Assembly (NCBI RefSeq): GCF_024713945.1
Contig: NC_134683.1
Span: forward strand, 1,726,501-1,790,500
Direction of reading: 5' to 3'
Length of the DNA: 64,000 nucleotides
Origin: Dermatophagoides farinae
Taxonomy: Eukaryota; Arthropoda; Arachnida; Sarcoptiformes; Pyroglyphidae
Numbering within the stretch: the first letter of the stretch is position 1; the number at the start of each line of letters is the position of its first letter. This document shows, piece after piece, positions 1 through 64,000 of this stretch. Position numbers and translations under genes: made by a program. Below the pieces are notes generated by a model. It did not search any database and was not told the DNA's origin. It saw only the letters and a list, made by a program, of their open reading frames with translations.

Positions 1-3000
1 GTGTTTTTAATTCATCATGATGATGATGATGGTAATGTTGGTGGTGTGGTGGTGATGGTGGACATTGATACTTTGTAATAAAATATTAAACTAAAAAAAA
101 AAAATTAAACTTGACGAATGTAAAAATATAATCATGGTTGTTATGTAGCTTTGGCTGGCTGGCTAGCTGCTATTTTAACGAAGTAGAAAAAAAAGAAGAA
201 AAAAGAAAAGCTAAAAACTAAATGTTAAAAACTAAAAAGGAAAAAAAAGATAAAGTTGAACAGAATGAATTTTTTTTTGTTCCTTTCTTGATATATTGAT
301 GGTTGATTTTTTTTCGGTTCAGTTTGGTTATGGCTAAATGGAATTTAATCATAATCATCATCATTCTACTTTTTTTGAGTGTTCATTGGATAAATGTGTG
401 TGTGTGTCTGCATTTTAGCTTATAACCCGCTTGATGATCATTGCTTGAAATTTTTTTGTTGTTGTTTTTTTTCATCATCATTCATTTCTGCTACTTTGTT
501 TTTATTCATCATCATCATCATCATCATCATCGTAATCATACGCCTTACAAAAAAAACGACGTTCAATCTTCATCAAATTAATGAAAGAAAGAAAGAAAGA
601 AAAAAAATACGAAGAAACTAGAGAGATCTCATCATTTGCCATCTTGATCATCATCATCATCATCGAAAAAAAAGTGACACTTTGTTTCCGAAAATCTTTC
701 AATTCCTATATATTTGTTTTTTTTTTTTTGAGAAATAAAACAAAACAAAAAAATCAACTAATCCGCTTCATATTCATCAGCTATATAATAATTATAATGG
801 TTAAATCTAATTCATTCATTCATGATGATCATGATGACGAAACCAATTGATAATGACGACGACGACGACGACGATGAAGACGATATCGACAATGACAACA
901 ATGTTGATTATGATAATGCTGGATGGCTAGCTAGCTAGCTAGCTGGCTGGCTAGTCAAATTCATCATCACCATTCAATCATGTTACCGTGAATAAAGCCG
1001 AAATTTTTTTTTCTTCTTTTTGTTTAGTTTGTGGTGGTTTTTATTTTCCAATCATCATCAATTCTTTAATGTTGTAAGTCTTCTTCTTTTTTTTTTTTTT
1101 TTTTTTTTTTTGCTAATTTCAAATCTTTTTCTTCACTTCTCTCTTCTTCTTCTTCACAATGTTTATTGTTTTATGAGCATGTGTGTGTGTGTGTGTGTAT
1201 TTTTTCGACTGTCACTTTATATCCATGTTGGTGTGTGATTATTTGTATAATAATAATAATAAATGAATTTAAATTCCAACGTTTCATCATCAATTCCAGT
1301 TAATTTATTACAAATGATTTTTTTTATTTGCTTTCTTGGTATTTATTTTTGGTTTGAAAAAAAGAGAGAAAAATTTTCAAACGTAAAATTTGTTATTTTC
1401 TTTCCTGGATTTCCAATCATCATCATCATCATCATATGAATGGGAAAAATTCGAATCTTTTTTGTTTTTTTTTTGCTGGTTTTATTTTTTCTTGATGGTG
1501 ATTTTCGTACATATTTCATACATATTTATCGCCAAATAATGGCCATCATCATTATCTTTATATGATCATTTTAATCTTAATGACAAATTCATGGTGATGG
1601 CATCACAAGATGGTCAAACTGATTTTTTTTTCTTGTTAATTATTATTATTATTAAAAGTTTATTAAGAATGAAAAGAAAAAAACTAAAATCATAACGGTA
1701 CATAAAATCGTAAAGAGACATCATCATCATCATCATCATCATCGGTTGTCATCAGTATCATCAATCGATTGTGTGTGTGTGTATGTGTGAGGTTGGACAC
1801 CCAAAAAAAAAAAAAACATCCCTCGTCATCATCGTTCGTAATCATTATCGATAGTTGAGCGGAAAAATCAAAATACTTGAGAAAAAGAACCCTTTCTGAT
1901 TTCTTTGAAAAGATAACCATTTTTTTCTTTTTTTTTCATTTTGGATTCAATTCATTTTATTATCATTAAAATGTTGCTGAATAAATGAATTGCTACTAGT
2001 CATGTCAAAATATATTAATGAATGTGTGGCTAATGAAAATAAAATATTCATTCAACCACTGATACAATGTATCATTTCAACATTTCATTGATCTGAACAA
2101 CTGATCATCAATGATCATCAACAACACATCATCATATTCGTACGTGATTAATGTGTTTTCATTTGGAAATAATGATGAAGTGGAATAAAATTAATAAAAA
2201 AAAAATGAAATAACGTCAAATTCCCGTTAATAATTAAGAATGAAAAAAAAGTAAACAGAACAAATTTTCAAACTGTTTTTTTGTTGTTGTTGTTGTTGTT
2301 GTTTTTCATATTTTTGCATTTTTTTTTCTCTTGCAATGATCTTCATTCATTGATTTAATGGGAATTTTTTTTTTGTTGATAAATTCAAGTTTTCCATAAA
2401 AATCACATATTTACCCGGTTATTATGGTTTATCTGGGGCGAAAAAAAAAAATTTTTTTTTCCACATTTCGCAATAAAGAAAAAAAAATTGATCAAATCGC
2501 ACTGGAAAAAAAATGGCACTGGAAATCATTGTCATCATCATTTTCGATAATAATAATAATCATATAATATGTATCATGTGTATATATATATTTGGTTAAT
2601 CATTAATGACGTTATGACGCCACCACATTGGTTTATTTTTTATACAAATCAATAAATCGATAATATATGAATGAATTCAGGAATGAATGAACGATATTCA
2701 TATTCAAATGAATAATGAAGACTTGCCTGTTAATTTTATTTGACAAAATGAAAAAAAACAAACAAAAAAAAAAATTTTTTTTTCTAATTTCCTTCATTAT
2801 CATCATCATCATGTGTATGCATAACTGAACTTTTATTCCAATATAGACTAACTTCAAGGTTTGCATTGTATAAAAATCATTTTTTTTTCACACTATAATG
2901 AAATTCAGTAATCAGTACGAATATGGTGGAAATGTTCACTTTTTTTTCGTTTCGTTTTGTTTTGTTTCGTATTCACATTTCACATTTTTTTTTAAATGTC

Positions 3001-5688
3001 CTATTGGATGTGAACCCCCATTTTTTTTTAAATTTGCCAAAAAATGAAAATTATCGATTGATTAATTTTATAGTTTACCATGTGTGTTTATTATTATTGC
3101 TATATTGTGAGACGGGTTCCATACCCATCGATGAATTTGTTTGGTGTGTGTGCATGTGCACACTTCTCTTTTGTATATTTATATTTGAATGTGGTTGATT
3201 TGTTTTTTTTTGTTGTCGTTGTTGTCGTTATCATCGTCGTTTTTCTTTCCCTCCATCTATCCTATAAATTTATTGATTGAATTTGATCGGTTTTTTTTCA
3301 CATATTGAAAATCTCTGTGTCCATCATCATTGTTTTTTTGACATTAGCAACAAAAAAAAAAAAAAAAATTCTACCGTGCCAGAATACTTGATAACTGCAT
3401 TAATTTATTTTTATCACAGGATTACTGTTGTTGTTGTTGTTTGATTCTTGTTTCAACTATTTACAGCAATTTTTCCGTTCTGTTTTTGTTTTGTTTGATT
3501 GTTGTCATCCAATGTAAATCCAGTTATTTACCTGTTTTTCTTTGGAATATAATATTTATTGTTATATTGCTTATTTGTTTTTGAATGATAAAAAACGAAA
3601 TTTTTTTTTTATTTCTCATTTCACTTGGATATATCACTAACCACCCACCATCATCATCATCATCATCATTGCTGATAATTGTATAATAAGTATCATTTCT
3701 GAGAAATGATAATGATCCCAATTCCTTTTTTTCTCTTTCTTTCATTTTTTTTTCGCCTTTGGCCAAAATTTATATGCCGGATTTTCATATGTTGGAAATC
3801 AAAAATTGACCTTTGATTTGATTGATTTTGTTATTGTTTTTTTTTTGTTTTTTTTTTGCTGATTAAATTATCATCATTGATCACCTGATTATCATCATCA
3901 TCATCATCAATGGTTACGCTGACCTTGTTGACAATGGTGACAATTTTATCAATCAAAAAAATTATTTTTTCTCAAAAAAAAGGTGTACAATACAAAGTGT
4001 ATGTGTGTGTGGTTCGATGACAATTTTCAATGTCAAATTTGTATGATTATTTGCTGTTGTTATTGTTGTTGTTGTTGTTATTTTCAATTGTCTTCAATTT
4101 TTTTTTGTTTTGTTTTCTCTACGCCTCAACACTTTATCGGCCATTATACCGATATATATTTATATTGTAGGTGATAATATGTACATTTATCAAAGTAAAA
4201 AACAAAAAATGAGAGAAAAATTTTTCAAAAGTTGGAGAACCAAAAACAAATTCCCACATATTTTCAAGGCTAAATCGATAATTCATTTGATTATATTAGT
4301 CCAGAATCGATAATTTACCTGCCGTTGTTTTTATTCACTAAACACAAACCTATAAGGCTTCTATATATGTTGCAATCCGAATATGAACGGATTGAGAAAT
4401 GATGATGATGATGATGAGAAAAAAAACTCCCATTCTTTAGTTCTTATTAATCACCCAAATTCCATTATTTTTTTTCTAAAAAAAATCACAAAATTGCAAT
4501 CAATCGATTACATACAGGAAAAAAAAATTAACCGATAAGAATGACAAAGAAAAAAAAATAGAAAATTTATCATTTCAAAATCAACATCAGCAGCAGCAAT
4601 CCAAAAATTTAAAATTGAAAAAAAAATAAAGATGTTGAGTGCGTGGGGCAAGTGTACGAGTATGAGAATGAAAAAAAAATGGAAAAAAAATAATAAAAGA
4701 GTTTAATGACCGTATCCCTAAAATAATGATGATGATCATCATTGTGATTGTGATTTCGATGATGATGTAAAACATAATTTATGTCGCAAACAAATTGAAT
4801 GTAAGAAGAAGACATAAAAGTCGAGTTACAATTACAATTTATGATGATATGCTGTGTGTGTGTGTGTGTGTGTGTTGATGATAATGATGATCAATTATTA
4901 ATTAACAATTTTCTTTTATTTGTTTGTTCTGTTTTCTGAAAGAAACAAACCAAGTGATAAACTGTGTGTGTGTGTATGTGTATGTGTGACTTATCAATTT
5001 TTTTATTTTGTTGCAATTTTTTTTCTTTTCCATCAGTTGATGATCATTAAATTGTTTCATATTTTTTTTTTTCTTCTTCTTCTTCTTCTCGCTTTCTGTT
5101 TATTATTGTTGGATTGATTTTTTTGGTTTTGTTTACTAACAAAAAAAAAAAAGAAAAAAATTTCTCTCCAAAAATTACCTGATGATTATTGTTGTTGTTG
5201 TTGTTATCATCATTGATATTGTAATACTACACACCCAATCTGATTGCGATAAACATTTTGATTCATTTTTCTTGTTATTATTATTATTATTGTTCCATTC
5301 TCGTCAGAATCTTTCGTAATAAATTTTTTTTTGCTGACTGTTTTTTTTTCATGTATAAAAATCAGTGGTAAAAAAAATAATTTTTGTCGTTTGAGAATTT
5401 TTACTTTTTATTCTCATTTTAACCAATTCCTATTGATTTTGAATTTTGTTGATTTAAAATTCATTTTTTTTTTAATTTTCCATTTCCAACAGGTTTTGAT
5501 TAAATGACAACCGAATTAAAACAAAAAGTGTTTGCAAATGTGGCAAATCTGAATTATTGTTTTTTGTTATTTTTTTTTCTTCACCATCACACAAACTGAA
5601 ATTTTCAATGAATTCTTCAAGCACTATAAATACCTGAGAAGAAGAAGAAAAAAAATTTATTTTTTTTAATTATTATTAAAAATTCAAA
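1..5688. other. Low-complexity spacer without a supported gene
   Basis: No convincing coding exon is visible on either strand. The stretch consists of poly-A/T runs, ATC/GAT trinucleotide tracts (for example 495-530, 654-664, 1719-1743), TG runs near 1180-1198 and 4853-4875, a TTG run at 2281-2301, and two patches of GGCT/AGCT tetranucleotides near 147-172 and 920-954. Open frames here encode only runs of H, I, D, F or N that follow the repeats. It could be intergenic DNA, 5' flank of the zinc-finger gene, or intron of a gene beyond the left edge. Confidence 0.7.
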
Positions 5689-7229
5689 ATGATGAATCTA
5701 TTTGAATTAAAAGATAAAAATCTATTACGTATAGATCAGAATAATAATAATATTCAAAACGATTATCATCGATATCATCATCAACATCAACATCATAATT
5801 ATAACCATAACCATAATCGAGTGTCGAATATTCATTCAGTTTATATTCAACAACAACAACAGCAACAGCATCAGCAGCAGCAGAATTATTATCATCATCA
5901 TCATCATCATCATCAGAATCGATTATCATTTCCATCATCATTATCATCAACGCCATCAACAACGGAAATAAATACACATCCATTATCAACGATAGCAGCG
6001 GCAATCTGTAGTATGGATAATCAGGAAAGAAAATCTATTCAAAATCAATTTGAAAATAATAATATACAAGATCCAAATCTATGTTTATTGAATCTAATTC
6101 AACAACAAGCTGATATACGTTTTCAGTCATTATTGAAACGTTATGAAAATTATCTAGCAACAGCAATTGAATCCTGTTTGAATTCTGTACGATCTGTTGA
6201 TCAAATTATTGCTGCTGCTGCGGCTGCAGCAGCAGCAGCATCAGCAGCTGCTGCTTCTTCCTCTGCCGCTACCACCAACAATTCGGATCGCGTGACCACA
6301 TCATCATCATCAACTGCTAACGATGCTGTTCCATCAACCAAATTATCATCAACAACAATACCAATAACTGGTCCATCATCTGGTCATAATCATAATCACC
6401 ATCATAATAGTAATAATCAATTATCATCACTAACAATAGCATTATCAAAATCAAATGAATCAAATTCAAATGATAATGTTATTGATCATCATCAACAGAA
6501 TCATCATAGCTTATTAATGATGAATCAAGCTATAAAAGAATCAATAGATGTGGTTGCCACATATAATTGGTCAAAATTGTTGCAACAACCAACCACATTA
6601 TTACCATTACCACCACCACCACCACCACCTTCATCATTATCACCAACTGAATCATTGTCGTCGTCGTCGTCATCTTCAATGATTATTGGATCATCATCGA
6701 CGACATCTAAATCTTCTTCATTGGTATCAACAAAAATGTCATTATCGAATAATGATATTAAAAATAAAACAAAGAAAACCGATCTCAATAATATTAATGA
6801 TGCTGATGATGATGTCGATGTCGATGTCGATGTTGTTGTCGTTGAAGAAGAAATCGATGATGATGATGATGATGGCGAAGATATCGATGATCAAGATTGT
6901 ATTGAATATGATAATATCATTGATATCGATGATGCTGATCATCATATTGATCATCATCTTAATCATTTTAATCGTGATCAAACTAATCAAAATGAAATCA
7001 TTGATCTAAAAGATCGAAAAACAACAACAATAAATAGAATTGATGTTGAAAAATTTCAATGTGATTGGCCCGGTTGTATACGTAGGTTTCAAACCGAAGA
7101 GATTCTTAATCATCATCGTCGTTTTCATATACGTAAATCAAATTATCAATGTAAACATTGTAGCTTACGATTATTGGATCGTCGTGAATTATTGGAACAT
7201 GTTGTTAATTGTAAGCCAACAGCAACAGC

Positions 7230-7266
<37 letters not shown>

Positions 7267-7983
7267 GCAACAACAACAACAACCAAAGATTGTAATAAAA
7301 ATTTAAATCCAAACCATTTCATATCCTCACCAATAGATGGCGTAAATATGTCAATAAAATCATTTAATTCATCATCAACAGGTAATATTTTCATCATTGA
7401 AAAATTATCCATTAATTAATTTTTATCATTATCACATTTAGGCTTATCTTCATTTCCATCATCATCATCATCATTAACATTGTCTATAGATATGAATGAT
7501 AGAAAAATGTTAATTGATCAATTAATATCACCACGAATGTCAAAGAATCGTGATCTTAAAAAAGCATTATTAGCTGTCAAAACAGATGTGCATCTTACGT
7601 CAATGAATAAAAATCAAATGGAAATCAAATCTGAATCATTATCATCATCATCATCATTATTATCTTCACCCTCATCATCATCATCTTCATCATCATCATC
7701 ATCAACAACAACAACATTAACAAATGATCAACAACAACAATATAAACGAACAAGATATAGCGGTATTGGACGTTATCGTTGTCCATGGCCAGATTGTTCA
7801 TATACACCACATTTTCTTCGTGATTTACGTAGACATATGTTTAAACATACTGGTGATAAACGTTATAAATGTCCACAATGTCGTTTTGTTTCCGTATGGA
7901 AAACATCATTATTACAGCATCAACGTAAAAAACATTCAATAACAATAAACAATGTATCTATTAATACTAATAATAATAACTAA
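5689..7983 (+). CDS. C2H2 zinc-finger protein with long homopeptide tracts (2 exons)
   Basis: Exons 5689-7381 and 7442-7983 join across a 60-bp GT..AG intron (7382-7441), rebuilding a Gly codon and giving 744 residues. Four zinc fingers are visible: C458/C463/H476/H480; a C2HC finger C488/C491/H504/C508; C678/C683/H696/H700; and C708/C711/H724/H729. The last two are joined by a TGDKRYK linker, close to the classical TGEKPYK, which points to nucleic-acid binding in the nucleus. The N-terminal half is low complexity: N/H-rich, polyQ, polyH, a polyA run near residues 175-190, polyS, a polyproline run and D/V/E blocks, with polyT between finger pairs. The start at 5689 is the first of two adjacent ATGs. 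It is probably a transcription factor, but the repeats hide any orthology, so no name is given. Intron retention would end the protein at a stop near 7419. Confidence 0.85.
7382..7441 (+). other. 60-bp intron of the zinc-finger gene
   Basis: The donor GTAATA follows CAACAG, and the acceptor CACATTTAG precedes GCTTATCT. Removal keeps phase 1 and links two zinc-finger-bearing frames that are otherwise out of register. Its length matches the short introns of the JNK gene. Confidence 0.8.
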
Positions 7984-8321
7984 AAAAAAAAAGTTCCAAT
8001 TCATCATTGCCACCAATGATCTTTATTAAACGACCATTGACGACCAAAAAAAAAAACTGACAACGACACTAATTTGAACTCAATCAAAAAAAAAAAAAAA
8101 AAAACAAACAAACAAATGACAGAGCTTAAACATAAAAAAAAATCAAAATTTAAAAATCAAAATTTAAAATTTGTAAAATTTTAATTTTCCATTTATCATC
8201 AACATCATTTGAATGAAATATATATTTGTCACATTCATTTATTACTTTCATACACTGAAAAAAAACTACTACTGCTACTAGGTCATTTTTTTTCTTTAAA
8301 AAAAAAATTTTTCTGTTTGTT
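7984..8321. other. Convergent 3' flanks of the zinc-finger and UGT genes
   Basis: A-rich sequence between two convergent genes. On the minus strand an AATAAA lies at 8238-8243, about 80 bp past the UGT stop, and is a plausible polyadenylation signal. No gene is visible. Confidence 0.6.
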
Positions 8322-9671
8322 TTAATTATTTTTTTGATTTATTTTTTTTTTTTGGTTTTGATATTTCTCACAAATTTCTTCAACACGTTTGGCCAATTTT
8401 TCTTTATCATTTTCTGATCCACGTATACGTTCGCCAATTTTTGCCATTCGTTCTGTTAATTGTTCATCATCCAATAATCGTTGAATGGTATCCAAAAATT
8501 CTTTTTCACTTGATTCAAATGGATTTAATCGTGCACCAAGACCAACTTCAACTAAACGTTGTGCATTATCAAATTGATCATCAAATGTTGGTAAAATGAG
8601 CATTTTTTTGCCAAAATAAAATGATTCCGTTACCGTATTATTACCACCATGTGTAATGACCAAATCGACCAATGGTAATATGGCTTTTTGTGGTAGAAAT
8701 TTATCGCCCCACATATTTTCTGATAGATCATATTCCATTGGTCCTTTTGAAACAATAAATCGATTTGGTGATTTACTAAAAATGCCCACCAATCGTTTCA
8801 TTAGGCCAACGTTTGAACATCCAAACGATCCCATTGAGAATAGAATCAATTTGCCCGGTTTATTACGAATCGATTCTGGAATATCGAATTGTTGTTGTGC
8901 TGTTTTCCGCATAAGATTGTCGACACCAAAGATATTTTCAGGTAATTCATTCATTTCTTGATATCGCATTTCAAGTGGCCACATATAAATATTCAAATAT
9001 GGTGATAATGGATGAAGACGATTATTCAATGGTTGCATTCCTTTTTCCATTGAATATTCATTAATATCATTAAACAATGATTCGTAAGCTTTATTTGTTC
9101 TTTGTTGAAATTCTTGCCATTGTTTCTTATCACCATTCGATGGTAAACCTGAATAAAATGGTGGTAAACGTGGATCCATAATCATTGCTTGTGGTGCAGC
9201 AGAAAAAAGCCATATCCATGGTATACCGGACATTATAATGGCCGGACAGCTTATATAACAATCACTAATAATCAAATCTGGCCGGATATCTTCAATCGAT
9301 TTACGATAAATATCTTCAACACTACGTTGTTGATCAAACATCGTACGAAACACTGTCGGATTCAATTGTTCCATCTGTTCAACTGGTGACAGACTATATA
9401 GTTTTGCATTATGAGATAAAAACCATTGCCAGAATTCAATTTTTTCACCAGATTCATTCTCTATAGTTGGTTTTGGCATACGATAATGACATTCTTCAAA
9501 ACCAAATGGTTTTAAACGGCCAGCAAATTCTTCGTCAATTAAAAACACAACATCATGACCATGATCACGAAGTTTATCGCAAAGTCCTTGACAAGCATTT
9601 ATATGACCAACAGCATTCATAACAATCGCAAGTATTCGATATCGTGGTCGTTGTTGTTCTTGTTGACTCAT
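8322..9671 (-). CDS. UDP-glycosyltransferase, cytosolic type, intronless
   Basis: A single 449-residue frame. UGTs transfer sugar from a UDP-sugar to small lipophilic molecules, a phase-II detoxification step. The N-terminus has the acceptor-side pattern with the expected catalytic His at 23 (VGHINACQGL). The C-terminal half has the nucleotide-sugar-binding signature around HGGNNT (341-346), followed by P-x-F-D-D-Q-x-D-N-A. No N-terminal signal peptide and no C-terminal membrane anchor are visible, unlike typical insect or vertebrate ER UGTs; the tail is a charged K/Q/N-rich helix. This short soluble form resembles the UGTs of spider mites, which were proposed in the literature to derive from bacterial genes. 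That origin is knowledge of the family, not shown here. The start is the only ATG ahead of the conserved beta strand, and an AATAAA lies just past the stop. The endogenous substrate is unknown. Confidence 0.93.
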   Translation of the reverse strand: MSQQEQQRPRYRILAIVMNAVGHINACQGLCDKLRDHGHDVVFLIDEEFAGRLKPFGFEECHYRMPKPTIENESGEKIEFWQWFLSHNAKLYSLSPVEQMEQLNPTVFRTMFDQQRSVEDIYRKSIEDIRPDLIISDCYISCPAIIMSGIPWIWLFSAAPQAMIMDPRLPPFYSGLPSNGDKKQWQEFQQRTNKAYESLFNDINEYSMEKGMQPLNNRLHPLSPYLNIYMWPLEMRYQEMNELPENIFGVDNLMRKTAQQQFDIPESIRNKPGKLILFSMGSFGCSNVGLMKRLVGIFSKSPNRFIVSKGPMEYDLSENMWGDKFLPQKAILPLVDLVITHGGNNTVTESFYFGKKMLILPTFDDQFDNAQRLVEVGLGARLNPFESSEKEFLDTIQRLLDDEQLTERMAKIGERIRGSENDKEKLAKRVEEICEKYQNQKKKINQKNN

Positions 9672-11306
9672 TTTTGTTTTCTTGACTTTTCACTTAAATG
9701 CTGTGTGCACAACGCTATAAAAATTTCACCAAATTTTAAATGACATTGAAAATGTCTATTCATAGATGACTTTAAATAATAAAATGGAAAAGATAAAAAA
9801 AGAGACAAGTTTGAGCACAAAATCATCATCATCATCATTATCATTATCATCATCAAAATCAATTTTTCCAATAGAGAGAGAGAAAAAAAATGCCGATACG
9901 AACCGTTTGAAGTTTGATTGATCTATGCATATGATAAAAAAAAATGTATATATCAGATTTCGTATGTACTGGACGTATTCAAGATATTTTGATGGTTGAC
10001 AAAAAAAAAATTTCTGGATAAAAAATAATCAATTTCATATATATCATTTCTATTCACTAATTCCTTTTCAAAAAAAAAAAATTCACAAAATAACCATGAA
10101 AAAGGAACGTGTAAGGATTGATTTGCTATTCAATTTTGTGTAAATTAATTAATTAATTAATTAATATTTTTTTAATGATCAATTAATAAGTGAAAATAGT
10201 TTACTATTGTTGTAATTTACACAAACAATGATGATGATTAGTTTTCATTTTTTTATTTTTTTTTTTTTTTTTTTTTTTTGGAAAAAAATTCATTTTTATA
10301 TTAGGTATCATTTTTTTTATGGATTTATAATGGCCATATTTCTCGATAATGAAAACAAAAAATGATCAGATTATACAATATGGATCAATATTATTATTTC
10401 CAAAGAATTGGAGATTAAAATTTATATATTCCAAGAATCTTGTATAATAAAAGTTTGAACAACTATATACATACACAATACACACATACACACACGGATA
10501 CAATTTATTGCAATTCCGTTAGCAATTTAAATCATTGTGTCGTGGGTGTGACTTTTGATGACTCACACACACACACACACACACCACACAGTCAGTCAAT
10601 AAGTTAGTCTTTCTTTCCAGTATAACCAATGTATACATGTTGATAGCAGCAAGCAAACAACAACAACAAAAAACCGCTATACATTTACAATACTACATGC
10701 AGCTAGAAGCTAACAGCTAGTTTATATACATTCAAAAAAAAAAAAAACTAGTAGCACTATTATTAGTCAGTATGGTAGGTATTCATCATCATCATCATCA
10801 TCATCATTTATATTACAATAAATTGTCAATGTTCGAGCCGAGATTGTCTATTTTGAGATTCTTGGATTCTTATATATTATTTATTTATTTATGTATTTTT
10901 TTTTCTTTGATATTCATTAAATAAAAATTCCGATATTTTTTTTCATGATTATCGATATATAAATTTGTCAACTGTATAATGATGATTATGACTAGATAAT
11001 ATTGAAATCCAAAATCATTTCATCATCATCATAATTTTTTTTTTAGTTATAATTGCATTGTTGTGTTGGTGGTGGTGGTGTTCATTTTACCTTCAATCCA
11101 AAGTCTTTTTCAATTATCTCTTCATTTATTATCATTAGAATTTTATTTATATTTAGTATATATCATCAAAAGTTTTTAGAATCAGATACATTCCAAATGT
11201 TTTATCATCATAGCCGTCCGTTTTTTATTGCCATTTTTTTTGTTATTAATGTTGTTGTTAATCAATTAATTATTGTTTCATCTATTCTTAATGTTCAATC
11301 ATCAGA
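9672..11306. other. Intergenic spacer between divergent UGT and JNK genes
   Basis: About 1.6 kb holding the presumed promoters of both genes. Visible repeats are an AATT run near 10143-10165, a CA run at 10564-10584, poly-T near 10255-10280 and an ATC run near 10782-10805. An open frame at 11053-11325 is hydrophobic and overlaps the JNK start in another frame; it shows no conserved feature. Confidence 0.6.
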
Positions 11307-12859
<1,553 letters not shown>

Positions 12860-13181
12860 ACGTTCAATTCTTTTTTTTCGATTCTGGATCAACATACTCT
12901 GGATGGATCAAAATGGCAGCCTGTTGTATCATTCAAATTTAGATCTATTCAATCAACTAAATATAGAGAAAATTTTCAATAATAATAATAATGCAACTAT
13001 AGTAGAAACCAAACTACTACAATTTAATTAATATCTACTTGTTATAACTATTATTGTTATGGCTACAACCAACCAACAACAACAACAACAACAACATCAA
13101 ATTAAACGAAAATTTTCACACTCACAAACATTTTGATTTTAGTCATCATCATTTTTTTTACCATTCAATATTGTTATTGTT

Positions 13182-13261
13182 TTATTTATCAAATTTTTTT
13201 TTTCGTACAAAAATATTTTATCAATTTTTTGAGACAAATGAGACACACATACTTTGATTTT
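13182..13261 (+). repeat. 80-bp direct repeat, copy 1
   Basis: Nearly identical to 14348-14427. Both read TTATCAAA, a T run, CGTACAAAAATATTTT, ATCAATTTTTTG, then GACAAATGAGACACACA and CTTTGATTTT. They differ by about one substitution plus small length changes in the T run and the CA unit. The sequence is complex enough not to be chance repetition of a microsatellite. Confidence 0.85.
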
Positions 13262-14347
13262 ACCTGTAATTTGTAACATGATGATGATAATAATAATAAT
13301 AATAATAAAGTGAAGAGAGAAAAGAAAATCATTCCCAAATGAAATGAAATCACCACCAGTGTCATACATAAAGAATGTTGTTGCTGTGCAATGTTTCAAT
13401 TTTAAGTTGCAATATATACAAATTGAAGCTCATTTTTTTTGACTCACTTTTTTTTCTATTTCAATGACATACACACACACACACACACACATTTGTTGCT
13501 ATTATCGAAGGAAAAATTCATTTGATTATCTCTCATTGAATGATCATCACTTGGATGAGTCACACACACACACACACACAAGCAAGGTCACCAAGAATTT
13601 TGTTGTGAAAATAAAAAAAAACACAAAACGAAGATGATGCGTTTTTTTTTTTTTTTTTTGGTTTCTAGTGTTTGTTTGTTGCATCCTGTCTCTTCTCAAT
13701 TATATCAAATTTTCATTACATGTAAAACACACACAGAATTGCATTCATACAAAAAAGGCTACAATGAATATGAGTGATTTGAATTGACATTGAAAACCAA
13801 AACGAAAAACAGACCAAAAAATTCTATCTGGTAAATGATGATGATGAGCTTATTCAAATTATCGTAACACATATACAAAAAAAAATATCATTACAACTAG
13901 TCACACCGAACACACACACACACAAACGAAAACGACACTTGAATAAATTATTTGTTATACAAAAGAAAAAAAATTCCAATTCAAATTAGTTCCGGATGTT
14001 TACCTGTTTATCTATCTATCAATCCCATTTATCAATTATTATCAAAAAAAAAATTTTTTCCCCACTTGTTATAGAAAACTTTATTACCATTCAATCAATA
14101 AACAAACGAAACAAAAAATGTTTAATGTTTACAGTTCTTTTTTTTTTCTCTTGTTACCACAACAAGCGATCAAAGTTTCATTTCAAACAATTAATGTTGT
14201 CAAATGTTGCTTTTACAAATCATTTTGTTTCATTCTTCATGGAAGAGCAATATATAAGATATATATTCATTCACTCTCTCGCTTCACACTGTAAGCGAAA
14301 TTCTGTTTTTTTTTTTTTTGACACATAATTGATAAATGGGATTGATT

Positions 14348-14427
14348 ATTTATCAAATTTTTTTTTTCGTACAAAAATATTTTATCAATTTTTTGGGACA
14401 AATGAGACACACACATACTTTGATTTT
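14348..14427 (+). repeat. 80-bp direct repeat, copy 2
   Basis: Second copy of the element at 13182-13261, 1166 bp downstream in the same orientation. No terminal inverted repeats or target-site duplications were recognised, so it may be a local duplication or a fragment of a dispersed family. Confidence 0.85.
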
Positions 14428-15388
14428 GACATCTCTTTGTTTATTATTGAAAACTAAACTGCAATTTGTTTTTTTTTTATTCAAAGTTACCGGCCTTTAC
14501 TCTGTGAATCAATTTGAATTTTTCAAGAATTTTCAAAGGATTTTATTATCGACCAATTTAGAGGTTAAATAGGTTGTAGGGGTTGTCTCTGTTTTTTTTC
14601 ATTAAAAAAAACACACACACACACAGAGAGAGCATGCCTATGAGTTGTTTGTTTTAGATCGATTACAATCGATTCAAAATGTTTCTACGTGTGTTTTTCG
14701 TCAAATGAAATTATCATTTTCATTATCATTCATATGACATTTTTTTAAATTTATTTATTCGTGTCCCGAAAACCATGGTTGTTGTTGTTGAAATTTTTAT
14801 CGATAATTTTCAAATTGATTTTTCATGAAAATTTTCTTTCATTTTTCGTTTAATGGAAATTTAAAAAAAAAATTAAAAATCGATTTCATAAGATTCATAA
14901 CTGAACATAATTCACTGGGAAAAAAATGTCCGAAAAATGAACATTGAAACTGGAAAAAATTTTTGATTATTAACTACCACATTTTATTTTCTGGAAAAAC
15001 AAACAGATTTTATTTCTTTTAAAAATGGTTTCATAACACAATTTTCTGGTTTAAAATGGCGCAACTGCTCAAATTCAAAAAAAAAATTCTTGAATTTGAA
15101 TTTTTTTCCCGGTACATGAGAATAAAAATAGAAGAAAAAAAATGTCATCTCCATAATTCATCATCAGATAATTTTTTCTTTTTTTTTGATATCATTAATT
15201 TCATATCATGAATTTTATTGATCGATCTCGATTCTTTTGAATTCAAACAATGAATTGAGAAATGATCATCATATTGATAACGACTGGCTGCATTCGACAT
15301 ATTTCAATCAATTGTTATCATTTGATTTTCAGTGCTCGACTTGTTCAATCATCAACGATATTGATATTGATAATAAATAATAATAATA

Positions 15389-16720
15389 ATGTCTAGACCA
15401 GAACGAGATTGGCGAATATTTTTTTACATTGTAAGACCAATAAAGAATAAATATCAACGTGATATTCATATAGTGGATATATTTGAAAGTGGTTTTCAAT
15501 ATCTAAAATATTTTACATTTCGTATTGATTATAATCGATATGATTATGGTAAACATAATATACGATTGTCATCTGATGTATTCAAACGTATTATACGAAA
15601 ATCAATATTCATATTTATGGTCATCTGTTATCCAATTTTATTATTATTATTCAATAATAATGATTATTTAATTAGTATCAAAATTCTTGAACAAATGGTA
15701 CATTCAAATGGAGTTGGTCTATTGTTATTTGAAATGATCATCATGATGTTTCTAGTGGAAACAATGTGGCTACGTTTATTACGTTCAATACTTAATTATA
15801 AATCATCGGAAAATGATTTTTTCATTGAATATGAAAATTTTGATGATGATAAACAATTGACAATGAAAATGAGACGATATTTGATACAATTTTATACGTT
15901 CAGTGAATATGGTTCCATTGTTGTTTATGATATATCAATGTTTGGTTTATTCATCATGACAATGATGCATACATATTTCTGTATTGAATATTATTTCAAT
16001 GATCGTATTACATTCATACAAATGATAACCGATATACCAATGTTTGCTATTACCTGTAATCATGTTTCCTATCTATTAGGACATTTGTTATTATCCATTA
16101 ATTTTCAATTATTTTTGATTGAATTTTTTAAATCACAATTAAAACATTTGTTACGTATATCACAATTTATGTTGATGGATTACAGACCAACAAAACGTTC
16201 ATATTATCTGGCAAAACAATTATTTTGGTCAAATTTTCAACGAAAATATGTACAACTTTATAGTGAAACCATTGGTTTTAATCGTACATTTAGCATTGTA
16301 TTGTTCTATATGGAAACCATATCCAAATTATCCATTCTGATGTCAACTATATTCTATAGTAAACAGATACATATGAGTGTTTATAATTCCACAGCATTAA
16401 TCGGTTTAATGTCATCATTTTGTTATACAACTTGTTTATATGCACGTATAACCGATTTACCATCTTGTAATCAACAATGTTCACGAACAATATCCTATTG
16501 GTTGGCAAGACAGACCAGATTTATGATCTATAGACCACAATGGCGACAATCAATTAAATCCAATCTATTCATGCAGACAATGACCAATAATCAATTTGGT
16601 TTTACATGTGGTCAATTATTTTTCATGACAAAATTTAAATATATTGAAATATTAATGATGAATCTGCCATTAATATTATTGTTTTATAAAAAAATTTGTA
16701 TTTCATCATCGATTTATTAA
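15389..16720 (+). CDS. Receptor-array gene 1: divergent gustatory-receptor-like membrane protein (subgroup A)
   Basis: An intronless frame of 443 residues and the most divergent of the eight. It shares the family plan: an N-terminal segment with a D-I-F-x-x-G-F-x-Y motif, several hydrophobic membrane segments, a charged middle loop, a helix with E-T-x-x-x-N-R-T and L-F-Y-M-E-T-x-x-K, and a C-terminal block in which S-N-L-F-x-Q-T-M precedes F-G-F-T-C-G-Q-L-F-F. The protein ends F-Y-K-K-I-C. Seven or so membrane spans and the length fit the insect/chelicerate gustatory-receptor family, which forms ligand-gated ion channels in chemosensory cells. The canonical TYhhhhhQF motif of span 7 is not evident, so the assignment is an inference. 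The start ATG follows a TAA-rich leader. No stop or frameshift is seen. Confidence 0.75.
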   Translation: MSRPERDWRIFFYIVRPIKNKYQRDIHIVDIFESGFQYLKYFTFRIDYNRYDYGKHNIRLSSDVFKRIIRKSIFIFMVICYPILLLLFNNNDYLISIKILEQMVHSNGVGLLLFEMIIMMFLVETMWLRLLRSILNYKSSENDFFIEYENFDDDKQLTMKMRRYLIQFYTFSEYGSIVVYDISMFGLFIMTMMHTYFCIEYYFNDRITFIQMITDIPMFAITCNHVSYLLGHLLLSINFQLFLIEFFKSQLKHLLRISQFMLMDYRPTKRSYYLAKQLFWSNFQRKYVQLYSETIGFNRTFSIVLFYMETISKLSILMSTIFYSKQIHMSVYNSTALIGLMSSFCYTTCLYARITDLPSCNQQCSRTISYWLARQTRFMIYRPQWRQSIKSNLFMQTMTNNQFGFTCGQLFFMTKFKYIEILMMNLPLILLFYKKICISSSIY

Positions 16721-17104
16721 TAATGAATAATGATTCTCATGATGAATGAATGAAAAATTTTATTTTTGGTTTGATAAATGTTTATTTTTCTCATTTTTTT
16801 TTTTTTTTTTGAAAATACAATTTAGAATTCATTGCTCCATGAAAAACAATCAAAAAAAAAACAATCATCATAGATTTTAATCAAAAAAATAAAATTGAAA
16901 AATTCATAATTTTAATGTCTTGTTTATATATTGATTTGTGAAATGCATAATATTTGCCCCCCCAAAAAAAATCGATCACATTGTTTGATGATCTATTCAA
17001 TTTCATTAAAAAAAAAGAATTTGAATTTATTTGAATTTATTTTTTCATTTTGAAAATAGTTCTTGATTCTTCTTCTTTTAATTTTTTAAAATTCAAATAC
17101 CAAA
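16721..17104. promoter_or_regulatory. Spacer 1-2 of the array with a block shared by other spacers
   Basis: From about 16811 the sequence resembles the spacer before gene 3 (18526-18760): a stretch beginning AATTCATTG.TCC.TGAAAAAC, then ATTGATTTGT.AAATGCA and ATCGATCACAT..TTTGATGATCTATTC, then TTCTTGATTCTTCTTCTTTT just upstream of the ATG. Such sharing suggests duplicated promoter and leader sequence. It may hold receptor-specific cis elements, but no factor site was identified. Confidence 0.55.
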
Positions 17105-18451
17105 ATGGCAAAAACTAAAATGGCTATTCTTAGTATTGAGAAATATCGAAATATTCAAATATCGGATATATTTCATTGTGGATTTGAATATTGGAAAAAT
17201 TATACTCTACGTTGTGAATATTCATTGTATGAATATCAATATCGAATGATTTCGAAACGATTCGAATTTTTTCGCCATAATATATGGATATCATTCAATG
17301 CATGGGCTGGAATCCTATTCCTATTGGCAATGATTTGGGAACCATTCAACGAAATAATCATCGGAAATAAACATTTTGAACGTATAGTCGATGGTAAAAA
17401 AACCGATCTATTACTTATCTATGGAGCCATTTCATATTCAATTTTTGAATTAATGTGGTCGCATTTATTTAAAAATTTTCTTCATTATCGTTCATCAATG
17501 GATGATTATCTGATTAAAAATATTGATTATGATGAAAAACAATTATTACCAGAATTACAGTTATATTTGCGAAAGTTTTTTATCATTTCCGATTCAATTA
17601 CCGATCTATCACGCCGATTAGTATCGTTTTTCATCACGATAATATTGTTAATATACACAATTTTTGGTTGCATTTTATATCATGATAGTCGGATCAACTT
17701 ATTTCAATTGATTATAAGCGTTCCATTTTTTTCATTTTTTTGTCGTTATACTAAAACACGGGCAGCATATTTCATGATATTAAGTTTCTTAATATTTCTA
17801 ATAACGTTTCATAAAGTTCGTCTCCATCAATTGATGTTAAAATCACAAAAAACATTGAAACAAAAATCAACGAATCCACATTATTACCGTGGCCATCAAC
17901 GATTCAATCTGAATGAAAAAATTAATAAAATATTTTGGAATCGTTTCCAGATTGAATATGTAAATCTGTATGCCGAAACGGCACAACTCAATCGTACAGT
18001 CAGTTTAATACTTTTTTATATGGAAACAATGTCAAAATTTGCCATCATATTTTCTTGTGTTTTCATTAGCCAACAGTTGAAAATGAATTGGATGAGTTTC
18101 TCATCCGTAATGGCTATTATGAGCCTTTTTTTCCTAATATTATGCCTGAATTGCATAATAACAACTATACCATCGATTGATAAGAATTGTAGCAAATTTA
18201 TTTTCTATGATTTGGCTCGTTCACAATGGCATCGTTTTAGAATGGTCAATCAATCAATGACCGTTAGTTTAGTATGGCGACATTGGATTAAATCTAATTT
18301 ATTCGTACAAACAATGACTGAAAATCGTTTTGGTTTTACATGTGGTCAATTATTTTTCATTACAAAATTTAAATATTTTGAAATGTTATTCTTAAATTTA
18401 CCATTGATAATGTTGTTTTACAAGAAAATTTGTTTATCTGGATCGATTTGA
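17105..18451 (+). CDS. Receptor-array gene 2: gustatory-receptor-like protein (subgroup B)
   Basis: Intronless, 448 residues. Hydrophobic stretches lie near 61-78, 100-118, 172-192, 198-212, 221-238, 298-321, 333-354 and 410-438, consistent with about seven spans and one re-entrant or weak segment. The N-terminus MAKTKMAILSIEKYRNIQIS is almost shared with gene 3. The C-terminal block N-L-F-V-Q-T-M-T-E-N-R-F-G-F-T-C-G-Q-L-F at 398-417 is the family signature. A basic loop around 238-280 (many K/R, H) separates the third and fourth spans from the later ones. A role as chemosensory ion channel is inferred from size, topology and tandem expansion. The ATG at 17105 is supported by alignment with gene 3. 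Confidence 0.78.
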   Translation: MAKTKMAILSIEKYRNIQISDIFHCGFEYWKNYTLRCEYSLYEYQYRMISKRFEFFRHNIWISFNAWAGILFLLAMIWEPFNEIIIGNKHFERIVDGKKTDLLLIYGAISYSIFELMWSHLFKNFLHYRSSMDDYLIKNIDYDEKQLLPELQLYLRKFFIISDSITDLSRRLVSFFITIILLIYTIFGCILYHDSRINLFQLIISVPFFSFFCRYTKTRAAYFMILSFLIFLITFHKVRLHQLMLKSQKTLKQKSTNPHYYRGHQRFNLNEKINKIFWNRFQIEYVNLYAETAQLNRTVSLILFYMETMSKFAIIFSCVFISQQLKMNWMSFSSVMAIMSLFFLILCLNCIITTIPSIDKNCSKFIFYDLARSQWHRFRMVNQSMTVSLVWRHWIKSNLFVQTMTENRFGFTCGQLFFITKFKYFEMLFLNLPLIMLFYKKICLSGSI

Positions 18452-18827
18452 AAATTGTTTCGCTAATGTTTTTCTTCACTTTAATTACCTTTGTAAATGA
18501 ATATTGAGAATTTATGTTTTTTGTTAATTCATTGGTCCGTGAAAAACAACACGAAACAATCATAGATTTTATTCAGAAATAAAACTAAAAGATTCGTTAT
18601 TATGCCTTGAATATTGATTTGTAAAATGCAAAATATTTATTCAAAAAATCGATCACATCGCTTGATGATCTATTCAATTTCATTGAAAAAAAAATCTTGA
18701 AGAATTTGAATTTATTTTTCATTTTGTGAAAAGTTCTTGATTCTTCTTCTTTTAATTTTTTAAAATTCAATTTTGTGTTAGACAAAAGCTTTTCGAAACT
18801 ACTTTTTTTTAAAATTGAAATATCAAA
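18452..18827. promoter_or_regulatory. Spacer 2-3 of the array
   Basis: The first part (18452-18513) matches the 3' flank of gene 3 (20181-20252), and the rest matches spacer 1-2. It carries the shared ATCGATCACATCGCTTGATG block near 18648 and the CTTGATTCTTCTTCTTTTAA block near 18736. No other gene is visible. Confidence 0.55.
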
Positions 18828-20180
18828 ATGGCAAAAACTAAAATTGCTATTCTTAGTATGAATAAATATCGAAATATTCGAATATCGGATATATTTCATT
18901 GTGGATTTGAATATTGGAAAAATAATGCTCTACGATGTGAATATTCATTGTATGAATATCAATATCGAAAGATTTCAAAACGATTCGAATTTTTTCGCCA
19001 TAATATATGGATATCATTCAATGCATGGGCTGGAATTCTATTCCTATTCGCGATGATTTGGGAACCATTCAATGATTTAATCATCGGAAATGAACATTAT
19101 AAACGTATGGTCGATTGTGAAAGAACCGATATATTGCTGTTATTTACGGCCATTTCTTTTTCAATTCTTGAATTAATGTGGTTACATTTATTCAAAAATT
19201 TTCTTCAATATCGTTCATCAATGGATGATTATATGATTAACAATATTGATTATGATGAAAAACAATTATCACCAGAATTACAGCTATATTTACGAAAGTT
19301 TTTTACCATTTACGATATAATTTCCGATCTATTTCATCGATTATTATCATATTTTATCACACTAACATTGTTGATATACACAATTTTCGGTTGCATTTCC
19401 CTTCTGAATAGTCGAATCAACTTATTGCAATTGATTATAAGTATTCCATTTTTTTCATTTTTTTGCCGTTATTCTAAAACTGGTGTAGCAAGTTTTGTGA
19501 CAATGACAATGGGTTTCATATTATTTTTGGTCGAACTTCATAAAGTTCGTCTTAAACAATTGATGTTAAAATCAAGAAAAACATTAAAACAAAAATCGAC
19601 GAATCCACATTATCACCGTGGCCATCAACGATTCAATCTGAAAGAAAAAACGAAGAAAATATTTTGGAATCGTTTTCATATTGAATATGTAAATCTGTAT
19701 GCCGAAACGGCACAACTTAATCGTACAGTCAGTTTAATACTTTTTTATATGGAAATTGTAGCCAAATTTGCCATCATAGTTTCTTGTGTATTCATCAGCC
19801 AACAGTTTAAAATGAATTGGTTCAGCTTATCATGCGTAGTGGCTATAATGACCCTTTTCTTCCTTATGGTAGGTATAAATTCCTTAATCGCAGCTCTACC
19901 ATCATATGATCAGAAATGTGGCAAACTTATTCTTTATAATTTGGCTCGTTCACAATGGCATCGTTTTCGAATGGTCAATCAATCCACAAATGCTAGTTTA
20001 TTATGGCGACATTGGATCAAATCTAATCTATTCGTACAAACAATGACTGAAAATCATTTTGGTTTCACATGTGGCCAATTGTTCTTTATTACTAAATCCA
20101 AATATGCCGAGATATTATTGTTAAATTTGCCCTTGATAATGTTGTTTTACAAAAAAATTTGTTTATCTGGATCGATTTGA
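18828..20180 (+). CDS. Receptor-array gene 3: gustatory-receptor-like protein (subgroup B)
   Basis: Intronless, 450 residues, close to gene 2 at both ends (both finish S-G-S-I). Topology and signature blocks are as in gene 2. A stretch of about 313 bp (19698 to about 20010) is base-for-base the same as 23679-23991 in gene 5 by my reading, although the upstream halves of the two genes differ, which points to gene conversion or unequal exchange. The frame is intact, so the gene is probably functional. Ligand unknown. Confidence 0.78.
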   Translation: MAKTKIAILSMNKYRNIRISDIFHCGFEYWKNNALRCEYSLYEYQYRKISKRFEFFRHNIWISFNAWAGILFLFAMIWEPFNDLIIGNEHYKRMVDCERTDILLLFTAISFSILELMWLHLFKNFLQYRSSMDDYMINNIDYDEKQLSPELQLYLRKFFTIYDIISDLFHRLLSYFITLTLLIYTIFGCISLLNSRINLLQLIISIPFFSFFCRYSKTGVASFVTMTMGFILFLVELHKVRLKQLMLKSRKTLKQKSTNPHYHRGHQRFNLKEKTKKIFWNRFHIEYVNLYAETAQLNRTVSLILFYMEIVAKFAIIVSCVFISQQFKMNWFSLSCVVAIMTLFFLMVGINSLIAALPSYDQKCGKLILYNLARSQWHRFRMVNQSTNASLLWRHWIKSNLFVQTMTENHFGFTCGQLFFITKSKYAEILLLNLPLIMLFYKKICLSGSI

Positions 20181-20764
20181 AAATTGTTTTACTAATGTAT
20201 TTCTACACTCTAATTACCTTTGTAAATGAATATTCAGAATTTATGTTTTTTGTTAAGATTGAATACAGCACAAGTAGAGACGTAAATAATACATAATACA
20301 CATAAAATTCACACAAGAGACTGGTTGTTGTGGTTTTTAATAACATGCTCACCAATCAATACATATGGAATCATTGTTATTGTAATTGTTGCTGCATATG
20401 TCAACAATAGCACTTAATTTTTTACATTTTTTTCTGATCCAAATGAAAAAAGTTAATTTTGATCAAAAATAAACTGGAAAAAAACTCATCATCTTTATGT
20501 TGAATATCGATTTTTGGAGACCAAATAAAATTCATTATAACACATAATGATCTGTTTAATTAAATTATATGTCTACCTTTATGGAACTTTGAACATAATA
20601 ATTAACATTTCTATATTCTTAATGATCAGTAACATATAATGGATCGTAAAATTTTTTCTCGTTCATTTAGAAATTTCTTTTTCATTAATTTAATTTTGTT
20701 CCAGTTTGTGTGTGATTGTTGAATGTTTTCATACAAAAATATTTTTCTTATTTCTGTGAGAAAA
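20181..20764. promoter_or_regulatory. Spacer 3-4 of the array, with a unique insert
   Basis: Positions 20181-20252 match the 3' flank of gene 2. About 20253-20445 has no counterpart in spacers 1-2 or 2-3 and includes ATACAGCACAAGTAGAGACG; it looks like an inserted fragment of unknown origin. From about 20520 the sequence again resembles the leaders of genes 5 and 6 (ACATAATGATC.GTTTAATT, ATATGTCTAC, then GATCAGTAACATATAATGGA). The segment 20723-20764 is in frame with gene 4 but aligns with untranslated leader of gene 6. Confidence 0.5.
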
Positions 20765-22099
20765 ATGAGGATAACATTTCTGAATTTTGGTAAATATCGA
20801 AATATTCAAATATCGGATATATTTCATTATGGATTTAAATATTGGAAAAATAATACACTACGATGTGAATACTCATTATATGAATATCAATATCGAATGA
20901 TTTCAAAACGATTCAAATTTTTTCGCCGTAATATATGGATATCATTCAATGCATGGGCAGGAATTCTATTCCTATTCGCAATGATTTGGGAACCATTCAA
21001 TGATATAATCATTGGAAATGAACATTATAAACGTATGGTCGATTGTGAAAGAACCGATCTATTATTGTTCTTTGCAGCCATTGCATATTCAATGCTTGAA
21101 TTAATGTGGTTACATTTATTCAAAAAATTTTTTCGTTATCGTTCATCAATGGATGATTATCTGGTTAAAAATATTGATTATGATGAAAAACAATTACTAA
21201 CAGAATTACAGCTATATTTGCGAAAGTTTTTTATCATTTCTGATCTGATAGCTAATCTATTACGTCGATCAGTAACGTATTTCATCACACTAATATTGTT
21301 GATATATACAATTTTCGGTTGCATTTTCTACCTTGATGGTCGAATCAACTTATTTCAATTGATTATAAGTATTCCATTTTTTTCATTATTTTGTCGTCAT
21401 ACTAAAAATTCTGCAGCAAATTTTATGACAATGAGTTTCATATTATTTTTGCTCGAATTTCATAAAGTGCAACTTAAACAATTGATGTTAAAATCACAAA
21501 AAACATTGAAACAAAAATCAACGAATCCACATTATCACCGTGGCCATCAACGATTCAATCTGAATGAAAAAATTAATAAAATATTTTGGAATCGTTTCCA
21601 GATTGAATATGTAAATCTTTATGCCGAAACTGCACAACTTAATCGTACGGTCAGTTTGATACTTTTTTACATGGAAACTGTAGCCAAATTTTCTATCATA
21701 GTTTCTTGTGTATTCATCAGCCAACAGTTTAAAATGAATTGGTTCAGCTTATCATCCGTAATGGTTATAATGGGCATTTTCTTTCTAATGTTAGGTATAA
21801 ATACACTAATCGCAACTTTACCATCATATGATCAGAAATGTGGCCAATTTATTCTTTATGGTTTGGCTCGTTCACAATGGCATCGTTTTCGAATGGTCAA
21901 TCAATCCACAAATGCTAGTTTATTATTATGGCGACATTGGATCAAATCAAATCTATTCGTGCAAACAATGACTGAAAATCATTTTGGTTTTACATGTGGC
22001 CAATTGTTCTTTATTACTAAATCCAAATATACAGAAATATTATTGTTAAATTTACCATTGATATTACTATTTTACAAGAAAATTTGTCTATCACCTTAA
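20765..22099 (+). CDS. Receptor-array gene 4: gustatory-receptor-like protein (subgroup B)
   Basis: Intronless, 444 residues from the ATG at 20765. An upstream in-frame ATG at 20723 would add 14 residues, but that segment aligns with the non-coding leader of gene 6, and the N-terminus MRITFLNFGKYRNIQ matches MKITFLNLDKYRNIQ of gene 6. The family signature near the C-terminus (N-H-F-G-F-T-C-G-Q-L-F-F) is present. It ends C-L-S-P rather than S-G-S-I, as do genes 5 and 6. A TTA triplet insertion (N-A-S-L-L-L-W-R) is shared only with gene 5. Confidence 0.78.
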   Translation: MRITFLNFGKYRNIQISDIFHYGFKYWKNNTLRCEYSLYEYQYRMISKRFKFFRRNIWISFNAWAGILFLFAMIWEPFNDIIIGNEHYKRMVDCERTDLLLFFAAIAYSMLELMWLHLFKKFFRYRSSMDDYLVKNIDYDEKQLLTELQLYLRKFFIISDLIANLLRRSVTYFITLILLIYTIFGCIFYLDGRINLFQLIISIPFFSLFCRHTKNSAANFMTMSFILFLLEFHKVQLKQLMLKSQKTLKQKSTNPHYHRGHQRFNLNEKINKIFWNRFQIEYVNLYAETAQLNRTVSLILFYMETVAKFSIIVSCVFISQQFKMNWFSLSSVMVIMGIFFLMLGINTLIATLPSYDQKCGQFILYGLARSQWHRFRMVNQSTNASLLLWRHWIKSNLFVQTMTENHFGFTCGQLFFITKSKYTEILLLNLPLILLFYKKICLSP

Positions 22100-22823
22100 T
22101 TAGCCAACTTAATTGTGAAATGATTTCTATATTAAATAATAAAATTGTCGGACCGATTAAACAAATTCTGTCAGATCGACCGGCTGCTTTCTTATCCAGA
22201 CGATACAAAAAATTCTTGAAAAGTAACATCACAGGCTTGTTGTCATCAACGCAAAATCCACAATGTAACGGGCTCAATGAACGAACAAATCAAGAATTGA
22301 TAAAATGATTGAGATGCAAAATAAACGATCCAAGTTGATGATGACATTCTCGTGGAAATTGCATATGACCAAAACAAAAGTTGACCACTTTTATTGAACG
22401 CACAAATAAAATTCTAAAGGTTGTATCAGAATCGAACGTGGAAATGAATTGGCCAAACTAACACACAAATAAGAAAACAGAGGTAATTAATTTCAACAAA
22501 CTAAGGCTATATCATCATGATCCGGGAAAATTTCGAATAGGGGCGGGGAGATGTCACGACATATAAGAAATATTTATTCAAAAAAAAAAAATCAATTACA
22601 ACAGATAATGATCCATTTAATTTTTTTATTATATGTCTCTGTTCACGAAACTTTGAATAAAATAAGCATTCCTATACTTATTGATCAGTAAAATATCTAG
22701 GATTGAAAAATATTTTTCTTGCTCATTTTGGGAAAAAGTTTCTTTTTTCATTTATTTAATTTTGTTTCAGTGTGTGTGGTTGTTGTTTTATGCAAAAACT
22801 TTTTCGTATTTTTTGAGAAAAAA
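22100..22823. other. Spacer 4-5 of the array, split by a retrotransposon fragment
   Basis: The first 40 bp are the 3' flank shared with genes 5 and 6 (TAATTAGCCAACTT...). A Ty3/gypsy fragment follows to about 22565. After it, the conserved upstream block of the array resumes (ATTTATTC, an A run, AATGATCCATTTAATT, TATATGTCTC.GTTCACG, TTGATCAGTAA.ATATCTAGG). Positions 22719-22823 are in frame with gene 5 but align with the untranslated leader of gene 6. Confidence 0.65.
22143..22565 (+). mobile_element. Dead Ty3/gypsy-type LTR retrotransposon fragment (integrase end, purine tract, LTR start)
   Basis: Translation of about 22140-22305 gives the end of an integrase catalytic core: S-D-R-P-A-A-F containing the second acidic residue, then S-S-T-Q-N-P-Q-x-N-G-L-N-E-R-T-N with the third. 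After that the frame decays through stops and shifts (weak D-x-x-L-V-E-I-A-Y-D-Q-N similarity). Near 22538-22551 there is a purine-rich AGGGGCGGGGAGA followed directly by TGTCACGACAT, the arrangement of a polypurine tract and LTR start. RT, protease and gag are absent, so the copy is non-functional. Flanks on both sides match neighbouring array spacers, so it was inserted into an existing receptor spacer. Confidence 0.8.
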
Positions 22824-24158
22824 ATGATAATAAAATTTCCAAATTTCGATAAATATCGAAATATTCAAATATCGGATATATTTCATTATGGATTTAAATA
22901 TTGGAAAAATAATACATTACGTTGTGAATATTCAGTGTATGAATATCAATATCGATTGATTTCAAAACGATTCGAATTTTTTCGCCATAATATATGGATA
23001 TCATTCAATGCATGGACCGGAATTCTATTCCTATTGGCAATGATTTTGGAACCATTCAATGATATAATCATCGGAAATGAACATTATAAACGTATGGTTG
23101 ATTGTGAAAGACTCGATCTATTAATGATCTTTGGAGTCATTGCATATTCAATTTTTGAATTAATGTATTTTCATTTATTCAAAAATTTTCTTCGTTATCG
23201 TTCATCAATGGATGATTATCTGGTTAACAATATTGATTATGATGAAAAACAATTACTACCAGAATTACGGCTATTTTTGCGAAAGTTTTTTATCATTTCT
23301 GATATAATTACCGATCTTTTTCATCGATTATTATCGTATTTTATCACATTAACATTGTTTATATACACAATTTTCGGTTTCATTTCCTATCTGAATAGTC
23401 TAATCAACTTTTTGCAATTGATTATAAGTGTTCCAATGTTTTCAATTTTTTGTCGTTATACTAAAACTCGCGCAGCATATTTTATGATGTTAAGTTTCAT
23501 TGTATTTCTAATTGAATTTCATAAAGTTCGTCTTAAACAATTGATGTTAAAATCACAAAAAATGATGAAACAAAAATCAACAAATTCTCATTGTCACTAT
23601 GGCCATCAACTATTCAATCTGAAAGAAAAAATGAAGAAAATATTTTGGAATCGTTTTCATATTGAATATGTAAATCTTTATGCCGAAACGGCACAACTTA
23701 ATCGTACAGTCAGTTTAATACTTTTTTATATGGAAATTGTAGCCAAATTTGCCATCATAGTTTCTTGTGTATTCATCAGCCAACAGTTTAAAATGAATTG
23801 GTTCAGCTTATCATGCGTAGTGGCTATAATGACCCTTTTCTTCCTTATGGTAGGTATAAATTCCTTAATCGCAGCTCTACCATCATATGATCAGAAATGT
23901 GGCAAACTTATTCTTTATAATTTGGCTCGTTCACAATGGCATCGTTTTCGAATGGTCAATCAATCCACAAATGCTAGTTTATTATTATGGCGACATTGGA
24001 TCAAATCAAATCTATTCGTGCAAACAATGACTGAAAATCATTTTGGTTTTACATGTGGTCAATTATTCTTTATTACTAAATCTAAATATACCGAAATATT
24101 ATTGTTAAATTTACCATTGATATTACTATTTTACAAGAAAATTTGTCTATCACCTTAA
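22824..24158 (+). CDS. Receptor-array gene 5: gustatory-receptor-like protein (subgroup B, mosaic)
   Basis: Intronless, 444 residues from the ATG at 22824; the frame is open upstream to 22719, but that part aligns with untranslated leader. The protein is a mosaic. Its N-terminal half is its own version of the subgroup, about 23679-23991 is identical to gene 3, and the last part (N-A-S-L-L-L-W-R onward, ending C-L-S-P) matches gene 4 nearly base for base. All family motifs and spans are retained. Recent sequence exchange within the array is the likely cause; an assembly collapse or chimera is the alternative. Confidence 0.78.
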   Translation: MIIKFPNFDKYRNIQISDIFHYGFKYWKNNTLRCEYSVYEYQYRLISKRFEFFRHNIWISFNAWTGILFLLAMILEPFNDIIIGNEHYKRMVDCERLDLLMIFGVIAYSIFELMYFHLFKNFLRYRSSMDDYLVNNIDYDEKQLLPELRLFLRKFFIISDIITDLFHRLLSYFITLTLFIYTIFGFISYLNSLINFLQLIISVPMFSIFCRYTKTRAAYFMMLSFIVFLIEFHKVRLKQLMLKSQKMMKQKSTNSHCHYGHQLFNLKEKMKKIFWNRFHIEYVNLYAETAQLNRTVSLILFYMEIVAKFAIIVSCVFISQQFKMNWFSLSCVVAIMTLFFLMVGINSLIAALPSYDQKCGKLILYNLARSQWHRFRMVNQSTNASLLLWRHWIKSNLFVQTMTENHFGFTCGQLFFITKSKYTEILLLNLPLILLFYKKICLSP

Positions 24159-24964
24159 TTAGCCAACTATTGTGGAATGATATCTCAAATTAAATGATAA
24201 TTGTCTTTTCTTCCATTTTGGAGAATATTCATTTGGTGTGGATGTGGGCAGTCTTCAACGGATAAATTCGTGGTGTTGGCTGTGTGAGGCCTGTAGTGTT
24301 AGGATGCTCTAAGTTGGAACGTAATTTAAAAAGGTGTTCATTGTGTGGTTTACTTTTCTTAATGAGATAGGTGATGGAGCGATAGCGAATTTTCAGGTCG
24401 ATTGGATCAATGTTCGCCAGAACTAAGGTCGCTTAAGTTGAAATTCGATGACATATATTATATATAGTTTTTAATACGTCACGATAATAACTCCCAGATA
24501 TTTCATGTGTTTCATCATTTCGATCTTGGTAACTTTCATCTGGGAATCTATTTCTCCAGTTTTCCATTTCTTCGTGATGATAATTGCTTGCGTTTTATTT
24601 GGTTTGAATTCAATATTGTTGTTTTCGCCCCATTTAGCTATTTTCTCAAACACTTTTTTGGTCCGATACTCGTATATGTCAAGATTTTCGTGAGATACTT
24701 TCAGAAAAGACAAAATATTTATCCAAAAAAATCGACTACAACACAATGATCCATTTAATTTAATTTAATTATCTGTCTCTGATCACGGAAAGTTGAACAA
24801 AATAAATTTTTCTGTACTTATTGATCAGTAACATATCTAGGATCGCAAAATTTTTTCTTGCTCATTTTGTGAAACAGTTCGCAATTTTTTTTTCATCAAT
24901 TTAATTTTGTTTAAGTCTTTGAATGTTTTTATGCAAAAACATTTTTCGTATTTTTTGAAAAAAA
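24159..24964. other. Spacer 5-6 of the array, containing a LINE fragment
   Basis: The first about 50 bp are the shared 3' flank. Positions about 24229-24710 are a minus-strand LINE relic, annotated separately. From about 24712 the conserved upstream block resumes (ATTTATCC, A run, ACACAATGATCCATTTAATT, ATCTGTCTCTGATCACGGAA, TTGATCAGTAACATATCTAG, GATCGCAAAATTTTTTCTTG) and leads into gene 6. Confidence 0.65.
24229..24710 (-). mobile_element. Dead non-LTR (LINE) retrotransposon fragment, reverse-transcriptase C-terminal region
   Basis: On the minus strand, residues read from about 24705 down to 24471 give T-K-K-V-F-E-K-I-A-K-W-G-E-N-N-N, then F-K-P-N-K-T-Q-A-I-I-I-T and H-M-K-Y-L-G-V-I-I. These are the post-catalytic W...N..K(T)..hhh and KYLGVhh motifs of Jockey/R1-like LINE reverse transcriptases. 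After a break, a second frame ending with a TGA at 24229-24231 reads T-L-V-L-A-N-I-D-P-I-D-L-K-I-R, like the (v)LAGhhPLDL motif after LINE RT. Stops and a frameshift separate the two pieces and the YADD core is absent, so the element is inactive. It lies opposite to the receptor genes. Confidence 0.75.
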
Positions 24965-26296
24965 ATGAAGATAACATTTCTGAATTTGGATAAATATCGA
25001 AATATTCAAATATCGGATATATTTCATTGTGGATTTAAATATTGGAAAAATTATACTCTACGTTGTGAATATTCATTGTATGAATATCAATATCGAATCA
25101 TTTCGAAACGATTCAAATTTTTTCGCCGTAATATATGGATATCATTCAATGCATGGGCAGGAATTCTATTCTTATTGGCAATGATTTGGGAACCATTCAA
25201 GGATTTAATCATCGGAAATGAACATTATAAACGTATGGTCGATTGTGAAAGAACCGATCTATTAATTATCTTTGGAGCCATTGCTTTTTCAACTTTTGAA
25301 TTAATGTGGTTACATTTATTCAAAAATTTTCATCGTTATCGTTCATCAATGGATGATTATCTGGTTAACAATATCGATTATGATGAAAAACAATTAGCAC
25401 CAACATTGCAGCAATATTTACGAAAGTTTTTTATAATTTCCGATATAATTACCGATCTATTACGTCGATTATTATCGTATCTCATCACATTAACGTTGTT
25501 GATATACATAATTTTCGGTTGCAATTTATATCAGGATAGTCAAATTAACTTATTTCAATTGATCATAAGTATTCCATTATTTTCATTTTTTTGCCGTTAT
25601 ACTAAAAATCGTGCAGAAAATTTTATGTTACTAAGTTTCATATTATTTTTAGTAGAATTTCATAAAGTGCGACTAAAACAATTGATGTTAAAATCACAAA
25701 AAACATTAAAACAAAAATCAACGAATTCTCATTGTCACTATGGCCATCGGCTGTTTAATCTCAAAGAAAAAATGAAAAAAATATTTTGGAATCGTTTTCA
25801 TATTGAATATGTAAATCTGTATGCCAAAACGGCACAACTTAATCGTACAGTCAGTTTAATACTTTTTTATATGGAAACTGTAGCCAAATTTTCCATCATG
25901 GTTTCTTGTGTATTCATCAGTCGGCAGTTTAAAATTAATTGGTTCAACTCATCATCCTTAATGACTATAATGGGCTTTTTCTTTCTAATGGTAGGTATGA
26001 ATTCCCTAATCGCAACTCTACCATCATATGATCAGAAATGTGGCCAATTTATTCTTTATGATTTGGCTCGTTCACAATGGCATCGTTTTCGAATGGTCAA
26101 TCAATCCACAAATGTCAGTTTATTATGGCGACATTGGATCAAATCTAATCTATTCGTACAAACAATGACTGAAAATCGTCTTGGTTTTACATGTGGTCAA
26201 TTATTCTTTATTACTAAATCCAAATATACCGAAATATTATTGTTAAATTTACCATTGATATTTCTATTTTACGAGAAAATATGTCTATCACCTTAA
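24965..26296 (+). CDS. Receptor-array gene 6: gustatory-receptor-like protein (subgroup B)
   Basis: Intronless, 443 residues. The N-terminus MKITFLNLDKYRNIQIS aligns with gene 4, and the tail ends K-I-C-L-S-P. Same span pattern and C-terminal block, with N-R-L-G-F-T-C-G-Q in place of N-R-F-G-F-T-C-G-Q. The acidic residue in the usual Y-A-E-T-A-Q-L-N-R-T helix is replaced by Lys (Y-A-K-T), a change not seen in its neighbours. The frame is intact. Its upstream leader is the best reference for deciding the starts of genes 4 and 5. Confidence 0.78.
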   Translation: MKITFLNLDKYRNIQISDIFHCGFKYWKNYTLRCEYSLYEYQYRIISKRFKFFRRNIWISFNAWAGILFLLAMIWEPFKDLIIGNEHYKRMVDCERTDLLIIFGAIAFSTFELMWLHLFKNFHRYRSSMDDYLVNNIDYDEKQLAPTLQQYLRKFFIISDIITDLLRRLLSYLITLTLLIYIIFGCNLYQDSQINLFQLIISIPLFSFFCRYTKNRAENFMLLSFILFLVEFHKVRLKQLMLKSQKTLKQKSTNSHCHYGHRLFNLKEKMKKIFWNRFHIEYVNLYAKTAQLNRTVSLILFYMETVAKFSIMVSCVFISRQFKINWFNSSSLMTIMGFFFLMVGMNSLIATLPSYDQKCGQFILYDLARSQWHRFRMVNQSTNVSLLWRHWIKSNLFVQTMTENRLGFTCGQLFFITKSKYTEILLLNLPLIFLFYEKICLSP

Positions 26297-26832
26297 TTAG
26301 CCAACTATATTGTGAAATGATTTCTATATATTAAATACTAATGGTCTTTTTAGGCTTCTGGAGAAAAGTTTTGTTCCATGGTTTCATTATTCATTGATTT
26401 TGGTGATAATTACATTGAAAAATTGAATCAATTTTTGAAATCTAGTTCAAAAATTGCACAAACACATACACACACACACAAAATACACTAATTGTTCTCT
26501 TCTATTGATGTTTTCAATTTGTTTTTTTTTTTTTTTTGGTTGTCAATAATTTTTATATCTGTGAATTGAATTGAATTCAATATGGTAGACGCAAAGAAAA
26601 AATGAACTACATTTTTCACCTTATTCAATTATTCACTATGTTAAACTAGATTTCATAACAACCATAAAAAAACAATTTTGTTGATTCCATGACTACCATT
26701 ATGAGAAAAAAAAAATTTTCAGTTCTTTCCGGCCAAATTTTTTTCATGTTTTGTCAGATTGCTTTTTTCGTTTGAAAGTGTAAATTCATTGAATTGAATT
26801 TTAAAAAAAATTTCATTCAAATTTTGTTCACA
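26297..26832. promoter_or_regulatory. Spacer 6-7 of the array
   Basis: The first 45 bp are the subgroup-B 3' flank. From about 26383 the sequence is shared with the spacer before gene 8 (from about 28424): TTTTGGTGATAATTACATTG, a CA run here (26464-26480), ATTGAATTCAATATGGTAGA, TTCCATGACTACCATTAT and CATGTTTTGTCAGATT. This is therefore the upstream half of a duplicated subgroup-C unit. Confidence 0.6.
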
Positions 26833-28155
26833 ATGTTAACACGTTCAGAATGGCGGACATTGAATACGATAAGTTATTCAAATTATAAGAAAATTTGCAT
26901 CGATGACATACTATATCGTGGATTCCAATATTGGAAAATATTTTCATTTCGTTTTGAATATTCATTGAATGATTATTGTCAAAAACGTTTGGTACTTAAA
27001 TATTCACAATTTAAACGTGCCATACTGTTAATGATTCAAGCATGGTTGGCAATAATATTACAATCATCATTAGTTATATGGCCAAAAAGTCCATATCTAA
27101 TTGATCTTAAATATACTGAAGAAATATTACATTTACAACGCATTGATATTGTATTCATTCAAACAATTACCTTGTTCATACTTTTAGAATGTATGTGGTT
27201 TCATCTATTCAAGAATATAATTCATTATCGTTCATTTTTCACCAATTTTCTGGTGGCTAATCTACCATTCAATACAAAAAAACTTGATCCAGAATCTATA
27301 AAATATTTAATTCGTTTTTTTTATATTTCAGATTATTTTGCCATTTATTCATATAAAGTATTTCTATTCGGCATCATAAATATGGTCATTGCAGCTACCT
27401 ATTATGCATTTTATCTTTATATTAATGGTCAAATTAAAAGAATTCAATTGATTATTGTAATTCCTATATATATCATATATCTTCGTCACGTTGTATTCGT
27501 TATATGTCAATTATTTGTATCGATAAATTTTCTGGTATTTTTGGTTGGATATTTGACCATTAAATTCCGACGATTATGGAAATCATCACAGGCAATAGTG
27601 ACGAAAAAATTGCCATCAACTGAACATAATGCTACAATTGTATGGAAACGTTTTCATTATGGATATGTAACATTGTATAGTGAAACAGCTAAATTCAATG
27701 GAACCGTACGATCGATATTGTTTTATATGGAAACCATATCAAAATCATCATTGATTATGGCCACTATATTTTATAGTAGACAAAAAGTAATGGGCATTCA
27801 TAATACATTGGTCATTTTGGCTCTTGTGTTTGCATTTGTCTATACAAGCATATTGTTTTCACGTGTTGTATGTATGCCTTCATATAATCAACAATGTACA
27901 ATACATTTATCCAATTGGCTAGCACGTATACAACGAAAACGATTCAGTAATCGTAAAATTCGTAACATATGTAAACGTGTTGTATGGCAACGATTTATTA
28001 AATTAAATTTATTCTTTGAAACAATGATGGAAAATGGATTCGGTTTCACTTGTGGACAAGTGTTTCTGGTTACTAAATATGAATTCTTCAAATTATTCCT
28101 GATGAACATACCGTTTTTTATCTTATTCTATAAAAAGATTTGTTCAATTGATTGA
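26833..28155 (+). CDS. Receptor-array gene 7: gustatory-receptor-like protein (subgroup C)
   Basis: Intronless, 440 residues from the ATG at 26833; the frame is open a little further upstream, but without an ATG. It belongs to the family through the D-I-L-Y-R-G-F-Q-Y-W block, the Y-S-E-T-A-K-F-N-G-T and L-F-Y-M-E-T-I-S-K helix, and N-L-F-F-E-T-M-M-E-N-G-F-G-F-T-C-G-Q near the end. About seven hydrophobic segments are visible. By hand count it differs from gene 8 at about 36 of 440 positions, clustered in the loop near P-S-T-E-H-N and in the sixth span (I-L-A-L-V-F-A-F-V-Y). Confidence 0.78.
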   Translation: MLTRSEWRTLNTISYSNYKKICIDDILYRGFQYWKIFSFRFEYSLNDYCQKRLVLKYSQFKRAILLMIQAWLAIILQSSLVIWPKSPYLIDLKYTEEILHLQRIDIVFIQTITLFILLECMWFHLFKNIIHYRSFFTNFLVANLPFNTKKLDPESIKYLIRFFYISDYFAIYSYKVFLFGIINMVIAATYYAFYLYINGQIKRIQLIIVIPIYIIYLRHVVFVICQLFVSINFLVFLVGYLTIKFRRLWKSSQAIVTKKLPSTEHNATIVWKRFHYGYVTLYSETAKFNGTVRSILFYMETISKSSLIMATIFYSRQKVMGIHNTLVILALVFAFVYTSILFSRVVCMPSYNQQCTIHLSNWLARIQRKRFSNRKIRNICKRVVWQRFIKLNLFFETMMENGFGFTCGQVFLVTKYEFFKLFLMNIPFFILFYKKICSID

Positions 28156-28846
28156 GAAAAAAACTCAATTTATTCATTTTACAGTTATATTGAATTGTTG
28201 TCTTCAACCAACCATTATGCATTCAAATATCGATATTTATAAAAAAAAATGGCGGATCAAATATGGATTTTTCACTTTAACTTTTTCTTCAAAATAAAAT
28301 TCATCTGTATTTCACAGTTAAATTCATTTTTTTCTTGTGAAAAAAATTTACACTTTTATTTTATTTTAATTTGTTCACAATTCGTTTAATTATTTTTGCA
28401 CTAAAGTGTTATTTTCTGGTTTATTATTTTCATTGATTTTGGTGATAATTACATTGAAAAATTAAATCAATTTCTGTCAACTAGATCAAAAATTGTACAA
28501 AGTTGTCTTGGTGGAAAAAATTATTATATTTTCAAAAACAGATTCTTTTCTACACACACATGCACTAATTGTTCTCCTTTATTGATGTTTCCATTATTTT
28601 TTTTTGTCGTCCATAATTTTTATATATCTGAATGCGTATATTGAATTGAATTCAATATGGTAGACGTAAAGACAAAAAAAACAATTTTGTGGATTCCATG
28701 ACTACCATTATTAGAAAAAAAAATTTTCAGTTGTTTCCGGCCAAATTTTTTTTCATGTTTTGTCAGATTAAATTTTTCTTTTGAAAGTGTAAATTCATTG
28801 AATTGAATTGAAAAAAAACAAAAATCTCTTACAAATTTTGTTCACA
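28156..28846. promoter_or_regulatory. Spacer 7-8 of the array, second copy of the subgroup-C upstream block
   Basis: It begins with the 3' flank shared with gene 8 (AACTCAATTTATTCATTTTACAG, GAATTGTTGTCTTCAACCA, AATATCGATATTTATAAAAA). From about 28424 it repeats spacer 6-7. Corresponding positions in the two units are about 2.01 kb apart. No other gene is seen. Confidence 0.6.
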
Positions 28847-30169
28847 ATGTTAACACGTTCAGAATGGCGGACATTGAATACGATAAGTTATTCAAAATAT
28901 AAAAAAATTCGCATTGATGACATACTATATCGTGGTTTCCAATATTGGAAAATATTTTCATTTCGTTTCGATTATTCATTGGATGATTATTGTCAAAAAC
29001 GCTTGGTACTTAAATATTCACAATTTAAACGTGCCATACTGTTAATGATTCAAGCATGGTTGGCAATAATATTACAATCATCATTAGTTATATGGCCAAA
29101 AAGTCCATATTTAATTGATCCTAAATATACTGAAGAAATATTACATTTACAACGTATCGATATCGTATTTATTCAAACGATTACCATGTTTATCATTTTG
29201 GAATGTATGTGGTTTCATCTATTCAAGAATATAATTCATTATCGTTCATTTTTCACCAATTTTCTGGTGGCTAATCTACCATTCAATACAAAAAAACTTG
29301 ATCCAGAATCTATAAAATATTTAATTCGTTTTTTTTATATTTCAGATTATTTTGCCATTTATTCATATAAAGTATTTCTATTTGGCATTATAAATATGGT
29401 CATTGCAGCTACCTATTATGCATTTTATCTTTATATTAATGGTCAAATTAAAACAATTCAATTGATTATTGTAATTCCTATATATATCATATATCTTCGT
29501 CACGTTGTATTCGTTATATGTCAATTATTTGTATCGATAAATTTTCTGGTATTTTTGATTAGATATTTGACCATTAAATTCCGACGATTATGGAAATCAT
29601 CACATTCAATAGTGATGAAAAAATTGCCATCAACTGAACGTAATGATACAATTGTATGGAATCGTTTTCATTATGGATATGTAACATTGTATAGTGAAAC
29701 AGCTAAATTCAATGGAACCGTACGATCAATATTGTTTTATTTGGAAACAATATCAAAATTATCATTGATCATGTCGACTATATTTTATAGTAGACAAAAA
29801 GTAATGGGCATTCATAATACAATGGCTGCTCTGGTTATACTGTTTCTATTTATCTATACAAGCATATTGTATTCACGTGTTGTATGTATGCCTTCATATA
29901 ATCAACAATGTACAATACATTTATCCAATTGGCTAGCACGTATACAACGAAAACGATTCATTAATCGTAATATTCGTACCATATGTAAACGTGTTGTATG
30001 GCAACAATTTATTAAATTAAATTTATTCCTTGAAACAATGATGGAAAATGGTTTTGGTTTCACTTGTGGACAAGTATTTCTGGTTACTAAATATGAATTC
30101 TTCAAATTATTAGTGATGAACATACCGTTTTTTATTTTATTGTACAAAAAGATTTGTTCAATTGATTGA
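28847..30169 (+). CDS. Receptor-array gene 8: gustatory-receptor-like protein (subgroup C)
   Basis: Intronless, 440 residues; a tandem copy of gene 7, offset 2014 bp. Same motifs and spans; the frame is intact. Differences from gene 7 include N-D-T-I-V-W-N-R versus N-A-T-I-V-W-K-R in the middle loop and a fully rewritten stretch around the sixth span (N-T-M-A-A-L-V-I-L-F-L-F). That combination, conserved backbone with a variable loop and span, would fit divergence in ligand response, but this is inference. It is the last gene of the array. Confidence 0.78.
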   Translation: MLTRSEWRTLNTISYSKYKKIRIDDILYRGFQYWKIFSFRFDYSLDDYCQKRLVLKYSQFKRAILLMIQAWLAIILQSSLVIWPKSPYLIDPKYTEEILHLQRIDIVFIQTITMFIILECMWFHLFKNIIHYRSFFTNFLVANLPFNTKKLDPESIKYLIRFFYISDYFAIYSYKVFLFGIINMVIAATYYAFYLYINGQIKTIQLIIVIPIYIIYLRHVVFVICQLFVSINFLVFLIRYLTIKFRRLWKSSHSIVMKKLPSTERNDTIVWNRFHYGYVTLYSETAKFNGTVRSILFYLETISKLSLIMSTIFYSRQKVMGIHNTMAALVILFLFIYTSILYSRVVCMPSYNQQCTIHLSNWLARIQRKRFINRNIRTICKRVVWQQFIKLNLFLETMMENGFGFTCGQVFLVTKYEFFKLLVMNIPFFILLYKKICSID

Positions 30170-33100
30170 GAAAAAAACTCCAATGCATTCATTTTACAGT
30201 TATATTGAATTGTTGTCTTCAACCATCCACTATGCATTCAAATATCGATATTTATAAAAAAAAAAATGGTGGATCAAATATGGATTTTTCATTTTAACTT
30301 TAAAAAAAATTCACCTGAATTTCACAGTCAAATTCATTTTTTTCTTGTGAAAAAAAAAATTTTTTGCACTTTTATTGGATTTTAATTTGTTCACAATTCG
30401 TTTAATTATTTTGACGAAAAAAAAAACAAAAAGTTTTCATTTTACTCAACAATAAAAAGTATATACATACCACTACCAGTACTTTGTTTCGATTTTTCCC
30501 ATATGACACATTTTTATTCACTCATTACCTGGATTGGTGAAAAATATTTTTCAACATGCAAAAAAAAAGAAGTAAAAAATCGATCCATTTATTGGACAAA
30601 AATAGTCTTGTAGGAAAAAAAAACAACGATTAAAATGGATCAATGTGTCACAAAACCGAAAAAAAACTAAAAAATTTACTCATCATCTGGTATCCTGATC
30701 AATTTTTTTTTACCTGATAAAATCTTAAATTTAATCTACGAAATAAAAAAAAAGATTAAACGGATCTTTGACCATCACTATCGTTTTTCTTTTCATTTAT
30801 GTATACATGATGTTTATTTATAGATTCTTTTTTAGCAATCACCAGGTCGCAGCACAACGATCATCATCATCATTAATTATAAATGTCTATCAATTATCAT
30901 TTGTCATCTTGTAAAGTAAAGCCAAAAAAAAAAATCATGGAAAAAAACCTTGTTCATTTTTATCACCAGTTTTCATTCGAATCATCATCATCATCATCAT
31001 CATCATCAATAATCATAAGTTAGTGGTAATGTTTACATACACCAACCGAGATAGTGAACCAAATCAAATCCAATTCAATCAAATCACATACATTACAAAC
31101 AAGGCGACAAATTATGATTATCAAAATGATATTGGTCGTTATTTATTCAAGTCATATTTTACATTTGACATACACGAAAGAATTTAAAAACCAAAATTCT
31201 AAGTGATGAAAACTCATTAAAATGTACACACACACAAACAAGCCAACAAATGGCTTGTTTTATGATTACCATCATCATCATCAACATCATCATCATGATA
31301 CACGCAACAGGTTAATTCATTTGTATGGAATGAATTTTTTTTTCTGTTGCTTCGTAAATGCACTGACACTTTAATTTACACATATAAAAATGGACATTAT
31401 TTTATGATGATGATGATAATGATGATGATGATGATACACCTCCTCATTACAATCATCATCGATTCGATTTACCGGTCAGTTTGATTTATAATAATAATAA
31501 TAATAATAATCACCATCATCATCATCATCATCATCATCATCAGGTGTCGAATCAAATCCAATCGAACAACAACAGTAGATAGACAAGCATTTTTTCACTT
31601 GAAATAATTTTCACCATTCATAATTTATGATTATATAATGTAATCACCATCTTTATGATTATAATGATGATGATGATGATGATCATTGAATTCAAATCAA
31701 ATCAACTATAATAGTATTATTGGATGGATGTGTGAAAAAAAAAACAATTCCAACTTGTAAACATAACAATCGATTATTCGATTACAAGGGCACAATCATC
31801 CTAATCAGGAAAATGCAAAAAAAAACTAATTACAATCATCAAAAAAGAAAAAAAAGAATGATTCAAAATGAAACCAAAAAAAAAAAAAAAAAAATAATCA
31901 AATTTAGTAACATTCTTGGTTGGCATAGTTGAACTTTGTGATCTCATCATCATCAATATATCGAATTGCGTGCATCCGCAAAAAAAAATTTGAAGAGAGA
32001 GGTAGAATAACAGCCAGCTAGTATAACAATCAACACTAACAAAGATGGTAAGTCGGATCACAACGATTTGATCACGAATTCGACACTTTTGAATTTTTCT
32101 TGATTTTTTTTTTCTTATGAGGATCTTTTGTTCTTTGTCGTTCGAATGTTCTCATCATCATTGTTGCTATTACTTTAGTTGTTCATCATCATTATTGTTT
32201 GCTTTTATCATGATGATGATGATGAAAAACGATACAAGAATTTTGTGCATGTGTCGATGATGATGATGATGATGATAGCCACATGTTATGTAATGATAGT
32301 GGAAACAAATAGAAATTGATCTTGTTCTATATCGTTATCATCATCATTGAATGAATGATGAACAGGACAGGAAGTAAAATCCGCCATGGTTTTTCATTTC
32401 AACCAACAACATGCAATTGCATTGAGTTTATACAAAACAAAAATAAAACTGAATAATGGAAATTTGAAACCTGAATATTCAAAAAAAAAAAAAAGAAAAC
32501 CGAAAAAAATACATTACATAAGTTGTTTATATCAGATTACATTCAACATACAGTGATCATTTTCTGATGACAAAAATCTGGCCACACACACACACACATG
32601 ATGATGATTCGTTGTTATCTTCATCATTTTGATCATCATCATCGTTACCCGGAATAGAAGCAGCTTCATTTTGAGGTTTTGTTTTAAATTTAAATTCATT
32701 ATATTTTCATTTATGTTGAACATTGAACTTGAAAATAGATGATTGTCGTCGTTATTGTCTTTAGAAGATATCATTTTTGTTGAATTTTGTTCCACAGACT
32801 ATTCGACATCAATATTTTTTTCGGGTTTAGATTAACGGGATAAATTTGGCCAATGATAAAGTGTTTTGACTGCATCCGTGTCTGTGAACACGAAAGAATT
32901 AATCAGGATTAAGATTTTTTTTTCGCATTCGATAAGATCTCTATTCAAAGAGAGATTATTATTTTATTACTATCCACTTTTGACATCCGGGTTTGAAATG
33001 ATGATGATGATGATGATAGAAATCAGCAAAAAAAAAAAACATCCGAGATTCAATAGTCATGGATGGCCGTGGATTTCCATAGATTCCATTGTTTAATTTC

Positions 33101-36100
33101 TAATCCCATCAGCTTCCAAATAAATAATTTTTGGCCATAGTGATTATCGTCATCATCATCATCATCATCATTTGATGATTAATTCTCGGGAACCCAAAAC
33201 GAATTATTTTTTTTCCTACAAACAAACAAAAAAAATTTAAAATGAAAACCAGTTATGTTTGTTTAGAAAAAAATATTCATACCTCATAATAAAACACACA
33301 CACACACGCACAACAATGGAAGAAGAGATTTTCTTATGACGATTATTTATTTTATTTTTTTTTTTTTTTTTTGATTTGGAGAAATAACAAATGAATTTTG
33401 TTACCATATTTCTATACACATTCATATGGTCCAGATTATAATAATAATAATAATGATTATATGTTGATAATAACTTGAAAAACGAACAAATGAATGAATG
33501 AATGAATGAATGCCAGGTTTGACGGGGTTGAAAACATTTTAAAAATTTTTTTCTTTCTTCATCATCATCTTGATCTTTTTTGATTGTGGCTATCTGTTGT
33601 TGATCATTTTTATGTTTCGATATAGAAATCTAAACGATTCTTATATGAATGATTATCATCATCATCATCATATTTCTTTGATTGAAATGTATTTGTATTC
33701 ACATACGTGACCTTTTCTTCTTTTCATTTGATTTTGGATTCAAAATATCCGATTTTTTTCCATTCACCAATCGTTTATTTGGACAATGATGATGATTTCT
33801 AAAAAAAAAAAAATCTTTTGATGATTGGTTTCTGGCATCCGAAGAATGAGTTTTTTTTCATATACAAATCAAAAAAAAAACGACGACGACGACGAATCAA
33901 TCCAAAATTAAATCCTCGATCATAATCATCATCATCATTCGAATCAAATCAAATCAAATTGTTTGTTTAATTCTCATATATATAAACTGTACATAAATGA
34001 CGTTAGTTCTGGTTTCGATCCTGTGGTATGAAATGATTTCATTTTTTTTTTAATATCAGATTTTGATCACATGCTACTGGAATTGATTAGATTGATTTGT
34101 GATTTTCTTAGAATAGTGATCATTTTTTTTATTCAATCATTGTTTATTGTGCGGAAAAAATTTTTAAACTATCAATAAATCGTTGATTAACATTTGTTTT
34201 TCATTTATGAATGACATGAAACCAGATGGTCAAACATGTCAATCTTGATTGATTGATTGATCGTATGTATGTATACGATGGTATACCGTTCATCATTTAA
34301 TCAATTTGGTTTTTCATTTTTTTTCCGGTTAATTGACCTAGATTAAAATTGACTAATTTTTTTATCCACATTGAAAAACTGAACAACATTTGAACACAAG
34401 AAAAAAATGGATCCAAGAAATTGGTAAGTCAATTTTTTTTCCTTCGAAAACAAAATGAACAATAACCACAAACTGATTTGATTTGTTATCTATAGAGAGA
34501 GAGAGTAAGAAAGTTTTGTTGCATTCATTCAATAAAATTTGTCGTGGTTGATCAAAATCAATTAGAATCATCATCATCATCATCATCATCGTAATAGTAA
34601 TTCCAGTCAAATCATATCATCATTCTTCATCAACTATTACATTATCATCGAGATAATCACAACCAAATAAACCAGTTCAAACAAACATTCTTCTTTTTGT
34701 TGTTGTTGTTGTTTGATACTCGGACAAAAAAAAAATGATGTTCATCGATGATAACAATGATAAACATACTGAATGTGATCATCATCATACAAACATTATT
34801 AAATGATGAAGATACACAATTAATTAATTAATTTTTTGTGTACTTGCTCACTTCATGGTATGTGTGTGTGTGTGTGTGCGTGTTGTCCCTTATAAATTCG
34901 TATTTATAATACAAAATGTTTTTTTTTGTTCATTTCTTATAGATTTTACTATAGTTTCGAATCAGATCGGTAGTTTTATTTATACTTGAATGAAATTCAG
35001 ATCTTTCAAAACGAGCCATACAATCAAACATGATTGTTTCATTCATCGTTCATTCTATAAAAAAAAAATTCATTCCAGATTTTCACATCGATGATGAATG
35101 GTTGAATAAATTAATAATGGTTACTTCAATGATGATGATATTTTTTTTCTGGTCAAGATAATTGATAATTTGTTGGTTGACCATCGTCGACGATTACGAT
35201 GATGATGATGATGATGATAAGACGTGAATGAATGAATAAAAACCATGGATGAACTTGGAAAAAAAACCTGTCGATTATATAATAGAATTTATTTTATTCA
35301 ATACACAATCTCTTTGAACATTTAACACCCTTGTACAACGTTGTTGTTGTTGCTGATATTTTTCTTATTATTCAAGTTCGGGTTTGACCATCAACATCAT
35401 CATCAACTGTCTATATGTCTGATCAAAAGAATTTGATAATTCTGATAAATAGCCAAACATCGATATTGGATGGATTTTTTTTTGTTCGTTGTTTGCCCAT
35501 TTGTTTCACATACAAACAAGATTATTTTCAACAACCATTTTTTACAACTAAATAGAATTAAACACAACTTGTGTGTTTCAATGGATGATTTTTTTCCCGT
35601 AGCAAAATTTCTTTCTTTTTTTTCTCTTCGGATACTCGGTAAAATTCTAGGATGTAATTATCATGTTTGTATGGACTTGTGTTGTATGCACAGGTCAATT
35701 TTATCAGTTTATTGAACGATGGCCATTGACGCTGAATAAATTTGTTGTTGCTGTTTTTTTTTTTACTTTACTTGTTGAAAAGTGCTGATTATCATCATCA
35801 TCATCATCATTATCTAATGTTTGTTTGGGAAAAAAGTACCGTTTTTTTTCGTTTCTGGTAGCCAATTTTTTTCTTTTTCCAAATTAATCGATGATGATCC
35901 ATGGGAATCGAATTCGTATTTCGTTTCTCTCTCATTGATTCTGTCTACCCACTACTTATTTCGATGATCATCATCAAACAAAATTGATATTTTAGATCAA
36001 CAAAGAGGTGTGAATTGATGTTGAAATAACAAAAATGATCAAACTAATAATAAAAAACATTAATAAACGAAGAAAAAAAATTTGGGAGGAGGTGGATGAT

Positions 36101-39100
36101 TTTTTTTTTGTTTTTACATTGAAAATCAGCCATCTCTTTTAATACGAAAAATTTTCCCATTCGTTATTACTGTGTGTATGTGACCTTTGCACACGACACA
36201 GGTCAGGACAGTCAATCCGTTTATCATCATTTTGGTAATGATGACCTTTTTTTTGGGTTGAGAAATCAAAAAAAAAAAAAAAAATTTACCCGATTACCCT
36301 CAAAGAATGAAAGAAAAAGATGATAATAAAGGCAAACAAACCAACGAAAAAAAAAATCATGATGATCAAGAACAAATAATGGCGCATTACAAACAATCAA
36401 AAAAAAAAAAAAAAAAATATGACGAATATAATGGCCAGTTGTTTTTTTTTCTCTTGTCCGTGTGAATCCCTACCCTGTTTTTTTTTTGTAAAAAAAAATT
36501 GAAAAATCTCGAATAAACAAAAAAAAAAAAAAAAGAATTTCATTCACTCATCATGAAAGAATCATTATTGGATATGTCAAATGTAGTGGGCTTTCAAAAA
36601 ATCTTTGTTTTCTTCCAGAAAACGAAAACCAATTCTATAATTACAACTCTAATTATAGAAGGTGTAAATCGGTTAATGTTGGAAAAAAATCCAGTAGCTA
36701 AATAGATTGTAGTAGGTAATCACTTTTCTCTCTAATGTTTCACGATGATGATTATTAAATTTTGCCAAAAGTTCAAGCAAACTAGAAAAAAAAATCGTGG
36801 AGCCTAAAACCAAAAAATGTAAAAGAATTTTAAATGTCTTCAGGGGGTATTATACATGTAGATTCATAATTGATGATCAGATGGCAAGTTTTTTTTTGGC
36901 CGCCCACTTGTTGTTCATTCTTGAGGATCAGGCAATCATTTACTTTGTTGATCATTTATGAATCTCATATTTTGATGATCAAATCAAAACTATTTAGGAT
37001 ATATGATAGTTAAGTGAGTGAACTTGGAAAAATTCCTTGATTTTTTTTTCATTATCCAATGGAATGATAATGATGATGACGATGATGATGGTGGTGGTGG
37101 TGATGGTGATTGAAAAGTTGAACACCAAAAAAAAAAAAAAACCTACCACACATAATATTACGCCCTATATACAATTTGTGTTCATCATCGTGTGATGATG
37201 ATGACGATGTTTTTGTTGTTGTTTTTTTTATTTCCGGTTTTTTTTGTTTTAATCTTTAATCGATGATGATTGTTGTTGTTGTTGTTGTTGTCAATGTTAC
37301 AAACCTGTTGAATGTTCTTGTGTCATGTAATATATTTTCCACTGAAACCCGTGAATAAAAAAATTTTTTTTTTCCCATTTTCACGCTCAGTTGTATGAAC
37401 AAAACAAAACAAAACAAAACAAAAACCACTGAGCATGTGGATAAATTTCATAATTCATATAAATAACAATTGATCATCATTAACAAAATTGTATTATATA
37501 TGCATGCATGCATATATGCATCATGTGTGTTGAATTCATTATTTTTCTCTCTCTCTCATCACATCTCAACGCACAGATGACACACGTTCACAGACACACA
37601 ATGACTATGAAAAATGATGATGATGATGATGATAAATAATTGCCATTGTCTGTGGTTGTCGGTGATATGTTTGTAATTCTCATTGGTCATCATCATCCGA
37701 AACAAATAAAAATCAAAAACAATTATCATCATCGTGATCATAATTCAAATTCATTATGTAAATAAATAATGACCAACACATAAGGTTACACCATCTGCTT
37801 GGTTAAATAGAAAATACAAAAACATTTTAACATCATTTGACACGAATTTTTTTTTCTTTGTTGATTCCCAATTTCCATTGATTGAAATTTAAATTCTTTA
37901 GTTCTTCTTTTTTTCCATTATAATGGCAGAAAAACAAATAAAAACAAATAGAGAAGAAGAAGATAGATAAAGAACTTTGTAATCAATTATAGCATTTGTG
38001 TTTAGTGTAAATGATTTTTTTTCTTCTGTGTGTGTGTAAATATTGACAAAATGAAATAAAAAAAAAAATAAGACAAAAATTTAGAGGCTTGCCCTTTACT
38101 TTTTTTTTTGTTCGAAAAAGGAGATTCTTGAAAAAAATTTTCATTTTGTTCTGGAGAAAACATTTATATAAACTCATTAAGAGCCAAATAGGCGCCAATT
38201 TTAATTGCTATCCAATATATCGTTCGTTTTTTTTTTTTTTTGGTTGTTAAAATTTTCAAAAAGGTGAGGTCTTCGGGATCAAAAAATCAAGTTCATTTTT
38301 TTTTTTTGAACACCGAAAATAAATAAATTTTTCTTGAAACGACAACAAGTGATATGAACTTTTCTTTTTTTTTCTTTCCACTAAAAAAAAAAATCCGACC
38401 GGTCATCACAAATGATTGCTCTTAATGGTCAAGTTTTCTTACCATATACATGTCTGTATATGTGTGTGTGTATGACCGTTTTTTTTTTTTTTTGCTACGT
38501 AAATTCTGGTTCAATGTTCTCTGCGATGACCACCTTTGGTGTATTTTCGTTTGTGTTTTAGTTTTAAAAATCTAGCCATTCGTGAACGTGATTCATGATA
38601 ATGGTGATTTTTTTTTCTTAACATTCACATTCACATGTTGTTGATTGGAACCTTTCTATATATATATATGACAATCAACTGCTTGTTTCATTTTATATGA
38701 TCATGATATTGAGGACAAGTTCGAGGTTGATGTTTCGTTTATTTATTTATTTATTTTTTTTTGGCTCAATATTTTGCTTTCTCTCTGTCTTTTTTTTGTG
38801 CGTGTGTGTAAAAGAGAATTTTATAAAGACGAATGAATTATACAGAACAAAATTGAACGTAAAATTTACGCAAAAAAAACTTCAAATCATCATCATCATC
38901 ATCAAGAAATATTAATCTTGAAACCGGTCTCTCTCAGTGTGTGTGTGTTTCTATGTGAGGCTAGCTATGTACTTTCATGGATGCTAAATGTCGATCATCA
39001 TTGAACTAGAGAGAGCTAGAGAGTCTTGCCGCGCAAGTTACTATAGAAATAGTTCCAAATGCATTACATTTGTACATTTACTGCTTGTCTCTCTATCTTT

Positions 39101-40125
39101 CTCTCTACTTTTTTTTCTACAATTTTGTTTTTTTTTTGTTGTTGTTGTTGTCGTTGATGATGATGATGATAACGTTCATATTAGTGATCAAATGATCGAA
39201 TAATCAACAACAACATATACAGCCATCATTATCATCATCATCATCATCAACATCATCGTAGTTTGATATCAAAATTTTAGTTTAGTTTGATTTTTTTCGA
39301 AACGAATTTTCACTTGTTTATCTCATTGCTAGAGAAAAACATTTCCGTCTATCATTTTCGTGTGTGGTTTGGTGTGTGTTGTGCTTATTTTTTTTTGTGT
39401 TTGTGCATGTGGATTTTTGATTCCAATTTACAATTGCTGATTTTCGTTCGATTTTTTTTTCTCAAATTCCATTATCACTCGAAAGTGTTAAACAACAACA
39501 ACAACAACGAAAAAAGTGTTTTTTCGCCAAATTTGGGACAAAATTATCACTACTACTACTACTACTTGTACGATTGGTGATTTTCAAGTTTTCAGAATGG
39601 AAAAAAATCCATTTTGATGATTTTTGATCTATCAAGGTTATCAAGGAAATTTTTCATTTTCAACAACTTTTTTTTCCCAATACGAACAAACGTAGCTAAC
39701 GGTTTAATGTTTGTAGGTGTGTGTGTGTGTTCAAGTGTTTACGAAACAGCAACAACAACAACAACAACAAAATTCGAATTAATTTCCATAAATCATTCCA
39801 TTTGTTTTTTTTTCTGCTGCTGCCCATTTGTTTTTGAAGAAAAATCGACTCATTTCAATGAATTCTGAATGATTGGTGCAATAGTGGTGCTATGACGGAC
39901 GATTGTTTTTGATTTGCTGTGTTTGTTTGTTTGTTTGTTTTTTTTCTTCATTTTATTGACTCAATGATCCGATTTAAATGTTGTGTGTGTGAACAATAAA
40001 CGATCATCATCATCATCATCATCATCATTGATTATAGGTTTTCATGACGAATTTCCAATAAATCTTGTCATAATTATCATTATCATCGATCTCTTGAAAA
40101 CCAGACAAACAAACAAAAAAAAAAA
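30170..40125. other. 10-kb stretch without a supported gene
   Basis: After the gene 8 3' flank (to about 30300) there is only simple sequence: ATC/GAT runs (31514-31542 is one of the longest), CA/TG runs, TTG/CAA runs (37270-37290, 40463-40483), poly-A/T, a TCTA run near 40832 and AAAAC repeats near 37400. Open frames here (for example 31801-32061 minus, 32532-32795 minus, 35470-35715 plus) encode repeat-driven or hydrophobic peptides with no domain. It could be regulatory intergenic DNA, or contain tiny exons or non-coding RNA genes not recognisable by eye. Confidence 0.6.
31514..31542. repeat. ATC trinucleotide microsatellite
   Basis: About nine to ten uninterrupted ATC units, representative of dozens of shorter ATC/GAT tracts spread over the window in both orientations. 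Likely polymorphic in length. Confidence 0.9.
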
Positions 40126-42381
40126 ATGTTTAGACATCGAACAATTGGATCATCATCATCATTATTCATTATCATTATACTTACATTTCTTTTACCAAGA
40201 TTATTTGGTCATCATGTGAGTTGTTTTGGTTGTTTTTCGAAAAAAAAAATTTTCTTGTTTTTTTCAAATTTTTTTTTCACTCCTCTACTTTATAAATGAT
40301 TAATATCGATATTTTTTTCAATCCATAAATTAATAAATTCAATAGATATATTCAGGCCATTGATCCGATTGATCAGATTCAGAACACACACGATTCTCGA
40401 TAATGATCATTCATCATCGAATGGTCACGAATATTATGATCAAAAAATTCAAGTTTTTCTTGGTTGTTGTTGTTGTTGTTGTTGCATAAGAAATTGGCGA
40501 TATTAAATCGCTGAGATCGATATGATGATGATGATGATGATGATTATCAGCACCCAAACGTAGTTAAAAATCAAATGAAAAAAAAATAAACTAAAAAAAA
40601 AGAAAATTTCCATGTTCCTTACCTCTCATTCAAATATAGCACAATTATTCAATTATATATCGATATCGAATTATTGATCAAAAAAAAAAATCGACAATCG
40701 ATAATCGATAGTCATCATCGAATAATAGCAAAAATTTCTATAGAAATTTTTTTTTGTTTATTTACTTTTTTACATTTTCGTTATTTTTATTACAAGAAAA
40801 AAATTCAATTCTTTCATCTCTTATCTGTTCTATCTATCTATCTATCTACAAAAAAATTTTCACATGAACACGAACACGCACATTTTTTTTTTTTTTTGGT
40901 TTCAAGAAAAAATCTGTCTTCATCATCTATCATCGATCTATAATGTCATGTATGCTGTCCATTATAATTCATCATCATCAATGATATGACCGATTTGTGT
41001 GTGTGTGTTTTTTTTTATCGGAGAAGGTCAACGGTAAATCAACTGATATTTTAGCCACAAAAAAACTAGTTTTTTTTTAATACCTTGTAATTCTTTTACA
41101 TCTGACCGTTGTTGTTGTTGTTGTCGTTGTCATCAAAGTCGCGACTTGATGAATAAAAATTGATTTTCATTTATTTCAAAAAAATTTTTCATTTTGACTA
41201 ATGGATTTTCTCTATTCATTTCTATAATTTGTTTTTTCCTATTGATCCATTTCAGGTTGTCACACAAATCTCACTATACTATGAAACATTATGTCCAGAT
41301 TCAAGAAATTTTTTTCGCAATCAATTATATCCAACATATGAAAAATTGAATCGTTATATGGACGTTGAATTAGTACCATTTGGTAATGCTAATGTTAGCT
41401 ATCCACGACATGATAATAAACCAGTATTCCATTGTCAACATGGACCAAAAGAATGTTATGGTAATCGTGTTCAAGCTTGTACGATTGAAATGTTAAAGAA
41501 TACTGATCTATCCATAAGATTCGTACGTTGTATGTTTGATCAACATGATTATAGAGAAACATCACAAACATCACGTCGTGTATGTATATATTGTTGTTTT
41601 TATTTATTGGTCTTTTATTTTTGTTTTTTTCACAATAATAATCAAAATTAAATGATTAGTGTGCTGAACAAATGCAATTAGATTGGCCAAAAATATCATC
41701 CTGTGCTGATGGTAGTGAAGGTGAACGTTTATTGATTGCAAATTCATTGAAAACATTCAATCTTAATCCTGAACATACATATGTACCATGGATTGTGATT
41801 GATAAGAATCATACTAAACAAATGCAAACCGGTGCCGAAACGAATCTATTACAATTTCTATGTGATAATTATTTCAATCATGTAAGTAATATTTTTTTTT
41901 TTGTTTGTTTCGTTCACCTCAATTTTCCAATTCATTTCCATTTTTAAGTTGAAAAAATTACACACAAATTTGACAATTTGACCTATTATGATTTCAATAT
42001 GTTTCAATTTCTAATTCGATGAACTTATATGATTTTTTTTCCTTTCACCTTTCTTTCTTTTTCACAATTTGTTCTTCTTTTTTTCCATTTTAAGTGTATT
42101 AGAAGCGAAAAAAAAAATTTGAAATTCAATTTGCCCCTCATTTGTTGACCTATCTATCTATCTATCTATTTATTTATTTATTTTTCACATTTCAACACTT
42201 TTAATAATTTTTTTTTGTCTGTTTGAAACATATGAATAATTCCTAGGAACCACAAATTGAACAATGTTCAAAAGAAGCAATCAGTCTTAGTCAACATTTA
42301 AACGCTGCAATCAAGCCTGAAGCTGCCATTATATCGATGATGATGACCGCAACAATAGTAATTATGTCGTCATTGCTATAA
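40126..42381 (+). CDS. GILT: GILT-type lysosomal thiol reductase, 4 exons
   Basis: Exons 40126-40215, 41256-41579, 41660-41881 and 42247-42381 all join in phase 0 to give 256 residues. Exon 1 encodes a signal peptide (MFRHRT then a hydrophobic I/L/F core). The family active site is C43-P-D-S46, the CXXS variant of the CXXC redox motif, in the context Y-Y-E-T-L-C-P-D-S. The GILT signature C-Q-H-G-P-K-E-C-Y-G-N-R-V-Q-A-C spans 90-105. Further cysteines (C-M-F-D-Q; S-S-C-A-D-G; C-D-N-Y) match the family. GILT reduces disulfides of proteins in lysosomes and has immune roles in arthropods. The protein ends in a hydrophobic stretch (A-A-I-I-S-M-M-M-T then I-V-I-M) after a small-residue region, which could be a membrane or GPI-anchor signal and is unusual. 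The first exon was chosen by signal peptide, phase and GTGAGT donor. Confidence 0.92.
40216..41255 (+). other. GILT intron 1 (1040 bp)
   Basis: The donor GTGAGT and acceptor CATTTCAG flank it; it separates the signal-peptide exon from the mature domain. It is long for this window and full of AT-rich repeats, including a TTG run near 40463 and a TCTA run near 40832. Confidence 0.75.
41580..41659 (+). other. GILT intron 2 (80 bp)
   Basis: The donor GTATGT and acceptor AATGATTAG flank it. Removal joins T-S-R-R to C-A-E-Q-M, restoring a conserved Cys. Confidence 0.85.
41882..42246 (+). other. GILT intron 3 (365 bp)
   Basis: The donor GTAAGT and acceptor ATTCCTAG flank it. It has a pyrimidine-rich tail and a TCTA tetranucleotide run near 42152. 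Removal joins Y-F-N-H to E-P-Q-I-E-Q-C. Confidence 0.85.
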
Positions 42382-43723
42382 TAATGTGGACAAAACAAAA
42401 ATTATTAGATTAAAATAATCAATCAATCGATTAATCGATCATTTGTGGTGCGGAAGCTTTTGGAAAATGAAATTTTTGTTTTCTGAATAATTATTTCATC
42501 ATCATCGTTGTTGTCTTGGAACTTTACCGATTTTAAAAGCGATAGCAAAAAAAAAAAAAAAAAAATGGACAACTCATTCACACTTGTGCTGCCTGATTTT
42601 ATAAATAATTTTTCTTTTCTTTAATTTGTTTTTTTTCTTTTGTTGTACATATATATAGAGATTATTATCAAATCAATCATTTATTGATTATCATTGATTA
42701 TAAATAGATTCACAGACATCATGTTTACACACACACACACACACACTGTAATGGTATAATTTAATCGTAAAAAAATTAATTAAAATTAACCCCTTTTTTC
42801 GGATGGATATGATAACGACAACGAGCACGTATTCATTAGTTCATTTTTTTAAAAAAACACGCACACAAGCTATAAAATTGCGTATATGTATGGAGATTTG
42901 GTAAATTTTCATCATCATCATTCATATATATAAACGTTTAATTCTTTAATTTTATATAAATAACTTTATGGATATCGGATGTGTGTGTGTGTATGTGTGT
43001 TTGCGTATGATTTTCAATTTGATTTGACGATGATGATGATGATGATGATCAACCGTTGTGTTATGTAACAGGACAAACATTTCATTTCTTTCACTCCTTC
43101 TTTTATCCAATCAATCGTCATGTCATCATCATTATCCGAAAATAGAATTCCCAGATACAATGATGATGATTGAATCGAATCATAAGATAAATCAAATGAA
43201 TTGAATAAATCTTACACCCATAAATGTGATATAATATTTTATGATCCAGATGATGATGATGATGATGATGACCGTAACTAACGGGATTTTATTTTATTTT
43301 TATTTTCTTTTTGATGGTGGATTTTTGTTTTTAATTGAATTTAACCATTCGGTTATATTCGGTCATGTGCAAATTGTATATGATGCAGAAGAAGAAAAAA
43401 AAGTGATTTTCCAATTCATTTCGTTTCGTTTCGTTTCATTTCGATTGGTACATGGGTGTTGATCTCGATGTCTATAATAATAATAAATTTGATGACATCA
43501 ATTTCTTCGTTTAAGAAAAAAAAGTCAAATGTTATAAAAAGTTGATGCAATACGTTTCGGATGGATAAAAAGTGGCAATCAATCCACAGTCTTGTATCGT
43601 GGGCATCGACATTGTATTTTGATGGTTTAATAAAATGATTAAAAACATGGACCACTGTCATTCATTTTCTATATTTCATTGATTTGTGAATTCAAACATT
43701 TGACATAAACAAATCCATAAGAA
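42382..43723. other. Spacer between GILT and the putative peptide-precursor gene
   Basis: Only AT-rich simple repeats (CA run 42728-42746, TG run near 42980, GAT runs 43028-43049 and 43249-43269, GTTTC repeats near 43418-43438). No gene is supported. Confidence 0.6.
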
Positions 43724-44326
43724 ATGATCAATAAGACAATCATCACCATGATGATAATAGCCATCATGATCATAATGGCAATCGATGTTATTGATACATT
43801 AGATTGTGATGATATTATCATACGAAAACCTGCACGTTTTGGTAAACGTTTCCTTTATAATGATAATAATGATGATGATTCCAATATGATAATGTTCGAT
43901 AATGGCAAACGTGAAATGATTCAATCACATCCATGTTTTCGTCTTGTACGACGTTCATTGCCATCATCATCACCATCATCATCGGCGTTAACAACAAAAA
44001 TGATCGATGATAATAAATTTGTCGATCATGATGATAATGATGATCAACAAAATAACAATGGCTATTACGTAAACGAATATGAAATGGGTGTGCCTAGCCC
44101 AATAAACCAGATGAATAATGATGATGATAAACAACAACCAATCATCATTTATAAACAACAACATTTGTTGACACAAGCAATGCAGATAAAATTACCGAAA
44201 AAATTACGTTTAATAATGAAAATTTATTCAATTCTTTATGGTGGTGGTGGTGGTCATCATAATCATCATCATATTGATGATGATGATGATAATAATAATA
44301 GTAATGATGGTCAGGATGATAAATAA
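43724..44326 (+). CDS. Putative secreted neuropeptide precursor with one RF-amide site
   Basis: 200 residues with a strong N-terminal hydrophobic signal (M/I/A-rich, about 1-22). Just after it comes R-K-P-A-R-F-G-K-R (34-42), a textbook amidation plus dibasic cleavage site that would release a peptide ending -Arg-Phe-amide. A second G-K-R follows at 61-63 and an R-R at 76-77 after S-H-P-C-F-R-L-V. The rest is D/N/H-rich spacer with the repeats common in this genome. Signal followed at once by an amidated peptide is typical of ETH, SIFamide or other short precursors, but the peptide matches none I can name. An AATAAA at 44377-44382 lies 50 bp past the stop. Translation of a random repeat region is the alternative; the signal plus processing site argue against it. 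Confidence 0.55.
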   Translation: MINKTIITMMIIAIMIIMAIDVIDTLDCDDIIIRKPARFGKRFLYNDNNDDDSNMIMFDNGKREMIQSHPCFRLVRRSLPSSSPSSSALTTKMIDDNKFVDHDDNDDQQNNNGYYVNEYEMGVPSPINQMNNDDDKQQPIIIYKQQHLLTQAMQIKLPKKLRLIMKIYSILYGGGGGHHNHHHIDDDDDNNNSNDGQDDK

Positions 44327-44870
44327 TATTGACGAAACTTGGTGAAAACAAAAAACAATTCAATCGAATTCAAACGAATAAAACATTCATAAATGAAATG
44401 ATGATGAACAACAACAACAACAAAAAACGGAAATCGATTAATTCAATTTTATTTTACTTTGATTGCAAATATAAACGAAATTAATAGATATATATATGGA
44501 ATGAAATAAATGACACATCTTTTTGTTTCAAAACAATAATGATGATTGACAGCAAATCAAGATTGGTATTAATAAAAGTTCATTTATTTTGTCTTTATTG
44601 ATAAAAAAAAATTGGTTTCTAAAAACAATTGGCGAAAATCGAAATACAAAAAAAAACTAAATGTTTGTTTTCAATATAATTAAAACAACAACAACAGCAG
44701 CAGCAACAACAACAACAACAATAACAACAATCACCTCCTGAGCAACGATAACGATGATGACAATGACGACCAATGATGATGATAATCATTGATTTCCATT
44801 TTTCATTTAGATAATAAAATTTCACATTCGAAAATTTTATTTGTTTGTTTGTTATTTTTGGTAAATTTTC
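44327..44870. other. Convergent 3' flanks of the peptide-precursor and ABC-transporter genes
   Basis: An AATAAA on the plus strand at 44377-44382 and one on the minus strand at 44836-44841 mark likely transcript ends. A CAA/CAG run lies at about 44688-44730. No gene is visible. Confidence 0.6.
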
Positions 44871-47800
44871 CTATCGTTTAGTTGCAGCTGCCATCGCTTT
44901 CAATTTTTCGGCCATTTGTGGTCCGGTTTGTTGAATTAGATTGTAGAATATTCCCTGTAAATCTTGAATTAAATTACAAGGTGTATCGAATTGTGATACA
45001 CGACCAGCATCCAATACTAATATTCGATCTGAATCGATAATTGTATTTAAACGATGAGCTATGGTTATTACCGTACAATCTTCGAAATTATTACGAATAG
45101 TTTTCTGTATTAGATCATCAGTATGATGATCAACATTGGCTGTTGCTTCATCCAATACGAGGATTTTATTTCGTCGCAATAATGCACGTGCCAGACAGAT
45201 TAGTTGACGTTGACCAACACTTAGATTACCACCTCCTTCCGATAATTGATATTCAAGTTTTCCAGACATTTCATTAACAACATTTTTTAATTGAACTTTT
45301 TCCAATGCATCCCAAATTTCTTCATCATTACGTTCGTCGAATGGATCGAGATTTTTTCTCAACGCACCAATAAATGCTACAGGTTCCTGTGGAATGATTG
45401 ACATTTTTGATCGAAGTTCATGTAGACCAATATCACGACAATTGACGCCATCAATTGTGATTTTTCCATCAATTTCAACCATTCGAAATAATGCAGTCAA
45501 TATTGAACTTTTACCGGCACCGGTTCGACCAACAATGCCAATCTTTTCTCCTCCACAAATTTCTAAACAAAGATCTTTTAGTACCGGTGCCGATGACCCA
45601 TCATAGGTGAGATAAACGTGATCAAAGATAACCTGTCCATTTTGTGGCCAATTTATTGGAAATTTGTAATCAGATTTTAATGATGCTTCTGGCTTCAATG
45701 TTGAATACTCGATAATCCTTTCAACTGAAGTCATCTGATTTTCCACTTCAGCTGATTGTCTGACGCCCCATTGTGTCATGCCTGTCAAACCTAATGCCAT
45801 AGTAAAGGCAAGTCCAGCTGTTCCGCTTTGAATACCTAATAACGAACAAACGTTCAAATGGTTATTATAATAATAATCATAAGTCATCAAATGTTCAACA
45901 TTCAAACGAAATGCATTCAAATCGAATCGATTCAAGTAAATGTTGAATACAACAACAACAAAAAAAATGAAAATGAAAAGAAAAGAAAAGAGAAGAAAAT
46001 GAAAAAAAGATCCAACCATCACATACCATGATAGAATGCCATCAATGAAGTGGCGACAATAACAATATATCCAATACAAATAATATCCATACAAATTCCT
46101 AAAAATCTTGATGATGAATAGCAAACAAAATATGTAGCCGTATGATCATTTTGATAACGATAATATTGATCAGTAAATATTTGTGATACATCAAATGCAC
46201 GAATTGTTGCCAGGCCATTCAATGTAACAGTCATATGATTAAATAATGGGCTACGAGCAATCGCTTCATAACGTTTAAGATCACGAGCGGTACGTATATA
46301 TGCAGCACGAACAATCAATATAAATATGATCATTATAATGGCCGGAAATATTAGATACCATTGTGATAGGGCAACAACCACACAGGTGCCAATCACCTGG
46401 GCAATAATCTAATTTTTTTTTTGATATTTATATCAAGAACGAAAGAAAAAGGAAAAAAAATGAACAAATGAAAATGGTAATTTAATATATCAATTCAATT
46501 CATTTTCATACCAGATTTAAATCATATGCAGCCAATGGTAATTGTTCATCAACGATGCCCATATCTTTGGTGAAACGATTCAATATCCGTCCTGTTATGA
46601 AATATGAAATTATAATTTAAAAATTTTGAACAAAAAGAAAATAAATTTAAATTTTACCTGTTGGAACCGTATCGAAAAATGATATCGGTGAACGCATTAG
46701 ACAATAAAATATACGATTATGTAGATTGATTGATGCAAATATACACATTGCGAAAAATGTAGCCGATCGTATGATCATGCCAAGAAATTGTGTTACAACC
46801 AATGTTGTATATATTATTACGTTATTCGTTTCCACTGGATGTATGTCATCACTATCAATTAGATCATTATCCGTATCATTTGTTGTTGCTATATCTTCAC
46901 GATTTGTCCAATTAGAAAGCCAAACATCCGTATAATGAAATAGAATTTGTGAAATTATTGACGATAGAATCATCGATGTCATCAAGATTGGACCAGAACC
47001 GGCACGAATATATTCCCAATAAATTTTTGAACTTATTGATCCTTTGGTTTTTTCTTCATCGGCAATAACCTGTTCGTTGGGTGCTATATCTACACAAGAT
47101 TCTGCACGATTTAACTATCGATTGAACAGTCAATTAAAATTTTCATATTTTTTTTCTGACATACCTCATGTACAATGTTTGTTGCTGTTGAATAACGACT
47201 TGTCATCGAATCGGTTCGTACACGATTCTGTGTCTCTGAATCTTGTCGCTGTGTACCGGATAATTTTTTATCAACCTGTTCTTTTTCTGTACGCTGTATT
47301 AATGTAACTAGATCGATACCAGAATTGATTATCTCATCAAAACTACCAAAAGCCATTTGACGTCCTTCATGTAATACAAGAATTCTTGATGCTTTACGTA
47401 TGAATTGCATTTGATGTGTAACCAGTATAACTGTTTTTGATCGTAGATAATATGATATGCATCTATTATAAGAAATTTTTAGTGAATAAAAAGACAATAA
47501 AAATGAAAAATTGAGATATTATGAATGAAAATCTTACTTTTCAAATATATGATTAGCTACTTCGGCATCGACAGCACTTAATGGATCATCCAATAAATAG
47601 ATATCGGCATCATTATATAATGCTCGTGCCAATGTTAATCGAGCTTTTTGGCCACCACTAAGCGTAACACCACGTTCACCAACAAGTGTACGATCACCAT
47701 ATTGTAATTGTTTCAAATCACGTTTCATGGCACAAACATCAATACAAGCATGATATTTTTTACCATTATATGGTTTTCCAAATAGAACATTATCTCGTAA

Positions 47801-49506
47801 ACTACCATTATAAGACCATGGTTCTTGTGATGCATATGCAATACGACCATTTAATTCGATCGTACCAGTGGTGATTTGTATTTCATTCATTAATGACATA
47901 AGAAATGTACTTTTACCGGCACCAACCGATCCAATGACAGCGATAAGTTCACCTTTTTTTACATCTAATGATAATCCATTCAATGATGGTGGTTCCAGGC
48001 CTTTTGTCCATATAGCATTCATCTGTTTGATTGATATGGCTGGTTCATTATTTTTTGATGGAACATTTGTTTTATGATATGCTATTGATTGTTGTTCGAT
48101 TTCATCCAATTCTAAAAATGTTTGTACACGTTTACATGATACAGATAATTCGGATAGTAAAGCAATTGAATTTGGAAATAACCATGTCATTGTATGACGA
48201 AGTGTATTGACAATAGTCATTACGACAAATACTTTATCGGCATTCAAAAAATGACCTTGAAGTACATAAGTAATAAACATTGAAAATAAAATGATACGAC
48301 CAGCAACCAAAGATATGGAAATATTCATTGCACGTAAAAATGTTGCATTACGAATTTGAATCATTTCACGACGTCTAGATTCTGAGATTAATTTAGAAAA
48401 ATGATCTTCCCATGCATACATTTTAATTACACGCATTCCTTTGATTATTTCCGAAACAATACGAATTCTTGTATCAGATAGGGCAGCAACTTTTGTACGA
48501 ACTTTTAAGAATATTCGACCATTAAAACTATTGAACGGAATGAATAGTAAGAGAATGACCAAACCAATAAAACAATAATAACCAATGTATAGATAACAGA
48601 TATACATTCCAATAATTGTTTGTATTGGTGCAGCAATCATATAGCTTGCAATGATACAAAACTAAACAAACAAACAAACAAAAAAAAGAATATCAGAATT
48701 TCATAAATATTGGACCATCACCATATACTTACCTCATCAAAACGGCTAACATCATTGGACATTAGATTTAATATCTGACCAACGGTTGTTTTTTTAAATG
48801 CTGAATTATGTAATCGTAATGCTTTCTTATACATCAATGTACACCATGCAACACGAACTTTGATTGCACAACGAACCGATCCATAACATGCAGGATGATG
48901 ACATAGTATATAGAAAAATGATGCACCAACCACACCGGCTGCATTTAAACATGCCCATAGATATTGATCTTCGGATGGACGGGCAAAAAAATCAATCACT
49001 TTGGCCAACATTAATGGTTGTACATTACGTAAGAAACATTCTTCAAATAAAAATAAAATAAAACTGAATAACATATGTTTTTTGAATGATTTGATTGTGG
49101 CCAATGCAAAGCTTGGATTCTTTTTCCGTAATTCTTGTTGCCAATTTCTATTGAACAATTATTATTATCATCATTAAATTTGAAAATAGCAGAAAGGTAA
49201 TGGTAGTAATCAAAGTAAAAAAAAATAAATTAAATAAATAAACAAAACTTTACTACATACTTTTCCAATTCATCACATAATATTTTTGTATCATCCGATG
49301 TTGAACATTTGGTTAGATCTTGCATTTGAATTTCATTTTTAAGGCCTTTATAATATAACGGGAATACCCATCTATGAATGTGGATAAAAAAATCAATCAA
49401 ATCATCAATAACACAAAAATCAATCAACTTACGTGCTATAGATTTTATTGATGAAAAATGATTTATCAAATTTTGATGGTTTCGTTATAATTTCTTCGTG
49501 ATTCAT
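44871..49506 (-). CDS. ABCC4: ABCC/MRP4-like full ABC exporter, 9 exons
   Basis: Minus-strand exons: 49506-49433, 49371-49261, 49147-48733, 48661-47538, 47462-47165, 47114-46658, 46591-46512, 46408-46027 and 45835-44871. All junctions are GT..AG and the phases agree, giving 1301 residues, the usual MRP4 size, without the extra TMD0 of MRP1. Layout: TMD1, NBD1 with Walker A G-S-V-G-A-G-K-S (444-451), signature L-S-G-G-Q (534-538) and Walker B Y-L-L-D-D (555-559); then TMD2 and NBD2 with G-R-T-G-A-G-K-S (1083-1090), L-S-V-G-Q (1185-1189) and L-V-L-D-E (1206-1210). As in ABCC proteins, NBD1 has D-D after Walker B where NBD2 has D-E. It should export organic anions and glutathione, glucuronide or glucoside conjugates, cyclic nucleotides or drugs from the plasma membrane. 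The NBD2 signature LSVGQ is the ABCC norm. An AATAAA lies about 30 bp past the stop. Confidence 0.93.
45836..46026 (-). other. ABCC intron 8 (191 bp)
   Basis: The donor GTATGT is at its high end (46026) and an acceptor TTATTAG precedes G-I-Q-S-G. The intron is in frame with NBD2 without an early stop, so a long frame 44871-46124 spans it; the hydrophobic F/I/V residues it would add are not transporter sequence. Confidence 0.8.
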
Positions 49507-50843
49507 TTTCAATAATTTTTCATTTCACTAATGTTGTTCCACACACAAATATACAATACAATCAACAATCCACTCACCGTAAAACACTGGATAAATGATG
49601 ATGATGATGATGATTTTACAATTGGGAAAAATTTTACTGTTATTTTCAAATTTAACTGCTGCTGCTGTTCCATAGGAATAATGATGACGATGGTGATAAT
49701 TATTAATACAATAGATAAGAATTTTTTTTATGATTCTTACTTACATGTTTATTAATAACCACCATCATTATCATTAAACAACGAGTTTAATAATTGCCAT
49801 AATTGATGTCGATATCATCATCATTACCATAATCGTCGTCAATGTCATTGTCGCCAGTTATTTTTTTTTTAATTTCATTCAATTTATTGTCACATTCGTA
49901 AATATGCAATGGATGATCCACGGGTGATGATGAAATTGGTAAATTGTTTAATTGTCGATTTGGATTGGATTGAATTGGACTTTGTCCGTTTTATTTTTTT
50001 TTTTTTTTTTTTTGCAATGTTTTCACAAAATCCAAATTATAAAGTTTATAATTCACCGGACATGTAATAATACAATTAAAACGTACCGATAATTGTTTTT
50101 TTAAAAAAAAACTGGGCAATTAATTAATTGAATGCCATAAAAAAAATGTAAAGATATCAAAAATTCATTCACAAATAACAAACAAATTGATCAGATTGAT
50201 TCGAATGAATTAATTAATTCCACTCTCTCTCTCCATCATCTGTATTCATTCGTCGATATTAGCGAATTGAAGATTCTTATTATAAAAATTTTTCTATCCA
50301 TTTTTTTTGCTGTTCTTCAAACAAACAAACAAACAAAAAAAAGATGTGAAGATCAAATTGTCAATGATGAAGATGATCATGAACATGATGAATGGAGGAA
50401 TTTTTCCCTTCCTCAATGTCTATGTATCTGTGAGTGTGTGTGTGTGTGTGTGTGTAAAGATTTTCATCATTTCAATTTCAAAGATTTTATATAGTTTTTT
50501 TTTGTTCTTTTTCTTTTCGAAATCAAATTCGAGGTTAAATGATGAATTATCATTTTATGATTTTTTTTACCCGTTTATTGTTAATGAATGCATGCATGCA
50601 TGTGTGTGTGTGGTATGTGCCTATATGTTTGCGCTGTGTTTCTATATATAGAAAATGTTTTTCAAAACCAAAAAAAAAAAAAAAATTCGCCTCTTAATAT
50701 TTCTAACTGATGATGATGATTTTATTATTCATTTAAATTTTGTATTTACAATAAAAAATCATAGATGGAGATATTGTCGTTAAGGAATTATTTTATGAAT
50801 AAATCCATGTGTGTATTTTATTTGAGCATTAGAAAAAATAAAT
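49507..50843. other. Spacer upstream of the ABC transporter
   Basis: Presumed ABCC promoter side. It holds GAT runs near 49595-49610, poly-T near 49990-50010, AATT runs near 50119 and 50206, a TG run at 50436-50456 and a GCAT run near 50590. No supported gene. Confidence 0.6.
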
Positions 50844-50983
50844 AATATATATGTATTTACACAAAGTTGAATAGCATTACAAAATATGATGATGATGATG
50901 ATGATGATTAAAAAATATATATGTATTTACACAAAGTTGAATAGCATTACAAAATATGATGATGATGATGATGATGATTAAAA
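50844..50983. repeat. Two tandem copies of a 70-bp unit
   Basis: Each unit reads AATATATATGTATTTACACA, AAGTTGAATAGCATTACAAA, then a GAT run of about seven units and TTAAAA. The copies (about 50844-50913 and 50914-50983) look identical. They sit directly next to the end of a BEL/Pao fragment. Confidence 0.9.
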
Positions 50984-51502
50984 ACTTGTAAAACCACGGA
51001 AAAGGACCCCGGCCCGCTGAATCCGCTGTATTGATCCAGAAATCGGACACCATAACGAACACCGTTGAAAGCCAATACTTGCTGAACGGGCAAATCCATC
51101 ACGACCAAACGATAATTCTTGAATTTGTCCCGTTGGCCATGCTTCACGTTTTGATTTATCTGGTATGAGAATAAAATCACCAATATAAATTGAACTGCAA
51201 TGAATTTTTGGACGAAAACGATATAAATTTTAATATCGAAGTTTCAGTAATTTCGTAAAACGCTTTCGAAGATCTTCATTTAAACATCGCATTTTTTGCA
51301 TTCTTTTCGGACATTTTTTTTTTACAAATAGCGAACTTCCGTTGCCAACCCATCTCTGTCCTTTCAATAACGTGATTTTCCGATAGTCGAATATCGACAG
51401 GAACATCGACATCTTGTCAAAGAAGATTTTGGCAATGTTTTTTGCCCTTGTTGCCTTTGGCAATTGATCCAAGCGCTGGTCAATCATAAGATGATTTATC
51501 AT
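50984..51502 (-). mobile_element. Dead BEL/Pao-type LTR retrotransposon fragment (end of pol)
   Basis: On the minus strand the frame from 51502 ends at a TAA after L-K-L-R-Y (51230). The same frame then continues through R-F-R-P-K-I-H-C, I-G-D-F-I-L-I-P-D-K-S-K-R, P-T-G-Q-I-Q-E-L-S-F-G-R-D-G-F-A-R-S-A to a stop near 50990. The order W-x-R-(Y/F)..L..L, then G-D-x-V-L-I-x-D...W-x-x-G-x-I-x-E-x-x-x-G-x-D-G-x-x-R-S-A is the known C-terminal tail of BEL/Pao integrase. An in-frame stop and lack of upstream domains show it is inactive. A start-to-stop frame at 50947-51183 in another register is a shadow of this. Confidence 0.7.
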
Positions 51503-52306
51503 TCTGTTGGTGAAACCTCTTGCTACCAGAAGTGCACAACACGAACAAAAACAGTTAGTTGTATTTTAATGCGGTAAATAATAAACGGGCAAGATTATAG
51601 CAATTCTAAAACTGAACTGCGAAAGGCGTAAACGCCAACTGTTTAAGTAGCAGTAGAAATCAAATCTAATTATCGAACACCAATCTAGTTATTGTTTTTA
51701 ATTAATTGATTAAATTTATACTTAGCACATGGCCAGTTTCCACTTGTCGGAATCAATACTGCATGTTACAACAATCACAACAAGATGTGTATTGTTCACC
51801 TGCCAGCAATGGCCACAACAGCTTCACTTTCATTTGCGATTAGTCGCAATAAATCTATTCGTTCATGACTTTGTCCATATTTGATTAGTTAAGAAAAGTA
51901 TAATCAATCATTGATGATATCAATTTTAAACTTGAATTTCAGAAAATCAAATACAGTCAATAAATCTGCTCTGTTGATTGAAGCCACAAATCCATCAGGA
52001 CGTTATTACATTATTAAATTTTTCCATTTCGATGTTTACTGATGATACTTTGATGATCGGATGTTTAATCGATCGTTTCAATTTAAATTTTCGGTATTAT
52101 TATGATTTTATGAAAATTCCTTGATCCTTGACATGTATCAATATAAATAACATTATTATTATATTGCTATTGAAATCCACTAGCGACTAAACATGCTTTA
52201 TATCGTCCATCACTTTTGATACGATATAAATCCATTTATATGCACTATATCAACAATTAATAATTTACATTAAACATTTCCTATTTAACAATTTACTTAT
52301 AACAAT
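51503..52306. other. Spacer with weak coding remnants
   Basis: Less repeat-dominated than other spacers, suggesting decayed genes or transposons. On the minus strand, about 51893 down to 51799 reads L-I-K-Y-G-Q-S-H-E-R-I-D-L-L-R-L-I-A-N-E-S and ends in a stop at 51796-51798. I do not recognise it. A short GGCGTAAACGCC inverted repeat lies near 51625. No intact gene. Confidence 0.45.
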
Positions 52307-52588
52307 CTATACTCGTTTTTGAATCTTTTTCCTGGATACGGTAATTCGGTTATTGGCTTGGACGTTTCTAATAATGTTGCAATGTGTGGACCAATATTCA
52401 ATATCGGTGAGTAGCTTTGCTTTTTCCATAACTTTCATATCAATAGACATTACGTTGTTGACTAGAAAAACAGACCGAGGTGTATGAAACCATGACAGAC
52501 ACTGATCAAGATTATCCTTTGGATTTTTAGTAATCGTTCGTTGATTGATGGATGAATCATAAGGCTTTAAGGTTCCATTAGAAGTTAG
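52307..52588 (-). pseudogene. Possible NAD-kinase-like fragment
   Basis: A minus-strand open stretch between stops, without a clear start, reads L-T-S-N-G-T-L-K-P, then T-K-N-P-K-D-N-L-D-Q-C-L-S-W, F-H-T-P-R-S-V-F-L-V. The pattern D-(P/N)-x-x-Q-x-L-x-W-x-x-x-P-x-S-V-x-V resembles the segment before the catalytic domain of animal NAD kinases. The rest (D-M-K-V-M-E-K-A-K-L-L-T-D) is weakly similar, and no GGDG nucleotide-binding motif follows, so a complete enzyme is not encoded. It could be a retro-copy remnant or a lone exon. Assignment is tentative. Confidence 0.3.
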
Positions 52589-52840
52589 TCACAGACCAAC
52601 GAAGCATTTGTGGAAGTAAACGACACAAAAGTATGGACCGAATGGAATATTTCTGTTTCCATTTGTTTTTTGGTTTGTTTAAACAATAAAATGACACTTT
52701 TTTACATTAGAGATTTGACATTTTAATTTGAACAAAAAAAAACATTAAGCACGAAAGAAACAATGAATCAATAAGGCTTAATATATAGATGTAGATGGAA
52801 ATGGAAATATTAAATTTATTTTCCACACAATATTCAATTG

Positions 52841-54793
52841 TTATGGACATTTTGGTTTCACATTAATACGGATATAGTTTGCAATTAACAATTCACGTGA
52901 TTCATCACAATCATCAAATGTATTAATCTTTTCGATTATGATAAAGTTGGATGGCTGAAATTTGAACAACAGTGAACGATGAGTAGTGGCATCACATTGT
53001 TCATTGTTGTTATCCAATTTTTGAAGTGATGTAGAAGGAAATTCGCCAACAATAAGATAAATGATTACATTATCATATTTAGCCACATTTTCTTGGGATT
53101 CGATTGAAACTAATCCATCAGCTATGGCTGTTTCAAAATGATAATAGATTTTTATGTTTGGATCAATGCAATAAGCGGTACTAATGGCGGTGATATCGGT
53201 TTCGATAGGAACATTTTTCACATTAATTTGAATGGGCATTGATTGAGAAACATGATCCAATTGATGAATGATGGGTGCTAGAATTCGAGCTCTCAACAAT
53301 TTATTCATCCAAGGATTGGATATAGGATTCATTGGTTTTACTTTAAAATGTATACCAGAACCAAGAACAATTTCTTTCATTTCTTCTGTATCATTTGATA
53401 TTGTTTGCGGCAATAATGATGGGATGAATGACGGAATCGTAACAGTGCAACCATTAGCATTAACCAAATTTTTAAAACAGTAATCGATCATTTTTACTGA
53501 TTGTTTCAGATCAATATTGTAAGAAGATGTGTTTTTCGATATATTGATTAAAAATTTTTTCAATTCTTCACATGAAATAACCATTCCAAAACGATGCAAA
53601 TTTCGAAAAATGTCATTAAAACCATTATCATTTAAACGTTTTTTATCACCATCCAAAACGATAAATTCAATGGATTCATGAAAAAGACCGATTCCTACAT
53701 TGATTGAAATGATACCGATTCTTTTATAAATAATACGTTTGGAGATATCTTTGGGAAAATCATCAAACTTTATATCGCCATAATTGAAATTGTTTTTCAA
53801 ATTATCAAGAAAGCTTCTGAGAATATAATTGGCGTTGAAATCATAATTTAACATTGCTTTGATTGATGGTTCCATTTGATTCTTGCATTTACTGATCAAA
53901 TTAACCATTATGGTTGAAGAATCAATTGAAATCATCGGTGATGATAAAGATCGATTGATTCCGGCCTTCCAGTCAGTATTCAAACAATTCGATATGGCTA
54001 ATTCATCCATTGATTTAGTTAATGATTCACTTTGATTAGCAATTGAATTGTGCTTGAATTTATTGCCAACATGAGCGATAATCGGTTTAGGATGTAAAAT
54101 TTTTGATGGGGTTTGATTTCGACCACTGTTTACAAATAATAATGTATCACCATCATAATCGGAAACGTTATCAAAATCAGAGTAAGAATCAGACAAAGTC
54201 TTATTCGAAAGCAATACGTTTTCATTTTGTTTGTAAACTTCATATGCAAGTTCAATACTTTTACATCTGGAAATTGTATGATAACGGCGATATCCAATAT
54301 AAAAACATGCTGGACAATGTCCTTTGCGATTCGTATCACGAGTCAATTTCCGAAATAATTCCAAAAGCTCTTTTTTACTGACCATAGGTTCCAGTTGTCC
54401 GAAATGGTTTGAAATCGAAGTTCGTTCTTTCGATGTGCTGTCGGTAACGTTATTATCATCATCACCAGCATGATTACCACCACCATAATGATTGCCATCA
54501 TCAACCCAAGCATCATAATCCAAAAGCTTCAAATCATATAATTGAATCAATTCATTGACTTTGGATTCGAAACGATTTTGTACAAAATCACTCGTTACAT
54601 TGAATTGGCACAATAATATTTGATGTAATTTTCGAATATCGTGTACAAGTGTTAGAAAATAGCGTTTATCATTTCTATTTGAGAAATTCTTTCTCTTGCA
54701 TCGATTATAAATGGATTCGAAACGATTGATGTAGATTCTCTGCAAATCAACACAAGTTTTATAATCATATTTCAAATTAAATGATGACATCAT
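52841..54793 (-). CDS. Unrecognised 650-residue protein with a Cys/His cluster
   Basis: A long single-exon frame with normal amino-acid composition, clearly not repeat-driven except for a D/N/G patch (about residues 98-115). I do not recognise the family. Visible: an N-terminal helical part (1-95); a C-P-A-C..H....C cluster near residues 159-175 (C-x2-C-x8-H-x4-C) that could bind zinc; an acidic, low-complexity linker; and a C-terminal part (about 330-650) with mixed helix and strand and no membrane segment or signal. A TTTTTTCAG acceptor-like site sits four bases upstream of the ATG, so a 5' non-coding exon may exist. An AATAAA lies at 52815-52820, about 20 bp past the stop. A link to retroelement gag proteins was considered because of the Cys/His cluster and the BEL fragment nearby, but nothing else supports it. 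Confidence 0.75.
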   Translation of the reverse strand: MMSSFNLKYDYKTCVDLQRIYINRFESIYNRCKRKNFSNRNDKRYFLTLVHDIRKLHQILLCQFNVTSDFVQNRFESKVNELIQLYDLKLLDYDAWVDDGNHYGGGNHAGDDDNNVTDSTSKERTSISNHFGQLEPMVSKKELLELFRKLTRDTNRKGHCPACFYIGYRRYHTISRCKSIELAYEVYKQNENVLLSNKTLSDSYSDFDNVSDYDGDTLLFVNSGRNQTPSKILHPKPIIAHVGNKFKHNSIANQSESLTKSMDELAISNCLNTDWKAGINRSLSSPMISIDSSTIMVNLISKCKNQMEPSIKAMLNYDFNANYILRSFLDNLKNNFNYGDIKFDDFPKDISKRIIYKRIGIISINVGIGLFHESIEFIVLDGDKKRLNDNGFNDIFRNLHRFGMVISCEELKKFLINISKNTSSYNIDLKQSVKMIDYCFKNLVNANGCTVTIPSFIPSLLPQTISNDTEEMKEIVLGSGIHFKVKPMNPISNPWMNKLLRARILAPIIHQLDHVSQSMPIQINVKNVPIETDITAISTAYCIDPNIKIYYHFETAIADGLVSIESQENVAKYDNVIIYLIVGEFPSTSLQKLDNNNEQCDATTHRSLLFKFQPSNFIIIEKINTFDDCDESRELLIANYIRINVKPKCP

Positions 54794-55491
54794 AGCCTGA
54801 AAAAATACACGAATTTAAAAAAATAAAAATTTTAATTTTAATTCAATTTAAAATTCATTTAAATACCAAAATGAACGAGGCAGCCAAAAAAAAAAAAAAA
54901 AAAATACACAAAGTCACATTTAAAGCACAAAATTGTATGTGTGTGTGTGTGCTCAATGACTCAATCACTCACTCAACGCTCATACAGTAAACGGAAATAT
55001 TGACGGCTATTGTTACTCGAGTGGGCTTGAGTTTTTGTTGCGTAGTAATAGGCGAGAATATAAATATATCAATATATAGCAGCATTAATAACCAAAACAA
55101 AATGAAATAAAATTTTCTCATTCTGATTAGAATGAATCTATTCAATCGAATCGAAATGTTTTCCAATGATTTTTTTTTGTCACAAAAAAAATCATCATCA
55201 TCATCATCATCTGAAATAAATCTTTAAAAAAACATGATTTAAATGTCATTGTGACGACATCTAGCGTTATTGATTGAAAATTTTTATTGGAAAAAAAATT
55301 TCCCATTTTTTTTAGGATTTTCTAAAAAAAATGGCTTAATTTATTGATATCATCATCATAAATGGATTCGTAATTGTTTAAACGAATGTTATTACTGAAG
55401 GTAAAAAAAAATTGGGATATATTGGGATTATTGTATTTTTTTTTGTTTGTTTGTTAAATTTATAGCAAAGCGACCGACTTTATTTGTCACA
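54794..55491. other. Spacer between two minus-strand genes
   Basis: AT-rich with a poly-A block near 54888-54903, a TG run at 54937-54951 and an ATC run at 55192-55211. A frame at 54969-55166 (minus) is hydrophobic and lacks support. The AATAAA of the upstream gene lies at 55479-55484. Confidence 0.6.
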
Positions 55492-55923
55492 TTACGGTCT
55501 CCATTGTCGACCTTTATTTTGACTCCATGTACCTTCAGTCATACGATATAATCGATCAAGTTCTTCACGTTTTTTTTCTTCTTCACGTCGTTTTCGTTCC
55601 GCTTCTTGTTGTTCTTGTCGTAATCGGCGTTCAGCTTCAGCATAATAATCACGACCTGGTGGATCATTTGGACGACGAAAAGCATCATTGTAACGGTCTT
55701 TCAAAGATGATGATGATGATGATGATGATTTTGAAGTGCCGCTAGATGATGATGACGATGACCATGGTGATTCTTGTTGATATTTTTTACGTTTATCATC
55801 ATCACGATTATTTCCATTGCCACCAAAACGTTTCATTGTTTTTGAGAATTTCAAAAATGTTTCGCTATGATTTGGGCTAGCTATTTGGCCCGAATTTTGG
55901 CCATCGATCGATCTTTTATACAT
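55492..55923 (-). CDS. Small charged protein, probably nuclear, family not recognised
   Basis: 143 residues in one exon. An N-terminal K-R-F-G-G-N-G-N-N-R-D-D-D-K-R-K-K segment is followed by a polyserine region (about 54-74), D-R-Y-N-D-A-F-R-R-P-N-D-P-P-G-R-D-Y-Y, and a long R/E/Q/K-rich helix (about 95-128), likely a single-alpha-helix or coiled coil, ending T-E-G-T-W-S-Q-N-K-G-R-Q-W-R-P. The composition suggests an RNA-processing or chromatin-associated factor; that is inference from composition only. An AATAAA begins just past the stop. The conserved-looking ends outside the repeat argue for a real gene. Confidence 0.6.
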   Translation of the reverse strand: MYKRSIDGQNSGQIASPNHSETFLKFSKTMKRFGGNGNNRDDDKRKKYQQESPWSSSSSSSGTSKSSSSSSSSLKDRYNDAFRRPNDPPGRDYYAEAERRLRQEQQEAERKRREEEKKREELDRLYRMTEGTWSQNKGRQWRP

Positions 55924-58900
55924 CTCTCAATTTACAATTATCAACTTAAAACAATAGATATAATTAAACTCTGAACCACAAAAGATGAAAAATGGGTTGA
56001 TAACCAATCAACCAAAAAAAAAATGGTCACTAGTTATGGAACATAAAATTTATGAAAACAAAACAAAAATTTAGGTCGGTGCATTCAAAAGTACACAAAA
56101 TGCGTACCCCCAACCAACAGCAGCAGCAACAACAACGACAACAAAACACAATAACCAGACCGAATAATCATAATTTAAAATTGGACAATTCAATCCTTTC
56201 AATTGATGGCAACTTACCTGGTCGTTTACTTACCTACCCTAAGTAACTTACCGGAATAACCTTATTTTAAATATAAATATCAAGATAAATGATGATGAAT
56301 TTGTCTAGACATCGAATAATGATGATGACCAAATCAAATCGAATGGAAAATAAATTCATCGATTTTAGGTCAATGATTTTTTTTCTACTATTTTGGTTAT
56401 TTATGATTTTTTTTCATTAACAATTGAAATTTCGATTTTTTTTCTATTTTTCGTTGAAATTGAATAGGTAGTTTTATAATAATAATGATGATTGTTTATC
56501 GGAAAAGATCAAATGATTTTTGAAACGATATAATTGATGTTCACTGTTTTCACTGTCTTCATCATAATGATATTCGGTATCGTTTGATGTCAAATCATCG
56601 AATCTAATCTTATCTAATAATTGATTCTTGTTGTTCAATACCCAGGCACATTCATGTTCATTTCATTTCCATTTAATTAATCATCAAAATAAAAAGCAGA
56701 ATTCCAAAAAAAAAAAATTGTCATAATATGTCTTGGTCATTATTAAATCTAATTTATGAATTCAAGAATAAAAAAAAATGAGCCGGTCATTAGAAATGAA
56801 AGAAAGAATGAAAAAAATACCTTGAAATATGAATGATTAAATGTTCTATGTCTGTGTGGGTTGAAATTTTTTTTTTCCCGAAACTGAATGCCATCATTAT
56901 AAATTATGATGATAATATTCATTTAAATCATTATAAATGATGAAGAATATAAAAAAGAAAATCACAGGAATATTTCATATATCAAAGACAATATTTCACA
57001 ATCGAAATATGAAGATAATGATTCAATAATGATGGAATTTGATTCGAAATTTGATAAATAAATCATTTGAATGATAATGATTATAGATGATGATGATGGT
57101 GATGATAAGTGATGATGGGTTGAAGAACCCATGATAAAATTTTTTGGACAAACATTTTGATTTTTTCAATTATTTATCAAATTTCATATCAGGTAAATAT
57201 TGAATTGACATCCGGACATCGAACCCTTTCATCGATTTTATTTTCATAAATTTTTACTAAATGAAAACAAAACAAAACAAAACAAAAAATTAAAACATTG
57301 ATCGATATGGACATGACAAGAATACCATTATGATTTTGGCTATTATGTTGATTTTTCGTTCAATTTGTTCATCAAACATTCTTGAATTCCCATGGTGATT
57401 TGCATTCCAAATTGACATCTGTATGGCCATCATCAAACATGTTTACCGTAGATAATTGATCAATAAATGAAAACAATTATAGTAATTTGTCAATCAAAAT
57501 CAATGTATACGTACCATATGACTCTTTAATTTATTTTGATTAATAATGTAATCTATTCATGAATCTATTCGTCAACATGTTGGCAAAGGGTAACAAATTC
57601 CATTGAATTTCATTAATGGATCTGATTGAAATCATCGACTAAAAAAACACATGTTGATGTTGTTAACATCTATCCATAGACGTTAATTGATTGGATAGTT
57701 GATGGCCATCATTTTGATTCACATGATGATGATGATGATGATAGATTTGGAGGGTTTAGATTTTCAGGTGCAATGAATAAATAATTTTCTTCTTCTAAAG
57801 CTTCAAGGAAGTAATTGAAATTGAAATTGATTTTATTTTTTATTATTGTATATGAGCAAATCGATGTGAATGATTCTTTCAATGTATTCAAAAGACAACA
57901 ACACCTCTTGATGATTTTGAAAAATTCACAGCGGGTAATGCAACAATATTCATTTATTCATTCATTCATTTTTTTTTGTTGGTAAATTCATTCAAATAAA
58001 AAAAAACAAACGTTAAAATTATTCAATTTGTGATGAATATCAAATGATGATGAAACAATTGATTTTAGAATTTTCGATTTTTTTTCTTGGCAATTTTTTT
58101 TCGATTCCGATTTACATATCGATTGTTTCGACCTTCACATGAAACAGTGAAATTAAGAATACCTGAAAAAAAAGCTAAAAAAATTTCTGATTGATTGATT
58201 GATTGATTGATGGCTACTGATTTATTCTGTGAAATCAATCATTGGTTTATAGCAATTATTTTATTCCTAAGTGCTGGTCTTTGTCTTTCTCCATTTGATC
58301 AACATTCGATTGTTAATGTTGTGATCTTGTTGTTCATCAATCATAAAAAATTTCCGTTTCATATGCTGTACAAATGAAATTGAAAAGAATGTTTACATAA
58401 CCTGGCCATGAACCTCAACAGGAAAAAGATCATAATGATGATAATGGTGATGATGATGATGATGATGATTCATATTGCATCTTCGACGTTTTTTTTCTCA
58501 TCTATCAATAAACGAATTGAACCGAATCGAACGAAAGAACGTAAAAGTGAATGAATGAATGAATGGATGAATTGAAGCGAAACAAAAGAAAAATCAAAGA
58601 ATCAACATTGAAATAAAAGTTAAAAAGTGAACAACAACAACAACAACAAGCAATCATAATGAATAAATGATTGTTTATTTGGTCATCATTATCTTGTTAT
58701 TCACTCTTTTTTTAATGATATGTTTGAACCTCGATGAACCTTTAGTGGTTTTTTTTCGAACAATTATTATTATCAATTGAAAAACTAAATTCTGTTTCAT
58801 TCAAAGACATGACGACTTTTTTTTTGATGTTTAAAATTAATTTTCATTGTGTTTATATTATATGGTGATGGTAAGATTAATTTGTAATTAAAATTCTTTT

Positions 58901-61067
58901 TAATTTTTTGTTTTTGTTTTTATTCCACCAGAATAATTAATCAAAATCAATCGGATATAAAGATAAAATCTCAAAAAAGATTTATTGCAATTTTTTTCAA
59001 TTTGTTAAGCGATTTTGTTTCATCACATATATTCATTACATTCAGTCATATATGAACAACATTATTGTTGTCATCGTTGTTGTTCATAATTACTGAATGA
59101 ATCTCATTCATAAATGAAAGAAATTGACCGCCAAAAAAAAAAAAAAGAATACAAATCATCATTTGTATTATACAAATTATTATTGTCTTCTATCCATTTC
59201 AACGGCTATCGATTGCTACTGAGCAATTATGAATTATTTTTTTTTTCCACCAAATGATTATGGGGACAATTTTTTGTGAATTGAATGAATGAATGAATGG
59301 CCAATTGTGAAACATTTGCATACACGTGCAAAACACGTTCATGCTTTTTCTTGCAAAAAAAATTCAATAGAAATTCAAATGAAAAAAAAATACAAATCTC
59401 CTTTTTTTTCTTTGACATTGTTGAAAATGAATTTTTTTTTGTTATTGTGTGTCGAATACAAGAAAAATTCAATTTTCATGAAACAAAAAGAAAAGAATGA
59501 AATTCAATTGAAATTTTATTTTAATTAAAAAAAAAATTTTGTTTTTGCTGATGTTGTTTCCAGTCATTGAAATATTGAGGGTAGTGTATATAGTCGGAAA
59601 TCAACAATGATGATGATGGCCACCGGCCACCAAACGACTACAATGTGAATGTAACGATAATTTGAGGAAAATTTGTGCACAAAAAAAACGACTTCAAATG
59701 AAAAAATAATTTATTAAGCAACTGAAGAACAAAAAAAAATCACGAAATTCGACATTCAAAGACAACAAACGGATTGGATAAAGAATCAAAATGACCAACA
59801 ACTATAGTTACGAAAACAAAAAAAAAAAAAACAACTTGGACATGCTGAGATGATTATGACGACAACGACGACGAAATGAGGATGATCATTATGAGCAAAT
59901 TGAAACTTTTTTTTTTGCTGGGTGCGTAAAATTGAATTCAAGTTTTTTTTCTTTCATTTTCTTTGCCAATATTATATTTTGTTATGTTTCTAAACCGAAA
60001 TCCTGACAGACGACAAACATCATCATCATCATCACATGCCTCGCGTTATTTGACATCTTTTACATCCACAAACACTACGACGACGACGACGACGCCGATG
60101 TCCAGAAAAGAGGATTTTTGTTTAAAGAAAAAAAACATACAAGACCAACCAGCCAATTGAAATGCCAATCATCATTTATATATAAAGGTTTGTGTTGCAT
60201 CTATAATAAATTGTGCATTCAGAATTTTACAGAAAATTTTATGAATTTAAATCAAAAATTGTTTTTGTGTGTGTGTGTGTGTAGGAGTATGATTTAACTT
60301 ATTCGAATTTCATGATGATAATGGCGATGTCCTAATGTGCATATATTCGTATCGATTTGATAAAAATAAAAAAAAACTTCAAATTCCGGCCATAATGGTA
60401 ATGATGATAAAAATATAACTCTGAGTGTGTGTGTGTGTGTCTTTTCTCTCATCATCATCATCATCATCATCGTATGACATCATCAAAGCCATTTAAAATA
60501 CAAAAAAAAAAAAATTTTTTGCTAATGTTATCATTTTTTACGCTTGTATACATGATCATCCTGCTTCATCATATTTTGGTGAAATTTCCCTTTGTCTCAT
60601 CATTACATTATTCACATTATTCATTCGACCACAATAGAGATTTGCTGTTTTTTTTTTGCAACAACAAGAATTTTGCCAAAAAAAAATCATGCCAATCAAT
60701 CGAATATTAGACAACGATGATAAAATCAAAAAAAAAAAATTTTTCAATTGTTAATAATTTGTGTTTTTTAGTTTGAAAACATGAGTGTTTCTGTTTCTGT
60801 TTTTTTTTTGATTATTAATGATTTGTTTTATACTTATTCATTCACCACACCATAATCATCGAACATTATTATGATGACGATGATTATATTCATTCATTCA
60901 TTCATCGATATTTAATGTCATTAAAATTTCAAATTCACATACCCCTACACACACGCACACACACATTAGCGCATAAATTGATTGAACAATTTTATTATTT
61001 CATTCAATCGATAAATTTGAATTGAATCAACAAGTTTTTTTTATTTTTATTTTTCTTTATTCATTAC
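55924..61067. other. Spacer with no firm gene
   Basis: About 5 kb of AT-rich sequence with GAT runs (57724-57741, 58450-58470), TTG/CAA runs, TGAT runs near 58190-58213, AATG runs and a TG run near 60270. A 64-residue frame at 56052-56246 is listed separately. Frames at 57709-57891, 59227-59528, 59963-60160 and 60429-60747 are short and without domain features. Confidence 0.55.
56052..56246 (+). CDS. Doubtful small basic, Q-rich protein
   Basis: 64 residues: a basic start (M-K-T-K-Q-K-F-R-S-V-H-S-K-V-H-K), a polyQ run, then N-rich sequence ending L-P-G-R-L-L-T-Y-P-K. It is divergent from the gene at 55923 with 128 bp between starts, so a shared promoter is possible. It may equally be a first exon or chance frame; no domain is recognised. 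Confidence 0.2.
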   Translation: MKTKQKFRSVHSKVHKMRTPNQQQQQQQRQQNTITRPNNHNLKLDNSILSIDGNLPGRLLTYPK

Positions 61068-61276
61068 TTATTCAATTTTGTTGTTTTGCTGTTGGTGCTG
61101 TAGCAGTATAGCTGTTGTTGTCTTCGAGGTCGTTCGCCGCTACAAAACGTCAAAAATACATTTACACTGGGAAAAAAAAACATTTTTTTTTCTAAAAAAA
61201 AAAATACCTCAATAACATCATCAGTGGCTACCCAATCATCATTAAAAACCATCCTGACCATTTTGTTCAAATTCAT
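61068..61276 (-). CDS. Doubtful two-exon small protein
   Basis: Exon 61276-61208 (M-N-L-N-K-M-V-R-M-V-F-N-D-D-W-V-A-T-D-D-V-I-E) ends at a GTATTT donor. A TTTTGTAG acceptor leads to exon 61139-61068, which reads R-R-T-T-S-K-T-T-T-A-I-L-L and stops, for 46 residues in total in phase 0. The first exon has a non-repetitive, balanced composition that stands out from the surrounding low-complexity DNA. Without splicing a 70-residue frame results. Not recognised; it could also be one exon of a larger gene. Confidence 0.25.
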
Positions 61277-61922
61277 TCGTGTTCATTTTTTTTTAAAAAT
61301 AAACATTCAGACGTGCTTTCTTCATTCATTCGAGTGATTTTTTTTTCGTCACTATATTAATTCACAAATGACTGATAATTAAAAACCTCTCTCTCTCACT
61401 CTCACTGATCAATTATTATTATTTAACTGAAATATTTATGTTTTTCTTGTTTTTTTTTCAACATCTCCCACAGAAAAGGTATGGTTGTTTTGTTTTTGTT
61501 TCTTTTTTTTTAAAGAAAAATATTTAACTTTGATGATATGATGATCATCTGTTGATTGTATAATTAATGTAATTTTTTTTTTGTTTCATTGCCACAGGTT
61601 TCATAGCCACATTTTATTTTCAATGAAAATTTTTAAAACCTGCGCTTTTCTCTTGTTGTTGTTGGTGTCCATACAAACAATTTTTTCATACAAAATTCGA
61701 TGACAAGGTATCGATTACGTTTTAAAATTCAAATTCTAATATATTGATTTGAATGTTTTTTTCTATGCGCATTTTTTTTTACCAGAATCAGGAAGCCAAA
61801 ATTCTTAATCATCATGTAAAATAATTTGCGATTAATTTGGAGAAAAAAAAAGTACGAAATAAGTCTCCATTCACAGATTTTTATTATTGCTGCCGATAAA
61901 ATTTATTTATATCATAATCATA
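61277..61922. other. Upstream region of the chitin-binding gene
   Basis: AT-rich with a CT run near 61387-61400. The frame of the next gene is open back to 61887 but only with TTG, so this part is treated as leader. An acceptor-like TTCACAG at 61870-61876 allows an upstream non-coding exon. Confidence 0.5.
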
Positions 61923-64000
61923 ATGACAACCATAATATTATACATCCTTTCAACATTTATAATTGTGTTTGATTGTATATTACAGTCACAGTCACAGTCA
62001 CAACAACAACAACATCAACAACGTCCAACAGGTTTCTTTCTACATCATGAACATCAAACACCTAGATTTTCATATTCCTATACAATCAATCACTTAAAGA
62101 AATTGAAAAATAATGATAGGTCATCATTGAATAATGATTTGATAAGCCAGCCATCATCACAGTCATTATCGACACGAATAAATCACCGCACATCATCCAT
62201 CATCAATAATCATCATCGACAACATTTTGGATCTCAAATTAACCAACGTCTTTATCCATATCTGGAGAAACCATTTCAACGTTTGTGTTTACAACAATCA
62301 AAATTTCATCGTGGATTCTATGTTGGACGATCTAATGATGGTAAACATTGTTACTATGTTTGTCCGGATAATCCACAAAAAATACCGATCGGTCAGGTTA
62401 ATTATTTTTGTTGCCGTTCAGGATTTGGTTTTGATTTTCAAACCAAAGTCTGTATTAAAACACAATCATTAAATCCTTTACGTCCATCATGGCCTACACA
62501 ATCAAATGTACAAAAAAATAATAATCATCGCTGGCCTTCTCAACCAAAAAAATGGTCAAATCCTTGGAATAAGAATAGAACTCCTTCAACAAAACCGAAA
62601 TGTATCGATGGTGAAACCAAACCTCATCCATTTGATTGCCAACGATATTATCGTTGTTTGTTCAATCATAAATTTGTCGAAATGAAATGTCCATTTGAAT
62701 TCGGTTGGAATCCAATGCACAAAATATGCGATCCAACCTATAGACAACAATGTCGACGACCAATATTGAAAGCGAAACCACCGATGACAAAAAATGATAA
62801 TTATCCAGTGATAAAATCAAAATGGCCATCAAAATCCATTGTAAATCGATTTTGGACAAAATTCAATGAAAGGGTATGTATGAATTTTTTTTCAAATTCT
62901 TGTTGTTACTAAAAAAACGATCGATTATCGATTCAAACAATGTAGCCACAATTACCACCGCTTAAGCCATCGATAAAAAATGTTGGAAAAAAACGACAAA
63001 ATCATCGACCGTCTACATCGGATGACATCGATCAAAATTCAATTGAACCACAACAACAACAACAACAACTCGACGATGAAGATGATGACGAAGAACGTCA
63101 ACGCAATAATGTTCCATGTCCTATGAATCGATGGCAACGTAAATTTTTCCTTCAACATTATGGTCGTGATTGTATTTCTAATGATAATGATAATAGCATC
63201 AATGATGGTGGCAATACTTTGTCGGTGGCAACTAAAACTATTTCATCGATAAATAATTCAACAATCAATAATTCACAACCACCTTTTAGACGGCGTCGGC
63301 CATTGTTTGGTACAAAAACACGTCCAGACGACGATAATAATGGAAGAAAAACAACAAAACGAAAATTCTGGCAACGAAGACGCCCAAAATCTACTACAAC
63401 AACAACAACTACTACCACCACTACAACCACAACAACGACGACGACGACAACCACACCTCCCTCTATCAAAGAGACAAAACCAATCAATTTTCCTGACACT
63501 TATTCACCGGGATTGATTCCGGAATTAACTATTAATCCATCCATCACTAGTTCGACAACTGAATCTATTGAAATAATGACGCAACCATCGACTATGTCTA
63601 CGGAAATTGAACGAGAAACATCGATCACAACCACTACTGAAACTCCCATGACAACCGTATCGGAAACAGAAGAACTTAGTACATTACCAACAACAACTGA
63701 AACAAACGAACAATCGAGCATGGATTTAACGACGACCTTGCCTTTGGAAACATTTGAAACAACAACGAAATCTAATGATATTGGAGAAGAATCATTATCA
63801 CCCACAACACTTACAACAATGACTCCAGAAAATCTTATGACACATACCGATAGTATTGAAAGAGAAGACGATACAACATCGACGACTACAGGATCAACAA
63901 CGACTGAAATGACAACAATAGAAACAACCACTATCGAAATTCGTGAACCATTAATATTCGAAGAGAATGCCCATTGCTATGAACCGACAGCTCGTTATAA
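61923..64000 (+). CDS. Secreted chitin-binding (peritrophin-A/CBM14) protein with mucin-like region, 3' end outside window
   Basis: Exons 61923-62873 and 62946 to at least 64000 join in phase 0 (donor GTATGT, acceptor AATGTAG); the second exon stays open to the window edge. A signal peptide follows the ATG at 61923 (M-T-T-I-I-L-Y-I-L-S-T-F). Two cysteine modules are seen: one from about C119 (R-L-C-L-Q-Q ... H-C-Y-Y-V-C ... Y-F-C-C ... K-V-C-I), and a clear six-cysteine CBM14 (K-C-I-D-G-E-T ... F-D-C-Q-R-Y-Y-R-C ... M-K-C-P ... K-I-C-D ... Q-Q-C). The latter is the peritrophin-A pattern that binds chitin. Exon 2 has Q- and D/E-rich stretches, then a long T/S/E/P-rich region typical of O-glycosylated mucin linkers, ending near H-C-Y-E-P where another Cys module may start. 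Likely cuticle or gut-lining matrix. Confidence 0.85.
62874..62945 (+). other. Intron of the chitin-binding gene (72 bp)
   Basis: The GTATGT donor and ACAATGTAG acceptor flank it. Read-through would end the protein after about a dozen residues (stop near 62910); splicing keeps a frame of at least 1055 bp open. Confidence 0.8.

Follow-up and report, generated by a model that had tools for sequence, protein, structure and literature searches.

Eight single-frame genes in a dust mite array as probable members of a large, divergent gustatory receptor-like family

The tandem array of eight open genes in the window (the whole stretch of 64,000 nucleotides that was analyzed, C7:1726501-1790500) is best explained as eight intact genes of a divergent gustatory receptor (GR)-like channel family, with about 74 loci in the genome, that serves chemosensation. 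We assign this explanation as a whole a probability of roughly four in five. Topology, profile comparisons, and a modelled fold predict that the family belongs to the 7TMIC superfamily, whereas neither the Pfam models nor the TM7 motif mark it as canonical GR.

Judged by annotation, dust mites seem to have few taste receptors, with three loci found by Pfam and four GR-like genes counted in a sister species (excerpts of PMC12105342). If the family of about 74 loci consists of receptors invisible to the Pfam models, then this picture changes, and the genes become a list of candidate receptors through which this allergy-causing mite would perceive food, host skin, and pheromones. Neryl formate is named as an aggregation pheromone of dust mites in PMC6275457. 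The family may account for a large part of mite chemical sensing, and counts made with Pfam or BLAST may underestimate the GRs of acariform mites. The family is also a natural experiment on how far the elements of the TYhhhhhQF pore gate can be replaced.

The array, its family, and the pattern of constraint

The first-pass annotation described eight open, intronless genes on one strand. Eight plus-strand reading frames running from ATG to stop are indeed present, and the full-length open frames in all eight point to an intronless organization. The genes and one segment of special interest are as follows.

15389-16720, plus strand: g1, GR-like protein of 443 residues (locus L015), from reading frame, alignment, and tree; sole member of its own lineage
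17105-18451, plus strand: g2, 448 residues (L007), same evidence; first gene of the recent g2-g6 tandem clade
18828-20180, plus strand: g3, 450 residues (L003), same evidence; AlphaFold2 target whose model matches insect GRs
20022-20156, plus strand: S7a block and predicted S7b pore helix of g3 (residues 399-443), from sequence logo, pN/pS of 0.15, and PSSM
20723-22099, plus strand: g4, 458 residues (L005), from reading frame, alignment, and tree; a later Met is a possible start
22824-24158, plus strand: g5, 444 residues (L004), same evidence
24965-26296, plus strand: g6, 443 residues (L006), same evidence; two departures from the signature
26833-28155, plus strand: g7, 440 residues (L018), same evidence; paired with g8
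28847-30169, plus strand: g8, 440 residues (L014), same evidence; paired with g7

The length of 440 to 450 residues given earlier holds for most of these genes, but the actual range is 440 to 458, as set by g4. Likewise, the proposed C-terminal signature is exact in seven of the eight proteins, but g6 is off twice (RLGFTCGQ for xFGFTCGQ, and FYEKIC for xYKKIC). The eight proteins can be aligned end to end with a mean column identity of 65%, and g7 and g8 are 92% identical. A tract of roughly 375 nt in the 3' half of g5 is 99-100% identical to g3 while the remainder differs, which suggests that gene conversion might have acted on this pair.

Other genes also lie in the window. Exon pieces at 41202-41947 (plus strand) resemble, by a motif, a gene for GILT (gamma-interferon-inducible lysosomal thiol reductase). 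A 200-residue reading frame at 43724-44326 (plus strand) has a signal-like start and the sequence KPARFGKR, and by eye it looks like a neuropeptide precursor for an amidated ...PARF peptide. The minus strand carries a single-frame UDP-glycosyltransferase-like gene of 449 residues (8322-9671; UDPGT E 1.9e-13), two reading frames that resemble ABC transporter exons (44871-48640, with ABC_tran in the 44871-46019 frame), and an uninterrupted frame of 650 residues (52841-54793) that matches no Pfam family within an E limit of 0.01.

With an E limit of 0.01, a search of the genome (62,435,336 bases in 22 contigs) with g3 returned 85 match pieces, which a script joined into about 74 loci and classed as 54 full and 20 partial. 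Most of them lie on C6 or in the 1.10-2.06 Mb region of C7, where they form several tandem groups. The family looks closed, because a search with L059, among the most distant members, returned 73 pieces that by eye all fall at places already listed. The array that had been put forward as a candidate for an undescribed system is real, but it makes up about a ninth of the family and is not the whole of it. By a separate rule (a unique reading frame of at least 400 residues from stop to stop, with a family HMM E below 1e-20), 57 members are intact, measuring 373-515 residues when cut at the first Met. This rule picks single reading frames and so is uninformative on introns in the remaining loci, which are partial, broken, or split (some in two pieces) and may include intron-bearing genes. 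In a tree of the 57 members, the window genes form three lineages, namely g1 alone, g2-g6, and g7-g8 together with a gene at C7:1613978, about 140 kb away and outside the window.

The array is more than a product of chance, as indicated by dN/dS values of 0.29-0.53 in all 28 pairs among g1-g8 and by the number of loci in the genome. Across the family, 30 pairs with pS below 0.35 give values of 0.29-0.78, although 20 of these pairs come from two clades of five and are not independent. By these substitution ratios, the genes of the array and of the family are alive, that is, under constraint. The first-pass count of about seven hydrophobic segments agrees with the mean hydropathy of the 57 members, in which eleven stretches over the threshold were merged by hand into seven spans, and constraint is unevenly spread among them. 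The S7a block and S7b are the most constrained region of the family (pN/pS of 0.15), with TM5 at 0.36 and TM1 at 0.43, whereas TM2 (0.86), TM3 (0.75), TM4 (0.69), and TM6 (0.80) vary far more. The nonsynonymous rate of TM2, TM3, TM4, and TM6 exceeds that of TM1, TM5, and S7 in 11 of 12 clades, and still exceeds that of TM1 and TM5 in nine of 12 when S7 is left out of the reference.

In a young clade (L025, L032, L033, L037, and L042, at C7:1893561-1901841 and C7:1102960), pN in the pocket helices is 0.210 and exceeds pS (0.177), which hints at diversifying selection. As in this clade, pN is above pS in the pair L043 and L045 (0.168 versus 0.138).

Several features typical of chemoreceptors argue against a role for the family outside chemosensation, namely large arrays in tandem, duplications specific to single lineages, the presence of partial copies, and relaxed constraint in the helices presumed to form the pocket. 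Such a role, in which genuine homologs of GRs within 7TMIC would be used as channels in, for example, gut, gonad, or development, seems improbable to us, even though some 7TMIC members are expressed outside sense organs, such as in spermatocytes and muscle (described in a portion of PMC9998090).

Relationship to conventional gustatory receptors

A genome search with Pfam 7tm_7 and 7tm_6 finds three loci. The Pfam searches, when combined with two further protein searches, yielded four intron-bearing conventional GR genes, for which the 7tm_7 cut-off is 26.6 bits.

C6:145007: L060, 54.0 bits with 7tm_7 when spliced
C4:4563515: L066, 34.7 bits with 7tm_7 when spliced
C3:6466.4 kb: L067, no Pfam match
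C5:4962.2 kb: L068, no Pfam match

The latter two genes match the former two at E 4.9e-24. All four carry a phase-0 GT...AG intron at the same place between S7a and S7b, as checked at the nucleotide level, whereas the 57 family members are each full-length in one reading frame. Exons of the conventional genes were annotated by splice sites and frame, and in L067 and L068 some of the exon junctions further upstream are misplaced by one residue. The TM7 sequences of these genes read SYFLIVADF, TYFSVILES, or QNFLLI(V/I)DF, with D or E at the position of the insect Q. A fifth GR locus (L061, C4:5657907) scores 28.7 bits with 7tm_7 over several reading frames and was kept outside the GR profile. 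It appears to hold two similar exon sets in tandem.

The Pfam search that had been proposed as a check detects none of the family. Neither 7tm_7 (PF08395) nor 7tm_6 (PF02949) matches any of the eight window proteins or the 57 members with the limit set at E up to 10, although HMMER filters discard most matches above about 0.1. This check alone would mislead, because the models simply miss the family; spliced L060 served as the positive control. Similarly, neither an eight-member nor a 57-member profile matches any PDB sequence at E up to 10. The L060 exon, used as the positive control, finds Drosophila Gr64a at E 4.5e-5, and the L067 model does not match Gr64a.

A link between the family and the conventional genes emerges when profiles are compared with profiles. 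With hhalign, the family matches the four conventional GRs locally at E 8.6e-6 (score 48.5 over 252 columns, g3 residues 137-429) and globally at E 6.2e-8 (score 42.5). When columns were shuffled within windows of ten, which keeps the hydrophobicity profile, the maximum scores were 24.4 among 200 local controls and 11.5 among 100 global controls, none of them near the real value. Reversed alignments scored 13.0 locally and 5.1 globally, and unrelated window proteins (two ABC pieces and one UGT) reached 14.5-19.1 locally. Furthermore, the match does not depend on a single region, since it persists without the last 70 columns (E 0.003 local, 2.2e-4 global) and in those columns alone (2.6e-4). 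At the residue level, a PSSM of the S7a block of the family gives L067 +6.1 bits and L068 +2.1 bits, with the matching residues at the right place, while the top score among 97,704 decoy positions is -11.2. The same block scores -11.1 in L066, level with the best decoy, and -16.4 in L060, which is equalled by four decoy positions and 374 of 20,000 shuffles; it is absent from the stretch examined for L061 (C4:5656000-5659500).

These controls weigh against a separate polytopic membrane protein family that resembles GRs by convergence and whose profile match reflects a common hydrophobic pattern. We consider that reading very unlikely, given how far shuffles that keep hydrophobicity and unrelated proteins fall below the real score, although several results suit it. 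In addition to the lack of Pfam and PDB sequence matches, the family HMM in a plain hmmsearch scores L068 at 15.9 bits, but L060 (3.8), L067 (0.3), and L066 (-1.5) lie within the range of 78 decoy reading frames, the best of which reaches 5.9. In reverse, an HMM of the four GRs, run with an E limit of 10, recovers five of the 57 members, and four of these five lie at 0.0004-0.0012. GR subsets are marginal (local E 0.0065 for L060 with L066, and 0.0091 for L067 with L068), while both exceed their own shuffles, and the family does not match the single L060 exon.

Low model confidence is a further point in favor of a separate family, but what the second model resembles is not. An AlphaFold comparison with the insect GR/Orco fold had also been proposed. 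A first structure model (pTM 0.28, low confidence) matches BAR domains and no GR, whereas the first 19 fold matches of a second model, the AlphaFold2 model of g3, also of low confidence, are GR, OR, or Orco structures. The first-pass annotation left a choice between a very divergent GR clade and a separate family, and the former is favored by the profile match with its controls, by this tentative fold match, and by a predicted topology of seven spans with the N-terminus inside.

This topology follows from hydropathy and from K+R and D+E counts in the 57 members, and it combines short outer loops with long inner ones. It is a charge-rule prediction, and per residue the contrast narrows to about 0.13-0.15 inside against 0.04-0.10 outside, less than the counts convey. 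A GPCR family, rhodopsin-like or other, shares the seven predicted spans but can be set aside almost entirely, as the predicted inside/outside charge pattern is inverted and no GPCR is among the 14 Pfam families matched by the 57 members.

The last span and a possible mechanism

The replacement of TYhhhhhQF in the last span, first noticed in the array, extends through the family, as none of the 57 members keeps this motif in S7b. Instead, all 57 have the pattern [NSD][FLIV]x5[FLV][YH] within their last 60 residues, and in most of them two adjacent lysines come next (K442 in 51 members and K443 in 48), a pair that the predicted topology would place outside, beyond the last span. Two candidates emerge for the residue at the gate. 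Profile alignments favor F440: they put a deletion of three residues close to where the intron was lost and set F440 opposite the F of QF and N433 opposite the Y of TY, and L067 and L068 carry QNF...DF at this place. Most ends of the fold alignments (residue 444 with 445 in 8vv3, 445 with 446 in 8vc2, 447 with 426 in 8jm9, and 433 with 435 in 8vc1) instead suit a gapless alignment that would place K442-K443 at QF, in a part of the model where pLDDT is about 30. Our claim is therefore limited to replacement of the motif.

If the family works as other GR-like channels do, each protein would have its N-terminus inside and the GR/OR fold with a split S7, as predicted by the low-confidence model, and four of them would assemble around S7b. 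Ligands might bind within the bundle of TM2-TM4 and TM6, and movement of S7b would then open a cation pore in sensory neurons. In BmGr9, residues of TYhhhhhQF form the lining and the gate of the pore, and the ligand pocket is enclosed by S2-S5 (excerpts of PMC11100771). The pore of the mite family probably differs from that of BmGr9, because TYhhhhhQF is not kept. In the main, the pattern of constraint fits a plan with a fixed pore and a varying pocket, in which the presumed ligand-binding helices would diversify copy by copy while the pore stays nearly fixed. Such a family might have originated from a conventional GR whose introns were in phase 0. A copy without introns, perhaps a product of retroposition, would then have spread by tandem duplication and partial gene conversion.

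A more elaborate proposal, which we regard as rather unlikely, treats the intronless GR-like lineage as tuning subunits with which the chemical sense of dust mites was rebuilt. With the pore glutamine and the TY pair gone, and two lysines acquired where S7b ends on the outer side, these proteins would pair with a conventional GR as a counterpart of OR-Orco, or would conduct with altered selectivity, rather than act as ordinary GR homomers.

Comparison with known systems

The divergent GR-like channel family that we favor can be set beside several known receptor groups, and no published description of it was found in searches of the CC-licensed PMC literature. Compared with insect GRs for which structures exist (BmGr9, DmGr43a, and DmGr64a), the mite family has TYhhhhhQF replaced and, in most members, two adjacent lysines where S7b ends. 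It resembles the conventional GRs of the same mite in the profile match along TM3-S7a and in the S7a block of L067 and L068 (F-I-Q...G-F-x-C...F-x-I-T), but those genes are multi-exon, have the phase-0 S7a/S7b intron, exist in few copies, and carry a different TM7.

Among mites, a 2025 transcriptome study of D. pteronyssinus lists four GR-like genes from KEGG annotation, a count comparable with our four conventional GR models, and the expansion to about 74 loci does not figure in the excerpts of that account (PMC12105342). Another acariform mite, Tetranychus urticae, has a large lineage-specific GR expansion of 689 genes (a table of PMC6275457, which also cites Ngoc et al. 2016; PMC7738191). 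By description, this resembles the present case.

By analogy, the nearest precedent is the Drosophila Grl set, whose members were found by structure and have sequences without GR features (Benton and Himmel 2023, PMC9998090, in part). As in the mite family, the Grl proteins have GR-like length and topology, a predicted split-S7 fold, hardly any discernible GR sequence features, and an altered TM7 motif, and some of their genes are in tandem. In contrast, the excerpts describe ten Grl genes that are mostly restricted to flies, two of them shown with a phase-0 intron before TM7, whereas the mite family has about 74 loci, 57 full-length single reading frames, and a TM7 consensus of its own.
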